A stretch of DNA of 64,000 nucleotides from Trileptium ribeirensis (Eukaryota; Nematoda; Enoplea; Enoplida; Thoracostomopsidae), in contig JASANE010030220.1 in assembly GCA_030248225.1 (NCBI GenBank), forward strand, positions 1 through 64,000, read 5' to 3'. Below the pieces are notes generated by a model that worked only from the letters and a program-made list of their open reading frames with translations, had not been told where the DNA came from and did no database searches. This document shows, in pieces, positions 1-64,000 of this stretch; positions within the stretch are counted from its first letter, which is position 1, and the number at the start of each line of letters is the position of its first letter. The position numbers and the translations under genes were made by a program.

Positions 1-108
1 AACAGTTACTGGGTGTTTAAAATCTGACTCACGATTTTATAACGCGTTAGAGTTGTAGAGCTTTAAATGATTAATTTTAACGGTAAATATTATATATTCA
101 TATATATG

Positions 109-112
109 TATG
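109..112. repeat. Target site duplication, left (TATG)
   Basis: TATG directly precedes the left LTR and is repeated directly after the right LTR at 27484-27487. A 4-bp duplication is usual for Ty3/Gypsy-type integrases. It fixes the element ends and shows that both LTRs belong to one insertion. The 108 bases further left are AT-rich and show nothing recognisable. Confidence 0.88.
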
Positions 113-1868
113 TGTACTAGGACCAGTTCTGGCCCTAAGGGATCCCAGCTGCACCACTCTCAATATTCCTTGTGGTGCCCGGACAACCCCGGCTTACACG
201 ATTACCCGGCGGACCCTAGTCTGACCGATGGGAACCGCCCAGCTTAGCGGGCTGCTCGGCGGGTTTACCAGGGTGTTCGGCCTGGCCCCTATATTGGCCC
301 ACGTGTCTAATGGTGTGGAGGTCCCCCTGAGGGAGGGTCATCCCTAAGCCTGCTCACAGGTAGTGAGGTTAACCCGTCCTTCCCTCTCTTGATTTCAAAC
401 TCCCTGAAAATGCCTGAAGGGGTGGGACATAACCTATTGGGCCACCAGATAAATGGTCAGAGAGGTAAATTGCGGGATGGACGTTGAATTGGAAATGGTC
501 TGACAGAACGTATGTTTCGATTTACCAAGTTGGGCCTAAGTGGTATTTTCGGGTCAGTTAGTTCTAGTGGGGTGACACAATATTTAACGTGAAATTCCGT
601 TCAGTGATTTATGCCTGACTATCAATAGCAGACGCAGGGTGGTGTAGAAACACAGCCTAGTGAACACGTGAGCGAATGGAAATTCTGGATCGTGTTGAGC
701 GAAAGGGCGATAGCGGATTTAGCGTGGTTCAAGTGGCAGAGACTCGCTGTGAGTTCAAACACCGCTGTCGTACACTAATGATCAACCAGTATGCGCCCTA
801 TATTAACAAGCACTGCGCTTAAGGTCGCCGAACTTTGCTGAGCGGCACAAGATCTCATATAAGTCCAACAAAACCAAATCGCTTGAATGCCAGAAACACT
901 TTGATGAGTTTACTGTTCCTCTATTTCTACCACTGCAAAACTACTATAAACCACCCTCCGGGTGCACGATAAAATACACAAATATTTTCCAGACATGATA
1001 TTTATATACACAACACCCATTCGGGGTGTACACAACGATTTACGGTTCTCCTATTCAGGGGAACAAGGGCATTCTCCGAGAAAATTGCGTGCGGTCTACT
1101 CCTATAGTTTCGTTCTACTATTTGGCCGTTGACAAATTTTACGAAAACCCTTGATGCCGTGGAAAACATGAAAATCCGCTCCTGCCGTTAGGGAAGCACA
1201 GAATTTTCGCTAAACTGGAGTTACCGTCCCGACACCCCGAGGCACCCCTTTTCTACGTCTGCATAGCAAAAGTTCCCCAGAGTGAACAGAAGACCCAGCT
1301 AAACCACTGACTGATCGAAACTGGTTCGAACAGGGGAGCCAAAATTTGAACCCGCTTGAAACGCTGAGAACGGCACCCACAGGAATTAGTTAAACCCGAG
1401 TCGGGGCTGGACAAAATGTTAACCGAACCGAAATAATGACAAGGCAGAGTCCTATTGGCTTTGAATACCGGTTAAGCAACTGTTTGATTGAACCTAGCCA
1501 AATATCCGATTGGCTCTTGCTGACGTGCACTAAACGGCAATTCACGATCCTACTGGTCCAGAGTAAAACTCTCTTCCTCTTCCCCTTTGAAACCTCGAGC
1601 AAAACCCACTTAGATCGGATAACCGCTGCAAAACTGTAATTTGCCTAAAATAACTACCAAGACCAATTGAAAATTTCCTCTGCAAACGTAAATTTTCCCT
1701 ACTTTAACATATTACAACTCGGTGTCCGCACGATTGTGAACTTGCATGCACTCCCAGGACCGGCACAAAATGGCCCTGGGAGCGAGGAACCAGTCGAGCA
1801 TGGGGCCACTTTTGATTCATATTTCTTCGAAGTTTATCAGTCCTGAATTTCTGTGCGCGGGCGCGACA

Positions 1869-1914
1869 CTTGCGGGGGCCCGGGGCATCCATCAGACGCC
1901 CCAGCGCCCGCAAG
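1869..1914. other. GC-rich hairpin in the 3' LTR
   Basis: CTTGCGGG pairs with CCCGCAAG across the ends, and GGGGC with GCCCC inside, around a loop of about 11 bases. The same 46-bp structure is at 25557-25602 in the other LTR. In element orientation it lies downstream of the TATA box and so would be transcribed in R/U5. A packaging or translation role would be a guess. Confidence 0.6.
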
Positions 1915-2140
1915 GGCCGTCCCTGGGCTGAAAGACAAACTACGAAATTCGCAAATTGAAAGTCCTCGGGTGGAACTCTTCCGCACGTCTGAATACCGAA
2001 TAGTCTACCCGGGCAAGAAGCAAGCGAAAAGCAGGGGCAAATGAAAAGACAACGAAAACCACGGCGACAACCGCCGTCAAAACACGTCAAATTTTTCGAG
2101 TAAACAGCTCGACTGGTCCCCTTTCGTTAACGGGTCTCCT

Positions 2141-2149
2141 GCTTTTATA
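2141..2149 (-). promoter_or_regulatory. TATA box in the 3' LTR
   Basis: TATAAAAGC on the minus strand, the counterpart of 25829-25837 in the 5' LTR. From this LTR it would drive transcription out of the left end of the element. Confidence 0.5.
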
Positions 2150-3699
2150 CTATTCAGCTCAAACCCCCCTTTCTCCGTCTTTGTTCTCTTTGATCGCTCT
2201 CAGCCCTAGGGATGGCAGGAAAATTTTAAAATTTAAATGCTCGAAACGAAAGCTTTCCGCGGCCAACGCTCAATACTATGTAAAAACACATAGATACAGA
2301 TGACAAAATATAATACACAGATGTCTGTAAACCAGACGATAAGCGAGCTCTAAGCTGTAACGAACGTGTCTACATCAGGCGAACTGTACATATATATACG
2401 GTCGGCATCTCGAAAACAACAAAGCGTACGCCGAATTTGCTGGGCAGTGGCCGAGGCTCGCCAAGAAAACAAAACCGCCCGCTGGTCGGCGCGGCGAAAG
2501 TTTTGGAGAGAAATATAACGGCGCTCAGGGCCCAGTTTGCTCATAGGGATATCGGCACATTTTTGCCGATATCTCGAGATCTAGTAACAGTAGGCGGCCG
2601 GGGGCAGGACCAGAATCATGCCCTGGTAGGCCGGCTACTGATAAAATTTTAAGATTTAATGTAGCTTTTATAGGAGGCCTGTTAGAGGCCGATTTAGGCG
2701 CTCAAAACTGAAACTTTTGGTGGCATATTCAAGTTTAGGGGGTCCTGGGTGGACCAACGGGGTGGGCGGCCCCGGTTTTCAGCTAAACGGTTAGGGTGGG
2801 ACACGATAAGAGTCCCGGGCTCCAAAAATCGGCAAGGTTTGATTATTTTGGATGTCCTTTTAGGCTTAGAAAATTGGAAGCTTAAGCGTCCGTTTGGGGG
2901 TCCGTAAGTATTTAGGGGATCCGAATTTTTAGACCCGCCGGGACAATTTGACACCCTTGAGGGGTCCTTAAGATAGTTTAGTCACCCTCGTTCCCCTAAG
3001 TTTAGTAGAAAACTAAAAATGGAACTTTTAGTGTCACACCCAAAAATAATGCCTTAACAAATTTTTGTTTCCTAAAATACTCTGTTTCGGTTCTCCTAGG
3101 CCGAGGATTTCCAGCACCAACGAATTTATTGAGCTCGTCCTAGTATCTTTAGACCCCATATAATGCACGAAAGCAACCTATACACACATATATATATACA
3201 TGAAAACGAGTATCAACGCACCGCAGATATTAGGTGATATCCCTCGGCGTGTGCGCCGGGATCAGGTCGGAGGCGACCATTTTTTCTTGAATGCCCAAAA
3301 TTTCTGTAATATCCATTGGTCCCTGGCCTTTCCGAACGCACACCCGTACCTCGCGCAATTACAACATCAGGTATAATATAATGCACAAACGTTTTATATA
3401 CACAGCACGACATTAGGTTATTTCACGAGGATCGGCCGGGCACCCGCAATCGTTGTCCCTGTCTTTCATATTTGGCACCAAAATCATCCCGTGCACCGTC
3501 GGGTGGTGGAGTGTGACCGTACGGATACAATACAACGATATACAATTGTTTATTTCATAACAAAAGCAATAATACTGCACAATGATCATCTTATACTTAG
3601 GTCACGCTCCACCTGTGTCCGGCCGTCCGTTCCCCTCATTACCTATACTTTTAGCACGCCTTTAATGTTTTGTCATTTTCGTAAGATTGGGCTGTTACA

Positions 3700-3715
3700 T
3701 CTCTTAAAATTTTTT
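3700..3715 (-). promoter_or_regulatory. Candidate polypurine tract
   Basis: Immediately upstream of the 3' LTR, in element orientation, the minus strand ends in an A-rich stretch closing with AAGAGA. This is the position expected for the plus-strand primer. It is interrupted by four T residues, so only the last 8 bases (AAGAGA preceded by AA) are an uninterrupted purine run. Confidence 0.4.
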
Positions 3716-4659
3716 GGATTTATTAGACTCCTTACTTAGGGTAAGAGTGTAAATCGAATGGAAAATGGTTATGAGTGAAATTGTGCCGTTAAATCCGCAG
3801 ATGCATAGCCCGTTATTCGGTTTTAGCTTGAAAAGTTTAGAGATCGTTATGAAATTCACGTAAAATCTCCAAAGGTTTTAAAATTATGCGTGAAAATTTA
3901 AGAAAATTGCGGAAAAATTGAAGAAAATTTACCAGATTTCCAGAATTTCCGTAAAAATTTGATAAATTTAATAAATTGCGGTAAAATTCAGTGAAAATTT
4001 GATAAGTTTCAGTGAAAATATTGTAAATTTTATTGCAAACGTCGGGGCGGAAGGGCGACTTAGAGTTGTCCGATATCCATGCACGTAAGAAAACGTGAAA
4101 ACGTCGCCCCTTCTCCCTTATTTTCCGGAAATTTTCGAAGTTTTCCCTTATGGGCTAAACTATTAAAATGGTTTAGTTTATGTTAAATTTTCTTTCTGCT
4201 ATGTTAATTTAGCATTAGTCCCTTGCACCTGGTTATCTAAAAAAATGTTATAATTATTCATTTATGTACATATCTATAATGTAATAACCATTTATTGTTA
4301 TATGTAGTATATACACTGGCACGTACCTCCAAAGGTTTAGTTGGGTTTGGTCATCCCCGATAAAGGGTCCGGGCTGCCAGATTGCCTGACCCAGGAGTTC
4401 CCTTGAGAATCATGGAAATGTTTTACTATTGAATTGGTTCGTATTTTCGCTTGGGTTTAAAATTCGGCAATTTTATTTCGGGGGAATTTTATTCATTCTT
4501 TGAGCTTTGGCGTTAGGTTGATTGATTTAGGTAATTTGGTGTTACTAGTACCTTCTATTTCTCAGGTCTCGGACATCATTTATTCGAAAGTTTTGTCGCG
4601 CCTTGGCTGCTTTCCGCTCGCTTCCGCTACTGCTTGCAGCAACTAGCCCTATTTAAACC
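3716..4659 (-). other. Noncoding 3' region of the element
   Basis: About 0.95 kb between the last element ORF and the polypurine tract. It is AT-rich. From about 3840 to 4040 it contains many loose reiterations of short motifs of the type GAAAATTTGATAAA. No ORF with a recognisable domain is present. Confidence 0.6.
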
Positions 4660-6006
4660 TTATTCGTCGATTCCAGCCACTTCTCGCATGGACTTATTCG
4701 CTCGCAGTGCCATTCTCGTTTTGCTCTTACGGGTTCGATATCGTCCTGAATGTGTTAGGCGTCCTAGCTCGGCGTCCCTAACTAGACGGCTTACCCACTC
4801 ATGCAAGTTCCGCCGACAATAATGCGACACCATTGGCTCGTCAAAGTGCGGCTTTTCCTGCCATTCCATATGCGGCTCGTCCCATTCTCACGCGTCTGCA
4901 CTGTGGAACGCAATCGGCCAGGAAGGCATGTAAACGTTGTGGAAGGTGTCGTGCTGCCGTCGGTGGTTAGCCATGAACTGCTTGAGTTCAGCCGTCCATG
5001 ACAAAGCGTCCTGATTAGTGGCAGCCCATCGGGGTGGCGGTGGCGCTATAACAATGGCGGTGGTAGGTGCGACTCGGCGAGAAAGTACACCCTGGTGCCG
5101 CTTGAATTTACGAAAGGCGGCGTTCGGCAAGGACGCGTGGAGCTGCTCCATTGGTGCCTTGTGGTAGATGAATTGGAACCCGCCAAGTATAACGATGCAG
5201 CTGGTCTGCGGGGTTAGGATCGCGTTGGCCAACTGCACTAAACGTACCATTGTGGATCCCGGCCATCCGTTGACGATCCACTTGTTTTCAGTGGCCATTT
5301 CTAAGATCGGTAATGCCAGGGCGTCACCCACTATGATTGTTTTGGGCCAACGAGCGTGACCGATAGCACGGTAATCCCGTACTTCCTCGAGTAATCTGCC
5401 CATGACGTTGTGGCAGCGCGTCGGGGCCTCATGCTGCTGCAGCTGTTGATTGGTGCGCCCGACGCCCCAGAAAGTGTCCGTGGTGGCCTCCGATAATTGT
5501 TGATTGTCTGTGAGTCGCAGGATTCGCGCATATTCCGATATGGCGAACTTGCTAAGGAGGATCGACCGCATGATATGCTCGAGAAGCGGCTTGAGACGGG
5601 CCTGGGTGACACCGTCTATGAGCTCGTTCTTGAGCTCTCGAGCTCGCGTTTTCAGTTGCAGCGGGGTGCCGGTCACGAGTAACAGTTCTCGGACGGCGTC
5701 GGTTAGTTCCAGCAGCGAGAGCACCTGTACTTGGTAGTGCTTTTCGACGGTCGACAAGGTGTTGCCGTCGTGTGCGAATGGGGTTGGTGCCTCGTGCATA
5801 TTTGACAGCTCCAGCCATTCAGTACCGTGGGATAAAAATGTCACATATGGCTTGGTTAGATCCACGCGGTACGTTGGGATCGCCGGAAGCTGGAACCAAG
5901 TTGATTCTGGTGGGGCGAATGGCCCACTCACCGATACGCGTCCGCTGGATCGCCTCTGAGTCTGCTCGGCTTCGTCGCTGCGTCGCGGTTGCCAAATGCT
6001 GGCCAT
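4660..6006 (-). CDS. SGNH-like accessory protein, copy 1 (one in-frame stop)
   Basis: The first ATG is at 6006; a longer reading would need a TTG start at 6024. The frame is open to TGA at 4888-4890, about 372 residues, and then stays open for another 75 codons to 4660. The paralogue at 6201-7434 also continues past the equivalent point, so the TGA is probably a lesion. Motifs resemble an SGNH-type hydrolase core: TIIVGDALALP (GDA at about 227-229, where a GDS nucleophile block would sit), IVILGGF (about 271-277, near a GxND block), APPPPRW (about 321) and DTFH (about 353, a possible DxxH block). The expected serine is alanine, so catalysis is doubtful. SGNH-type domains are known in some non-LTR and DIRS-like retroelements. 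I infer the fold from motif order only. No signal peptide or membrane segment is obvious. Confidence 0.6.
4888..4890 (-). other. In-frame TGA in SGNH-like copy 1
   Basis: A single TGA interrupts an otherwise continuous frame. The residues after it (WDEPHMEWQEKP and onward) stay protein-like for 75 codons. It could derive from CGA by one C-to-T change. Confidence 0.6.
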
Positions 6007-6200
6007 CTGCAGGAATAAACTCAAATAAATTTTCGGGTTGTCGTTGCGTGAGGTCGCTCTATTTCGCTAAGCGCTCGCTGGTTAACTCTTTTTGTCCTGC
6101 TTTACCTACGCGTTACCTTATAGCACTGCTACCCTGAGCGTTTCTCTTACCTCTCTAAATCGGCTATTTCTTCCCCCTTTTTGCTTGGATTGGTACGGCC

Positions 6201-7434
6201 TTACTCTTGCCAGGGCTCAGCTTGCTTATATAGGTGAGCTTCACCCATGCGCCAAAATATATCAGTGCGCCGGATTAGTTCTTCGGTCCAGTCGCACAGC
6301 TGTGGCCAGAATGGCAGGGAGACCACTGGCTCGGGCCACCGTTGGCGCTCCTCGCCTTTGTTAAATGGCCCGATGGAATCCCATGCCTCTATTCCTCTCA
6401 ATGCTGCTGGCCACTTTGGCATGATGACGCTCATGAGCGCCTGATGCCGTCCACCATCCGCGTTCTCCGTTCGGTCAGTTCGTCGAACCACGCTGTACTG
6501 TCGACCCTGAAGTCGTCCCAGTGTGGCGCCGGTCCGGTGATAACAACGGCCGAGTATGCCCGGAGACGTTGCTCGAGAACCATCAGGTGGCGCTTAATTC
6601 GCTTGAGATAGGCGCCGGGCGAGAATGCCGAACGTCCCGGTAGCCGCCGGTGATGATAACGCAATCCGTCTGTGGCGTTAGGAATGCGTTCGCAACAATG
6701 GATTAGCGAGATCATGTTGAGCCCGGGCCGCACGAACGTGATGCGGTTGTAGTAGTCGGCCACGTCCAACAGTGGCAAGGCACGCTCGTCGCTGACTATG
6801 ATGGTTCTCGGCCACCGCACGAAACGGTCGCGGTGGAACGACCGGATGTCGCACAATAAATGTCCCAGCACGTTGTGGTGCGCTGGTTGGTCTGCCCCGC
6901 ACTCGCTCCGGTGGACACCTGTGCCCCAGAAGTTGTCGAAGGTGTCGTTGAGGAGCGGTTTGTGGAATAATCGTATAGCTCATCCCAGTAGTCGAGGTCC
7001 TGGAATTTCGCCAGCAAGATTGGGCGCATGACGTGCAGCTGGTACGACCGGAGCCACCGTCGAGTGTTGGCTGGCAGCGTGCGGAGGAGGGCTACGCTGC
7101 GTAGTTTGACCTCCGTCGGCGACATTCGCTGATCCAGCATGTGGGCGATCACCGTAACGAAACCCAACAAGTCCAGGATCGTGATGTAGAAATGCTCGGT
7201 GGCGCTGCCGAACTGGCGGCCATTATACTTAAAACCGCCATGGAGATAATGTTCATTCGCCAGCGTGGTCCTGTTTGAGCACTTGAGCTCGACCGCGTCC
7301 CAGAAGCGTGAGCTGCTCATGTGGCTTCGGGGAACGGCCGGGTAGCGGTGTCCATCGCACTCTGCAGGCTCGTGTAGTACTCCTTGCGGGAGTCGGGGCG
7401 CCCGGAGATCGTTTTGGCTGTAGCTGCGGCGCAT
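6201..7434 (-). pseudogene. SGNH-like accessory protein, copy 2 (frameshifted)
   Basis: Diverged paralogue of 4660-6006, spread over three frames. The N-terminal part (7434 to about 6960) includes HVMRPILLAKF, matching HIMRSILLSKF in copy 1. The central part lies in another frame (about 6950-6470) with FWG, HNVLGHLL, WPRTIIVSDERALPLL, KRIKRHLMVL and VVITGPAPHW. The C-terminal part is in a third frame (to 6201) with VIMPKWPAAL. An ITGGY motif, equivalent to ILGGF in copy 1, lies in a different frame from its surroundings, so at least three indels are present. The nucleophile block reads VSDE instead of GDS. The pairing implies a duplication inside the element followed by loss of this copy. Frame 7434 has no obvious upstream partner. 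Confidence 0.6.
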
Positions 7435-7534
7435 CTGAAATGAAGGAAGCTCTGGTAAAGTTACATAGTTTGGATGAAAATTAGGTCTGCCTTAACCTTC
7501 ACCCTTGTTATGGATTTTGCGGGGAATTTGGGTT

Positions 7535-8071
7535 CTATCTCGGGGTACGTGCCGTTGTGTTGAGTAGTTTAGTCCACTTGTTGTCCGACTCATCGGACTC
7601 AGATTCCTCATGGGGTGGTGGTCGAGGTACGCGCTGTCGCCAAGCGGCGGGGTGCAATTCTTGGCTAGAGGGGTAGCGTGGGAACGTGGTTGGTGGCAAA
7701 GTTGCGCCGGGAGAGCATTCTCCTGTCAAAAGTGGTCGCAGGGTCAATATTGGCGCGCTTGTCATCGAAGTAGTGACACTAGTGGATTGTGCGCGTGTGA
7801 CAGAAGCTAGTCTTGTTGATGCTCCGGCAGTATCGGTAATGGTCGTCCCTGGTTCCTGGAACGTTACGCGTCTAGGCCTGCGTAAGGCGTCTTATACTTC
7901 CTCGTCCGATGCTGCGCCATACGGCCTAAAGACCTGGTCTCTAGCCTGTCTATGCAAAAGATGCCTGGTTGGGGCCGTTGCCTGGGTGGTACTGAGTCGT
8001 ATTATTCCCGAGGAAGTAGTAGTGGCTGTGGTGCGTATCAATTCGGTAATGGTCACTGTGGATGGTCCCGG
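7535..8071 (-). pseudogene. C-terminal extension of the pol tail
   Basis: After the TAA at 8072-8074 the same frame stays open, except for a TAA at 7892-7894, down to TAG at 7535. The residues are Thr-, Ser- and Pro-rich with an acidic patch (EESESDESD) near the end, like the preceding tail. This suggests that the ancestral polyprotein ended at 7535 and that the two TAA codons are later lesions, each one change from CAA. No domain is recognisable. Confidence 0.5.
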
Positions 8072-9997
8072 TTATTCGGTGCTTGCAAACTGAATAGTTG
8101 AACCGCCTCGAGCCGACACTATTTGTTTCCGTTGGGTGGCCCGTCCGGCAAGGCCTTTTCCCCGATCTTCTGGCGGTGCTCGCGTGCTCCGTTGCTCGCT
8201 CGGCAGTGCACGGGTGCGAGGAGGGGTGTTTAGTGTCACTGCTCGCCCAGTTCCTCTCCGAGGTGCTGGTGCTTCGCTGCTTGAACTTGCAAGTGTGAAT
8301 TCACTAAATGAGTCAGAGGCTCCCGGTTGGGTGGTAGGCGTCCTAGAATCACTGCTTGATGTTCCTAGTCCGGCCTGGCCATGTCGCTCAGCTGAAGAGG
8401 GTTCCTGCGAGGTTTGGCTAGTCAACTCATCGTCCGCGTCAGCTGCTCTTACATCTACTGTCGTACCCTCTCCGGAGGTTTCCAACAGGTAACTGGACAT
8501 TGGTGACCCTAGGGGTGGCTGGATCATGGGTGCCTCGCGAAAGACCCACTGATGAGGAGACATGGGCCTGTTAGCGGCTGCTGGTGGAGCACTATAAGGG
8601 CGCAGTGTTGTATAGTCTCCTATGGTTTGAGTGGACATTTCCACCGGTACCCGTAGTCGCGATGCCATGATATGTTCAGCTGGTCGTGATTGAAATAATG
8701 GGTGATCCTGCGCGGCGAGCATGATTGCGTATCGTAGATCTCCTGAGGTGCATGGTTCTGGTACGACGATTCCGCCTGAAGCTCCGCGTGGCGTGGTAGA
8801 TAGCGTGATGTCCGCTGTGTATAAATGTTGTCCCTCGAGTATTCCAACACCTACGGTCGGTACGCCGAACGGAACTTCCTCACTGGTAGCCACTATTCTT
8901 TCCATCGTGGTTACTGGCACGGTGTGTTGTCCGTATTCTACTTGTGTATCTCGGCTACCAGGTTCGGGTATGTATGAAAAGGCCTCCTGGCTGGTAACCT
9001 GTTCTTGCGCTATTGGTGGCCAGGAAGGTTCTATTTCCTTATCGGTATCAGTTAGCGGGATCCGATTTCTGACCGTCCTTGGATTTTGGGGTTCGTAGTC
9101 GTCCGTCCGATACTCAATATGTTCCATTGCTGCTTGTTCAGCTTCGATTTCAGCGTAGGTTCGACGATAGAAATTAGGGTCGTTAAGGTCACCCATTTCT
9201 ATACTTTCCGTATCGGAACTATCACTGACTGCTGTTCTTACTGTACGTACTGCTACTTCGTCTACCGGTTCTATCTCGGTAACGAAATCCCTATCAGCGA
9301 TAATTCGTTGGGTTGCTTCGGTCAAACCCCGCTCTAGTACGGAAGCGTGTACCTGGCCTAACCAATCACCTACGTTGGGTACTGGGTCTAATGCCTTAAA
9401 GCATGGCTTAGTTCTATTAATATGTACGACATGGGCCATGCCTTCTGGATTAGAATGCATTCGTACGCGTATGCACGGCGGGGTGATCCCTAATATTTTG
9501 TATGGTCCACACCATCGAGGCGTGAGCTTCCTAGATGTTCCTGGTGTAGTATCGTGTCGATAAACCCAAACTAATTCTCCTGTATGATAGCGTGGTTCGC
9601 GGGTTCGCCAATCGTACCTTAACCGATTTAATTTTTGAGCGGCTTTCATTGATTGGTAAGCACGCTCCCTGATAGAAGCCATCCAGCGCTGCGCGTTGGC
9701 CCTATAGGAATGTGCTCCTGTGTATCCGATGGCTGCACTATGCGTGTCATATTCTCCGGGCAACCTAGGATAAAATCCGTGCATTAGCAAAAATGGTGGG
9801 TATTTTGTTGCCGTATGCACTGAAGAGTTATAGGCCATTATGCAAAATGGTAGGGACACATCCCATGAGTGGTGATCATCCTGTGGTACACTCACTCGTA
9901 ACAAGTATAATAGTGTCCTGTTAAATCTCTCAATTTCACCATCTGCCTGAGGGTGATAAGATAACTCATGTGCCGAAATATTTGCATCTCCTGGCAC
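8072..9997 (-). CDS. pol: Integrase copy II C-terminal part plus long tail
   Basis: 641 codons, entered out of frame from the upstream integrase fragment. The first residues carry the last catalytic block (YHPQADGEIERFNRTL), followed by the usual gypsy integrase connector (MAYNSSVHTATKYPPFLLMHG) and a GPY/F-type module (LTPRWCGPYKILG). A tail of over 400 residues rich in Ser, Thr, Pro, Glu and Ala follows, ending in TAA at 8072. It is unlike known pol domains and may be a disordered chromatin- or packaging-related segment; that is speculation. The first codon is GTG, so this is a fragment of a polyprotein, not a gene with its own start. The first third is duplicated at 10565-12200. Confidence 0.75.
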   Translation of the reverse strand: MPGDANISAHELSYHPQADGEIERFNRTLLYLLRVSVPQDDHHSWDVSLPFCIMAYNSSVHTATKYPPFLLMHGFYPRLPGEYDTHSAAIGYTGAHSYRANAQRWMASIRERAYQSMKAAQKLNRLRYDWRTREPRYHTGELVWVYRHDTTPGTSRKLTPRWCGPYKILGITPPCIRVRMHSNPEGMAHVVHINRTKPCFKALDPVPNVGDWLGQVHASVLERGLTEATQRIIADRDFVTEIEPVDEVAVRTVRTAVSDSSDTESIEMGDLNDPNFYRRTYAEIEAEQAAMEHIEYRTDDYEPQNPRTVRNRIPLTDTDKEIEPSWPPIAQEQVTSQEAFSYIPEPGSRDTQVEYGQHTVPVTTMERIVATSEEVPFGVPTVGVGILEGQHLYTADITLSTTPRGASGGIVVPEPCTSGDLRYAIMLAAQDHPLFQSRPAEHIMASRLRVPVEMSTQTIGDYTTLRPYSAPPAAANRPMSPHQWVFREAPMIQPPLGSPMSSYLLETSGEGTTVDVRAADADDELTSQTSQEPSSAERHGQAGLGTSSSDSRTPTTQPGASDSFSEFTLASSSSEAPAPRRGTGRAVTLNTPPRTRALPSEQRSTRAPPEDRGKGLAGRATQRKQIVSARGGSTIQFASTE

Positions 9998-10564
9998 AGC
10001 TCTTCGAACATGTGTGCGGTGAAGGCACCTCCTCGGTCAGAATAGAGCTCCTTGGAACTCCGTACCTATTGACTACCTCATATAAGAATATGTGGGCAGC
10101 TGTATGAGCATCCTGGTGCCTTATTGGCACTGCTATTGCAAATTTTGTAAACTGGTCTATGAATGCAATAATATAGCGGTTGCCTGCCTGCGACCTGACC
10201 TGAATATCTAGTATGTCTACAAACACACGATACATTGGTTGATTTGCTAACGGAACCCTACCCAATCCGGTGGTTATCCGAGAAATTGGGTCCTTCGCGG
10301 ACTGGCATAGGGTGCATCGCCTGATCCATTGTTGTACGTGTTCGGACATACCCTTCCAATTGTAGAATTTGTTAGAATTGTTTACGAATTTGCTATACCA
10401 ATGTGATCGGGACGCCTAACTTGTAGTTTATGTCTCCGGGTTGTAATGGATGCATGTATAATATTTTGGTATCCGCGACTAATTCAAAATAGTGTGCCCG
10501 CATTTCTATTCGTAGCGCGCCTAATTCGGCCTTAGGCCGAGTTTTATTATAAAGATACCACCAA
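8971..10564 (-). repeat. Integrase block, duplicate II
   Basis: Direct duplicate of 10565-12200. The junction near 10564 joins a CCACCAA end to TGTATGAAAAGG, the sequence also found at 8971. The block runs from just before the zinc-binding domain to part of the C-terminal tail. This copy has lost about 65 bp of the HH part of the zinc domain and carries single-base indels near 10050 and 9970. Flanking frames show it is the downstream copy in element orientation and the one still connected to the long tail. Confidence 0.8.
9966..10349 (-). pseudogene. pol: Integrase copy II core fragment
   Basis: Reads from the zinc-binding cysteines (WIRRCTLCQSAK) through the first catalytic Asp (FVDILDIQV). 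It then leaves frame at YGVPRSS, where copy I continues with GAPRELYSDRGG. The cause is a 1-bp deletion relative to copy I. The second catalytic Asp is therefore lost from the frame. Upstream, the histidines of the zinc domain are deleted. This copy cannot encode an active integrase. Confidence 0.75.
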
Positions 10565-11066
10565 TGTATGAAAAGGCCTCCTGACTAGGAACCTGCTCTT
10601 GTGCTATTGGTGGCCAGGAAAGTTCTATTTCCCTATCCGGATCAGTCAGGGGAATCCGGTTCCTAACCGTCCTTGGATTTTGAGGTTCGTAGTCGTCCGT
10701 CCGATACTCGATATGTTCCATTGCAGCTTGCTCGGCTTCGATCTCAGCGTAAGTCCGCTGATATAAATTAGGGTCGTTAGGGTCACCCATTTCTATGCTT
10801 TCCGTATCGGAACTATCACTGATTGCTGTTCCTACGGTGCGTACTGCTACTTCGTCTACCGGCTCTATGTTGGTGACGAAATCCTTATCAGCGATAATAC
10901 GTTGGGTTGCTTCAGTTAGACCTCGCTCTAGCACGGAAGCGTGTACCTGGCCCAACCAATCACCTACGTTGGGTACTGGATCTAATGCCCTAAAACACGG
11001 CTTAGTTCTATTGATATGTACGACATGCGCCATACCTTCGGGATTAGAATGCATTCGTACACGCAT
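10521..11066 (-). pseudogene. pol: Integrase copy I tail, ending at the duplication junction
   Basis: Matches the segment after the GPY/F module in copy II, starting MRVRMHSNPEGMAHVVHINRT. It follows copy I out of frame because of a 5-bp deletion near 11172. It runs across the duplication junction into the start of duplicate II and stops. The first part of the tail is therefore present twice in the element. Confidence 0.7.
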
Positions 11067-12200
11067 ACAAGGCGGGGTGATCCCTAATATTTTGTATGGT
11101 CCACACCATCGAGGCGTAAGCTTCCTAGATGTTCCTGGAGTGGTATTGTGTCTATAAACCCAAACTAATTCTCCGATAGCGTGGTTCGCGAGTTCGCCTA
11201 TCGTACCTTAATCGATTTAATTCTTGAGCGGCTTTCATTGATTGGTAAGTACGCTCCCTAATAGAAGCCATCCAGCGCTGCGCGTTGGCCCTATAGGAAT
11301 GTGCTCCAGTGTATCCAGTAGCTGCACTATGCTTGTCATATTGTCCAGGCAACCTAGGGTAAAATCCATGCATCAGCAGGAATGGTGGGTATTTTGTCGC
11401 TGTATGTACCGAGGAGTTGTAGGCCATTATGCAAAATGGTAGGGATACGTCCCATGAGTGGTAATCATCCTGTGGTACACTTACTCGTAATAGATACAGT
11501 AATGTTCTATTGAACCTTTCAATTTCGCCGTTTGTCCGGGGGTGATATGCTAAACTCATGTGCCGAAATATTTGCATTTCCTGGCACAGCTCTTCGAACA
11601 TGTGTGCAGTAAAAGCACCTCCTCTATCAGAATAGAGCTCCCTGGGAGCTCCGTACCTATTGACTACCTCATATAGGAATATATGGGCCGCTGTATGAGC
11701 ATCCTGGTGCCTTATTGGCACTGCTATTGCAAATTTTGTAAACTGGTCTATGAATGCAATAACATAGGGATTGCCTGCCTGCGACCTAACTTGAATATCC
11801 AGTATGTCCACAAATACACGGTACATTGGTTGATTTGATAACGGAACCCTACCCAATCCGGTGGTTATCCGAGAAATTGGGTCCTTCGCGGACTGGCATA
11901 GGGTGCATCGCCTGATCCATTGTTGTACGTGTTCGGACATACCTTTCCAATAGTAAAACTGTTTTAGTTTAGCTATAAGCCGGTCACGGCCAGGGTGTCC
12001 TCCATATAAAGTATTGTGTTCATGTTTCAGTATTTGCTGTACGAGCGTGATAGGGACGCATAGCTTGTAATTTATATCTCCGGGTTGTAACGGATGCATG
12101 TATAATATCTTGGTATCGGCGGCTAGTTTAAAATAGTGTGCCCGCATTTCAATTCTTAGCGCACCCCTTAGGCCGTGTGTTGTTGTACAGGTACCACCAA
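10565..12200 (-). repeat. Integrase block, duplicate I
   Basis: Direct duplicate of 8971-10564. It holds the complete zinc-binding and catalytic domains of integrase. It has a small deletion near 12165, where the other copy reads TRPKAELGALR, which shifts the frame at its entry, and a 5-bp deletion near 11172 which shifts it after the catalytic core. Confidence 0.8.
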
Positions 12201-12222
12201 ATTGGACCCAGCTCCGGGTCAT
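11152..12222 (-). CDS. pol: Integrase, copy I (complete catalytic core)
   Basis: Retroviral-type integrase that would insert element cDNA into host DNA. It has an H2C2 zinc-binding domain (His 69, His 76, Cys 106, Cys 109). The catalytic triad is Asp 139 in FVDILDIQV, Asp 199 in LYSDRGGAF and Glu 235 in NGEIERFNRT, with exactly 35 residues between the last two (DD35E). The connector KYPPFLLMHGFYPRLPG is typical of Ty3/Gypsy. It follows RNase H after a linker at 12149-12535, from which it is frame-shifted by a small deletion near 12165. It loses frame after RREPRY (5-bp deletion) before the GPY/F module. It is the better preserved of the two integrase copies. Confidence 0.9.
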   Translation of the reverse strand: MTRSWVQFGGTCTTTHGLRGALRIEMRAHYFKLAADTKILYMHPLQPGDINYKLCVPITLVQQILKHEHNTLYGGHPGRDRLIAKLKQFYYWKGMSEHVQQWIRRCTLCQSAKDPISRITTGLGRVPLSNQPMYRVFVDILDIQVRSQAGNPYVIAFIDQFTKFAIAVPIRHQDAHTAAHIFLYEVVNRYGAPRELYSDRGGAFTAHMFEELCQEMQIFRHMSLAYHPRTNGEIERFNRTLLYLLRVSVPQDDYHSWDVSLPFCIMAYNSSVHTATKYPPFLLMHGFYPRLPGQYDKHSAATGYTGAHSYRANAQRWMASIRERTYQSMKAAQELNRLRYDRRTREPRYRRISLGL

Positions 12223-12535
12223 TTCGTTGTATATACGGTAAGAGCCGTACTAAATTGAAATCTGGGAGATCTGAAAAGAATGGCAGATATATATTTTCGT
12301 GTGTGTCCTGTGCGTCCTCAATTCGGACGGCTGGTAGTATCTCGGTTTCGTAGAGCATCATTAATTTCATGAGCCTATCAAACTCTTGTTCGGTTGGTAG
12401 TGTGGTTGCTCTTAGGCCCTTTGTTTCCGATTCGGTGCGAAATGGTCTTTTGGGTCCTCGAGCCTGAGGTCTGCCTTCAGAACTCGAGATAGTGGTTGTG
12501 CGGACCGACATCACTGGGGTTTCTCCTGAACCCAT
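12149..12535 (-). CDS. pol: Pol linker between RNase H and integrase
   Basis: Same frame as the RT/RNase H segment, separated from it only by a TAA at 12623-12625 (one change from CAA). It includes WWYLYNNTRPKG, matching the start of the duplicated integrase block. The frame is lost near 12165. No catalytic domain is visible; it appears to be the spacer that precedes the integrase zinc domain. Confidence 0.65.
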   Translation of the reverse strand: MGSGETPVMSVRTTTISSSEGRPQARGPKRPFRTESETKGLRATTLPTEQEFDRLMKLMMLYETEILPAVRIEDAQDTHENIYLPFFSDLPDFNLVRLLPYIQRNDPELGPIWWYLYNNTRPKGCAKN

Positions 12536-12622
12536 TCTAATTGGGATGGCACTTAGCGTGGCGGCTTGCTCGGTCAGCGTGGCTGGTGGTACTGTGGCTG
12601 CTTGTGTGTCAGCGACTAACTG

Positions 12623-13699
12623 TTATGGGATTGCTTCGGGATTGGGTTGGCTCGGAGGAGCCATCGGGCTCCCTGTTATAGGTGTTGGTGCACCGGTCGC
12701 GAGCGGTGTAGCAGTGCGTACGGGATAGGGCAGGTGCGATTGATCCCATGCTGCGCAGGTTGTTGGCGGGCGAGGTCCGGTGGGTCGTCCTCGACCGATC
12801 ATAAGGATTTCGTACGTATCACTTAATTCCTCAACTACAGATGGGTCGTATCTAGGGTCGCGTGATAGAGCATCTGCATTGCCATTTTCCTTACCTGGTC
12901 TGTATAATATTTCGAATCCCACGAATTCAAGTAATAGCTCACTTCGCCATTGGGACAAGCGTGAGTTTCTGGGTGGTTTATCAAAAAGAGTTTTAAGTGG
13001 TTTGTGGTCGGTCTCAACATGGAATTTGTGCCCTACTAAGTAATGCTTGAAATGTAATGCGGCCCACATGATGGCGAGAGCTTCAGTTTCTATTGCGGGG
13101 TACCTGCGTTGATAATCAAGGAGGGCCTTGCTAGCGTATGCTATGGGTTTAATGCCTTGTTTAGTTTTCTGGGATGACACGGCACCCATAGCATATCCCG
13201 AAGCGTCCGTTTGCAGGATAAACGGCTGCGTGAAATCGTGGTGGATTAGGACTGGCTCATCTAGCAATGCTTGTTTCAATTTCTTGAAAGCTTCCTCGCA
13301 CCTAGGGGTCCATTTGAATTCCGTGTCCTTACGTTTTAATTCATTCAATGGTTTACAGATATCTGAGTAATTTTGGATGAATTTATGGTAGTACCCTACA
13401 AGCCCTAAGAAACTTTGGAGCTGCTTCAACGTTTCCGGACGTTTAAATTCCTCTGTGGCTATTGCCTTTTCTGGGTCTGGTTTGACGACTTCGGTACTAA
13501 TTATGTGTCCTAAATACTTGAGGCTGCCTCGTCCGAAGTGACATTTTGAGGGTTTGAGTTTTAAGTTCGCCTTACGGAAACGATCGAAAACCCGAATCAA
13601 ATCTGCCAGATGGGCTTCGAATGATGGTGAGAAAACTAGGATGTCATCGATGTATATTAGACATTTTTCCCACTCAAGTCCTTTCAAAATCATTGACAT
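12623..13699 (-). CDS. pol: Reverse transcriptase C-terminal half and RNase H
   Basis: In the same frame as the 13724-15550 segment. It begins just after an in-frame TGA within the FGL..P motif of RT. It contains the RT active site YIDD (residues 16-19) and the thumb (SKCHFG, LKYLGH). RNase H acidic residues are Asp 165 (TDASGYAMG), Glu 206 (ETEALAI), Asp 231 (ETDHKPL) and Asp 276 (NADALSR). It would copy element RNA into cDNA and degrade the RNA template. The segment ends in a Pro/Thr-rich stretch and TAA at 12623. All catalytic residues are present, so the only visible damage here is the two nonsense codons. Confidence 0.93.
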   Translation of the reverse strand: MSMILKGLEWEKCLIYIDDILVFSPSFEAHLADLIRVFDRFRKANLKLKPSKCHFGRGSLKYLGHIISTEVVKPDPEKAIATEEFKRPETLKQLQSFLGLVGYYHKFIQNYSDICKPLNELKRKDTEFKWTPRCEEAFKKLKQALLDEPVLIHHDFTQPFILQTDASGYAMGAVSSQKTKQGIKPIAYASKALLDYQRRYPAIETEALAIMWAALHFKHYLVGHKFHVETDHKPLKTLFDKPPRNSRLSQWRSELLLEFVGFEILYRPGKENGNADALSRDPRYDPSVVEELSDTYEILMIGRGRPTGPRPPTTCAAWDQSHLPYPVRTATPLATGAPTPITGSPMAPPSQPNPEAIP

Positions 13700-13723
13700 G
13701 CAGCGTTCAAAGGCACCGGGAGA

Positions 13724-15550
13724 TCAATTCAGGCCGAATGGGAGGACATTATACTCGTACTGTCCGTGTACCGTCACGAAAGATGTCTTATCTTTGGTTT
13801 CAGGATCTAGTTCTAGCTGCCAAAATCCTTTATTTAGGTCCAAACTGGACATTAGTTTCGTATTCCTGAGGCATCCTAGTATGTCATCTATGCGTGGCAG
13901 CGGATACGCGTCCTGTTCTGCTACCGTGTTGACCTTCCGAAAATCAACACAGAGTCGGAGACAGCCGTCGCTTTTCGTTACGTTGACTATTGGAGATCCC
14001 CAAGGTGAGCTCGATGGGGCGATGAGGCCTGCGTCTAGCATGCTATTCAGTTCTTCCCTAAGTGGTTCGCGTAAAGAATGCGCCAGCCTATATGGTGCTT
14101 GTTTGATCGGCTTTGCATCCCCTGTTTCTATGCGATGCCGTTGTTCGGTGTATCGTCCCAGGTCAAAATCATGTGTGCTGAATACGTCGGCATTTTCAGC
14201 AATTGCGGTTTTCAGTTGTTTTAACTCAAAGGGTGACAGTAACGTCCTATCAAAATCTATTTTACTCAATACGGTTTGAGCCCGTTCATGATCAATGGAG
14301 CGCTTGCCTGCCTCGATGTGCTCGATAATCCTCTCGGGGTGGGTAGTGATATGGTTTAGTTGTTTAGCCTCCTTATGTTCCTCATATCGTATCAGATTTT
14401 GATTGGTGTCTTTAAGGAATTGTATTGTTGGATTGCTCATGACCTCTATGTGCCCAATAGTTTGTCCGGAGTATATGGTGACCGGTGTATTATCAAAATT
14501 GATGACGGCGATCGGTATGGTCCCCTGACTTCTGAGGACCAATGCGTGTGCCATAGCGATATCGGTCATTTCGGGAGCGGGGACAAATAGAGCCTGTCCT
14601 ACGCCTGTGTCAGCAATTTCGGGGATAGCCTTGATAAACGTTTCTGTATTTGGTTCGATGGTGGTGAGTTTTCTGCACATCACTGCTATTAAGGGTGGGT
14701 CATAGCACTCTAAGCCTGCGAAGGGTATTTTGGCTTCTTCCTCGTCTATGCCAATTTCTAAACAGCGCTCGCGAAAATTTATGATGCACTTTGGCAGCTG
14801 CGACAACAAATTTGTTCCTAAAATGCAATGGTACGGGGCGGTTTGGGTAACGAAGAATTCCGTCTGCACCTTAATAGGCCCAATCGATAAGGGTACACTT
14901 ATGCTACCGTCCAATGCTAATTCCTGTTTGGTGGCCGATACTATCCGTGTTGAATCGTCTGGGCGGGGCTGAAGGCCTAACTTACTTACCAAATGTTGTG
15001 ATACGATAGAGACGTCCGCGCCTGTATCGATCAACGTGAGGACTGGTGTCCGGTAGATGAAAGCGTTGATGAGCAACGGTGCGTCTGTGTGGTGCATGGC
15101 ATTGACTTGTCGGTGGTAAGATAGTGTGCGATGTCCCCTACGTTGCGCACGCTCGGATACTGCAAATAGTTCCGTAGGTTCTACCAGAACAACATCCTCG
15201 TCCTCATTGGGGTTATTTAGTCGAGCCGATCGATGAGGGCTCAATGTCCGCAATTCCAAGTGTTCCGCGGAGGCGGCTGGAGCTGAAACTGCAGGCCGGA
15301 CCGCATCTGAGGTACCATACTCGTTTCCGGTTTTGATGTTCAATTCAAGTCTCTTTGGGTTTGTTTGACTACATGATCGTTGTTGCCACCAGCGTTGTAA
15401 GCGTCCTCTTATACATTTAAGGCAAAAGCCTGCCTTCTTCCTGAAGTAAATGATAGCCCCTATGCCCACAACTACTAGCACGACAAGTATCCAAAGGTAA
15501 GGAGCTACTCCCGTCGTCGTAATGTACGGAAAGTCGATCACCTTCTTCAA
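13724..15550 (-). CDS. pol: Env membrane anchor + protease + RT N-terminal half
   Basis: A 608-codon open frame with unusual composition. It starts with the end of the envelope: a transmembrane helix (about residues 19-36, LWILVVLVVVGIGAIIYF) followed by a basic, Cys-containing tail (RKKAGFCLKC). Without any stop it runs into a retropepsin-type protease (LIDTGADVS, Asp 175) and the RT fingers and palm (SLDLNKGFWQL, Asp about 571; VHGQYEYNVLPFGL). An in-frame TGA ends it at 13724 inside the FGL..P motif, and RT resumes in the same frame beyond. Upstream, the env ectodomain enters through a frameshift near 15585. The usual order puts env after pol; here the anchor precedes protease in one frame, so an Env-Pol polyprotein or internal processing is implied. 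Confidence 0.88.
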   Translation of the reverse strand: MKKVIDFPYITTTGVAPYLWILVVLVVVGIGAIIYFRKKAGFCLKCIRGRLQRWWQQRSCSQTNPKRLELNIKTGNEYGTSDAVRPAVSAPAASAEHLELRTLSPHRSARLNNPNEDEDVVLVEPTELFAVSERAQRRGHRTLSYHRQVNAMHHTDAPLLINAFIYRTPVLTLIDTGADVSIVSQHLVSKLGLQPRPDDSTRIVSATKQELALDGSISVPLSIGPIKVQTEFFVTQTAPYHCILGTNLLSQLPKCIINFRERCLEIGIDEEEAKIPFAGLECYDPPLIAVMCRKLTTIEPNTETFIKAIPEIADTGVGQALFVPAPEMTDIAMAHALVLRSQGTIPIAVINFDNTPVTIYSGQTIGHIEVMSNPTIQFLKDTNQNLIRYEEHKEAKQLNHITTHPERIIEHIEAGKRSIDHERAQTVLSKIDFDRTLLSPFELKQLKTAIAENADVFSTHDFDLGRYTEQRHRIETGDAKPIKQAPYRLAHSLREPLREELNSMLDAGLIAPSSSPWGSPIVNVTKSDGCLRLCVDFRKVNTVAEQDAYPLPRIDDILGCLRNTKLMSSLDLNKGFWQLELDPETKDKTSFVTVHGQYEYNVLPFGLN

Positions 15551-16532
15551 CTGTTCGTCGGCTATCCGTTGGACCTAAGTTGGTAGCCTTGGCATGTTCT
15601 AATGAGCTCCAGGTGATAGACCTGAGAGGAATATCTGTGAAGTCATGTATGGTGATGTTAGATCCGATGTGAACGATGACCTCTTGAGCGTCTAATGTAC
15701 CAGCGAGCATTAGTTGTCCGACCACTAGTTGGGTATAATTACTGTGAGATAGCCATAGTACTCCATTTTCTGATATCTGGATGGTTTCTCCGCGCGTAAC
15801 GTGGCTGAGGTGCTTTTGCTTGGAGACCACAGCTTTGGGCTCTGCGGTTCGAATTAGTACTCCCTGCGCGGTGGTGTACACGTCGGTATGGTTGACCATT
15901 GGTCCTACCAATGCGCTGTTCCTGCATATGCGGCGCGTGTCATCTGGAGCGTCTTCGCCCATAATGATCCAATCCAAACAGCGTGAAGAATGGTCGGTGG
16001 CCAACGCGTGAACCTCGCAAAAAGCAATGCCGGGTCGCGTGTTGCATGCGTGGAGGTTCAACATCTCATATCGTGCCTGTTTAACTCGCGTAGCGTATTC
16101 TGGCAGGGGTAATCTCATGTGCGCACTACGCTCTGGTACGTTCCAACCGACGTTGTATATCCGAAAATAAGGCCGGACGTCGTCCGACCTGACTAGCGGT
16201 ACCCTTAGGATGAATGCAGACTTGAACGTACCCAGGTCAATGTGCACTGGGTAAATTTGCCCGAATTGGTAAGCTAACGCCGGCTCGCGTGTTAGTATAG
16301 TTTGCCATATTCTCGGGTCCTTTTCGAATAGACGCTTTAGTGTCGTGGCATCCACTACCTTGGGTGATAATTGCCCGCTCATCATGGCTTCCATGACGGC
16401 GTCAACTGAAGAGCGCAGGCTAGTGCGAAACATATGGCTTACCAATTCGCGATGCACCTCTGTCACGTAGCGTTGTTCCTGGCACCTGGCCTGTTCTATC
16501 ATGCCAACCACTTCCTGCATTTCATGGTGCAA
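15417..16532 (-). pseudogene. env: Envelope-like protein, ectodomain part 2
   Basis: Continues the ectodomain in a different frame after a small indel near 16540. It starts with a helical stretch (MIEQARCQEQRYVTEVHREL) that follows the fusion-peptide-proximal heptad region of the previous fragment. It contains several cysteines (NLHACNTRPGIAFCEVHA, SRCLDW, RRICRN) and N-glycosylation sequons (NHT, NYT, NIT). Near 15585 the real reading moves to the pol frame. This ORF's last 50 or so codons are the anchor region read in the wrong frame. The ectodomain has no counterpart I can name; its arrangement (cleavage site, fusion peptide, heptads, Cys-rich region, anchor) resembles F-type class I fusion glycoproteins of errantiviruses and related viruses. 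Confidence 0.65.
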
Positions 16533-17674
16533 GAAGGAGTAAGATCCTCGTTAGCGAGTGTTAATTTCAAAATTGCTCGCGAGTTGCCCTGGGCCACACT
16601 GTGAGTTTTTCGCATTTCCTTAGATAATGCTATCCCCTGTTTATTCAGGTCCTTTAGATGCACTGCATTTGTCAAGGCTACCCCTACTCCTAAAAATCCT
16701 GTAACTACGCCAGCAGCTCCGGCCAGTGCGGCGAGGAATCTTTTCTTACGAGCCATAAGCTCTTCACAAAAATGGACGTTCGCTTCGCAATATTCGCGCA
16801 TTAGAGCCATGTAATAACTCGTGTCTAGCACACCCTGATATGTTCTCCTTAATTCTCGTTCCAACTCCTGAATTTTACGTTGTAAATCCGGCATAGTAGT
16901 ACAATTCGGGTTGGGACAGCAGTCTTCCAGGCATGGTTTACCCCTGGGGGTGTAGACACACCACGCCATACCGGTTGCTTGCCTGCTCGGTTGTAACCCA
17001 TCTAGGGACAACCGCAAAACGATCGGTAGAAAAGTGGATCGCGCGGCGGTTATTACCAGGCCCTGCGGTTCGATTAGCGTACCTACTTGTTGGTTAACCA
17101 TGGCCCCTAAGCGTGCTACCTGGTCCGAAAATGGCGTGGCGATTGCCTGGGTTTGACCCAATTGTTCGACGACAAGCAAAAAAAGCATTATTCCCATAAA
17201 TCTAATCCATCGGCTCCACAATCCTGCAGCTGCTGCATATTGCCGGCTTAGTCTGTTTGGGAGGGGCCGTACCGACCTGGTCAGTATTGCGCGGCCACCC
17301 TCAGTTACGTCAACATACGGTTCGTCTTCGAGGTTGTCGTTGTCCGGGAGTGAGTCGAGTTCGGAAACCACGTCGTCCGAGTCGAGCGTTGCAATGGCGG
17401 ACATGTTAAATCCGCCTTCACTCATGTCACTGGGCGCTGTACTCAACTCGCTCTCGATCTCCTCCTCGTCCATGAATGTTATGTCCGCGTCCGGGTTGAC
17501 AATCGAGCCTGTGTCCATGTCGTCGTCCGGATCAGTTTGCCAGATATTTTGCGCGGGCTGACGCAACCATAATAGTCTCAGGTATAGCAGTTCTTCGCGT
17601 TTCTGCACGCGGTCTACTTGCTTAAAAATAGCATTCGCTATGACTGCATATACAATGTGGTCAATTGACAGCAC
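16499..17674 (-). CDS. env: Envelope-like protein, N-terminal part with fusion peptide
   Basis: 391 codons, starting with GTG, so the true start is upstream or internal. In order: a short hydrophobic stretch; an acidic region (about 45-125); a signal-sequence-like hydrophobic segment (about 155-177, RWIRFMGIMLFLLVVEQLG); a Cys-rich motif (CLEDCCPNPNC, 248-258); a coiled region; RKKR at 309-312 (16739-16750 on the plus strand), a furin-type site; and then the very hydrophobic, Gly/Ala-rich segment FLAALAGAAGVVTGFLGVGV, followed by a heptad-like region. This layout is that of a class I fusion protein, with cleavage freeing the fusion peptide. It shares its frame with the protease-RT ORF, suggesting that two compensating indels lie in between. 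Confidence 0.75.
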   Translation of the reverse strand: MLSIDHIVYAVIANAIFKQVDRVQKREELLYLRLLWLRQPAQNIWQTDPDDDMDTGSIVNPDADITFMDEEEIESELSTAPSDMSEGGFNMSAIATLDSDDVVSELDSLPDNDNLEDEPYVDVTEGGRAILTRSVRPLPNRLSRQYAAAAGLWSRWIRFMGIMLFLLVVEQLGQTQAIATPFSDQVARLGAMVNQQVGTLIEPQGLVITAARSTFLPIVLRLSLDGLQPSRQATGMAWCVYTPRGKPCLEDCCPNPNCTTMPDLQRKIQELERELRRTYQGVLDTSYYMALMREYCEANVHFCEELMARKKRFLAALAGAAGVVTGFLGVGVALTNAVHLKDLNKQGIALSKEMRKTHSVAQGNSRAILKLTLANEDLTPSCTMKCRKWLA

Positions 17675-18240
17675 CGGTGCAATGGACCGGATTCGCCATA
17701 TTCAGTAACGAGGTAGTCCAGCAAGTACGGTGCACTGGTCACAGTTTCTAACCACTCTAAGTTAGCTTCTCGGTATGCGATCAACTCAGAGGCTGTGTGC
17801 AACCCATATGTGCGACTGGATTGGATGGTAATAGTTCCGTTGGGTCGGACGATGCCATATTCAGCAGACAAATTTCCCGTATAGTCCCACTCGCCGTGAT
17901 ACGTGATGAAAGTACAACCGCGGGTGGGCATAAAACTAGTGTTGTGTCGTCCCTCGCACGCCTGGCATGTCCGAAGGATGGGAATCTGAGAACGGTATAT
18001 TTCAGTAATGGCCTCGGTGATACTCATTGCATTTAACACCCGGGCAATTAATTCCAGTAAGCCTTCGAGGTGTCTCACCATACCACTGCTGACATGGATC
18101 CCGGCCATAGTGTGCAAGAACGGAGATGCGAACCCTAACAGCCCGGACACAACAGCAGCATCCCGCCGTTGCTCCAGTGGGGCTGTTCCAGCCGCTCGGG
18201 CCAGGAGCAACTGGTGGGCATGGCATATCCGCTCCGACAC
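17638..18240 (-). CDS. ORF A, glycoprotein-like, unknown
   Basis: 200 codons from a GTG; the frame is open further up to at least about 18300, overlapping the end of ORF X in another frame. It contains a basic doublet followed by a hydrophobic stretch (RRDAAVVSGLLGFASPFL), a helical region (VRHLEGLLELIARVL), a CQAC motif and sequons NTS, NLS and NGT. It overlaps the next fragment (17674) by 37 bp in a different frame, so it may be the N-terminal part of the same envelope protein separated by an indel, or a distinct surface protein. I do not recognise a family. Confidence 0.5.
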   Translation of the reverse strand: MSERICHAHQLLLARAAGTAPLEQRRDAAVVSGLLGFASPFLHTMAGIHVSSGMVRHLEGLLELIARVLNAMSITEAITEIYRSQIPILRTCQACEGRHNTSFMPTRGCTFITYHGEWDYTGNLSAEYGIVRPNGTITIQSSRTYGLHTASELIAYREANLEWLETVTSAPYLLDYLVTEYGESGPLHRCCQLTTLYMQS

Positions 18241-18268
18241 AGCGATGACTCTTCGATAAAATAAGGCC

Positions 18269-20107
18269 CTAGCGAGTACTACCTGGGCGTAGGCGAGGGG
18301 GTATGAATGAATAGCGGGGCACCTTCCCAGGTCCCAAGGTTACAATCGTGGGTGCGAATTCGGAGTCAGGTCCCAATAGTATTAGTCGTTCCTCATGGAA
18401 CAATCCCTGGAGGTTTAGGGGCTCTACCTTTTCTTCGGTAGGGCTCTTCGAGAGTATCTTTCTTAGAGCGAGATCCAGATTGTGCTGTGCATTAGTTTGC
18501 GGGTTTAGTGGGTGCGTGGCCTGTTCAGGTGTTTCGGTGTGATCGCAAGTAAGTTCCGTGGTGGGGTTCGCGTCATTGGGCTCCCAAATCAGTCTAATCC
18601 GCGGTGACCTAGGCGTAGCTAGTGTTTGTTCAATTATGTCCATCAGGTTGACCGGCAATCCGGTCGTTCCATATCCAATTTCATTCACTATTTCTCTACT
18701 TAAGTAACAGGTCACTGTCTCAGGTTGGGTTGCTGTTTGTTCCACTATCCGGTTGCTTGCACGGGCGTTTTTGTCAAATTCGGGTGCCATAGGTGTCACA
18801 ATCATAATATTCGAGCTTGGGCTAGCAGTTATCGGCTTCCTTAGGTCAGTATTAGGTTCCACTTGTTCCTTTGTTTCCAATTTCTTATCCTTATCATTCA
18901 AAGTCAGGTTCATTGCTGCTCGACTACCATGATCACCTATACTAGAAATATTTTCGGCACTCGGCTCAATTTTGTCTCCATGTGGCTCGGAACCCTTTTC
19001 ACTCACGAGCGGCAAAGCTTCTCTTCCCGGTTCTACACACACGCTGGAGGCATCGGTTCTGGCCGACTCAGATTCAAACGCACACATATCCACCTGATGG
19101 TTGGATTGGCTGTGCCGCGACAGACTCAAACCGGAGTTTCCGACCTGGTCAGATCCCACAGCCCCTACACTTAGGGATCGGGCTCTATACGAGCTTGATC
19201 CTACAGATAAATTACAATTTTGAGCGGAGCTCGGGCCATCGGGACGGCTCACTTCCGAACGCCTCCCTTCGCCTGGCCAGTGTCCTCTACGGTGCTCCCC
19301 AGCCTCTAAAGAATCTAGGGTACACATACGCTCTCGAATTTTGAACGGAGTTAGGACAATCGGGCTGACCCGTTTCCCGAAGGTCTCCATCGCACCTGAC
19401 CAGTGTCCTTTACGGTCTTCCCCGGTCGGTTGAAACGCTACAGGGGCCTCACACGGCCGCCCTAAATTGGTGGGAGCCAGTTTAGTATCGGATGCATACA
19501 CTCGGTTCCTTGGTTCATTTAGTTCCCTTGGTTCTCGGTTCCCTTCCGCTAGGTTTCTCAGTATTCCATTCCATCCATTAGGTTCCGCTAGGTTAGGTTC
19601 CACTAGGTTCTCGGTATCCGCAAGTTCATTAGGTTCTATTGAGTTCACTGAGTCATCCGCAGGTTCTTCTGGTTCCGCTACACATATACAATTTTGAATA
19701 AGCTTATGAAAAGTCGCGGTTTCACCAGGTTGTGCCGTGCCGGCGTTAGAGCCATCGCCTGACACGCGACCCCTATTAATCGGCCCCCGAAGTCCGAACG
19801 GCGTCTCTCTAGGTTCCATTCCATTAGGTTCATCCTCCATTGGTTCCTTAGGTTCCGCATCCATAAGTCCATTAGATTTCCTCTGATATGCAGCCGCCTG
19901 AGGTGGGTTACACGTGCCAGCGTTTGAGTCATTGCTAGACACGGATGCCTTATTAATCGGCCCCCGAAGTCCGAACGGCCATCTCCCATATTTCTCACTC
20001 GGCATATCAGGTACATTAGGTTCCTTTGGTTCCATTAGTTCCTCAACTCCTCCTCCCCTCTCACTCCTCTCGGTATCTCGGTTTCCATCACTTCGCGCTG
20101 ACTCCAT
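18269..20107 (-). CDS. ORF X, repetitive novel protein between gag and env
   Basis: About 612 codons from the first ATG at 20107; the frame is open to a GTG at 20164. It ends in TAG at 18269. Composition is low-complexity, with many EPK/EPN/EPxE units. An imperfect repeat of about 59 residues has FGLRGPIN followed by SNAGT in both copies. A further repeat pair carries RKGHW and RRGHW. The C-terminal third is less repetitive (CYLSREIVNEIGYGTTGLPV). No signal peptide, membrane segment or catalytic motif is visible. It lies in a different frame from gag, with a gap of about 160 bp. Function unknown; a structural or disordered accessory role is only a guess. Confidence 0.7.
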   Translation of the reverse strand: MESARSDGNRDTERSERGGGVEELMEPKEPNVPDMPSEKYGRWPFGLRGPINKASVSSNDSNAGTCNPPQAAAYQRKSNGLMDAEPKEPMEDEPNGMEPRETPFGLRGPINRGRVSGDGSNAGTAQPGETATFHKLIQNCICVAEPEEPADDSVNSIEPNELADTENLVEPNLAEPNGWNGILRNLAEGNREPRELNEPRNRVYASDTKLAPTNLGRPCEAPVAFQPTGEDRKGHWSGAMETFGKRVSPIVLTPFKIRERMCTLDSLEAGEHRRGHWPGEGRRSEVSRPDGPSSAQNCNLSVGSSSYRARSLSVGAVGSDQVGNSGLSLSRHSQSNHQVDMCAFESESARTDASSVCVEPGREALPLVSEKGSEPHGDKIEPSAENISSIGDHGSRAAMNLTLNDKDKKLETKEQVEPNTDLRKPITASPSSNIMIVTPMAPEFDKNARASNRIVEQTATQPETVTCYLSREIVNEIGYGTTGLPVNLMDIIEQTLATPRSPRIRLIWEPNDANPTTELTCDHTETPEQATHPLNPQTNAQHNLDLALRKILSKSPTEEKVEPLNLQGLFHEERLILLGPDSEFAPTIVTLGPGKVPRYSFIPPRLRPGSTR

Positions 20108-20270
20108 TTTGGGATATACACATAAATTGGTCGGCCGACCATTACTCACAGGGTCACGAGTCACACCCTGCGCGCCAGGGGTCGGAGACAGTGAAACCGA
20201 GCGCCGTTCGGTTTTATAATTTGCTTGTTGCTTTTCACGCTCTACTTCTACTGTGCTAGTTAGTTCGCTG

Positions 20271-22136
20271 TCAATTGCGTTGTATTCTCCATTGTCGCCC
20301 CACGACCTGGTCGTGCTCGTGCAATACTCGTGCTGGTGTTCGGTTCGTTTGCAATAAATTCAGTTGATATGGGCTTGGTTCGGGTTCAAATGCGTCCTGG
20401 CCTTCGTATTCTGAGTCAAAGTTCGGGTCATCGTCTGCATATTTTGTGCTGTCTCTAGTGATCATTACGTTGATTTGTGCCGATCGGGCACTCAAACCTG
20501 CTCCCGCGCGTTCCTCTAAGGTTGACATTTCGTGTCGCATGACATCTAGACGATGCGCGAGCTCGGGGTCAGCTGGTCGGGTTACTGACATAACTCCTGC
20601 GTTGCGGCGACTTGATGGTTCATTTTGACTCATAGGCGCCTGCGAAGGCCTTGCTCGAGGGGCTGCCCCTGCTTGATTAGCGTTGTTCCAACCGTTACTA
20701 GGTGTACGCGGGCGGAATGGTGCTGCCTCAGCGGACAGTTGTTGTGGGCCTGTGTGACGCGTGTTAGGTGCGGCGTTATAAGAATTATGCCAGCTATTGG
20801 GTCCGTTAGTGTCGCGGCCACGCGATAGGTTGTAGTATTCAGTTCGGCCATAGTTTCCGTATGTATTAGGAGCAGGTTCAGGGCGGTAATACCCATGTTG
20901 CCCGTAACCTACAGGTCCTCTCTGTTGATTCCATTCATCGCCTCGTGAAGACCGACCTGCTCCGCGGTGTTCAATTACTCGATATCGGGGGCGGTTGTTG
21001 TACTGCGGGGGTGCGCTAGGATAACCGTGAATGGGTGCGGAAGTGTTCTGCGTGTAGCCTGGGGCTGCGCGTGTCGACAAACGAGTGTATTCATTTATTA
21101 GTGGGTCATACACGTCAGTTCGGTAGTACGGACATTCCCGTGCGAAATGTCCAACGAAACCGCATCGAAAGCACTGATTATCTAGGGGTGCTGCTGGAAT
21201 AGCGTTAGCGCCGGCTGCCGGGGTCACACTATTCTGCATCATCGCATTCAATTGGTGCTGCTCAGTGCGTTTGTCTAGCAAATCAATAAGCCGGGCAATG
21301 GTAGCATCGCTACTGGCTGCAGTGCGCTTATTCTCATCCAGAGCTTCGCGGATTTGGTCTACGAGTTAGGTATTCTCACCTCCTTGTGACATGCAGTTTA
21401 CTGTTTTGGACCGGCTGCTCTTGCGAACCGGTATTCCTATTACCTTTTTCTGAGAAGCTAAGATAGCGTCCTCCTTATATTTAAGCTTGTCCATCATGTG
21501 CTTAAAAGACGGGTATGTCTTTCCTATTACTCCGGATTTTAGTTTCCAGCGTAGTCCTTGTCGGAGGAACTTTTGTAATAGGGCGTCGCGTTGTTCACCC
21601 TCGACCTCCGGGAACGCTTTGTTCACAAGGTTTTGCAAGTCCAGTCCGTACAGGGCAACTAATTCTCGTTCCCCTTGTACCCGCATGCGTAGCGTTATCA
21701 AAGCGTCCTCGTCGCGTTGCGATGACGAATACATGAAACCCATATTATAGCAAAGGGCTTCATAAGTTTGCTTTTGACAGTCGGGGAAGCTTTCATATAT
21801 TTTGAGGGCTTCCCCCTTTAGGACAGTTGGAAAACAAATCAGTTTCTGGTCTAGCGTCCATCCGTTTGCGTCGGTCAGGTTGTCGTAAGTAGCCAGCCAG
21901 GCTTCAAAGTCCTGTCCATCGGCTCCTGAAAATGGTGGGATATCCCGTACCTGAATGATAGGAGCCGTCGCTGTTCGCTGCGTCAACTCCTTCAGAATTG
22001 CAGCTAGGGGTTCTCCCGAAGCGATAGGACTGGGTCCATTTGTACTACCAGCCGTAGTGGCAGTGCCACTTCCTACATTCGTCGTTCCCGCTGCGCTACT
22101 TATTGGCGTTCTATTTGCGCTCGCTGGCAATGACAT
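20271..22136 (-). CDS. gag: Gag: capsid and CCHC nucleocapsid, one in-frame stop
   Basis: Structural protein that would package the element RNA. The ATG at 22136 (MSLPASANRT) is preferred; the frame is also open from a TTG at 22160. The capsid-type core contains FSGADGQDFEAWLATYDN, GWTLDQKL and FPTVLKGEALKIYESFP, characteristic of Ty3/Gypsy Gag. TAA at 21366-21368 interrupts after 256 codons. The same frame continues (VDQIREALDENKRTA...) with a zinc knuckle CFRCGFVGHFAREC of C-x2-C-x4-H-x4-C form and a long Arg/Tyr/Pro/Asn/Gly-rich RNA-binding-like region to 20271. The TAA may be a mutation (one change from CAA) or a regulated readthrough; only one copy is available. Confidence 0.88.
21366..21368 (-). 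other. In-frame TAA within gag
   Basis: The stop separates the capsid and nucleocapsid parts, which are in the same frame. The context is ACC TAA CTC. No strong structure or known readthrough consensus is evident, so a lesion is more likely than programmed recoding. Confidence 0.6.
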
Positions 22137-23794
22137 TTTTATTCCGACTTTGATTATCAATCCCTATTTGATTTACTTTGTGTGGCGTCCGTGGTCCCAG
22201 TCTGACGTGGGTACGGATGATATAATATATACTTTTCTATATGTGTTTACTTTACCGCGGAATTTCTACTGTTGGGCGCAATTTCAGTTCACTAAAATCC
22301 TCGTGTACTTATGCCTTAGGTATGTACCTGATAGTGTAAAATTTTCGCTTCGCTTCAACTTACAAAGTCTTTTACGGTTGAGCTTATCACGTATAGCCTG
22401 TATAATTTCACTCAATTCGGGGCTTGGTCGTTGCGCCGCAGCGTGCAAAGTTAGTGGGTTATGTGTGGTTTCACACTAGAGATAGCCTAACTAGTATCTT
22501 CAATTGGTCTAAACGTATTGTCTGCTACGATACCAGAAAGATAACGACGACGGCTTGTACAACTAAAGAGCGACGTGGGTCATGCCAACTGAGCTATTAT
22601 TTCAACAAACTGTTCTAAACTTCCCTAATGGTTACCAAAACTCACTTGGGTCCCAATTTGGAAGTACGTGCGGCAGAACAATGCACAGTTATCAATTTCA
22701 GCCCTCCACTTTCAATTCAATCTCCCCTATCAGAACGTCAACATCCGTTACATAAAACGTTGAAGTAACAAAATAAAATATAAATAAAGCAGAGTTACTA
22801 CACTGACCATTTACAATGTTTCTGATTAGCTTGAATGTTCGTCACGACGTCGAAACGAGTTGTCCAGGGAACGATGGCACGATGCTTCCGAGGTAGCTAT
22901 TGTTCGCAATCACTTCCGGTTGTTGTTATGGCGCACGAGAAAGTGTCAACGTATTAGCTTGAGCGACACGCGATAATTATATCCGACTGGTTTAAGCTGA
23001 TGTCAATTACGTTAAACGTTTGTAGTACGTTGGGTGATGCGGCACCAATACGGATTGACAACCGAAAGCCAATGATGCAGACAGTAACGGATAACTTGAT
23101 GTAGCAGTTACACCGTTTTCGAACGGTAGAATGCGTTCGGTGCACGGCCAACGATTAGTTCAGTCAATCGATATAGTCCCGATTCCTCACACCGAACACT
23201 CGCCCACGCAGTCAATAGTTCACCACAATTTAATCACTATTGATGAGGCAAGACGATAATACCGAAATTTAGTCAGCGTATTCAACGATAGGTCTGAAAC
23301 ACTAACAGCTAAACCCTTAGAGTTAGTTTGGATCGCCACAAATAACCACCCTACCTCGAAAACACAATCAATTAAGTCGACCTCCAGCAAGCAACGTCAC
23401 TTATGGGCTTTCACGACTGCTATTGCAGTTTCCAGAATATGCGCCCAGTCCGTGCAATCCGAGAGTAGGTAACGTCAGGCGGTGCTGCAACCCTGACATC
23501 GAATCCGCTAGTGAAGCGGTCAAATATACCCTACTACAATTTATAGCCAAGGCTACGTCCTCCCAGACTGCACAGACCCGACACAACACTTCACCATTCA
23601 TGTTATAACTAACGTAGGCACTTAGAACACATATAATGATATAATTTTCAATGCGACTTGGATGCGTACGGAGGATAACACTAGCATAAGTGGATAGTCC
23701 CAACCCTGGATGCGAGAGGTCCGACACCTATTAATTTAAAACTCTTGTTCCAAAAATCTAATAACGCCTCACGGCGTGGCCCCCACTTTATTTA
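22137..23794 (-). other. Leader between 5' LTR and gag
   Basis: About 1.66 kb from the end of the 5' LTR to the gag ATG. It holds the candidate primer binding site at its start. A 108-codon open frame (23401-23727, GTG start) has no recognisable domain. It is unusually long for a Ty3/Gypsy leader and may contain packaging signals, but none is recognisable by eye. Confidence 0.6.
23766..23785 (-). promoter_or_regulatory. Candidate tRNA primer binding site
   Basis: The minus strand reads TGGGGGCCACGCCGTGAGGC, beginning with the TGG that pairs with a tRNA CCA end, nine bases after the LTR end. I could not match it to a particular tRNA. The spacing is larger than the 0-5 bases common in this group, so the assignment is tentative. 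Confidence 0.4.
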
Positions 23795-25556
23795 TGTACT
23801 AGGACCAGTTCTGGCCCTAAGGGATCCCAGCTGCACCACTCTCTCAATATTCACTGTGGTGCCCGGACAACCCCGGCTTACACGATTCCCCGGTGGACTC
23901 TGGTCTGACCGATGGGAACCGCTTAGCTTAGTAGGCCGCCGGCGGGTTTACCAGGGTGTTCGGCCCGGCCCCTATAAAGGCCCACGTGTCTAGAGTTATA
24001 GAGGTCCCCCGGAGGGAGGGTCATCCCCTAAGCCTGCTCACAGGTAATGGGGCTGACCCGTCATTCCCTCTCTTGATTTCAACCCTCATGAAAATGCCTG
24101 TAGGGGTGGGACATAACCTATTGGGCCACCAGATGAATGGTCAAAGAGGTAAATTGCGGGATGGACGTTGTATTGGAAATGGTCTAAAAGAACGTATGTT
24201 TCGAGTTACTAAGTTGGGAAAAAAGTGGTATTTTCGACTCGGTTAGTTCTAGTGGGGTGACACAATTTTTTAACGTGAAGTTCCGTTCAGTGATTTATGC
24301 GTGACTATCAATAGCGGGCACAGGGTGGCGTAGAAACACAGCCTAGTGAACGCGTGAGTGAATGGAAATTCTGGAGCGTCTTGAGCGAAAGGGCGATAGC
24401 GGATTTAGCGTGGTTCAAGCGGCAGAGACTCGCTGTGAGTTCAAACACCGATGGCATACACTAATAATTAACCAGTATGCGCCCTATAGTAACAAGCACT
24501 GCGCTTACGGTTGCCGAAGTTTGCTGAGCGGGACAAGATCTCCTATAAATCCAACAAAACCAAATCGCTTGCATGCCAGAAACACTTTGATGAGTTTACT
24601 GTTCCTCTATTTCTACCACTGCAAAACTACTACAAACCACCCTCCGGGTGCACGATAAAATACGCAAATATTTTCCAGACCTGATATTTATGTACACATC
24701 ACCCAATCGGGGTGTACACAACGATTTACGGTTCACCTATTCAGGGGAACAAGAGCATTCTCCGAGAAAATTGCGTGCGGTCTATTCCTATAGTTTCGTT
24801 CTACTATTTGGCCGTTGACAAATTTTACGAAAACCTTTGATGCCGTGGAAAACATGAAAATCCGCCCTGCCGTTAGGGAAGCACAGAATTTTCGCTAAAC
24901 TGGAGTTACCGTCCCGACACCCCGAGACACCCCTTTCCCACGTCTGCATGGCAAAAGTTCCCCGGAGTGAACAGAAGACCCAGCTAGACCACTGACTGAT
25001 CGAAACTTGTGCGAACAGGGGAGCCAAAATTTGAACCCGCTTGAAACGCTGAGAACGGCACCCACAGGAATTAGTTAAACCCGAGTCGGGGCTGGACAAA
25101 ATTTTAACCGAACCGAAATAATGACAAGGCAGAGTCCTATTGGCTTTGAATACCGGGTAAGCAACTGTTTGATTGAACCTAGCCAAATATCCGATTGGCT
25201 CTTGCTGACGTGCACGCAAACGGCAATTCACGATCCTACTGGTACAGAGTAAAAACTCTCTTTATCTTCCCCTTTGAAACCTCGAGCAAAACTCCACTTA
25301 GATCGGATAACCGCTGCAAAACTGTAATTTGCCTAAAATAACTACCAAGACCAATTGAAAATTTCCTCTGCAAACGTATATTTTCCCTACTTTAACATAT
25401 TACAACTCGGTGTCCGCACGATTGTGAACTTGCATGCACTCCCAGGACCGGCACAAAATGGCCCTGGGAGCGGGGAACCACTCGAGCATGGGGCCACTTT
25501 TGATTCATATTTATCCGAAGTTTATCAGTCCTGAATTTCTGTGCGCGGGCGCGACA

Positions 25557-25602
25557 CTTGCGGGGGCCCGGGGCATCCATCAGACGCCCCAGCGCCCGCA
25601 AG
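25557..25602. other. GC-rich hairpin in the 5' LTR
   Basis: Same 46-bp inverted repeat as 1869-1914 (CTTGCGGG paired with CCCGCAAG). It lies about 230-270 bp downstream of the TATA box in element orientation and so would be in the transcribed leader. Confidence 0.6.
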
Positions 25603-25828
25603 GGCTGTCCCTGGGCTGAAAGACAAACTACGGAATTCGCAAATTGAAAGGCCTCGGGTGGAACACTTCCGCACGTCTGCATACCGATGAGTCCACCCGG
25701 GCATGAAGCAAGCGAAAAGCAGGGGCAAATGAAAAGACAACGAAAACCACGGTGACAACCGCCGTCAAAACATGTCAAATTTTTCGAGTAAACAGCTCGA
25801 CTGGTCCCCTTTCGTTAACGGGTCTCTT

Positions 25829-25837
25829 GCTTTTATA
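25829..25837 (-). promoter_or_regulatory. TATA box of the element promoter
   Basis: TATAAAAGC on the minus strand within the 5' LTR, followed by AGGAGACCCG. It is conserved in the other LTR. Orientation matches the coding strand, so transcription would start about 25-30 bases to the left, near 25800. Confidence 0.65.
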
Positions 25838-26002
25838 CTATTCAGCTCGAACCCCCCTTTCTCCCTCTTTGTTCTCTTTGATCGCTCTCAGCCCTAGGGA
25901 TGGCAAGAAATTTTTAAAATTTAAATGCTCGAAACGAAAGCTTTTCGCGGCCAACGCTCAATACTATGTAAAAACACATAGATACGGATGACAAAATATA
26001 AT

Positions 26003-26484
26003 GCGTGAGTAAACTTAAGTTGACCCCGCCAACCATCCTATTCTGTCATTACCGATATCGAATCACAAACCCTTGTTACGGGAAACAGGCTTAATTTCAT
26101 TCGGTTTTCGCTAACCGAAAATTGGGAAAATCAAATGAAGTGCCAAAAATTAGACCTTGTGTTCGAACAGAATTTTGGCGATTTCAGTTTACAGAAATTC
26201 TGTTCCCCAATGTATTATCATTTAAATTTGGATTATACAGTGTTCGCGAACAACTTTAATGCAAAAGTGACGTCACAATCAAATCGACAAATTTTCGTTC
26301 TCAAACATTCGGGTAATTTTACTTCAATTTTTGCGAACACAAAATGGATAGATTTCAATCGCGAGCGCTGTGTTCGCGAACAGTTTTACGTCGAATTTCA
26401 ATTGACCAAAAAGCGTTCCGTAACAAATTTAATCCAAAATACAAAATAGGATGGTTGGCGGGGTCATTTTAAGTTTAGTCGCGC
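26003..26484. mobile_element. MITE nested in the 5' LTR (GCGYGAG family)
   Basis: A 482-bp insertion flanked by a perfect 5-bp duplication ATAAT (25998-26002, 26485-26489). The left LTR has the uninterrupted site near 2305-2315. Terminal inverted repeats begin GCGTGAGTAAACTTAAGTTG and, from the other end, GCGCGACTAAACTTAAAATG, continuing through a block around CCCCGCCAACCATCCTATT. The interior has several near-palindromes of type GTTCGCGAACA. No transposase ORF. Related copies lie at 53471-54022 and 56364-56941. Confidence 0.88.
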
Positions 26485-27483
26485 ATAATACACAGATGTA
26501 TGTAAACCAGACGATAAGCGAGCTCTAAGCTGTAACGAACTTGCCTACATCAGGCGAACTGTACATATGTATACGGTCGGCATCTCGAAAACAACAAAGC
26601 GTACGCCGAATTTGCTGCGCAGTGGCCGAGGCTCGCCAAGAAAACAAAACCGCCCGCTGGTCGGCGCGGCGAAAGTTTTGGAGAGAAATATAACGGCACT
26701 CAGGGCGCCGTTTGCTCATAGGGATATCGGCACATTTTTGCCGCTATCTCGAGATCTAGAAACAGTAGGCAGCCGGGGGCAGGACCAGAATCATGCCCTG
26801 GCAGGCCGGCTACTGATAAAATTTTAAGATTTAATGTAGCTTTTATAGGAGGCCTGTTAGAGGCCGATTTAGGCGCACAAAACTGAAAATTTTGGTGGCC
26901 CATTCAAGTTTAGGGGGTCCTGGGCGGACCCGCGGGGGTGGGCGGCCCCGGTTTTCAACTAAACGGTTAGGGTAGGACCCGATAAGAGTCCGGGGCTCCA
27001 AAAATCGGGAAGTTTTGATTATTTTGGGTGTCCTTTTAGGCTTAGAAAATTGGAAGCTTAAGCGCCCGTTTGGGGGTCCGTAAGTATTTAGGGGATCCGA
27101 ATTTTTAGACCCGCCGGGACAATTTAACACCCTTGAGGGTCCTTAAGATAGTTTAGTCACCCTCGTTCCCCTAAGTTTTATATACACAGCACGACATTAG
27201 GTTATTTCACGAGGATCGGCCGGGCACCCCTAATCGTTATCCCTGTCTTTCATATTTGGCACCAAAATCATCCCGTGCTCCGTCGGGTGGTGGAGTGTGA
27301 CCGTACGGATACAATACAACGATATGCAATTGTTTATTTCATAACAAAAGCAATAATACTGCACAATGATCATCTTATACTTAGGTCACACTCCACCGGT
27401 GTCCGGCCGTCCGTTCCCCTCATTACCTATACTTTTAGCACGCCTTTAATGTTTTGTCAATTTCGTAAGATTGGGCTGTTACA

Positions 27484-27487
27484 TATG
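27484..27487. repeat. Target site duplication, right (TATG)
   Basis: Matches TATG at 109-112 and closes the giant element. Confidence 0.88.
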
Positions 27488-29318
27488 TACGGTTTTCATA
27501 ATTTCCAGGTATAATTTTCGTGAATTCCTCCTACTTCGTTTCTATGCGTGAATTGATCAAAACTGAAGGAAAACATACACGTTAGGACTTGGTATCTTTT
27601 ACGCATGCGTTAGCGCAGATAGCTGATTAGTCTGGGTGGATAAACTCGTTAACGCACTGACGCTGCCAGAAACTAGCACAGGAAACCATCCCTGATTTTC
27701 TAACTTTATTTCGACAAATGAACAAAGCGTCAGCGAAATGGTATAGGTTATAGGTGATCAGAAACATACGGTACAAATATGAGTTACAATAATGGATCAT
27801 TGCAACATTTTAAGCATTGGCGGCAAAAGAACACAAAGCGATGTTCATGGCCGCTATGACAATGTTGCGGCTGTATCAAATTAAATCAGGAGTTTGTCCT
27901 AGAGCAGTTTTGTCCTAGAAGTCAACTACGTTCTAAAAGTTTCTAGAAATCAATATTATGCTACGGAGGTCAGTTACGCGATGTTTAGCTCAGCTACTGA
28001 ATTAGATAGAAGTTGCTCCTATTACTGATAATTTTGGATATTTCGATGAAAGTTGACCTTTTCTTGCATAGTGCTTCACAATACATACAGCGTACACTGT
28101 GAACTGACGCACACACTCAGTTTGTTGTAAGCAGTACGTTGGCACGTGTGCTGTCTTTGTGAGCTTTCTTGGGGAACCGAGCAACAGCTTCCATACAGCG
28201 TAGTGGCTGAAGTACGATGCTCGATATTAAAAGATCCAGGTTCAATCCATACATGCGGCAAAAGTTTCTTTAACATTGCTCTAAACGTGTATTAATTCAT
28301 GCAGGAAAAGGTTAAGGGTCTTGCTGGATGTGACAGAAGATAGGCCAGTGATTGATCTTAATGCAACGATTTTACTGGACGAATAAAGTTCATGCAACTA
28401 ACGAAATATATCGGCCACCAACGAGCATACACGAACACTGACAATCATGACAGTAAACACAAACAGTGCGTATGAATGTAACAGACCGGTACGGAACAAC
28501 TACAGTTTTCCTAATGCATTACAGTTTTCTTTCAACCTACGATTTAACCTCGATCAAGTTTTATGGTTAATGGAAACGATATAGGTTAATTCCATGGCTA
28601 CTTAGTCATTTACAACACAGTTCACCCACAACTGCTAGGGTTTAGTAGTGCTAGGAGTCAACCAGGCATCCAGGAGGGTTTCCGGTCCAAACCCGCCCCT
28701 CCCTCTCATTTTCGTCTCCCGCTTTTCTTTTTTGATTTCGTCTTTTGTTTACAACGACTGCTAATTGCCATAATTAGCATCCGTTTGCTTTGTAGCTAAC
28801 AAGTGTTAGCTTTGTTCAGTTCAGTTTTAATCACTCTAGACTAGGTCGTATGGAAGTGACATTTTTACAGCGAAAAATTAATATTCCTGGTTTCGTGAAC
28901 TATACGCAGTTCTTCAGCTGAATATTCTTCACTGTATAGGAAGTAGCGAAATTAACACATCACTTATTCGTTTTATTTTCTTTTTGCTATGGTGATTACC
29001 TAGCTAGCGACGTGCTTTCTGAATTTATATACGAACATTTATGCTTTCTACGGCCAGTTTTACGATTGCTTAATATTATATGGCTTTCCAATGGCTTTGC
29101 TTATAATTTATGACTTTTGGTGCGAGCATCACTGACATCAATTTCCACTTAGAAGGGTACCACGTCTTATTTGCTGGATCTGGATTGGCTAAGCCTTGTA
29201 AAATTAACGCTGAATTACGAGTACTCAATGGTTATAGCGGGCCTAGCTAGTCGTTCGGAAGCCGGAACATTAATATAACGGCAAGTAATTAGCGTAATTC
29301 GAAGATCCTAAGATAAGG

Positions 29319-29540
29319 TAATTAAATAAACGTAAGGGTCTAGCCGTCCGAAAGGCTTCGTCGAAACCCACAAGGGAAAAGTAATAGAGTATCAATATCC
29401 GTCAGTAAGCCGTCCGGATACTGTTGGCTTTAAGGAAGCTATTCGTGTAAATCAAAGGAAGAAGTTTAGGTATCCAAATAAACGTGTGGGTCTAGCCGTC
29501 CGGGAGGCTACGTACGAACTTCACAAGAGGGAAAGTAATT
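29319..29540. repeat. Direct repeat pair with CTAGCCGTCCG core
   Basis: Two units of about 70 bp start near 29319 and 29466. Each holds AAATAAACGT, then GGGTCTAGCCGTCCG, then a conserved AAAGTAAT end. They are about 147 bp apart. Confidence 0.6.
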
Positions 29541-29879
29541 AATTCTTAACCTAACTCTAACTCATCAGATAACTATGTACTTAAAATAATAGTGTGCTCA
29601 AAACTTGAGTTGAAAACAAAAGAAAACAAGGCTTGCCTAGTGTGGATTTAAAACAAAGGTCTAAGGTTCAGCGAGTAGTTAACAATACCGGAGTTTAGAC
29701 GGGGTGCGTAAGTGATGTACGTAGTGACGCGCATATTGTCCGAAGCTGTCCAGGTGTAAAGATCAGTCTTCGATATATAATACTAACTTTGAATAAAAGT
29801 TCTAATATCGTCTTTACTGATTCGGTGTTGCAATTATCATCGGAGCAAATCGAATTAGACACGCCGCAGTGCTGATCAA

Positions 29880-30310
29880 GCCAAGGTATAGACAGATAAG
29901 ATAGACGCGTGCCAAAAACAAAAACTACCATAGTTGCTATTTCCGCCGGCATTGTACTGGCCACGCGTACGGACTCCACATCTTCAGGTGAAGAATCCCT
30001 TCCCATTTTTATCTCTGATAGCCGTCATAATGAAAATACCCTCCAACCATTACCCCCATCAAAAACAAGATAAAATAACAAGTAGGCTACAAGGGGTCCT
30101 AGGGTGTCAAATCCTAAAAATTTTAGTTTAAATGCTTATTTCTTTATTATATTCTCCCTATGAAAACCAAATTTCAAGACTTATAAAATTTCACTATCTT
30201 ACCTAATTTGCATACCTAATTTGTTTTTCTGTTTAGAGTACATGTGTTAGCACAACTTGTTTTTCGTTTTATTCAGTTTGCGTCTGAACTCGTAGAAACT
30301 GGTCGGTACT
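29880..30310. repeat. Dispersed repeat copy (pairs with 32940-33260)
   Basis: Shares order and wording with 32940-33260: a block around GCCGGCATTGTACTGGCCAC, a block around TCTTCAGGTGAAGAATCCC, a CCAACCATTACCCCC-like block and a TAGGCTACA block. Divergence is high. Together with 28690-28880 and 34590-34890 it appears to be an old repeat family. Type unknown. Confidence 0.45.
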
Positions 30311-31199
30311 GAAATCTCATTGCTTTACTTAAATTTCGATTTTAAATTCTTGTAATATATACTCGGTTGCTTAGCTAACAGCAAGTTGATTTTATACGCG
30401 GCAGTGGTATGGTTGCTTATTGATCGTGATGTTATCCGGAAGTAGCATAGATGTTAATAGGAGTTTTTGAAGCCTTGGCTTATTCAATTAGTGTCCCGAG
30501 CCGAGTATAGTAGTTTGGCGCAAAAACAATTGCGTACGAAGGCTGAATTGGAGTTTGTTATTTTATTTTTTGGCGGTGTTGATGTTTCTAAAGAATGGAG
30601 CTTAATAGTAATATGCTTCACAATTAAGTATTGTTAAAATCTATTAGTAAATAAATTAATCAGAACGTAGTGAAACGTAGTGGAGATTGTGTGTTGCAGG
30701 GGTGAAATCTTTTAAACTCCGTCTGTGGGTGTGATCCAGAGATTTTTGTCAATTTCCGAATAGCGAAAATTACACAAACCTGTTTTTAAAAATGCGTAAC
30801 GGCGTAACAAAAAAGCGTAATTTTTATCACAAAAAGAAAATCAAAGATACTTATATGCATACGTAGAAAATACATATAACGATATGCATTAATATTAGCA
30901 TGTAACTGTTTCTATCTTTTCAGAACATATAAGTTATACGAATTCTTGAAAGACAAACTGTTTATGCTGCTATTAATGCATATTGTCATTGTAGCAGATG
31001 CTGTTATGCATTGGTAATCATGTCGTATATTTTGCGGAAAATATCCGGTCCATACGTAAGCTGCTGAGTTTGTCCCGTCCTAGAAATAAAAGGCGTAAAT
31101 TACACAAAGCTTGATTAAAAAATACGAAACGGATCCTCTGAAACGCGTAAATTGCGCAAAAAATGCTACAAAAACTGTGGTGTGATCGGTCATAACTCG

Positions 31200-32090
31200 G
31201 GAACGACTTAACTGATTTTCATGATCGACGGCTCATTCGAACCGGCATATCGACTTACAGGATACAGCCCCGAGCGTTTTTTGATTTGGGTCTAGTTCCG
31301 GGGTCAGGGCTCAAAATGTGGGTTTTTTTGCCTCATTTTAGTACCCTTAACGGAAGCAAGGTTATTTTTATCTTAACTTTGGAATTTTTTTTCTCTGGTT
31401 GGTTTTATTTTATAGTAAAATGATAAATGCCGATGCCTCTTTTTTGTTTTTCGACTAAGGCTCCGGTTCTGGATTTATGGTACGGGGGTATGGTTCCCCA
31501 GTGGTTCCTCGAACCAAAATTTGAAAATTTGTTCTGACGTTTTGGGTGGCTGATAAGTTTTACCTAGAGATTTTCGGCCATGCAAAACTCATTGCCGAAG
31601 CTGGTTTTGTTCTGTGACCCATGGATAAGGTGGTACGACGCCCCATGGTTCCGGGTCAGAGGTTAAAGTGAGGGCTTTTCACCTCATTTTAGTACCCTTC
31701 ACGGAAACAACATTTATTTTTATCCGAACTTTCGAATTTTTTCTCTGGATGGTTTTATTTCATGGTAAAATGATGAATGCCACTGGTCCTTTTTTGTTTT
31801 TCGGTTAAGGCTCCGGTTGTGGAGTTATGGGGTTTGAGGTATGGCACCCTCGTGGTTCCTCGACCCAAAATCAGAAAATTTATTATGAGATCCTTAGCGG
31901 CTGAAACGTTTCACTTTTGGTTTTCGGATGGGAAACTCATTGCCGGTGTTGGTTTTACTCTGCGACCCATGGTTCCATAGGTACGGGGATATGGTGCCGC
32001 CATGGTTCATCGACCCAAAATTCCTAATTTTACTGTTAGGTACGTCCTGTTACGTTGCTGATAGCTTGCACTTGGGGGATTTAGGGCATG
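31200..32090. repeat. Tandem repeat, period about 351 bp, about 2.5 units
   Basis: CCTCATTTTAGTACCC recurs at 31331 and 31682. A GTGGTTCCTCGACCCAAAAT-like block recurs near 31500, 31850 and 32005. Units differ by many substitutions. A nearby stretch (TCATAACTCGGGAACGAC) resembles dispersed repeats common in invertebrate genomes. Confidence 0.6.
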
Positions 32091-32939
32091 GGAAACTTAT
32101 TGCCCGTGTTAGTTTTGTTCTAACTTGTGCGGTGTTGCGTGATATCCATATATGGCATATCGACGTATGCTATCGAGAGCTCATTGACGTAGCCGTAGGC
32201 GTAGGCCCACAAGGCGTAGGCGTACCTATACTTCACTACTTTATGTAATCTCGATAGATTTACTAGTAATATTATTTTCCTCATAAAAAGAAGTGACATT
32301 AACTTTATTAAGAGTGGCGACCTAACAGTTTGTAACATTACTTAGTAACAGATTACAAATTTCGGCCCATAGTGTCGAGTGAGCAACACCAGGGCGAGCA
32401 GATTAGGGGTGCCGAGGTTAGTAGCATTGCTTGTTGAGTGCGGCAGCCATTCGGTGCGGCTCAGCAAGTAGTGTTATTCTTGAGAAGACCGGGCGAGGAT
32501 TTGATTACCCTGTCGAGCCGCTGGTATTCCCAGTTACTATTTTTGGTCAGCCAATCTGGGCGAAGGATTTCTCCTCTGTTCGATCAGTCATCAGCCAACT
32601 GTACCAACCTCAAAAGAGGCTTACTAGAATTAACTATAAACTAATCTTTAACACTAATAGAGTCGCGTGTCAAGTACCAGTGGCTGAGTTAGCACTGTAA
32701 ACGAAACAGCTCGAGTAGCCGGGTTATTGTAGCGAAGTATTTGGGCCTAGTTATACCAAAAATAACGGTACCTTAGAGAGGTTACGTTGTACGCGTTATG
32801 ATAGTGCTTTGTTATATTTTAGCCGGATTCTGTAGTAAGCGTTGTTTGTTACGCGTCTGGTGCATATTTATCTGAACCGTGAGTGTATTGGACGTAGTCG
32901 CGCCGCAGCGCAAAATATAAGGCATCGGCACTAGTCGCT

Positions 32940-33260
32940 AAAAATAAAGAACGCGTGCCAATCGTACATCGCCACCGGCATACTACTAGCCACACTTCGG
33001 ACCACGTGATCTTCGGTGACGAATCCCGCCTTCCTTTAACATCCGATAGTCTTCAAAAGAAAATCATCTACCAACACCTATCCCACTGCAAAGCATAAAA
33101 TATAAAAACAACATGCCCGAGGTGTCGAGGTTTCCTAGGCTACACAGATGAGTTACGGTCCAAACCCACCCAAATACCCTAAAAATATATATACCCAAAA
33201 CCACATTTCAAAACAAAAAAAATCCGGGTTTTTCAAATTTTTACTTATTACAAGGTCCCC
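32940..33260. repeat. Dispersed repeat copy (pairs with 29880-30310)
   Basis: Contains CACCGGCATACTACTAGCCAC and ATCTTCGGTGACGAATCCC, matching the other copy block by block. It is followed by a TAGGCTACACA block also seen near 34610. Confidence 0.45.
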
Positions 33261-36259
33261 ATCCCACTGGTGGTTTAAATTTTGTTGATTTTATGATTTT
33301 TGAATTCGCAGATAGAGAAACGCTAGCCTTGAAGAATAATTCTCACTAGACCGTACTATGGTGAAAAACATGAGCGTCCGTTTATCGTGTTCTCTGTAAA
33401 CAGGACTTCGTTATCCCAACGTAAACCGATATGGACGTGACAGGACTCATATGAAAGCTACAATGCTCTATATGTGACTTGTGGAGGTTTTATTCCGATT
33501 CGACATACCCACGTCCCACCGCAGGGCGTCAAAGGGGGGTACCCAGGGGTACGTGGCTAAAATGGGAAATTTTTTGGTCATAACTCGGCAACCCTTCAGC
33601 CGATTTGAATCATTATGGTGTCAAAAATATGTGTCCTAGGAAACTTTATTTATAGGTATATAAATTGTTTTGATCAGGTCCCTATGGGGCATGGGGGACT
33701 TTAGCAAATGGGTAAATTTCCAACATTTTGGTCAAATGTTATCTAGCTATAGCTATGTAACCACTCAAACGATTCGAACGAAATTTGGTGTGTGGATAGA
33801 GCTACTGCGGTGTCAACAGATTTGATGTAGTATCCTTGGGTCAATTGGTATTTGAGGTCAAAGTTGGGCCCTACGCCATAAATAGTCATCCGTGACATTA
33901 CCACTTCTAACGGTATATTAAAAGATTTGTGGCTGAAAATTAGTTCATGTGGGTTTTCATGGGTGTTAATTTCAAATTCTGTATTTAGACGCATCTTTTG
34001 TGTAGAGGTAGATATATCAATGGATGAGACAAGGCGAGTGGTGCGAAAGGGGACGAGTGTCATGTAGTGTGTAGCAAATTCTGTTTATATATGCTTTCTG
34101 TGCTGCTGGGCTTTTGTTATGATTCTTATATATACGTAGATTACATAGATATGTTGTTTACGATTGGTAAGCAGTTCTGAGGTAGAGTTAACCTTCGTAG
34201 GGTGCCTATTAGATATCTGACTATCAGCTTTGTTGCATCTATGTCTTATTGAACAGCAGATTAATAAATATTTTTTGGTGAGTTAGGTACATCTTTGTTT
34301 CCTAACAGGATATATTTTTAATGAGTTGTTCCACTGTATGTTAACATTACAGTTTCTCATTTCTCCGAATTCATACACTTGCTATGTCTCCAAGATTCTA
34401 GTAGTTAATCTAGATTGCATATATTGGCTTCTTCTTTTAATTAGCTAACATACTTTAATTGTAGAAGTTTGAGTTTTAGTTGAATTGTATTGTGAGGAGG
34501 ATCGAAATCTGTCGCTGTGGTTTAAATGCTTCATTTAATGGTTTTTTATTTTAGGTCAGGTTACTTAGCTATCCCATTACGGTGGTAGCTGTTATTCTTG
34601 TCGCGGGTGTAGTAGGCTACACAAAAAATTCCCGGGCCGAAACCGTTCCAATTCCCTTAAAATATCTTAAAAATCCTGCCCAAAATCGAAAATTTGTGTT
34701 CTTTTACTGTTTTGTTTACTACACGTACCCTATCCCACTAACGTCCTAAGTCCAAAATTTAATAATTTTATATGTTTATATAAACCTAATTTGCATATTT
34801 TGATTTAATGTTTTGTTTTAGCTAACATGTGTCAGCTTTTTTTGTTTTATAGTTATCAGTCTAGTTCAGAGAGAGAGAGGTTGTTGCTTGTTCGGATCTA
34901 GTTCGCTCTATACTTTTATCGATCAGCGTAAAGAATTACGCTGCATACAGTGCGGCTGCAAATTTTTATTTACTGGCAAACGTAAAGAATTCGTTTTTTT
35001 ATTTAATTCGAGCTAGACTACACAGCAGCTACCAATATCCAGGTAGCATAGGTCAACGGTTGCGCGTGTGTTTTAAGAGCATAAATAATAAATATGTTTG
35101 TTTAGAGTATGGCAGTTGGGTTTTTATGGTTTTATGAATTATTACTGGTATTTAAAGTTATAGGCATAAAAAATTACGCGTGATCTAAAGGTGTTCAAAG
35201 GTTGTTCTGAAATTTTACGGCTTTCGGTTAATTAACGTTATGCTCTTGGCTCAGAGACATCACAAGAAGGTATCTTAACCCTAATTAGTAATAACCTTAC
35301 TAATATTAAATTCTTAAATATAATCTTAGGCAAAATAAATACTGGTACAGGTGATAACGTATTAGCTATTAATAGTTAGCAATAGTTCATAATATCGGCC
35401 TAGTGTCGAGTGAGGTATCCTAGTGGAGTTAGTTGTTGTTGTAATTTCCTAAAAATAACCGGGGGCGAGTAAGGCGTGCGGATTCGGATACCCCGTCGAG
35501 CTGGAGCTACCTGTTTGGGTTGGTGCTTTTTACATCTATTTTTCACTCAGATTTCTCGATTTTCATCTATAACTCCAGGGCCGGTCTCCACTACCGCCCT
35601 GGTACTCCCCTTTTGTGCCTGGTACATGACCGCATAATTGTTTGAAAACTACATATATAACTTCTAGTGTAAACTTGTCACCAGCTCTGTATTTATTATA
35701 AAAATATAAAATATATTACAATTCATATATTTCCTAAATTTCCCTTAAATATTTCTATACTTCAAAACTTCACTTTTACACTTAAAAACTACTCAAAATT
35801 TCCTTTTTTAAATACTCTTATACCCATATACCTCAAATTTTATTATTCTTTTCACATAAACCTAAAAGCGAGCGCATTCCACTCGCGAGCGAGTGGTACG
35901 AGAATTTTCAATTTTGGCTTTGGAGGGGGTTGAGGAGGTCCTGTCTATGTGCGTCTGTCGCGCCTGGATCTCGATAATGGTTGGGCGGATTTTGATTCAA
36001 GATAGCTCATTCGAACCGCAATGTTCGATTTAGGGGTAGTGACGGAGCCGATTTTTGAATTTTTTCCCGTGGGAAAAGTTATGGGGCAAAATGACGTCAT
36101 TTTGGCCCATTTTTCGGGCACCCCTCCAGTTTTTGCGACTCTTCTCAATAATTAAACTAATAGGCCTATTCCATGTAGCTTTACCAGGGTTTTTCAATGA
36201 TATATAACAAGTTTTTCAACTACTTCCCAATCTAGAGTCTATAAGCTTATAGTTGGCGC

Positions 36260-36590
36260 CAAATTTCATATTTGGTGAAAAGTCGTGGGAAATGCACCTA
36301 AATGTGTGTTTTTCGTTGCTTTTAGGTGTCTTATATGCGGTTTCCTGGGCAGATAAACTCATTGCAAGTGTCAAAAATATTGCTAGGCAAATATTTTTAC
36401 ACTTCTGGTTCATGTTTGGCATAAAAAATGATGTTTTCGAAATTTTTGGTGAGAAGTCGTGGGAAAAGGAACCTGAATGTGTGTTTATTGTTGGCTTTAG
36501 TGTCGGATATGGGGTTTTCTGGGCCGACAAGCTCATTGCGAGTGTCAAAAATAGTGTGGCAAATATTTTTCACATTTCTGCTTCGGAGGA
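36260..36590. repeat. Tandem duplication, period about 174 bp
   Basis: GGTGAAAAGTCGTGGGA at 36274 recurs as GGTGAGAAGTCGTGGGA near 36448, and AACTCATTGCAAGTGTCAAA near 36357 recurs near 36531. Open frames cross both units on both strands, but there is no recognisable protein domain. Confidence 0.65.
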
Positions 36591-37487
36591 TTGTTCTCAC
36601 CACTCCAATTCTGGCTCGCAAGCGAGCTTCACTAGTTGTTTCTATATGTAACCCCCCTTCACCTCATTCTAATTTTTACAAATTTTACATTTTATTAAAA
36701 TTTGTAATCTTCCACATTTCTCACATTTTTAAAAAACTCCCATTTACCCAAAAACTTAACTCTCATTTCCCAAATTTACAATTCAAACTCCCCTACCTTC
36801 CCCTTTCATAATATTTAAATTTTACGCTTAACTTCTTTTCCTAAAACCAACCATCTCCCCTAATTTAATTCCTTCCTTTACTTTCTATTCCCCAAAAATT
36901 GCCTATAAAGCGTAAAGATACATAAATCCGGTCGAGTAAAGAAAACGAGGACTTGAGCGAAACAGCTCGAACCAATCCTAGTCACGATCTGAACTTGCTT
37001 TACTATTCGTTGGAACGGACCGACTTCAGTAGCTTTGTGTTATATTGTTGACGTTTGGCTGAAATTTCTGCTATTTGATATTTGAAAATTAAATAAAAAT
37101 TAAAATTTCAGGATCGTCCGGATAATTCGGATATCCGATATATCCCACACTTTTTCCAGGATATTAGGATATGATAAGTCATATTCCTTATCAGTACTAA
37201 TGCATATGTGACTGTTATATTGATACGTAGTTATTTTATCTGTCTGGATTTCTTAAGACCGTTATACGTCACCAGAGATAAGAGAGTTGCGAATACCATT
37301 ACGCGATCAGGTTTCTGTACTACATATTATGGCTGAATAGTTTTCAATGACCAATATTGCCTGTTGATCTATTAATTTTTGCACGCGTTGTACGTAAGCA
37401 TTGACAGATAAACAAGTCAAGTAGCTCTTTGTGCGAGTTAATTGAAGGCGGTTGACAATGTGCATACAAAAAATTTCATTCTATCTT

Positions 37488-37883
37488 CAGGTTTTTTTGG
37501 TCAAAAATATATTATGTTGAACACAGTTTCTTAAAATTGAACACCAAATTTTAAAAATGACCATATAAATGAACAGGAACATTTAACCCCACGAAAACCA
37601 TCGTTCGAAGCCGAGTTTTGTTTGCAGTACTTATGACTGTATGATTTGTTCATAAGCTATTGTTCATATATGTATATATATAAAGCAGCACCTTATGATG
37701 TATATAGCTTAAGCAATATACCCACATATACCTATGTAATATATGCTAGTTTGGTTATGTAGGTATAAACGCATAGCTAAGCGATCATAGCTAGTTATAA
37801 AATAGACCAGTCATGCTTAAAAATGAACACTCACTGTTATAAATGACCACATTTTAGAGCAGTACAATTTTTGAAAAAACCTG
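37488..37883. mobile_element. Possible MITE with CAGGTTTTTT termini
   Basis: The left end CAGGTTTTTTTGGTCAAAAA and the right end, read on the other strand, CAGGTTTTTTCAAAAATTG form short terminal inverted repeats about 396 bp apart. CAGG termini suggest a hAT-like origin, but I see no matching 8-bp duplication, so this is tentative. Confidence 0.35.
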
Positions 37884-38654
37884 CATATTTCAGTATGGCT
37901 AATTTTCTATTGGTTATGCATATTCGTGCACAGGCTTATTCATTTTGTCTACAATAAATCAATCTGTGTGTTGGCTGCAGCTCTTAAAACCACCAATCGT
38001 TCATTGATCACCAGAGATCTGAATTTCAGTGAACTGGATGCAAGTGCAACTTCTAGCTTTTCGCTTTATTTTTTAAGGCCAAAAGTTTGTTATGCTACAC
38101 CAGACGTACCAGCAATAATTGTCGATAAAAATCGCAAGATGAGCGTTGACAAAAAGTAATCGAATCTTCTCAATAGAGCATTAAAATGTGAACTAACGTT
38201 GGCTTCGGAATAGTTTATTGATCGAGCGGATAATCAACATTCAAAACGTTCATCGCCACGTTCATCCTGACGGTGTCTGTAATAATTATGGTTGAATTAT
38301 TGACGGACGTATTGTGTTTCAGGCCAAGCATTAAGCAGCCTAAGCTTAGCTGAACTCCCAGCTGAACATCAGATTGTTGTCTTACGGTACTGTCAAGCTC
38401 TGTCCTTCGTTATATTTGAAAATCTTGACGGGATCTCTAACTCTTTTGGGAATTCAATAGTGAAAACTAGTTACTACAGGTAATTAGTGGAATACATCGA
38501 ATTATATACATTGAGCATATAACAGCTGTATAATATTCAGCATAGCATGAATGAAACGATATTATATGTTAAGATTGTAAGTACATAGCTCTTAGTGTGC
38601 GGAATAAGCAAATATGTCCACTTTAAGCATGTTTTAACAAAACTTAGCTTGGGT

Positions 38655-38663
38655 TATATAAGG
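38655..38663 (+). promoter_or_regulatory. TATA-like box upstream of XPR1
   Basis: TATATAAGG about 120 bp before the XPR1 start codon. A TTTCACAG acceptor-like sequence at 38687-38693 lies between. If the box is used, transcription would start near 38685. Alternatively the acceptor receives an upstream 5' exon or a spliced leader. Confidence 0.4.
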
Positions 38664-38779
38664 GCGAACGCTATCAACGATATAATTTCACAGGTACCTA
38701 CGTATGTTATTTTATTTCAAGGTCGAAACCATATATACGGTTGAATATTTTTCACTTAATATTTACATATGCCAAGAAT

Positions 38780-38857
38780 ATGAAATTTTCTGAGCACTTA
38801 CAAAGTCATTTAACTCCTGAGTGGAGAAAACAGTATATCCAGTACGACAAAATGAAG
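38780..38857 (+). CDS. XPR1: XPR1 exon 1
   Basis: 26 codons from ATG, ending IQYDKMK, donor GTTAGT, phase 0. It encodes the first helix of the SPX domain, including Tyr 22 and Lys 26. Intron 1 is 5.6 kb. Confidence 0.95.
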
Positions 38858-41800
38858 GTTAGTCGTTTTTATAGTTTATATTAAGTTACTCCAAGATTAT
38901 TATCCAGTCTCAAAAGCGAGTGTACTTACATTTTAAAATGAATTCAAATTTTGTCTTTGGAATTACTATATCTTTACCTATATTTTGTAAAGGCACCCGT
39001 AAAGCGCCGGTTGTTCAGTACAGATATACACAATTATAGCCTTTCAATTATACGCAGCAGCTTAACTAAATCGCATCGATAATACTTCATGCTGGGTTTA
39101 TGCCTTGCATTGTCTACAAAATACAAAATTTTCGAAACTATATTATAATTTTTGTAGCTTCGAAAGTTCCGCAATTTGTTGCAATTACATCTTGAGTCAA
39201 CCCACGGTGATAAAAAGTTATATCGTTACGAGTTTCAAGTGATGATTTTTCCATCCACAGCCGAAAAACAAACTGACTCGGCGTTCTGGCAATAAGAAAC
39301 TTCAGTAGGTCGCTCTTTAAGCAAAAGTCATACAAATAATGGAATCGTGAGTGGAATAGTTCTGTACTGAGCACATATTAATGTATAGCTAGTGTTGTTC
39401 TTCAATTTTAATCGTTAACATAACCATTAGGCTCAAAGCTATCTGGAGGATTTTAGTTGTAATACCCCATTTGTATTTGTGAAGAAGTCGAGCAATCGAA
39501 TAAAAACAATATTGTTAGATACTGTCGTTAGATACTCTCGTTAAAGATTTCTAAACAAAATTCTAATAAGTGATACGTCGTAGTGCACTACGGATTTTTA
39601 TCCCCTTTATAACAAAAGTATATATCATTAAACTGGACGTGTGAAAAATTGTCAAGTACAATTCAAGTTGATTTTACATTCAGCACTCTTAACTAAATAA
39701 AACGTAACAAGTACTTTTGCAACAGAGTCAGTGTAACGAGCGGAATTTGCTGAAATAGCGCATTGTTGTGCAAAATGTCGGTATTGGTGTAATAGGCGTG
39801 ACGCTGCTGCACTACGCCTTTCCAAACGCAGGGCCTATACGACTCCAGCTACCGTAACCTAATGCACTCATTTCGGAATTTCTATCTCGGTCACTCGCAA
39901 GAAGCCACAGAGCTTAGAAAGCCTTAGGAACGCTTTAGGCGATGTGTTCGAGACCTGTCGGATTTGTTGCACACGTCGCCTACGTGGTAGTACCTTTGAG
40001 GTCCCCAGGATTTTGGCTTCGTCACCAGCTCGCAGGCGAAGGAGACTACCGCTATTCCCTATCCGGGTCTTAGCTGGTTTGGTCAATCGGGATCATCGTT
40101 GGGCTTGATCAAGTGTGATTTCTAATTCATGGCTAGTGTAGCCCCATTAGGGTCCGACAATCGATTGACGCTAAACGTCGCATCGTTTCCGCTCTATGGG
40201 GTTCGGTATTCGGCAAGTGGTTCCCTTGAGTCCACATCGGAGTCGTTGGGACTTTATAAATCTCACACAATTCAGTCACACATACACATGAAATGGTCAG
40301 CGAGATCGTCGACTGTGGCAGCGATTTCAAACCTCTTTAGCTACATTTGAGATCAATTAACAACAGGAACTCGATGGATTTTCCTTAATTATTTATTGAT
40401 AACTAAATCGATTGCACGTTCGGTTATGGAATAATATAGGATGGTTATACATTTGGTAATAATAGCACATATATCAAAAATGTAAATAGTATGATCGGCA
40501 CAACACAAATATACGTAATTCACACAGATTATTAAGCTAAGTCAAACCATGGATTTTAGCTATCCTAATCGAACTTACACAGCCGTAAGCTAGATCAGTT
40601 ACAACAAGAATTTTAGCTCTAGCAAACGCTTTAATGACGGCTGTGGTTACTTACTAACAGAAAGTTGGATAAGGAAAATAACGATACAGCTGACGGAGCG
40701 TTAAAAGCTAACTGATCGCTCAGTAATGATGGTTCAGGTAAGCTGAAATATGTTAATTAATATTAATCGACCAACAGATGGAATGGCATACTAAACAAGA
40801 CTTTAGGTTCGGGGTCACCAGTGCTACTTGGGATGACAATAGTGTTCTACTACTTATCCTACTCTACTATTGGTAAATGTCATGACCGTTTATACGTATA
40901 CAGGTTACAATTTTATAAAAATCAAGAATATATACAACAAGCAACAATTATATCGTGCAACAGGTATACAATGGCAATTCAAAAGGATAAAATCATGGCA
41001 CGACTCTGAACGTTCTATTTTCGAATGACACGACGCAAGAGTAATTATTCACTAACTCGTAATGCATAGTTCTAAATCTTAAATAGTTACGGTGCATTTT
41101 CTGATCCATTTAATGCTAGGTGAATTTTTCGAAGTCTGTTAATTTCCAAGGTTCATTTTCGGGCCACGATTGCATACTCCCGCGGGTGTGTTAATCGGGC
41201 ATTTTAGTGACTTTGTGAGCGCTATCTCCAGTACCTAATTACCTTCGTATAACCATAAAATAGGGTTAATCGTGTATTTGGGTCCAATGGCGTGGCCAGG
41301 AATTTTGAAAGGGTGGGGTCGAGGCCCACAGTAGGTACCTAAAAGGGGGTCCAGGAGGGCAGGTAATTCAGTGATGCACATTTCTACGATTTAACAGTGT
41401 ACGAGCGGGGAAAGTTTCAATGAAATTGCATTTCCTAGCCCGGAATAAGAATTGGTATATTAAGTATGCCGTAAACAAGTAAAAAATGCAACTGTTGTCA
41501 GAATAGCGAATTTTTATACAAAAATGTGAAGTTTGGTCAAAAATACAGTTGAAAGCAATTGTTTTCTAGTTGAGAGAGGCTAGTTTTAATACATATTTCC
41601 GACGTGATTTTCAACCGGAATCATTCAAAGATAATTTTTGTTTGGGGTTGAATCAAAAGGTGGGGGGGTTCCGACCCCCAACTGGCTACGCCCTTGTTTG
41701 GGTGTCCAAAAATTCGATTTTCTATCTGGCTCCCCCAAAGTACGATTTAGGTCTGTAAAAAAGCGAACTCTATCAAATTGGCCACTGTCGTGACTATCTG

Positions 41801-44800
41801 AACGGAATTTCCAGTATCTAGGTACCTTTGTATATCCCTGAAATCGGGCTAATCGTGTTTCGGGGGGCATCAATATGACTTTTCGTATCTGGCTCATACA
41901 AAATGCTATTTAGGTTCGTTACAAAGCATACTTGCTCAAATTTGGAACTCTAGTGAGTTTGGTTGTCTTCAGTTGCTGGCTTTTCCAAAGTTGGGCTGTG
42001 GCATTTTTCGGCGCCCTCTGGTAGAAAGGGGCCTACTGGTAAAATTTTGGCTTCGCTACACAAAACGTCTCTCGATGACAACAAAAATTGGCAATTTTTT
42101 TCCAAAATTGCTTTCCGAAGTTAAAAATTTGACTAATTTCAGCTAAAAAAATTGATTGAAAAGTTGCTTCTAACGTCAATAAAGATGTTTTTGCACCGTT
42201 TCTGAGTTTATTTATTAACCATTTAAGAGCTTTTCGCTGAAAATATAAAATGTTGAAATTTTTAAAATTTCGACCCCAGTTCAAGTCAGGGGGCCCCAGT
42301 TTACACCCCCTGGCAAAATTTGGTGCCCCTCAGCTACGAACCAAGTGGGCCCCGGTTCATGCTCCCTGGCAAATTTTTCAACGGGTGGAGAAGCCGGAGT
42401 TATTTATTCTAACCAGGATCGCGGAAACCGTTGAGCAACTTTGTGGACGGAGGCGAGATAGCGAATTCTGCGATCGGTGTTTGGTGCCCAGCCGGCAGTT
42501 GACCGATGAGTTTGGATTACAAAAAATTTGACGAGGCAGACGAAAGTAAGTTGCGCTTTTGCCTACGGTTGAAGGTACCGTTTGAATGATTTTAGTGACG
42601 GAACGGATACCAGTTTTGGCGGCAAAGTGTTCCATGAGGGAATAACGCGTAGGGTGAAGCTGTAGAAACACATGTTGAGCCGAGCACGCGGTTTGGGAAC
42701 TTTAAGGTGACCGACACCTGAGTGACGTGTTATCGGTAATAGTGAACAACTGTCGATAGTTGTATTCGAGTAGATCATAGACCAATTGATAGGTGAGAAT
42801 GAGGTTGGCGCGGGCCCGCCAGGCCACGAGGGTTTGCAGCGACAAAAATCGAAGGTGATCGTAATATTCCAGGTGTGAGATTCCTTGGACAGGTTTTGTA
42901 GCACGACGCTGAACATTTTAGAATGGTGTGATATCCTGCTAGATACGGTGAACACGCTCGACTGGCTTATTCGAGCTTAGGCCGGACTAAGGCACCGTAG
43001 ATTAGCAAGACGGCTTTTTGTCGAGAGAGCTTTTTGTCGGCTTTTTGTCCAAAGGACCAACTGAGGCGACAAAAACACAGCGGCAAATTTTTGGGCAATG
43101 GTCAGGCGGTTTCAGTGTAGAAGACATCATGAACCCAGATTACGCTCGCTGTTGGTAAATGGTATTGTGCGTCTACTAAGCTGGTATTGATGTTCGGGGT
43201 TGTTGCAGCAAAATGCAGTGCAGCAAACGCGTCAAGAATTATTGTCTACATAGGTTTTCCGGTAGGTGGAATACAATGGTTTGGTTAGAGTCCAGCACGA
43301 GTATCTTATGCCTTTCCAGGTGTTTTCCTTTGGTTTAGGTTCAATGACCCGATTTTCAGAAAATAGTCGGTCTTCAGTAGTTTGGTACATGGCATCAAAC
43401 ACATAGTCTTTATACAAGTTACAAGTTTTTTGCTATGCTGAATAAAATGATTTGGCTACCTATAGTTTCATATTTAATATATCATATTTAATGGGTTTTA
43501 AATGGGTTTAGGGCCGATGAACCCGATTTCCAGAATATAGTCTGTGTTCAGACATTGGTTGTATTGTGTGCAAGTCATCAATAGTAGTCTATATAGGTTT
43601 TCCACGTAGAATAAATACGATGGTTTGGTTATCTAGAAATACTTGATGTGTTGCTAGGTGATTTCGATGCGTATAGGGTCTACGAGGTTTTACTATTTTC
43701 GATGGGTTCAAGATTCAAGAGGTTTTAGTGTTGTATATACCTCACAGCAACTAGCCAGTTGCAGGTGATTAAACAAAATTACAACCTAAAAATGAACCCA
43801 CACTCGCTCTATTTCATCCTCGCTTGCGAGTTACTCATAAACTTATATTTCGTGTGTCGCGAGTTCTATGTGGTTTCTAAAACTACTGTGCTAAATCTTG
43901 GGATCAAAACGTCAAATTTTTAACATAGTGCGAACGTATAGGAAGGCTAGACTGGATGTATAGTTTTTTGGAGTTGCTGACTACGCTAGAAGCAATAAAT
44001 TGAACTTGAGTGGTACGAATCAAGTAGGTCTCAAACGCTAACGGCATGCAGTGCGGCTTAAGACGTTTCGAAAAAATTTTCCGAGCAGTTATTTGTAATG
44101 TTCGAAATTTAATCTTTTTCGCATTCTATAAAAATAAGGTGAATTACGGTTTCCATATTACGTAATCAATATGCCCGAAGCGTTAACTTTAACGCATTGC
44201 TTATGGCACTATTGCTATTTTGGCACTTCAGATGGTGCACATGGTGCTCAATTTAGAACCTTGCTATCGTCACTGAACACAGACTTGCCACACTCACTCC
44301 GCTTCTTGTCGCTGCGCGGGTAACCGGTCGATACACTCAGTGTGCGTGAATCTAGGGGGACATTTTAATAATTATAATCTCAGCTTATATCATCAGATTT
44401 AACCACCAATGTTTAAACTACGGTTAGTATTATTTTGCAGGAACTGCTGTACGAAATAATTGAAAAGGCACCAGGTGCAGAGTTGGCATCGCGTGCTCTA
44501 TATCTTAAAGAAAGAGACGCGGAGTTTTTCAAATTTTGTACGGATGAATTGAACAAAATCAATTTGTTTTTTTCAAAAAAATTGGCCGAAGCAAAGATGC
44601 GATTCATGGAACTTCAGAGCAGGTATTTCTTTAGAATTATTATCTCCTTGTCACTGTGTGATTAAGTATAATATACGTATACAAATATAAGTTGGCTGCA
44701 TGAACGTGTTGTGTATGATGCTTGGTAATAAAACTGCGTCGGGGAAATTTTTTTATCTCATTTCTGGAAGCTTCAATACAGCACAAAAAAGCCGAACCAT

Positions 44801-47800
44801 ATAAGGATGTGCATGCTGTGCTTTTCTCGCGACGAACACAGACGATTTAAGTAATAGGAATATTAAATGATCGCCGAGCTTAGTTTCAGGGCATGTTCTG
44901 AACATTTCCTGTGTGGTAGAAATTTAAAACGGTTTAGTGTTTCAAGTAAAACGGGTTTCATTTTATACCAGTACATCTTCAACTACTTACAAATGGTTTA
45001 GATTCGAATATTACTCATTGCATGCCGCATTTCAAATCATTGGACACTTAAAATTCGTTGTATACTTTGTATAGTTTAAGTTATTGAATTCTCTACAACC
45101 ACTTATCTTATCTAACGTTGGTTCGCTTTACATAATATATATGTATATATATATTCTATGTATATAAATATACATTGTCAAGCGTTAATTTTACGCACAT
45201 TTCAGGTTAGACAAAGCAAGTCCTGCATTCCTGTCGGATGGCACTTATGGCACAATAAGTTTATTACGTCGTTCTGCAACATATCTATCTGTGAAAAGAA
45301 ATGAAAAAATCATTGCTGATCTCCGTTTCGCTTATTCTGAGTTTTACTTCAGTCTTATTTTGATTCAGGTAAGATATATGCATTTGTTAAATTTTTGATT
45401 GAGCTTACATTGGTTGAAGTTTTAGAGCTGTGTATCTGGAAATTATTTGAGGAACGTTTAGAAAATTAGGCTTTTGTGCAGAGCCATTGATTTGTCCGTA
45501 AAACTGAGTTCCACTGACATTGGTGAAAGGGGTGGTGAAAAAAACAAATATGCATTCACTGTAACCTTCATCTCGTTTATTCCGGAACACCCTGACGGTT
45601 GAAGGAGGCAATTGACAGACATTACGATTACGAATTAAAGCATGCCATATCTTATGATTTTGATCCATATGTTTGTACACTCCCAAAAGCGGAGTACGCT
45701 GCGCTGGAAATCGTTCAGGACGTGTTTGGGTCAGTTAAGCCTGTGGCTAGGAGGCTAGCCCTACCAACCAGCAGGACGTCAACGCCAGTCTGCAAAGCAG
45801 CTTGTGCGATAGCAGGTTTTGATTCAATGTGGCGACGTGATCGGATCACCGTAGGCAGTTTTTACTGATCAGATTTTGTATGTTTGATTGGATGCAGATT
45901 GCTTTGAAGATGTAGCCGTTATTGAATTGACTCCTTAAGGTTATCCCTGTTAATGCGCGACGACATTTCATCTGAAAAACTGTAGTTTGATATGTCTGAT
46001 GTTGTGATTGACCACGACTCTTCACCGTATTGTTTTTAAAGAGGGATGATAGCGCTGTTATAATACCGCATTTTCGTTGAGATCGAAATGTTTGCGGTAT
46101 AGCTGTAGGGTTGTCTGCTGAAATTTGCTACAGCTTTGTCGATTATAATTGTAATCACATTTTGATGTTGCAACTGTCGAACAAAAGATGGAGCTCAGAT
46201 ACGTAACCTTTTCGAAGTTTTCTACAGATTTTTAGTTGGTCGTAAGATTTTAGGCCTTTTTGCAGACTGATTTTGTCGGCATTGCTGTTAAGGTTAGTAA
46301 GAACGTCGCCAACGTAGAAGAGTTCGCCTGCATAATAAAGATAAATAATCGTTAGATTTTCCCCTGTCAGTATTCCGGTAAGACCATGTATAGATTTTGT
46401 ATTAATCCAGTGTATGGCTATTTTGCTGGCTTCTTAACAGGCCCACAATATTTCCTGTTGGGCAGATTTAACCTTTTGGAAGAGGAAATACCTGGGTTAA
46501 TTCCTCCAACATATCTGTTGGAAAACCGTACTTCATAGATCACCTAGGCGTTTTATAACTGTAATTTTTCGTGTTTCTTAAGCATTTAGAACATTTTGTC
46601 GCTGTTTTTATTACATATCTATTGTTTAAGTACTAAAAATTTGTATTTTTTTACGGGCTGCACTTCGTTTTACTTAGCATTTTGTCTTAGTCTAAATAGT
46701 AATATTGAGTTTTGTTATAACTCTTTCTTGTTAGGACGACTATTTTTGGTGTGACCTAAAATACTTGGGGGCTGCATTCAGGCAAGCCAAAATTTACTGA
46801 ATGCATGACCGGGGGCGCCCCTTGTGGAGACCTAGTGTTGAATAGCTATGGTGAATTGACGCATCACTGTTTCACCCTTGTTACCAAGACGAACTTGCGC
46901 GATAGGTCCCCATATGTTCCTGGCTTCTCCAAGCTACGAAAATGATACCCGAGGGCATGACTTAGGAGGTCTGCCCCAGTGAGAACTGGAGGAGCCGAAA
47001 ATGCCTGGATGGCTATTACTCTAATACATTTAGGGGGTCCACAGTTGAACTAGGGGAACATAAAATACTGTAACCATGAAAATGTCTAACATTGCAACTG
47101 ATTACAATTGTGCTTGCTTAAAAAATGAAATCTTTGTTATTTTAGCCCCGAAGGTGGAACTTTGTGGATTTTTAGTCAAAATAGGAAAAATTCTAATATT
47201 GTTGGCTCTTCAGATAAAAATTTGCTAATTTTTAATAACACAGAAAAGTGCGGATGACAGGAACTGGAGCGAAGTCAAAATATAGTGCAGTTTGAACTGG
47301 TGGGACCGTAGGGAGGTCCAGGACCAGAACCGGGGTTCCCTCCAGCCTATTTGGAGAAACCAGTGTCTTAACCATTTTGTTACTGCCCTCATCACAGAGT
47401 CAAATGACCCTGCGAAGACCACAAAAAGAGCTCTAAAATTACGTCTATCACATATCACGTACTCGTCGCTCGAATTCCTTCCTCAAGCAGAATATCTGTT
47501 CACTTCAGCCTCTGTCTGGCCTGAGCGAAAGCCCGCCGTTTATGCCGGATTTAGCTTTCGTATAATGCGTATATAATGCTTTGATGATAGTTTTTAGTGC
47601 CTTCAAAGTAATGGACAGCAGATGGATACCTCTGTTTTTTCTCTATACTCCGACTTTGTTCCTTTTTTAAAAATGGGGCACTATTACAGAGTTTTCCAAT
47701 CACTTGGCATGCCTTCAGTGATCCACTCAGACTGAAACAGCTGCGACATTCGTTATGGGAGTGCGTGCTTTGCCACCATTGATGTGCCATTCACTCCAGG

Positions 47801-50800
47801 AGATTTATCAGGCTTAGGTGGATTCAGTGCATCTCGGATTTCTTCGACTGCCGGTGAGGTCAAGCACTAAAAATACATCATCACTATCGTTGGAGTGCTT
47901 GCGAGTTCCCATTTAACTGATCGCTGTATAGCTTCATAGGATTACGCTTGTTCAGTAGTGTTTCGAAATGATTTGCTAATCACTGGAGATTCTCAATTTT
48001 AGACTTGATAAGACTCCATTTAGCTGGCCTGTCCACAGCCCTCCGAAAAGTGGGGGGGGGGAAACTTCGGGGGGCCCCCATGTTCATTCTCGGGGGAAAT
48101 TTCAAAGTGGGGGGGATAAATTTTGCTTAAAAATACAAAATATTTCCACATTTTCATGCATTTTTACTACTGTGAACGTACTTTCGAGCTAAAAAACAAT
48201 ATTTTAGCGTTATAAATAGTGGTAATTAATGTTTAAAAAATAATTTGCAAACAAAAAACATAAATTTTCAGACATAAAAAATTTTTGGAATTAGTTGAAC
48301 ATGGGGGGTTTCGGCCGAGTGGGGGGTTACGGCCATGGGGGAAAATCTCACGTACATGGGGGGATTTGGAAAGTGGGGGTCCCCCCACCCCCCCACTGTG
48401 GACAGGCCAGTTTAGAGCTTTTATAGCTTCATTAACAGAGCGGCAGTTGACTATAATGCTGCGTAAGGTGCTCTACATCAGTTTGGAGTCACTTAGACTG
48501 TTAGCGTTTTCTATCACGGAGGATTTCGCATTCCACTAACGGTCTTCGTTAGCGCTGTGAGCTTAGTTGTAACAGTGCGTTATGGCGAGTTTGTCTGTTG
48601 TATTATGGCACTCATGTACTAGATTTAACGCAATGTTTGTAATCTATTGCTTTTTGTGCAAAGGCTCAGAAACCGGTTGAACTGGTGTACAAATGTTGCT
48701 CATTCGAGGTTGGTGTTTTCTGAAAGTGAGAGGTGGTCAATCATATTTGAAAGCTCTGTCTGGTACAGCTGGCACTTCAGTTCACATTTCAGGTTAAACA
48801 CATCTAGGCGAGGCAGTAAAGTTTTATGGTCTCACGTAAAGCTTTGCAATCACTAGAAATTGTTCAGAGCCGATGGAAGCTGAACGCCTAACCCTAACAT
48901 TATGAATTGAAGTTCGGAAACGCCAACTCATCATGAAGTATTTCTTACTTGACGTTGCAGTTGTGTACTGAAATGCATTTTTATGGTCATGCAAAGATAC
49001 CATTTGTTCACTGTTGTCGTTAATTATCCCGTACTGTGGGACCTAGAGTTTTGGAGCAGCCAGATCGGTTTGATCTTGTCTCCGAGTAGAGATCACCAAC
49101 AATTATTAGTTCTACGTTTCCATTTGATACATAATTTAATGTTGATATAATTTGGAAAAGAACTGGTCCTTAACTTCTGGTGGGTTCTCATTTGTTGGTG
49201 CATATACGTCAACTATCGTCAAATTGTGAATGTTTTTTTCTGCTGGAAATTCGCTCTGGTATTGCTTCGAAGTTAGAACAAGCTGTGACGTAGTCACTTG
49301 TAGTTATAACAAGAACACCATGTTGTTCACAAATCCGTCGGTGTAAGAGCACCACTGTCGTATGTAGCAATCTGAAAAATCTAGCAAGAAGTTTCCTTCG
49401 GTGGGAATCCTTTCGTCAGTTATTGCTGTGATGTCGATGGTGTGCAGTGGCAGCTCGTCCACAAAGAGGCTAAGACTCCTCGTTAATGTTCGGATATTAC
49501 AGTTGCCAATATTAATTCGGTCACCGGTTTTTCAGCGTTCACGTGCCAATTACGTCCACCGGCGCATCGTATACCCCGTAGTTTTAGCATTATCGTTGTG
49601 AAGTATTCAGGCCGACTAGGACTAGTTGTAGCATTAACTCCTGTATGAATTGCTGACTGCTAACCCAGTAGGGTTCGTCACGCCCGCAGATCTTGAGACT
49701 AGTACTCCTGGAAGACGTCATGGTTCCCTAAACAAGAGAAACCAGATTAGGATCCTATTCGTGTATGCGTATTATTTTGTGTGGATATTAAGCGCGAATG
49801 GTTTGCATGCCTAACAAAATTTCTGATGCAATTCAACTTTTCTTTCGATGACTTGATAAAGCTAAAACACTTACGAACAGAAGGAGTCTACACCTATAGT
49901 ATTCCAACCTGCGCCCTTATTGTCATGTGTGCCATGCTCCGTTTGTGCAAATTTCGCGTACAGTCAGGACCACTAGTGTAACTCGACACTTGTGCTTTGA
50001 CAGTCAATATAGCTGCTAATATATCATAGTGGATTCATTCATTAATTAGTAATTTGCCAACATTTTGTTGAATAAGAAGAAGGTCGCAGTTTATTTGGAA
50101 AGTTATATATAGCTAATTTCAGATATTTATGTAGAAAGTTATATATAGCTAATGTCAAGAAATTAGGAAGTGTTATTATAGATAACGTCATATATTTAGA
50201 AGGTTATATATAGCTAATGTCGACTAATTAGTAAGTTATATAGCAAACGTCAGATATTTATAAAGTTATAATATAGCTAATGGCAAGTAATTAGGGAGTT
50301 ATATATGACTAACGTCAAATATTTAGAAAGTTATTAAGCGAACCGAAGGGTTTTTGTTTTCGTCAGAGGCGGAAAAATCGGCTCCGTCTGTCCGTCCGTC
50401 CGTCCGATGAACTTCTCAATAACTACTGGGCCGATTTAAATTTTTTTCGTTTGAAAGGCCTAATATCGAAGAGGTGAAAGACATATAGATTTTGTCAAAA
50501 TTTGCGTTATTTAATTAGTAATTACCTATTAAGTTAAGCGTGTTAGCCTATTTTTAGCATTTTCAAACAAAAATTGCTTATTTCTCAATGAATAATAATT
50601 AGTGTAAAGCTATTATTTTTGTGCATATACTACATCTCACCGTGGTGATTGTGAATCTGGTGTTTATTACTATTCGAGGAAGTTCAAACATGTTAATCAG
50701 TTAATTAGCTAAGTACTAATTAATTATTCATTAGCTAATTTTTTGTAAATTTTCAAAGTGCTCAGAAACTAAAAAATATTTGTACACGGGGGTTTCTATA

Positions 50801-53800
50801 TCGCTGATCGCGAATTTGACCTTCTGACGCTCTATAACTTGGCCATATACGGTAATTAGCTAATGAGGTAATTTTATGCGAATTTTAAAATAACTTCAAA
50901 ATTGTTAATTCCTTTAGCTTGGGGGTTTTCGACGTCCCTGATCATGAATATGTTGCTTGTAAAGCTTTATGATTTTATCATGAGCGTTAATTATTTAATT
51001 AATTAACTAATTAGTTGATGTTACTAATTAGCTAATTTTTTTAGCTAGTGAGCTTTTTGTATGGTGGATTTGACGTCAATTGCCTAAAATGTGATACTTA
51101 TAAATTGATCAAATATTTTGTTGAAATACATGTATACACAAAAAGATACCAAGATACTGCCTGTTGCTCCGCTCACTTTTTGTAATTTATTACGTTTATT
51201 AGTATATAGCTAACATCAAAGTTTCCATCAATTGTCGTACATAAGCCCAATATTGTTTCACTATTTTTTATTTTCGGAGAGGTCGTAATGTTTTCTAACT
51301 TTTGCGGCCGAGCAAAGCATATAATATTTTTATTTCGTCGAGTTGTTAAACAATTTGATAATCGGCCATGTGCGGTGGATTTATATTACGCAGTGTCATT
51401 GTGTCTTATTTTTTATAGCAAAGTAAAGCCACAATTTGCAAGCACAACGACGGGTTTCATCCCTCACACTGTTTAATAATTGCTGTAACAATGTCAAAAA
51501 CTACTCGTATACCTTCTACGTTATTGAATTTGTAATCAAAGAACTGTGGCTCTAGATAGTGAAAAAGTGCGCGTCATTTATATATTTTTCTCTTTAAACA
51601 GCCTAAGTCATAGGAGAAAATATATCATGTTGCAGGGGCAAATGAAGATATGCACATACCTTACAGGATTATTTTTATGATTCAAATTGTTGTTTCAGAA
51701 TTTCCAAGAACTCAACTTCACGGGTTTCAGGAAGATCCTTAAAAAGCACGATAAATTGTTCGAAACTGACACAGGCGGCAAATGGCGTCGCGAAAATATG
51801 TTCGATGCAACATTTTACACTAACAAAGATGTAAGAATGATATAAATTAAAAAGTCGCTAACGTAAACGAAGACTTTTGCCGAGCATCGTACTCATACAC
51901 TATTACACCGTCATAGCGCCATGGACAAAATTAACCTGTTTACTTGGTGAGTAATACTTGGAGCTTCTGTCCACTGTCCAAATATATCGTCATAAAGCAA
52001 GTATCATCACGTTTCAAATAAATTTAGTACTTCTATTCGTAAGCCGATTCTATTAAAATAGTGTGTAAGTTTTTAAAGTTATTATTAGCTAATTCACATT
52101 TCTCTGTCCTAGCAACGCCTGTATTATAGTCCAACTAATATTAGGTACTATATATTGTTATTAAATTGAACGTTGCATTTACTGTTGAGGGTTAGTTAGA
52201 GAAAATAAAGAATGAGATTTCGAAAAGATTTCTAACAGCATTTATTATTATCCATATTCATCGAGTCCAAATTTAGCAATTGTTTCATATTTCTGCGCAT
52301 CCAATCCAGTTTCCAAGCCCGTTAAGCTCCACGAATAGTGCAGCAACTGATGTGTGCTTTCAGTATGAATAATATAATAAATCGGGTTTTCAATAGATTG
52401 CGCCTGCGCTAAATCTCCACAGTGTCTTTAAACTCATTTTGGTTTTTACTGTTTACCTTGTGTGCATTGTTAACGCAACAGTGCTGTGGATGTGGTAATA
52501 ATTTGCTACTTAAATTGGACAGCAGGGTACTGTTTACTTCATTGGATCTCATGTTATTGAATGAACTTGTTAGGCCAAAATCAGATAACGTAAATATTTA
52601 AAATGTTAGTCAAACAGAGTTTGATTGCCTAGGACGATGTGTTCCTTGAAGTAGCATTCCATGTTGATCTATTAAGGGATTGGTAATCTTGCTGTACACC
52701 TACAAAGTGTATGTTAATAAATGCAATAAACTTTTTGTACATACTCAGATAGACAAGCTCATTTCGGACACTGAAGAAATCGTAATAACTCGTATCGAAC
52801 AAGGCGATCGCGCTAAAGCTATGAAGCGTCTTCGTGTTCAGCCATTGAGCGAAACACAATCGCCCTGGACAACGTTTCGCCTTGGTCTTTATTTGGGATC
52901 GTTCGTAATGCTTCTAGGCATCATTATATTTACCGTCTTGTTTAAAGACATGACGCATGAAGTACCGTGGGTAAGGTAGTCGAAAACAATATTTATTTTA
53001 TAATCACTGGTAGCGGTTTCAGTCGTTTTTGGATTAATCAGAAATACTCACCTGTGTATTTGTATAACTAGACTACTTAGTTTCATAAACTTGACTGAAA
53101 GCACCGGAGTCAAGGGTAGCATTATTGTGTGTCATCGTTTAAATATGGTACGTAATGTGCTATAGGATTAGTAGTCGTCGTGTTTAGCTCAATTTGCCCA
53201 TAAGTAAATTTTCTGCTGCACATAACTTATACCTTCTTTTTTGTTACTGTGTGTCGAGATATGATTTGTAAGTGACAGATTAGTTTTATTTCTAATTGCT
53301 ACTACACGGTAATCAGTTGTTATAAAACTGCTCAGTTTTATGTCGGATCAATTCACATCAACTGCTATTATACTGCTATATGTTAAAGTGCTCTTCGGTT
53401 AGTAGTAATAATGCATAATTCATTGTAACATGTACCCATAAGTAATTTTTCTGCTGCACATAACTGTTATGCGCGAGTAAACTTAAGCTACCCCTATCGA
53501 ACATTCCATTTTATAATTACCGATATCGAATTCTTTACCCTTGGTTCAGAACCACGGGGCGCCCGATTTTGCCAAGAAAAATACGGTTAAAAATCATTTT
53601 ACCAAAACACTTTTGATGGAGAAGAAAGGGTTATTTCGAAGCAAATTTTGACAAAATTTGCGAAATTTTTTGTATTCATGACGGAATTTTACTGCAAATT
53701 TTGATAAAATTTTACGTCAATTGTGGGTGTTTTTATCGAGTTGAATCGCAAAAAATTCCTAAGAGACGATGAATCGATTGGAGGAAACCATAATTTTGCC

Positions 53801-56800
53801 AGAGGCTCCCCCACCCCCTTCCAATTTGGAGAGCCCAGTGGTGTTAGCGAACAAAACCAAAAATTCATTAATTTTCTCAAACAGGAAATGGTATGATTCC
53901 TGTCGTAGAGCTGCTGGATGGTTTGGCGCTGAATTACTAATGAGCAAAAATATTCGATAACATAATTTATCCAAAACAGCAAAATAAGATCGTTGATGGG
54001 CGTGGTTTAAGTTTATTCTCACATTGTGTCTTCGTGTTGTTACTGTATATCGAGATGTAATTTTGTTCTTTTCAGGTTGCTGTGCGTCTTTTTCGCGGCT
54101 TCCTTTTCGTCTACCTCTTCGCTTTCCTTGTTGGTGCTAATATGTATGGTTGGCAGAGTTCTGGTGTCAATCACGTGCTTATTTTCGAAATCGATCCTCG
54201 TAATCACTTAACGTATCAAACTTTAATGGAGATTGCTGCAATGTTTCTTGTGATATGGGCCTGGTATGTTGTTTCTAGGGTCATGTAGCACTTTTTCACG
54301 GCAGTCAAAAGTAATCGATTCACTGTTATGCAGTGAGTAAGTAGAACCGGCATTAGCTGTAACCGGCACTGCAAATTCGATTTTTGCCGGAACAGGAACC
54401 TGGCCTTATCATTAAGATGAAATTAAAAGAAGTATTAATGAGCTGCTTGCTTTTCGGGTTGAATAAAGGGCATAAGTGATTATTTTGCCAGTTAACACGG
54501 TGGTAATGTTGTTTTAAAACTAGATTAGGTGTTTTCCTGCCCGTACGAGGCATAGTAATGCCCTAAAAATTATGCCATAGCTATGCAGCAGGGAGTAACC
54601 GGAATTCTGGTTCCGGTTCCGGCGAAAATCATGTTCCGGTTGCGGTTCCGGCAAAGGGCAAAAACCATACCGGAACCGGAATTCCGGTTTAAAAAGTTTG
54701 TTTGAAATTTTCCACGTTTTTGCTTCAACTGTGACCCAAACCTATGTAATATATATTATACAATGATCAAGCTCCAATACAACCAAGCAAAAAAAGATTA
54801 ACTAAGCAATTTGACGTTTGAAACGTAAGTAGGGCTCATAATTTCAGTTGGAATTTTTCATAATAACCTGCAGGAGTTTGTTAACAAATCAAAGCCACGT
54901 CAATGCTTGTAGCGGCTATTTTACACATCCAGAAGTCTGTGGGGTACGTTTCAATTAAACCGGTGCAACTCGGTAACAGAATATGGCTTACGCAGAAGTA
55001 CTTAGGGTATGCTTGGCTAACATAAATTGCGTCAAGCACCCGCCAGTGCGCTTGTAAACTTGGTAAATCAGTCTAAATTGAAGTAAACTAACGTTATCTG
55101 CAACGCAGCTAGAAACTGCTTTCTTGGTAAAGAACTGTATTTATTGAAACTGTGCGAGCAGCATCACAGTGTGTCTTATTTATAGCATTCTGATTAGAAA
55201 GTTATCTTCATTATCATCTAATTTACGGGCACTAGCCTAAACAGTGTCCCTGACCACTGATCAAAAAATGACCTTCTGTCGATTATTTTCTCTTAGAATC
55301 ATATAAAGCAATAATTCCAAGTTTCCTACAGAAGAACATGTAACAAACGTATGTGTAGTAAAGGAAGACGACAGGAGACAGAGCGAAAGTGTGTATTCTA
55401 CGATCCAAGCTTTGTAAGCGTATTCGATTTGACGCAGCATACGCTATGGTGTATAGTGGAAGACGTTTTTTGCTCTGGGTGTCCAAAAATCGACATATTT
55501 GATCGATAAATAAACATTGTTAGCTTCCTCAGTCTCTTCAAAGTTTCAGAAAGGCAATAATACCACCGCAATACATTAAATTTAATGTAAAAGTTATTTT
55601 TAATGCATTTTAAATTCACTATACCTTGATTTCTTCCATCATCTGTTTTACTATATATAAATTTCGAAGACCAAGTTCCGGATCCGGCTTAAATGGACGG
55701 TTCCGGTTATTCCCTGTTATGCAGTGAGTAGGTAGAACCGAAATTAGCCGTAACCGGCAATGGAAATTTGATTATTTGCCCGAACTGGGACTTAAAACAA
55801 GTATTAAATGGTGAATTTAAAACAAGTATTAATGACCTTCTTGTTTTTTTTTGGGTTGAATAAAGGGCATAAGTGATTATTTTACCAGTTAACACGGTGG
55901 TAAACGTTGTTCACTGGGTGTTTTCCTTCCCCTGTGAGGCCTAAAAATGCTAAAATAGGACTTCAAAATTGTGAAATTTTGGCATTTTTCCAATAATGAC
56001 CTGTACGTTGAGGGCTATAGATTTTCTACAGGTGTTGGGTAGCTGGATGTGATTAATGGTCTTTGCAGCCTTTTTACAAAGCAATAGGGTCCTACAAAGC
56101 AAAAAATTTTAAAATTATAATTTTCTTGTGATTTTATAAATTTCTAATGTTAACATGTACGTTGTTACGTTATTAGGTCACCAATATCAAGCCCTGTATG
56201 ATTAAAGGACAAGTTCTGCTGTAAGTGGCCGCAAATTTTTCAGCTTGCACCACAACACCAAAAACCTATCTGTTTTGAAAATTTCTCATTTCATAAGGTT
56301 AGAATCCGTTAGTTTGCGAAAAAATCGTTATCAAAAGGTGTGTAACATTGAACAAAGTTATTCGTTAGTAAGTCTAAGGAGCGCCCCCTATCATCCCTTT
56401 CTGTCATCAGCGATTCGCAGTCGTTTGTTCGGTGACCAGACGGTAGCAAAATTGGCGTTTTGGACAATCATCGAAAACGTTAAGAAATAAAATATTGACT
56501 TGTTAACGATTAACTTGAAACATTAACTAACCGGTGGTGCCCGCTTGTCATTTAACCTGGAAAATTTTTATTTTGTTATCGAATCAAAATACCATCATTT
56601 AATGTTTTAATCGCTGCACACCACATGCAAAGTTCGCGAACTACACATATTAGTAATAATAAAACGAAATGTGTAAAACCTAACGATAAATTACCGAATG
56701 AAAGTTGCCACAAGTTGCCAGTGTGGTGTGAAACGCAATCGTGGCCAAACAGCAAATAGGTGAATTGTGTTAGCGAACAAAAACTACACCGTTTCGTATT

Positions 56801-59800
56801 CAGCCACTCTGCGTTCGCGAACGAAAATGTTTGAATTTGGGATTGGTTATGCCAATGACAGCCTTGTTCGCTAACAGTGTTTTGTGCATAGTGTCAAAAG
56901 AGGATGATAGGGGCCCAGCTTAAGGTTACTCATGTATTTGGAGTTGTCACAAGATTCGGCAGTTTATCGGCACCTAATATGTCTCCATTAAGCAAGGAGG
57001 CCCCACCTTTCCACGGTTGTGAGAAGGAGCCACTAATGTGCTGAAAATTACAGCCACTAATTCTTCTAATGTTCTGCTGGTGTATTGTCTTACTGTGCTT
57101 TTAAAATTGGCTTAGGAAGCTCAATGTCGAACCTCAAAATAGACAGCAAACACATAGTAGCCACGCTTTCCCCGCCACCGAGTGAATTGCTGTTAGACAG
57201 TCTTCAGCATTGTGAAATATTCGCAATTGCGTTATGTTGTGGTCTCACAAGCACAAGAGTTAGCTGATAAAACACATTTTGCAGTACAGTTTGTCGCAAG
57301 TTACTAAGCAGGAACCATTGGGCTGTAGGTCAAATAGCAGCAAAGTTAACAAATCCTGGACTACAGAGTACTTTAAAAATTATAAATAAGGTAATGTTTT
57401 ATCGATTAGAGTTATTTCTTTGTGCCTTATGAACTGTTTAATGGAGGTCGATAAATGTGTGTTGGTATATTAAAAGATCTGACGAAAGCTATCTAAACGA
57501 GCAAAAACACAGAATATTTTTTATGTTATAAAATATCATCTTTATCACGGTCTTTATTATGAGTCTTAGACTAAGCTGGTGCTGCTTCTGAGCTGTTCAC
57601 GGTAGTTGTTCATTTTTAATGATATAACGGCTGCACCAGTTTGCTTTGATGTTCTGTGTTAACAAAGTAATATCTCATGGTTTTGGCATTTGCGTCGTCC
57701 ACAGAGAAACTTAATGCACTTACTCGACAGCGTCAGCATTTACCCACGTACGTACGGAAACATTACATTCGACAGTGTGCAACAACCTTTTTGAGTTGTT
57801 ACGCAGAGCGGGATGTACGTAACAACATTGGTATGCTGTTAAGTACTTGTGTGTAACCATTGCTAATTTAGTTTGTTACGTTCTGCTCAATTGTTCCGCT
57901 CAACCGTTGTTACGTACAGTCTCACCTTTATAACAACTTGCGAATGTCGTTACGAACAGTCTTAACCAGACATGCTCCATGTTTGAGGTCTGTGACCAGG
58001 GGAACAAAATCAGCAAGAACTTTGCCGTCGATATTTATTACTTAAACTGAAAACGTCGACTTCGCGAAAATTTTAACTGTGTTTGTTTGACGGTGTGCAG
58101 ACGCTGCACGCATTTTAGTGTGAACGCTGCATTTGGGAACATTTTAGCAAAAACTACCGAAAATTAACAGAAATGGAGAAAATTGTGCAAGATTGGAGAA
58201 AATTGTGAACTTTAAAATTTCGACGTTCTATCCACATGTCATACACCCTCCCCCCTCACGTGCCCCGGCTACATCTCCCTTGGGACCTCTGACATGGAGC
58301 ATGTAAAGTTAGGCCTGTGTTTGTAACATCATTCGCATGTTATTGTTAAAATGCTGCGAATGAAAGTAGCAGCATTCGTCCTTTTCAAATGAGCAGAGTG
58401 TAACATGTTACATTGTTACATACATGTGCTTATGCATAACAACTTGCCAAAGTCTACTTTCACAAGCAGTTTTCGGTAAAGCTCAAGAAGGTCGTTTCAT
58501 TATCGCATCTAATGTTTCCTTGCGCACGTGTGTATGTATATATGCTGACGATGTCGAGTAAGTGCACACATTTCGCTTTGAATGAGACAATTTGCTGTGT
58601 GAGTATCTAGTTCGGATTGATTGCTTGTATTTAAATTTTTCGAAGATTTTATGTATTTTGTAATTAGATACTTCATTTTGTAGGAGAAATGATTTTGCAC
58701 TTTGTATTGCGCGCAATATGTTGTCATTCTGATTTCTCTAAAGAAATTATTTGTTCACTATGTTCTGAATTTTGTTTCACCATTCATCTGAATGAGTTTG
58801 CGGCAGAGTCGTATTTATGCGTAGAGTTTTGCGCAATAAAAATGAGATTATTAAATCGACTTTCGACAAGTCGATTTGTTTGCTGTATGTTTACATGTAC
58901 ATAATTTTCTTAACCTTGTTTTCTGACAGTATCAATGTATAAACGGATATATAGTAACAAATGTTTAGTATTGGAAATTTATCACTCACTACCTTCCAAT
59001 CTTGTCGAGCGTTATATTTAATCTTCTTCCAGCAATGATACGCTTAGCCAGTATTGCCACATCTTCTTAGTACGGTTAAGCAAAAACGTTTTCACTGTTG
59101 GAATTTTACACCAAACTGTCAACAACCATTACCCAAAGCATCGGTGAGAGAACACCACCCTAAGAGCAGTCCATAATCACCTGTATTCTCTTCTCAGTTT
59201 TACCTAAAGACTACTTCTATTCTTGAACTAATAAAATTAGGTAGAAAGCTTTCAATAATTCTACGACTGATGAAATTTTTAACATCAATTTTATAATGAA
59301 GGATGGATTAATAACTCGTGTCCTATATTAAATTCCAATTCTATTCGGGTGACTACATTTTTATTGCCCCAAATTTTACCACTTTATCTCCTTTATAATC
59401 TTGTATATTCGTGCTGTTTGCATTTACTGTCCATTTCCTGACATCACTTTTGTTTGCAACTTTGTTCTTGAGCCTTTCTAACAAAGGCTTTATTCTTGTC
59501 TATATAGATTCCATGCATACACTGAATTGCAGAACACAACTCTTCTGAGTAGTTTTCTATTTTTCTTTCTACAACTTTCCAAGCAACGGGTCCTCCTTTT
59601 CGACTCATTTATTCTGTTTATATAGTTGGCCGGGATCATGCCTAGTAGCCTTTTCAACTGCACTATCAATAGCAGATTGTAGTTAAGTTACTGCTATATC
59701 AGTACATTCTAATAACTTCAATATTAAATTTTTGCTACCAATATTCTCAGCCAAGGTGTTAAAATACAATGCAGAATTTATTTTTCTGGGTTTTTTACAC

Positions 59801-62800
59801 TCTGACATTGCAATTGTACTGCCAAATTGCCATATTGGAAGCATATGCATCTATAATCTAAGCATGCGTCATCTTACAATACTCCTCAATACTAAATACT
59901 AAAACATTATTTCCATACTAGCCATTGTAATAACAATAATCTCCCTGCGGTTAGCCGTGACAAAAGGTAGGTTCTATACCAATGTTAATAATTTATAAGG
60001 TTGCTGAACCAGTATATTCCAACAGCTTTTTTCCCTATTCATTTATGTCTGTACTGCCACTATATGTATGGTGCGCATTGGTATGACGTCCTATGATTAC
60101 TGCTAGTGCCGTTACACTACAATAATCGACTACTTATACGATTTCACTGCTATGAGAACTGTGTGGTCCATGACTCAGTTGGAATATACAAGATACCACC
60201 ACCCATGAAGAAACACCATTTTCTTCCATATCTACTTTTAGCACTACATAGTCTGTACTGCATAAGTTATATAGACAGATCACATTTATATCTCAAGAGA
60301 CTATAATTGCTGTAGGTTTCCCACTTTGTTTATTAGGATCACAAAAAACTGTACCTAGATAGTCATCCCAACCAGCAATTTTATTATAACTCATACGGCT
60401 CCTGAGTTAGAATTAAAATTTTATTCCGTTTTCACATTTTGTTGTTGAATTACAGCTAGCTTAGCATGCTGCCAGTTTATCTGTAAAAATTTAAGTGAAG
60501 CTGATATAGTTGATGTCTTAGACCAAGCCTTGTCCTCTGATATTGCTAATGTCCCCTAATAACCATACTGAAATCGTTGTGAACCTAAACAACGGATTAA
60601 GGTTATAGATTGTCCGTAGTACATTGTAGTCATTTTCACTCATCACAATGATAATAATCGTTCTGCCATCTTTTTCGACATAGTTTTTTGTGATTGACAT
60701 GAACCTCAAGGCATCTGTCTATTGGCATTGACCAGGCTTTTCTGAATAGACTGAATATCCATTGTTTTCCTATTTTTATTCGGGATAGCAACGTTAAAAG
60801 TCATGGTCCTTAGCTCATTTGGAGCATCTGTATTTAAGTTCAGCCCTTCAAGGTTAATGTTTCTGATTGCGTCTTTCATCCAGTCTGCTGGTTGGCAGTT
60901 TCAAAGAACCAACGCGATAGAAGCGGTCATTAAAATGGATCTACTTCTCTTCAGAAGCATCAAACGTTCTTCTACAAAACACTCTTCAATCAGACTTAAC
61001 TTCTGTAAAAACCTCCTATGTTCCCCTATAACAGCAACGATTCTAATTAGTGCACTCTGTGCCGCTCTTCTGAAATTCATTCCTGATACCTTATTTAATT
61101 TGACAACCGTTTCAGGTGTGCCACCCTAAGGTTCACTCTCGACCTTGTCTGTGCCGTTCTAACTTTTGTATCAAATTCTGCTTGCTTACTAAACACTGCA
61201 ACAGCCAATTGATCACTGACTGTTGCTTCTTCTATGTCTTTCGTTCAACTGCCGAGTCGGTGTACCCTTCGGCAGCAATTTGAAGTCTTATCTGTGCCCC
61301 CGATTTTATCAAACCTTTATTTTTTCCTGAGCATGTGTAGTGCACCCCTCCCCGGCCGAGCCAGGTTCGGAATAGCCAGGCAGGCATCGAAACCTTCAAG
61401 CTCTCCTTATTATTGGGGCCCTGGGTTGAACACCCATGTAGTGTAAGCTACAGCTTCGGAGATAATGTCCTGCCCAGTAGTTCCCTCCCCTATACCCAAT
61501 TATTCAACACTACGTGGGACTTTTCGTATTTGTAGGAAGACGGAAGCGTCACCTTTTCTCTCCCTGCTTAGATCCGTCCGACTATTCAGTTCGATCCTTA
61601 TTTTCTTCGTCGACACAAATATTTATATATATCCCTAGAACTATGATCGTGCAGCATATACCACGCCAGCCAGTAATGGTTCCGATATCTTAAATAATGC
61701 AAGTGCAAATAATATATAATAATCACAAAGTTGCCTTTGCATACACTTTTCGTTACGCCAAGCCAGCTAGATTGATTGCTTGCTGGTATGCCCCAGTCTG
61801 AAGTAAGAAATAGTTTATGAACTCATATTTACATAATGTAACTGGCCTGTCCACAGCCCTCCGAAAAGTGGGGGGGAACTTCGGGGGCCCCCATGTTTAT
61901 TCTCGGGGGGAAATTTCAAAGTGGGGGGGGGTAAATTTTGCTTAAAAATACAAAATATTTCCATATTTTCATGCATTTTTAATACTGTGAACGTACTTTC
62001 AAGCTAAAAAACAATATTTTAGCATTATAAATAGTGGTAATTAATGTTTAAAAAACAATTTGCAAACAAAGAACATAAATTTTCAGACATAAAAAATTTT
62101 TGGAATTAGTTGAACATGGGGGGTTTGGGCTGAGTGGGGACGGACGGACATGGGGGAAATTCTCACGAACATGGGGGGATTTGGAAAGTGGGGGTCCCAC
62201 CACCCCCCCCCCCACTGTGGACAGGCCAGTGTAAGGTGCACGGGCTTTGGTGACGTTGGCTAAACGAATGCCTGAATGGACATGCAGGGATACCAAAGCC
62301 ATCTGCACAATATACAAGAGGTTTCCTGCGGTTGTACCCTTACTCGACTACGCATCGCACTAATTATAGTATAAATAGTTGCTGAGGTAGTTCGGTGACG
62401 ATGTGAGGATACGCGAGATATTTTCCGACACTCTTAATATTAAAGATTTTAAATTGAAGCGAAATATGTGAACTACAAGCTAAGCCGCCACATTTCTATT
62501 AACTGTATTACATGTGTATATAACCTCTTTTCTGTACATATTGGTGTCAGTGTAACACGGTTGACTTTATTTAAATTTGGTCGATAATCTCTGGGTGATT
62601 ATCCGGGATACGACATTTTCCAGTGTCGCTTTCTTATTCGTAATATGTAATGAAAATTACTTCAGGCCATTAATGAATTATTGGTTAGATGCGGCGCTCA
62701 ATGTCACTTTTAATTTCAACGGAGATACTTTTTAAATTGTGGAATAAATTTGTGTAACGTGAAACAGTTAAATGAGGGCGAGCTGTTTCGGATGTGTTTT

Positions 62801-63698
62801 ACGAATTGATTTGTTTATACTGGCCAACCCCCACTTTCCAAATTTCCCCATGCTCGCGAGATTTTCCCCCATGTCCGCCCCCCCCACTCGGCCGAAACCC
62901 CATGTTCAACTAATTCAAAAATTTTTTATGTGAAAATTTACATTTTTGTTTGCAAATTGTTTTTAAGCATTAATTACCACTATTATTATGCTAAAATATC
63001 GTTTTTAGCTTGAAAATACATTCACTGTAGCAAAAATATATGAAAATATTTAGTATTTTTAAGCTAAATTTAAGCCCTCCACTTTTAATTTTTCGCGACA
63101 ATGAACATGGGGGCCTCCGAAGGTTCCTCCCCCACTTTTCGGAGGGCTATGGACAGGCCAGTTATATGCTCATGTGTCAATTACATATACCTGAAGTAAC
63201 TCATCTCATCTTTAGTTTTGATATTAGAAACAAATGAGAATTATTTTTAATTTACAATTGATATAAGTATAAGTCTACCTGGTAAAATAAGAAATAATAA
63301 TGTAGCAAAAGGATGCCCTCTTTTATTTCATTTGTTCAATTTCATGATTTGGATTTAACTTAGGTCGTTTTGAGTTCAAGGTAAGCTCCATTCACTTGTG
63401 TTGAACTTCAGTTTTCAACATGCTTTTGCCGTAACAGTGTAGTCTGCCTAGTCAACCATCTGACTTGAATATTTCTGTTTATGTGTTAGCTTATGGTCAA
63501 AATTCAATGAAATATAGCGAAGACTACTATATTATATACCAGATTGCTTTTAGGTGCGTTATGGGGTATTTATACTGCGATGTTATTCGTGTTCCTAAAC
63601 TAGTCATGCCTCTTATCTTAATGGTCATCTCAGTGCTGTGGCTGTTTAATCCGTTCAATTTTTGGCACAAATCTGCACGCTTTTGGTTTCTGAGAAAG
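38780..63698 (+). CDS. XPR1: XPR1 phosphate exporter, first seven coding exons (partial)
   Basis: Spliced coding sequence: 38780-38857, 44441-44622, 45206-45368, 51699-51830, 52749-52970, 54076-54263, 63554-63698. It gives about 370 codons in one frame, with GT-AG introns and matching phases at every junction. The product is the N-terminal half of XPR1/SYG1-type inorganic phosphate exporters of the plasma membrane. The SPX domain (residues 1 to about 185) senses inositol pyrophosphates; Tyr 22, Lys 26 and the RKILKKHDK cluster (Lys 153, 156, 157) are in the binding positions. Membrane helices begin in exon 5 and continue in exons 6 and 7 ([19 protein letters not shown] is a family signature). 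The remaining helices and the C-terminal EXS domain must lie beyond 64000. The start at 38780 ([20 protein letters not shown]) matches the conserved family N terminus. In mammals this protein is also the receptor for xenotropic and polytropic gammaretroviruses. Confidence 0.95.
41213..41866. repeat. Direct repeat pair in XPR1 intron 1
   Basis: A block of about 75 bp near 41213-41282 (ATCTCCAGTACCTAATTACC then TTAATCGTGT) recurs diverged at 41787-41866. Between them is a G-run-rich segment with GACCCCCAACTGGCTACGCCC. It looks like the remains of a dispersed repeat. Confidence 0.4.
42378..42960 (-). mobile_element. LINE 3' end remnant in XPR1 intron 1
   Basis: On the minus strand, in two frames, the characteristic end of a non-LTR retrotransposon RT protein: [20 protein letters not shown] then [15 protein letters not shown], followed by [29 protein letters not shown] and SLKSFKRYL. 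This pattern is typical of the RT C-terminus in Jockey, CR1 and related clades. The upstream body of the LINE is not recognisable here, so it is 5'-truncated. Confidence 0.7.
43185..43700. repeat. Diverged tandem duplication in XPR1 intron 1
   Basis: TCTACATAGGTTTTCCGG near 43244 recurs as TCTATATAGGTTTTCCAC near 43592 with the following ATGGTTTGGTTA blocks. GACCCGATTTTCAGAAAATAG near 43347 recurs as AACCCGATTTCCAGAATATAG near 43520. The blocks alternate, consistent with a tandem array of which about 1.5 units remain. Confidence 0.45.
44441..44622 (+). CDS. XPR1: XPR1 exon 2
   Basis: Acceptor TATTTTGCAG, donor GTATTT; 60 codons plus two bases. Contains [21 protein letters not shown], a conserved SPX helix. 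Phase 2 joins exon 3 to make Arg. Confidence 0.95.
45206..45368 (+). CDS. XPR1: XPR1 exon 3
   Basis: Acceptor CACATTTCAG, donor GTAAGA; one base plus 54 codons. Contains [18 protein letters not shown], the conserved SPX segment. The shorter first half is less conserved. Intron 3 after it is 6.3 kb. Confidence 0.95.
47225..49640 (-). mobile_element. Degenerate RTE-like LINE in XPR1 intron 3
   Basis: Minus strand. Endonuclease remains lie at about 49640-48990 ([38 protein letters not shown]). RT remains lie at about 47880-47225: [20 protein letters not shown] with the SPGVNGTS block, then GMPSDWKTL and [20 protein letters not shown], then [18 protein letters not shown] (the DFxxAFDSV block) and LRHWF. 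Many stops and frameshifts are present. Order and spacing fit an RTE-type LINE. The MITE at 48024-48410 is inserted between the endonuclease and RT parts. Confidence 0.7.
48024..48410. mobile_element. MITE copy 1, CTGGCCTGTCCA family
   Basis: Terminal inverted repeats CTGGCCTGTCCACAG at the left and CTGTGGACAGGCCAG at the right, flanked by TTTAG duplications (48019-48023, 48411-48415). The ends carry long G and C runs (GTGGGGGGGG, CCCCCCACCC) that pair with each other. 387 bp, no ORF. Copies at 61842-62229 and 62820-63161. Confidence 0.9.
50095..50340. repeat. Tandem repeat of AGTTATATATAGCTAA units
   Basis: About seven diverged units of roughly 30-35 bp, alternating AGTTATATATAGCTAATGTC with AGATATTTA and AAGTAATTAGG spacers. 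Located in XPR1 intron 3. Confidence 0.7.
50391..50406. repeat. TCCG microsatellite in a dispersed repeat
   Basis: Four TCCG units, followed by ATGAACTTCTCAATAACTAC and GGGCCGATTTAAATTTTTTT. This arrangement resembles a class of repeat found in many invertebrate genomes. Confidence 0.5.
51699..51830 (+). CDS. XPR1: XPR1 exon 4
   Basis: Acceptor TGTTTCAG, donor GTAAGA; 44 codons, phase 0 at both ends. Encodes [19 protein letters not shown], the most diagnostic SPX motif, with the basic cluster that binds inositol pyrophosphates. Confidence 0.96.
52749..52970 (+). CDS. XPR1: XPR1 exon 5
   Basis: Acceptor CATACTCAG, donor GTAAGG; 74 codons. Encodes the end of SPX ([13 protein letters not shown]) and the first membrane helix ([17 protein letters not shown]). 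Confidence 0.96.
53150..53470. repeat. Tandem duplication in XPR1 intron 5
   Basis: CCCATAAGTAAATTTTCTGC then TGCACATAAC near 53198-53227 recurs at about 53439-53465. The flanking AGTAGT and TGTTACTGTGTGTCGAGAT blocks also recur. In the second copy the segment is split by the MITE at 53471, and TGTTACTGTATATCGAGAT resumes near 54039. The first copy serves as an approximate empty site. Confidence 0.55.
53471..54022. mobile_element. MITE copy 2, GCGYGAG family, in XPR1 intron 5
   Basis: The left end GCGCGAGTAAACTTAAG matches the MITE in the 5' LTR, as does the ATTACCGATATCGAATTC segment that follows. The right end reads GTTTAAGTTTATTCTCAC, a diverged inverse of the left end. A GTTAGCGAACAAAA segment is a remnant of the family's palindromic motif. 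The exact right boundary and duplication are unclear. It ends about 53 bp before XPR1 exon 6. Confidence 0.65.
54076..54263 (+). CDS. XPR1: XPR1 exon 6
   Basis: Acceptor TTCTTTTCAG, donor GTATGTT; 62 codons plus two bases (TG), completed by G of exon 7 to Trp. Encodes a membrane helix, [20 protein letters not shown] and the next helix. Intron 6 is 9.3 kb. Confidence 0.95.
54320..54720. repeat. CCGGAACCGG-rich repeat, copy 1
   Basis: Starts near TGCAGTGAGTAAGTAGAACC and contains AACACGGTGGTAA. It ends in a stretch of reiterated GGTTCCGG and CCGGAACCGGAATTCCGG. A second partial copy is at 55690-55960. Confidence 0.55.
55690..55960. repeat. CCGGAACCGG-rich repeat, copy 2 (partial)
   Basis: Shares TGCAGTGAGTAGGTAGAACC and AGTTAACACGGTGGTAA with copy 1 in the same order and orientation. 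Confidence 0.55.
56364..56941. mobile_element. MITE copy 3, GCGYGAG family, diverged
   Basis: The left end GTTAGTAAGTCTAAGGAGCG, then CCCCCTATCATCC and TTTCTGTCATCAGCGATTCG, aligns with the other two copies. The right end, read on the other strand, gives CATGAGTAACCTTAAGCTGG then GCCCCTATCATCC. The interior carries GTTAGCGAACA, GTTCGCGAACG and GTTCGCTAACA near-palindromes. No ORF. Confidence 0.6.
57960..58315. mobile_element. Possible MITE with ACATGCTCCATG inverted ends
   Basis: GACATGCTCCATGTTTGAGG near 57969 is inverted as CCTCTGACATGGAGCATGT near 58287. The ends enclose about 350 bp without an ORF. Duplication of the target is not evident. Confidence 0.45.
58980..61130 (-). mobile_element. 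Degenerate Jockey/R1-like LINE in XPR1 intron 6
   Basis: Minus strand, in order: a possible ORF1 region (61130-60790); endonuclease remains (about 60120-59890: [30 protein letters not shown]); an EN-RT linker ([12 protein letters not shown], about 59690-59650); RT blocks [16 protein letters not shown] (about 59160-59110) and [10 protein letters not shown] (about 59075-59045, equivalent to the YADD block). Several frameshifts and stops are present. The GGVLSPxLW pattern points to Jockey/R1-related LINEs, distinct from the RTE-like remnant in intron 3. Confidence 0.72.
61131..61841. other. Intronic DNA, no feature resolved
   Basis: Part of XPR1 intron 6. A segment near 61350-61500 (CCCGGCCGAGCCAGGTTCGG and CTGGGTTGAACACCC) may be a short repeat or SINE fragment, but a tRNA-like head or tail is not evident. 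Confidence 0.3.
61842..62229. mobile_element. MITE copy 2, CTGGCCTGTCCA family
   Basis: 388 bp in the same orientation as copy 1, with TGTAA duplications at 61837-61841 and 62230-62234. Very similar to copy 1 throughout (CTCCGAAAAGTGGGGGG, TTTCATGCATTTTTA, AATTAATGTTTAAAAAA), so both inserted relatively recently. Confidence 0.92.
62820..63161. mobile_element. MITE copy 3, CTGGCCTGTCCA family, inverted
   Basis: 342 bp, opposite orientation to the other two, with TTATA duplications at 62815-62819 and 63162-63166. The left end is damaged (CTGGCCAACCCCCAC lacks the inner TIR); the right end GGAGGGCTATGGACAGGCCAG is kept. About 590 bp from copy 2. Confidence 0.9.
63554..63698 (+). CDS. XPR1: XPR1 exon 7
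   Basis: Acceptor TGCTTTTAG, donor GTACGT; one base plus 48 codons. Encodes [20 protein letters not shown] and [18 protein letters not shown], matching the helix and HKSARFW-type motif of XPR1. The next exon is not in the remaining 302 bases. Confidence 0.93.
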
Positions 63699-64000
63699 GT
63701 ACGTTGTTCGGCATTTGTAATTTAAACGTTGCGAGCGGTGCTTCCTCAGATAGCGTGTGATTGCTACAAGAATCCATTCTTTTTCGTTCTGTCAGTCGCA
63801 TAATTCTTCACCAGATGAATTTTCGCAAATTTTTTTACCCCTCGAGTAACGAAATAAAAAATTCCGACACGAATTGGAAACTTTGATTTTGACCATTTCA
63901 GGCGATCCAACATTTTCGGTTATAACTCTTGCCAGAGACATCGGTTCGAAATATGGAGACCCTTACAGAATTCACTCATCGAGACCTATTTACAACTGCA

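What the first reader, a model, noticed from the sequence alone, without database searches (positions are those of the whole stretch)
15380..17674. Envelope gene placed between gag and pol and fused in frame to the protease
The envelope-like ectodomain with its fusion peptide (16499-17674, 15417-16532) is followed by a transmembrane helix and basic tail. These open the same 608-codon frame that carries the DTG protease and RT (13724-15550). In retroviruses and errantiviruses env is normally downstream of pol and expressed from a spliced RNA. Here the membrane anchor precedes protease with no stop between. The first env fragment is in the same frame as pol, so the two shifts in between look like compensating indels in what was one frame. 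This suggests an Env-Pol polyprotein, possibly with protease exposed on the cytoplasmic side of the anchor.
Basis: partly seen in the sequence, partly recalled or inferred. Interest (0 to 1): 0.92.

Follow-up and report, generated by a model that had tools for sequence, protein, structure and literature searches.

The report
Giant retroelement with mid-polyprotein envelope
This is a decayed copy of a giant virus-like jumping gene whose envelope-like protein sits between its capsid protein and its enzymes in one continuous reading frame; a published planarian element has the same layout, so it is a further example rather than a first.

Summary
A ~27.4-kb LTR element lies on the minus strand, ordered Gag, unknown region, envelope-like glycoprotein (internal signal, RKKR site, fusion peptide, C-terminal anchor), DTG protease, RT, RNase H, integrase. 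The window copy is broken, but natural copies in the same genome answer the question without a consensus: signal to protease share one frame in 16 of 20 copies examined; one stop-free stretch holds fusion peptide and DTG in 14 of 20; the frame around env is at least 4300 aa in 10 of 107 and 13 of 97 search rows. Low dN/dS in 12 open copies shows that env and protease were kept by selection. A 30%-identical relative keeps the cleavage site, fusion peptide and eight cysteines.
The arrangement is not new in kind: PMC6431247 reported in-frame env between gag and pol in planarian Burro elements. Env matched no known fusion protein by sequence, and the Env-Pol membrane topology is inferred.

The parts
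23795..27483 (-). 5' LTR (TGTAACAG...TAGTACA in element orientation), 3689 bp
   Evidence: self-BLAST 94.3-97.4% identity to 113-3700 in three pieces; ends and flanks read; CATA directly outside both LTRs
113..3699 (-). 3' LTR, 3587 bp
20271..22163 (-). Gag with one CCHC zinc knuckle; broken by an in-frame stop at 21366
   Evidence: ORFs; Pfam zf-CCHC 3.3e-05
18269..20359 (-). unknown region X between Gag and env, rich in Glu/Pro with a repeated motif
   Evidence: no Pfam match at E<=1 for 18272-20164; ORF; repeat D6; collinear with a natural copy
17638..18339 (-). conserved stretch of unknown kind just before env
17138..17224 (-). internal hydrophobic signal/anchor, possible signal-peptidase site after GQTQA
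   Evidence: hydropathy peak at the same place in one copy of each subfamily; coordinates; cleavage site inferred
16739..16750 (-). furin-type cleavage site RKKR
   Evidence: RRKR at the same place in P0001
16661..16738 (-). fusion-peptide-like hydrophobic stretch
15576..16541 (-). env ectodomain (F1-like) core; out of frame with its neighbours in this copy
15443..15499 (-). C-terminal transmembrane anchor of env, followed by a basic tail (15442-15380)
14795..15070 (-). aspartic protease, DTG at 15028-15020
   Evidence: Pfam gag-asp_proteas 1.7e-10
13499..13978 (-). reverse transcriptase, interrupted by an in-frame stop at 13724
   Evidence: Pfam RVT_1 in both halves
12944..13312 (-). RNase H
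   Evidence: RT_RNaseH_2 8.2e-36
11152..12249 (-). integrase, first copy
   Evidence: Integrase_H2C2 1.2e-19, rve 9.7e-15
8072..10518 (-). second, tandemly duplicated integrase region plus the C-terminal extension of pol
   Evidence: direct repeat about 1.6 kb apart, 85-95%; MLVIN_C 2.1e-05, below its cut-off
6201..7491 (-). ORF2, broken; NADAR-like fragment
   Evidence: sub-threshold NADAR match in one of its three pieces, E 0.028
4888..6066 (-). ORF3 with a NADAR domain (5820-5374)
   Evidence: PF08719 50 bits against cut-off 35.1, E 5.4e-13

Best explanation
This is a decayed copy of a giant Ty3/gypsy-like LTR element that encodes Gag - X - Env - protease - RT - RNase H - integrase as one polyprotein of about 4.3 thousand residues, with NADAR-related ORFs behind it. 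Shown: gene order, one open frame in many natural copies, selective constraint on env and protease, signal/cleavage/fusion/anchor anatomy like that of class I fusion proteins. Inferred: Gag and X are made in the cytoplasm; the internal signal opens translocation; the ectodomain is made in the ER lumen and cut by furin at RKKR; the C-terminal anchor stops transfer, so protease, RT and integrase emerge on the cytoplasmic side still tied to the Env anchor, until the protease cuts itself free. Capsid, glycoprotein and enzymes then follow the order of a flavivirus polyprotein rather than of a retrovirus, and Pol could reach budding particles through the Env anchor.
For: Same frame in 16 of 20 copies; one stop-free stretch over fusion peptide and DTG in 14 of 20, with an RT motif in 13 of 20. 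Frames of at least 4300 aa in 10 of 107 rows and 13 of 97 rows, overlapping lists, counted; two subfamilies (about 81% identical over env-protease) both have it. Abutting natural pieces open throughout, e.g. 1295 + 1778 + 1251 aa. Within subfamilies dN/dS is 0.014 and 0.034 (A) and 0.00 and 0.016 (B) in the two ectodomain parts and 0.014 in protease. Hydrophobic segments at signal, fusion peptide and anchor in the one copy of each subfamily scanned. P0001, 30% identical over 545 columns, keeps RRKR, fusion peptide and eight Cys. A published element has this order.
Against: No protein, RNA or topology data. The signal segment is the least conserved part (dN/dS 0.43 in A, 0.30 in B), and stem+TM gives 0.345 in A and 0.189 in B on few synonymous changes. 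Subfamily A's scanned copy has a further, weaker hydrophobic peak upstream of the signal that B's copy lacks. The heptad pattern behind the fusion peptide is weak: 79, 59 and 301 of 2000 shuffles do as well for three stretches there. The 20 copies were chosen by me, mostly high-scoring or long-frame rows; 4 of 20 change frame between signal and protease.
Confidence: 0.72

Rival explanations
1. The frame is continuous, but Env is made mainly from a spliced or internally initiated RNA without Gag, perhaps with pol removed by a second splice; the fusion to protease is used only in the long product.
For: Other gypsy-like elements express env as a separate ORF (PMC6431247, section 7). A methionine at residue 290 of the examined piece, upstream of the signal, is present in the one copy of each subfamily looked at. 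P0001 is predicted with its own Met about 90 residues before its signal-like segment and ends before an anchor.
Against: No stop lies between fusion peptide and DTG in 14 of 20 copies, so a spliced RNA would still encode Env-Pol unless pol is spliced out too. No transcripts were available; splice signals were not tested.
Confidence: 0.2
2. The middle protein is not an entry glycoprotein but another captured membrane protein with a furin-like site.
For: No Pfam match over a cut-off and only chance-level PDB matches.
Against: Order signal - Cys-rich part - basic cleavage site - glycine/alanine-rich hydrophobic segment - Cys-containing core - anchor; all but the anchor are kept at 30% identity in P0001, whose model ends before it; HHpred match to gypsy Env reported for the same position in Burro.
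Confidence: 0.06
3. Artefact: unrelated fragments brought together in one decayed locus.
For: The window copy has several frame changes and stops.
Against: The same order and frame on many separate contigs.
Confidence: 0.01

Closest known systems
Burro giant gypsy-like LTR retrotransposons of planarians (PMC6431247, section 7 read)
   Same: Giant LTR element; one huge ORF1 beginning with Gag (CCHC) and holding PR-RT-RH-IN; env-like region in frame between Gag and PR; many copies.
   Different: Here ORF1 frames are 4314-4346 aa against 4,873 and 5,140; total about 27.4 kb against more than 30 kb; one CCHC match against two or three; no BCL2, BIR, ankyrin, MATH/TRAF, SUMO or dUTPase match in Pfam at E<=1 in the two copies tested; NADAR-related ORFs downstream. 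Sequence relation to Burro not testable here.
Errantiviruses / gypsy of insects (recalled; separate env ORF of other gypsy-like elements stated)
   Same: Ty3/gypsy-type pol order, basic cleavage site, fusion peptide, C-terminal anchor (their features recalled).
   Different: Env there is a separate ORF behind pol; here it is in frame before the protease.
NADAR-bearing retrotransposons (PMC12477816, passages)
   Same: A YbiA-type NADAR domain in a Gypsy element.
   Different: [quoted passage not shown] here in separate ORFs behind pol.
Flavivirus polyproteins (recalled)
   Same: Order capsid - glycoprotein - enzymes in one membrane-threaded polyprotein (analogy only).
   Different: No homology claimed; this is an LTR retroelement.

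Membership tests
Ty3/gypsy LTR retrotransposons | LTR pair with TG...CA ends and short target duplication | tested here: met
   (window copy)
Ty3/gypsy LTR retrotransposons | pol order PR-RT-RH-IN | tested here: met
Ty3/gypsy LTR retrotransposons | RT phylogeny within the clade | not tested
   no reference RT set was gathered
Burro-like giant elements | env in frame between Gag and PR in one polyprotein of several thousand aa | tested here: met
Burro-like giant elements | dUTPase-like domain between PR and RT | tested here: inconclusive
   no Pfam match and no PDB match with a profile; a weak domain could be missed
Burro-like giant elements | BCL2, BIR, ankyrin, MATH/TRAF accessory domains | tested here: inconclusive
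   no Pfam match at E<=1 on natural pieces of two copies, one per subfamily; profile-profile methods were not available
Burro-like giant elements | sequence relationship to Burro pol | not testable with these tools
   no Burro sequence at hand
Errantivirus | env as a separate ORF downstream of pol | tested here: not met
   env lies upstream of PR and in its frame; behind pol lie NADAR-related ORFs
Class I fusion glycoproteins | signal, basic cleavage site followed by hydrophobic fusion peptide, C-terminal anchor | tested here: met
   sequence features only:
Class I fusion glycoproteins | sequence or fold homology to a known member | tested here: inconclusive
   no Pfam match over a cut-off, only chance-level PDB matches; fold prediction unavailable

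The most novel reading that the evidence does not exclude
A lineage of env-bearing giant retroelements outside planarians uses a membrane-threaded Gag-Env-Pol polyprotein, so that its protease and reverse transcriptase are carried into particles on the Env anchor instead of through Gag-Pol, and it carries NADAR enzymes that may act on ADP-ribosylated nucleic acids of host defence.
Probability: 0.25. Interest if true: 0.75.

Novelty: new member of a known kind. Interest (0 to 1): 0.45.

Why it matters
It turns a short published report on planarian elements into a testable case: natural copies with the complete frame, in two subfamilies, with strong purifying selection on env and protease. If Env and Pol really leave the ribosome as one membrane-threaded chain, this is a way of packaging Pol unlike that of the retroviruses I know of, and it raises the question of how the Gag to Pol ratio is set without a frameshift.

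Tried and rejected
Led nowhere: IMG/VR scans with TM-PR-RT, env, integrase, RT/RH and P0001 (no relatives); protein searches with the window's env ORF and with the TM-PR region (none at E<=0.001); PDB searches with env pieces, env profiles and P0001 (nothing or chance-level); PDB search for a dUTPase-like domain (chance-level); tRNA and Rfam scans of the window (none). The host could not be named. A COX1 pseudogene (read) has AAA where I recall conserved lysines, which would speak against a flatworm mitochondrial code; the reference motifs are recalled and I do not rely on it. Rejected: chance juxtaposition of fragments (many copies share the order); errantivirus-type placement. Considered and dropped: an SGNH-hydrolase reading of the C-terminal half of the NADAR ORFs (resemblance recalled, no match).

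Full report
What is there. The window's left 27.5 kb hold one large LTR element on the minus strand. Self-comparison gives a repeat pair 113-2314 / 23795-26002 (94.3%), 2310-3003 / 26485-27178 (95.7%) and 3391-3700 / 27175-27484 (97.4%). The ends read TGTAACAG...TAGTACA in element orientation, with the 4-bp sequence CATA directly outside both LTRs, so I put the LTRs at 23795-27483 and 113-3699 and the element at about 27.4 kb. Between them, in element order: Gag with a CCHC knuckle, an unknown Glu/Pro-rich region, an envelope-like protein, DTG protease, RT, RNase H, integrase (partly duplicated in tandem) and two ORFs related to the NADAR family.

State of the window copy. The fusion-peptide ORF and the protease ORF share a frame and the ectodomain ORF between them does not. 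There are in-frame stops in gag and RT. So this copy cannot by itself decide whether Env and protease were ever one protein.

Test on natural copies. A search of the window's own genome assembly (687 Mb, 20,229 contigs) with the fusion-peptide ORF gave 107 rows; one with the F1 region of a second subfamily gave 97 rows. Only the best candidates are scored, so these are lower bounds. I fetched 20 stretches from the rows, chosen by me and leaning to high scores and long frames, five of them from the divergent subfamily. In 16 of 20, signal, fusion peptide, ectodomain, anchor, tail and protease matched in one frame; the exceptions are L035, L037, L040 and L045. Three of the 20 (L031, L042, L045) gave no RT match in their piece. 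In 14 of 20 the longest stop-free stretch of the piece holds both the fusion peptide and DTG, in 13 of 20 also an RT motif; L031 and L033 keep the frame but have stops. In that script the pattern meant for the anchor hit an ectodomain motif, so for the anchor I rely. The frame around env is at least 4300 aa in 10 of 107 rows and 13 of 97 rows; the two lists overlap. For four copies I also fetched the abutting upstream and downstream stretches: the frame opens shortly before the Gag start and closes behind the pol part, e.g. 1295 + 1778 + 1251 aa, the same total as the 4324 aa. Pfam on separate pieces of two of these four copies, one per subfamily, gives zf-CCHC, gag-asp_proteas, RVT_1, RNase H, Integrase_H2C2, rve and, below its cut-off, MLVIN_C in that order. 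No consensus and no mended frame was made.

Selection. In the 12 of 20 copies whose piece is fully open, within-subfamily dN/dS (Nei-Gojobori; 8 copies of A, 4 of B) is 0.014 and 0.00 for the part before the cleavage site, 0.034 and 0.016 for the rest of the ectodomain, 0.014 and 0.014 for protease, 0.013 and 0.00 between protease and RT, 0.005 and 0.010 for RT-RNase H. Less constrained are the stretch before the signal (0.135, 0.129), the signal segment (0.43, 0.30), stem plus anchor (0.345, 0.189; few synonymous changes) and the tail/linker (0.156, 0.013). Between subfamilies synonymous sites are saturated in 6 of 9 segments, so those ratios are not used. Choosing open copies does not by itself lower dN/dS, but it favours recently active ones.

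What the protein is. In the one copy of each subfamily scanned, hydrophobic peaks lie at an internal signal, at the segment behind the cleavage site and at the anchor; subfamily A's copy has one more, weaker peak upstream of the signal. Pfam gave no match over a cut-off (weak ones, best E 0.028, to unrelated families) and PDB searches only chance-level ones. A profile search that scored 8000 candidates out of 5.8 billion proteins found one relative, P0001 (660 aa, contig of 6,432 bases), E 1.2e-72, 30% identical over 545 columns, with a signal-like segment, RRKR, fusion peptide and eight cysteines in common. Heptad tests were weak: 79, 59, 301, 82 and 2000 of 2000 shuffles did as well for five stretches.

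How it most likely works. Shown: order, frame, constraint, signal/cleavage/fusion/anchor anatomy. Inferred: Gag and X stay in the cytoplasm, the internal signal starts translocation, furin cuts the ectodomain, the anchor stops transfer and Pol emerges on the cytoplasmic side attached to Env until protease frees it. A spliced env RNA remains possible, but without a stop after the anchor it would still encode Env-Pol unless pol too is removed.

Comparison with the literature. PMC6431247 (section 7 read whole; [quoted passage not shown] The present finding is therefore the same kind of arrangement. Other searches for such an arrangement showed no second case in titles and abstract starts; of the other listed papers I opened only PMC10309623 (one passage) and PMC9646362 (one passage, a reference), so a further case may stand in a paper that I did not open or that is not held. 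The Burro genome paper is not held. Differences: no Burro accessory domain and no dUTPase domain was detected with Pfam in the pieces tested, which does not exclude weak ones, and NADAR-related ORFs follow pol.

NADAR. The window's last ORF scores 50 bits against PF08719 (cut-off 35.1); ORF2 of four other copies scores 24.6-30.8 bits, below cut-off. NCBIfam gives the same kinship below its cut-offs. A genome search scored 150 of 2317 first-look NADAR candidates, all 150 listed over the cut-off, at 124-141 bits in frames of 135-331 aa; from score and size I infer that these are not this element's ORFs. PMC12477816 (passages) reports NADAR domains in Ectocarpus Gypsy Pol and oyster Tx1 LINE ORF1.

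Verdict.

Noticed in passing
window 6066-4888 and 7491-6201: NADAR-related ORFs behind pol of the giant element; the first of the two in element order (7491-6201) is broken here. A conserved C-terminal half follows the NADAR domain and matched no family.
   Followed up: partly
genome G000: 150 NADAR matches over the cut-off were scored out of 2317 first-look candidates, in frames of 135-331 aa that I infer to lie outside this element; NADAR may have been amplified by several mobile elements.
   Followed up: partly
window 8970-10518 and 10564-12162: Tandem duplication of the integrase region, 85-95% identical by piece, about 1.6 kb apart.
   Followed up: no
window 19736-19979: Two copies of a 67-base unit in region X, encoding a PFGLRGPIN motif; the motif also occurs twice in the two natural copies printed.
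   Followed up: no
L060 (G000:C17193, about 64554-65603): Nuclear copy of mitochondrial COX1 with stops, followed by other sequence that looks mitochondrial to me.
   Followed up: partly
window 48018-48411, 61836-62230, 62827-63168: Interspersed repeat of about 350-400 bases in three copies, one inverted, 84-92% alike.
   Followed up: no
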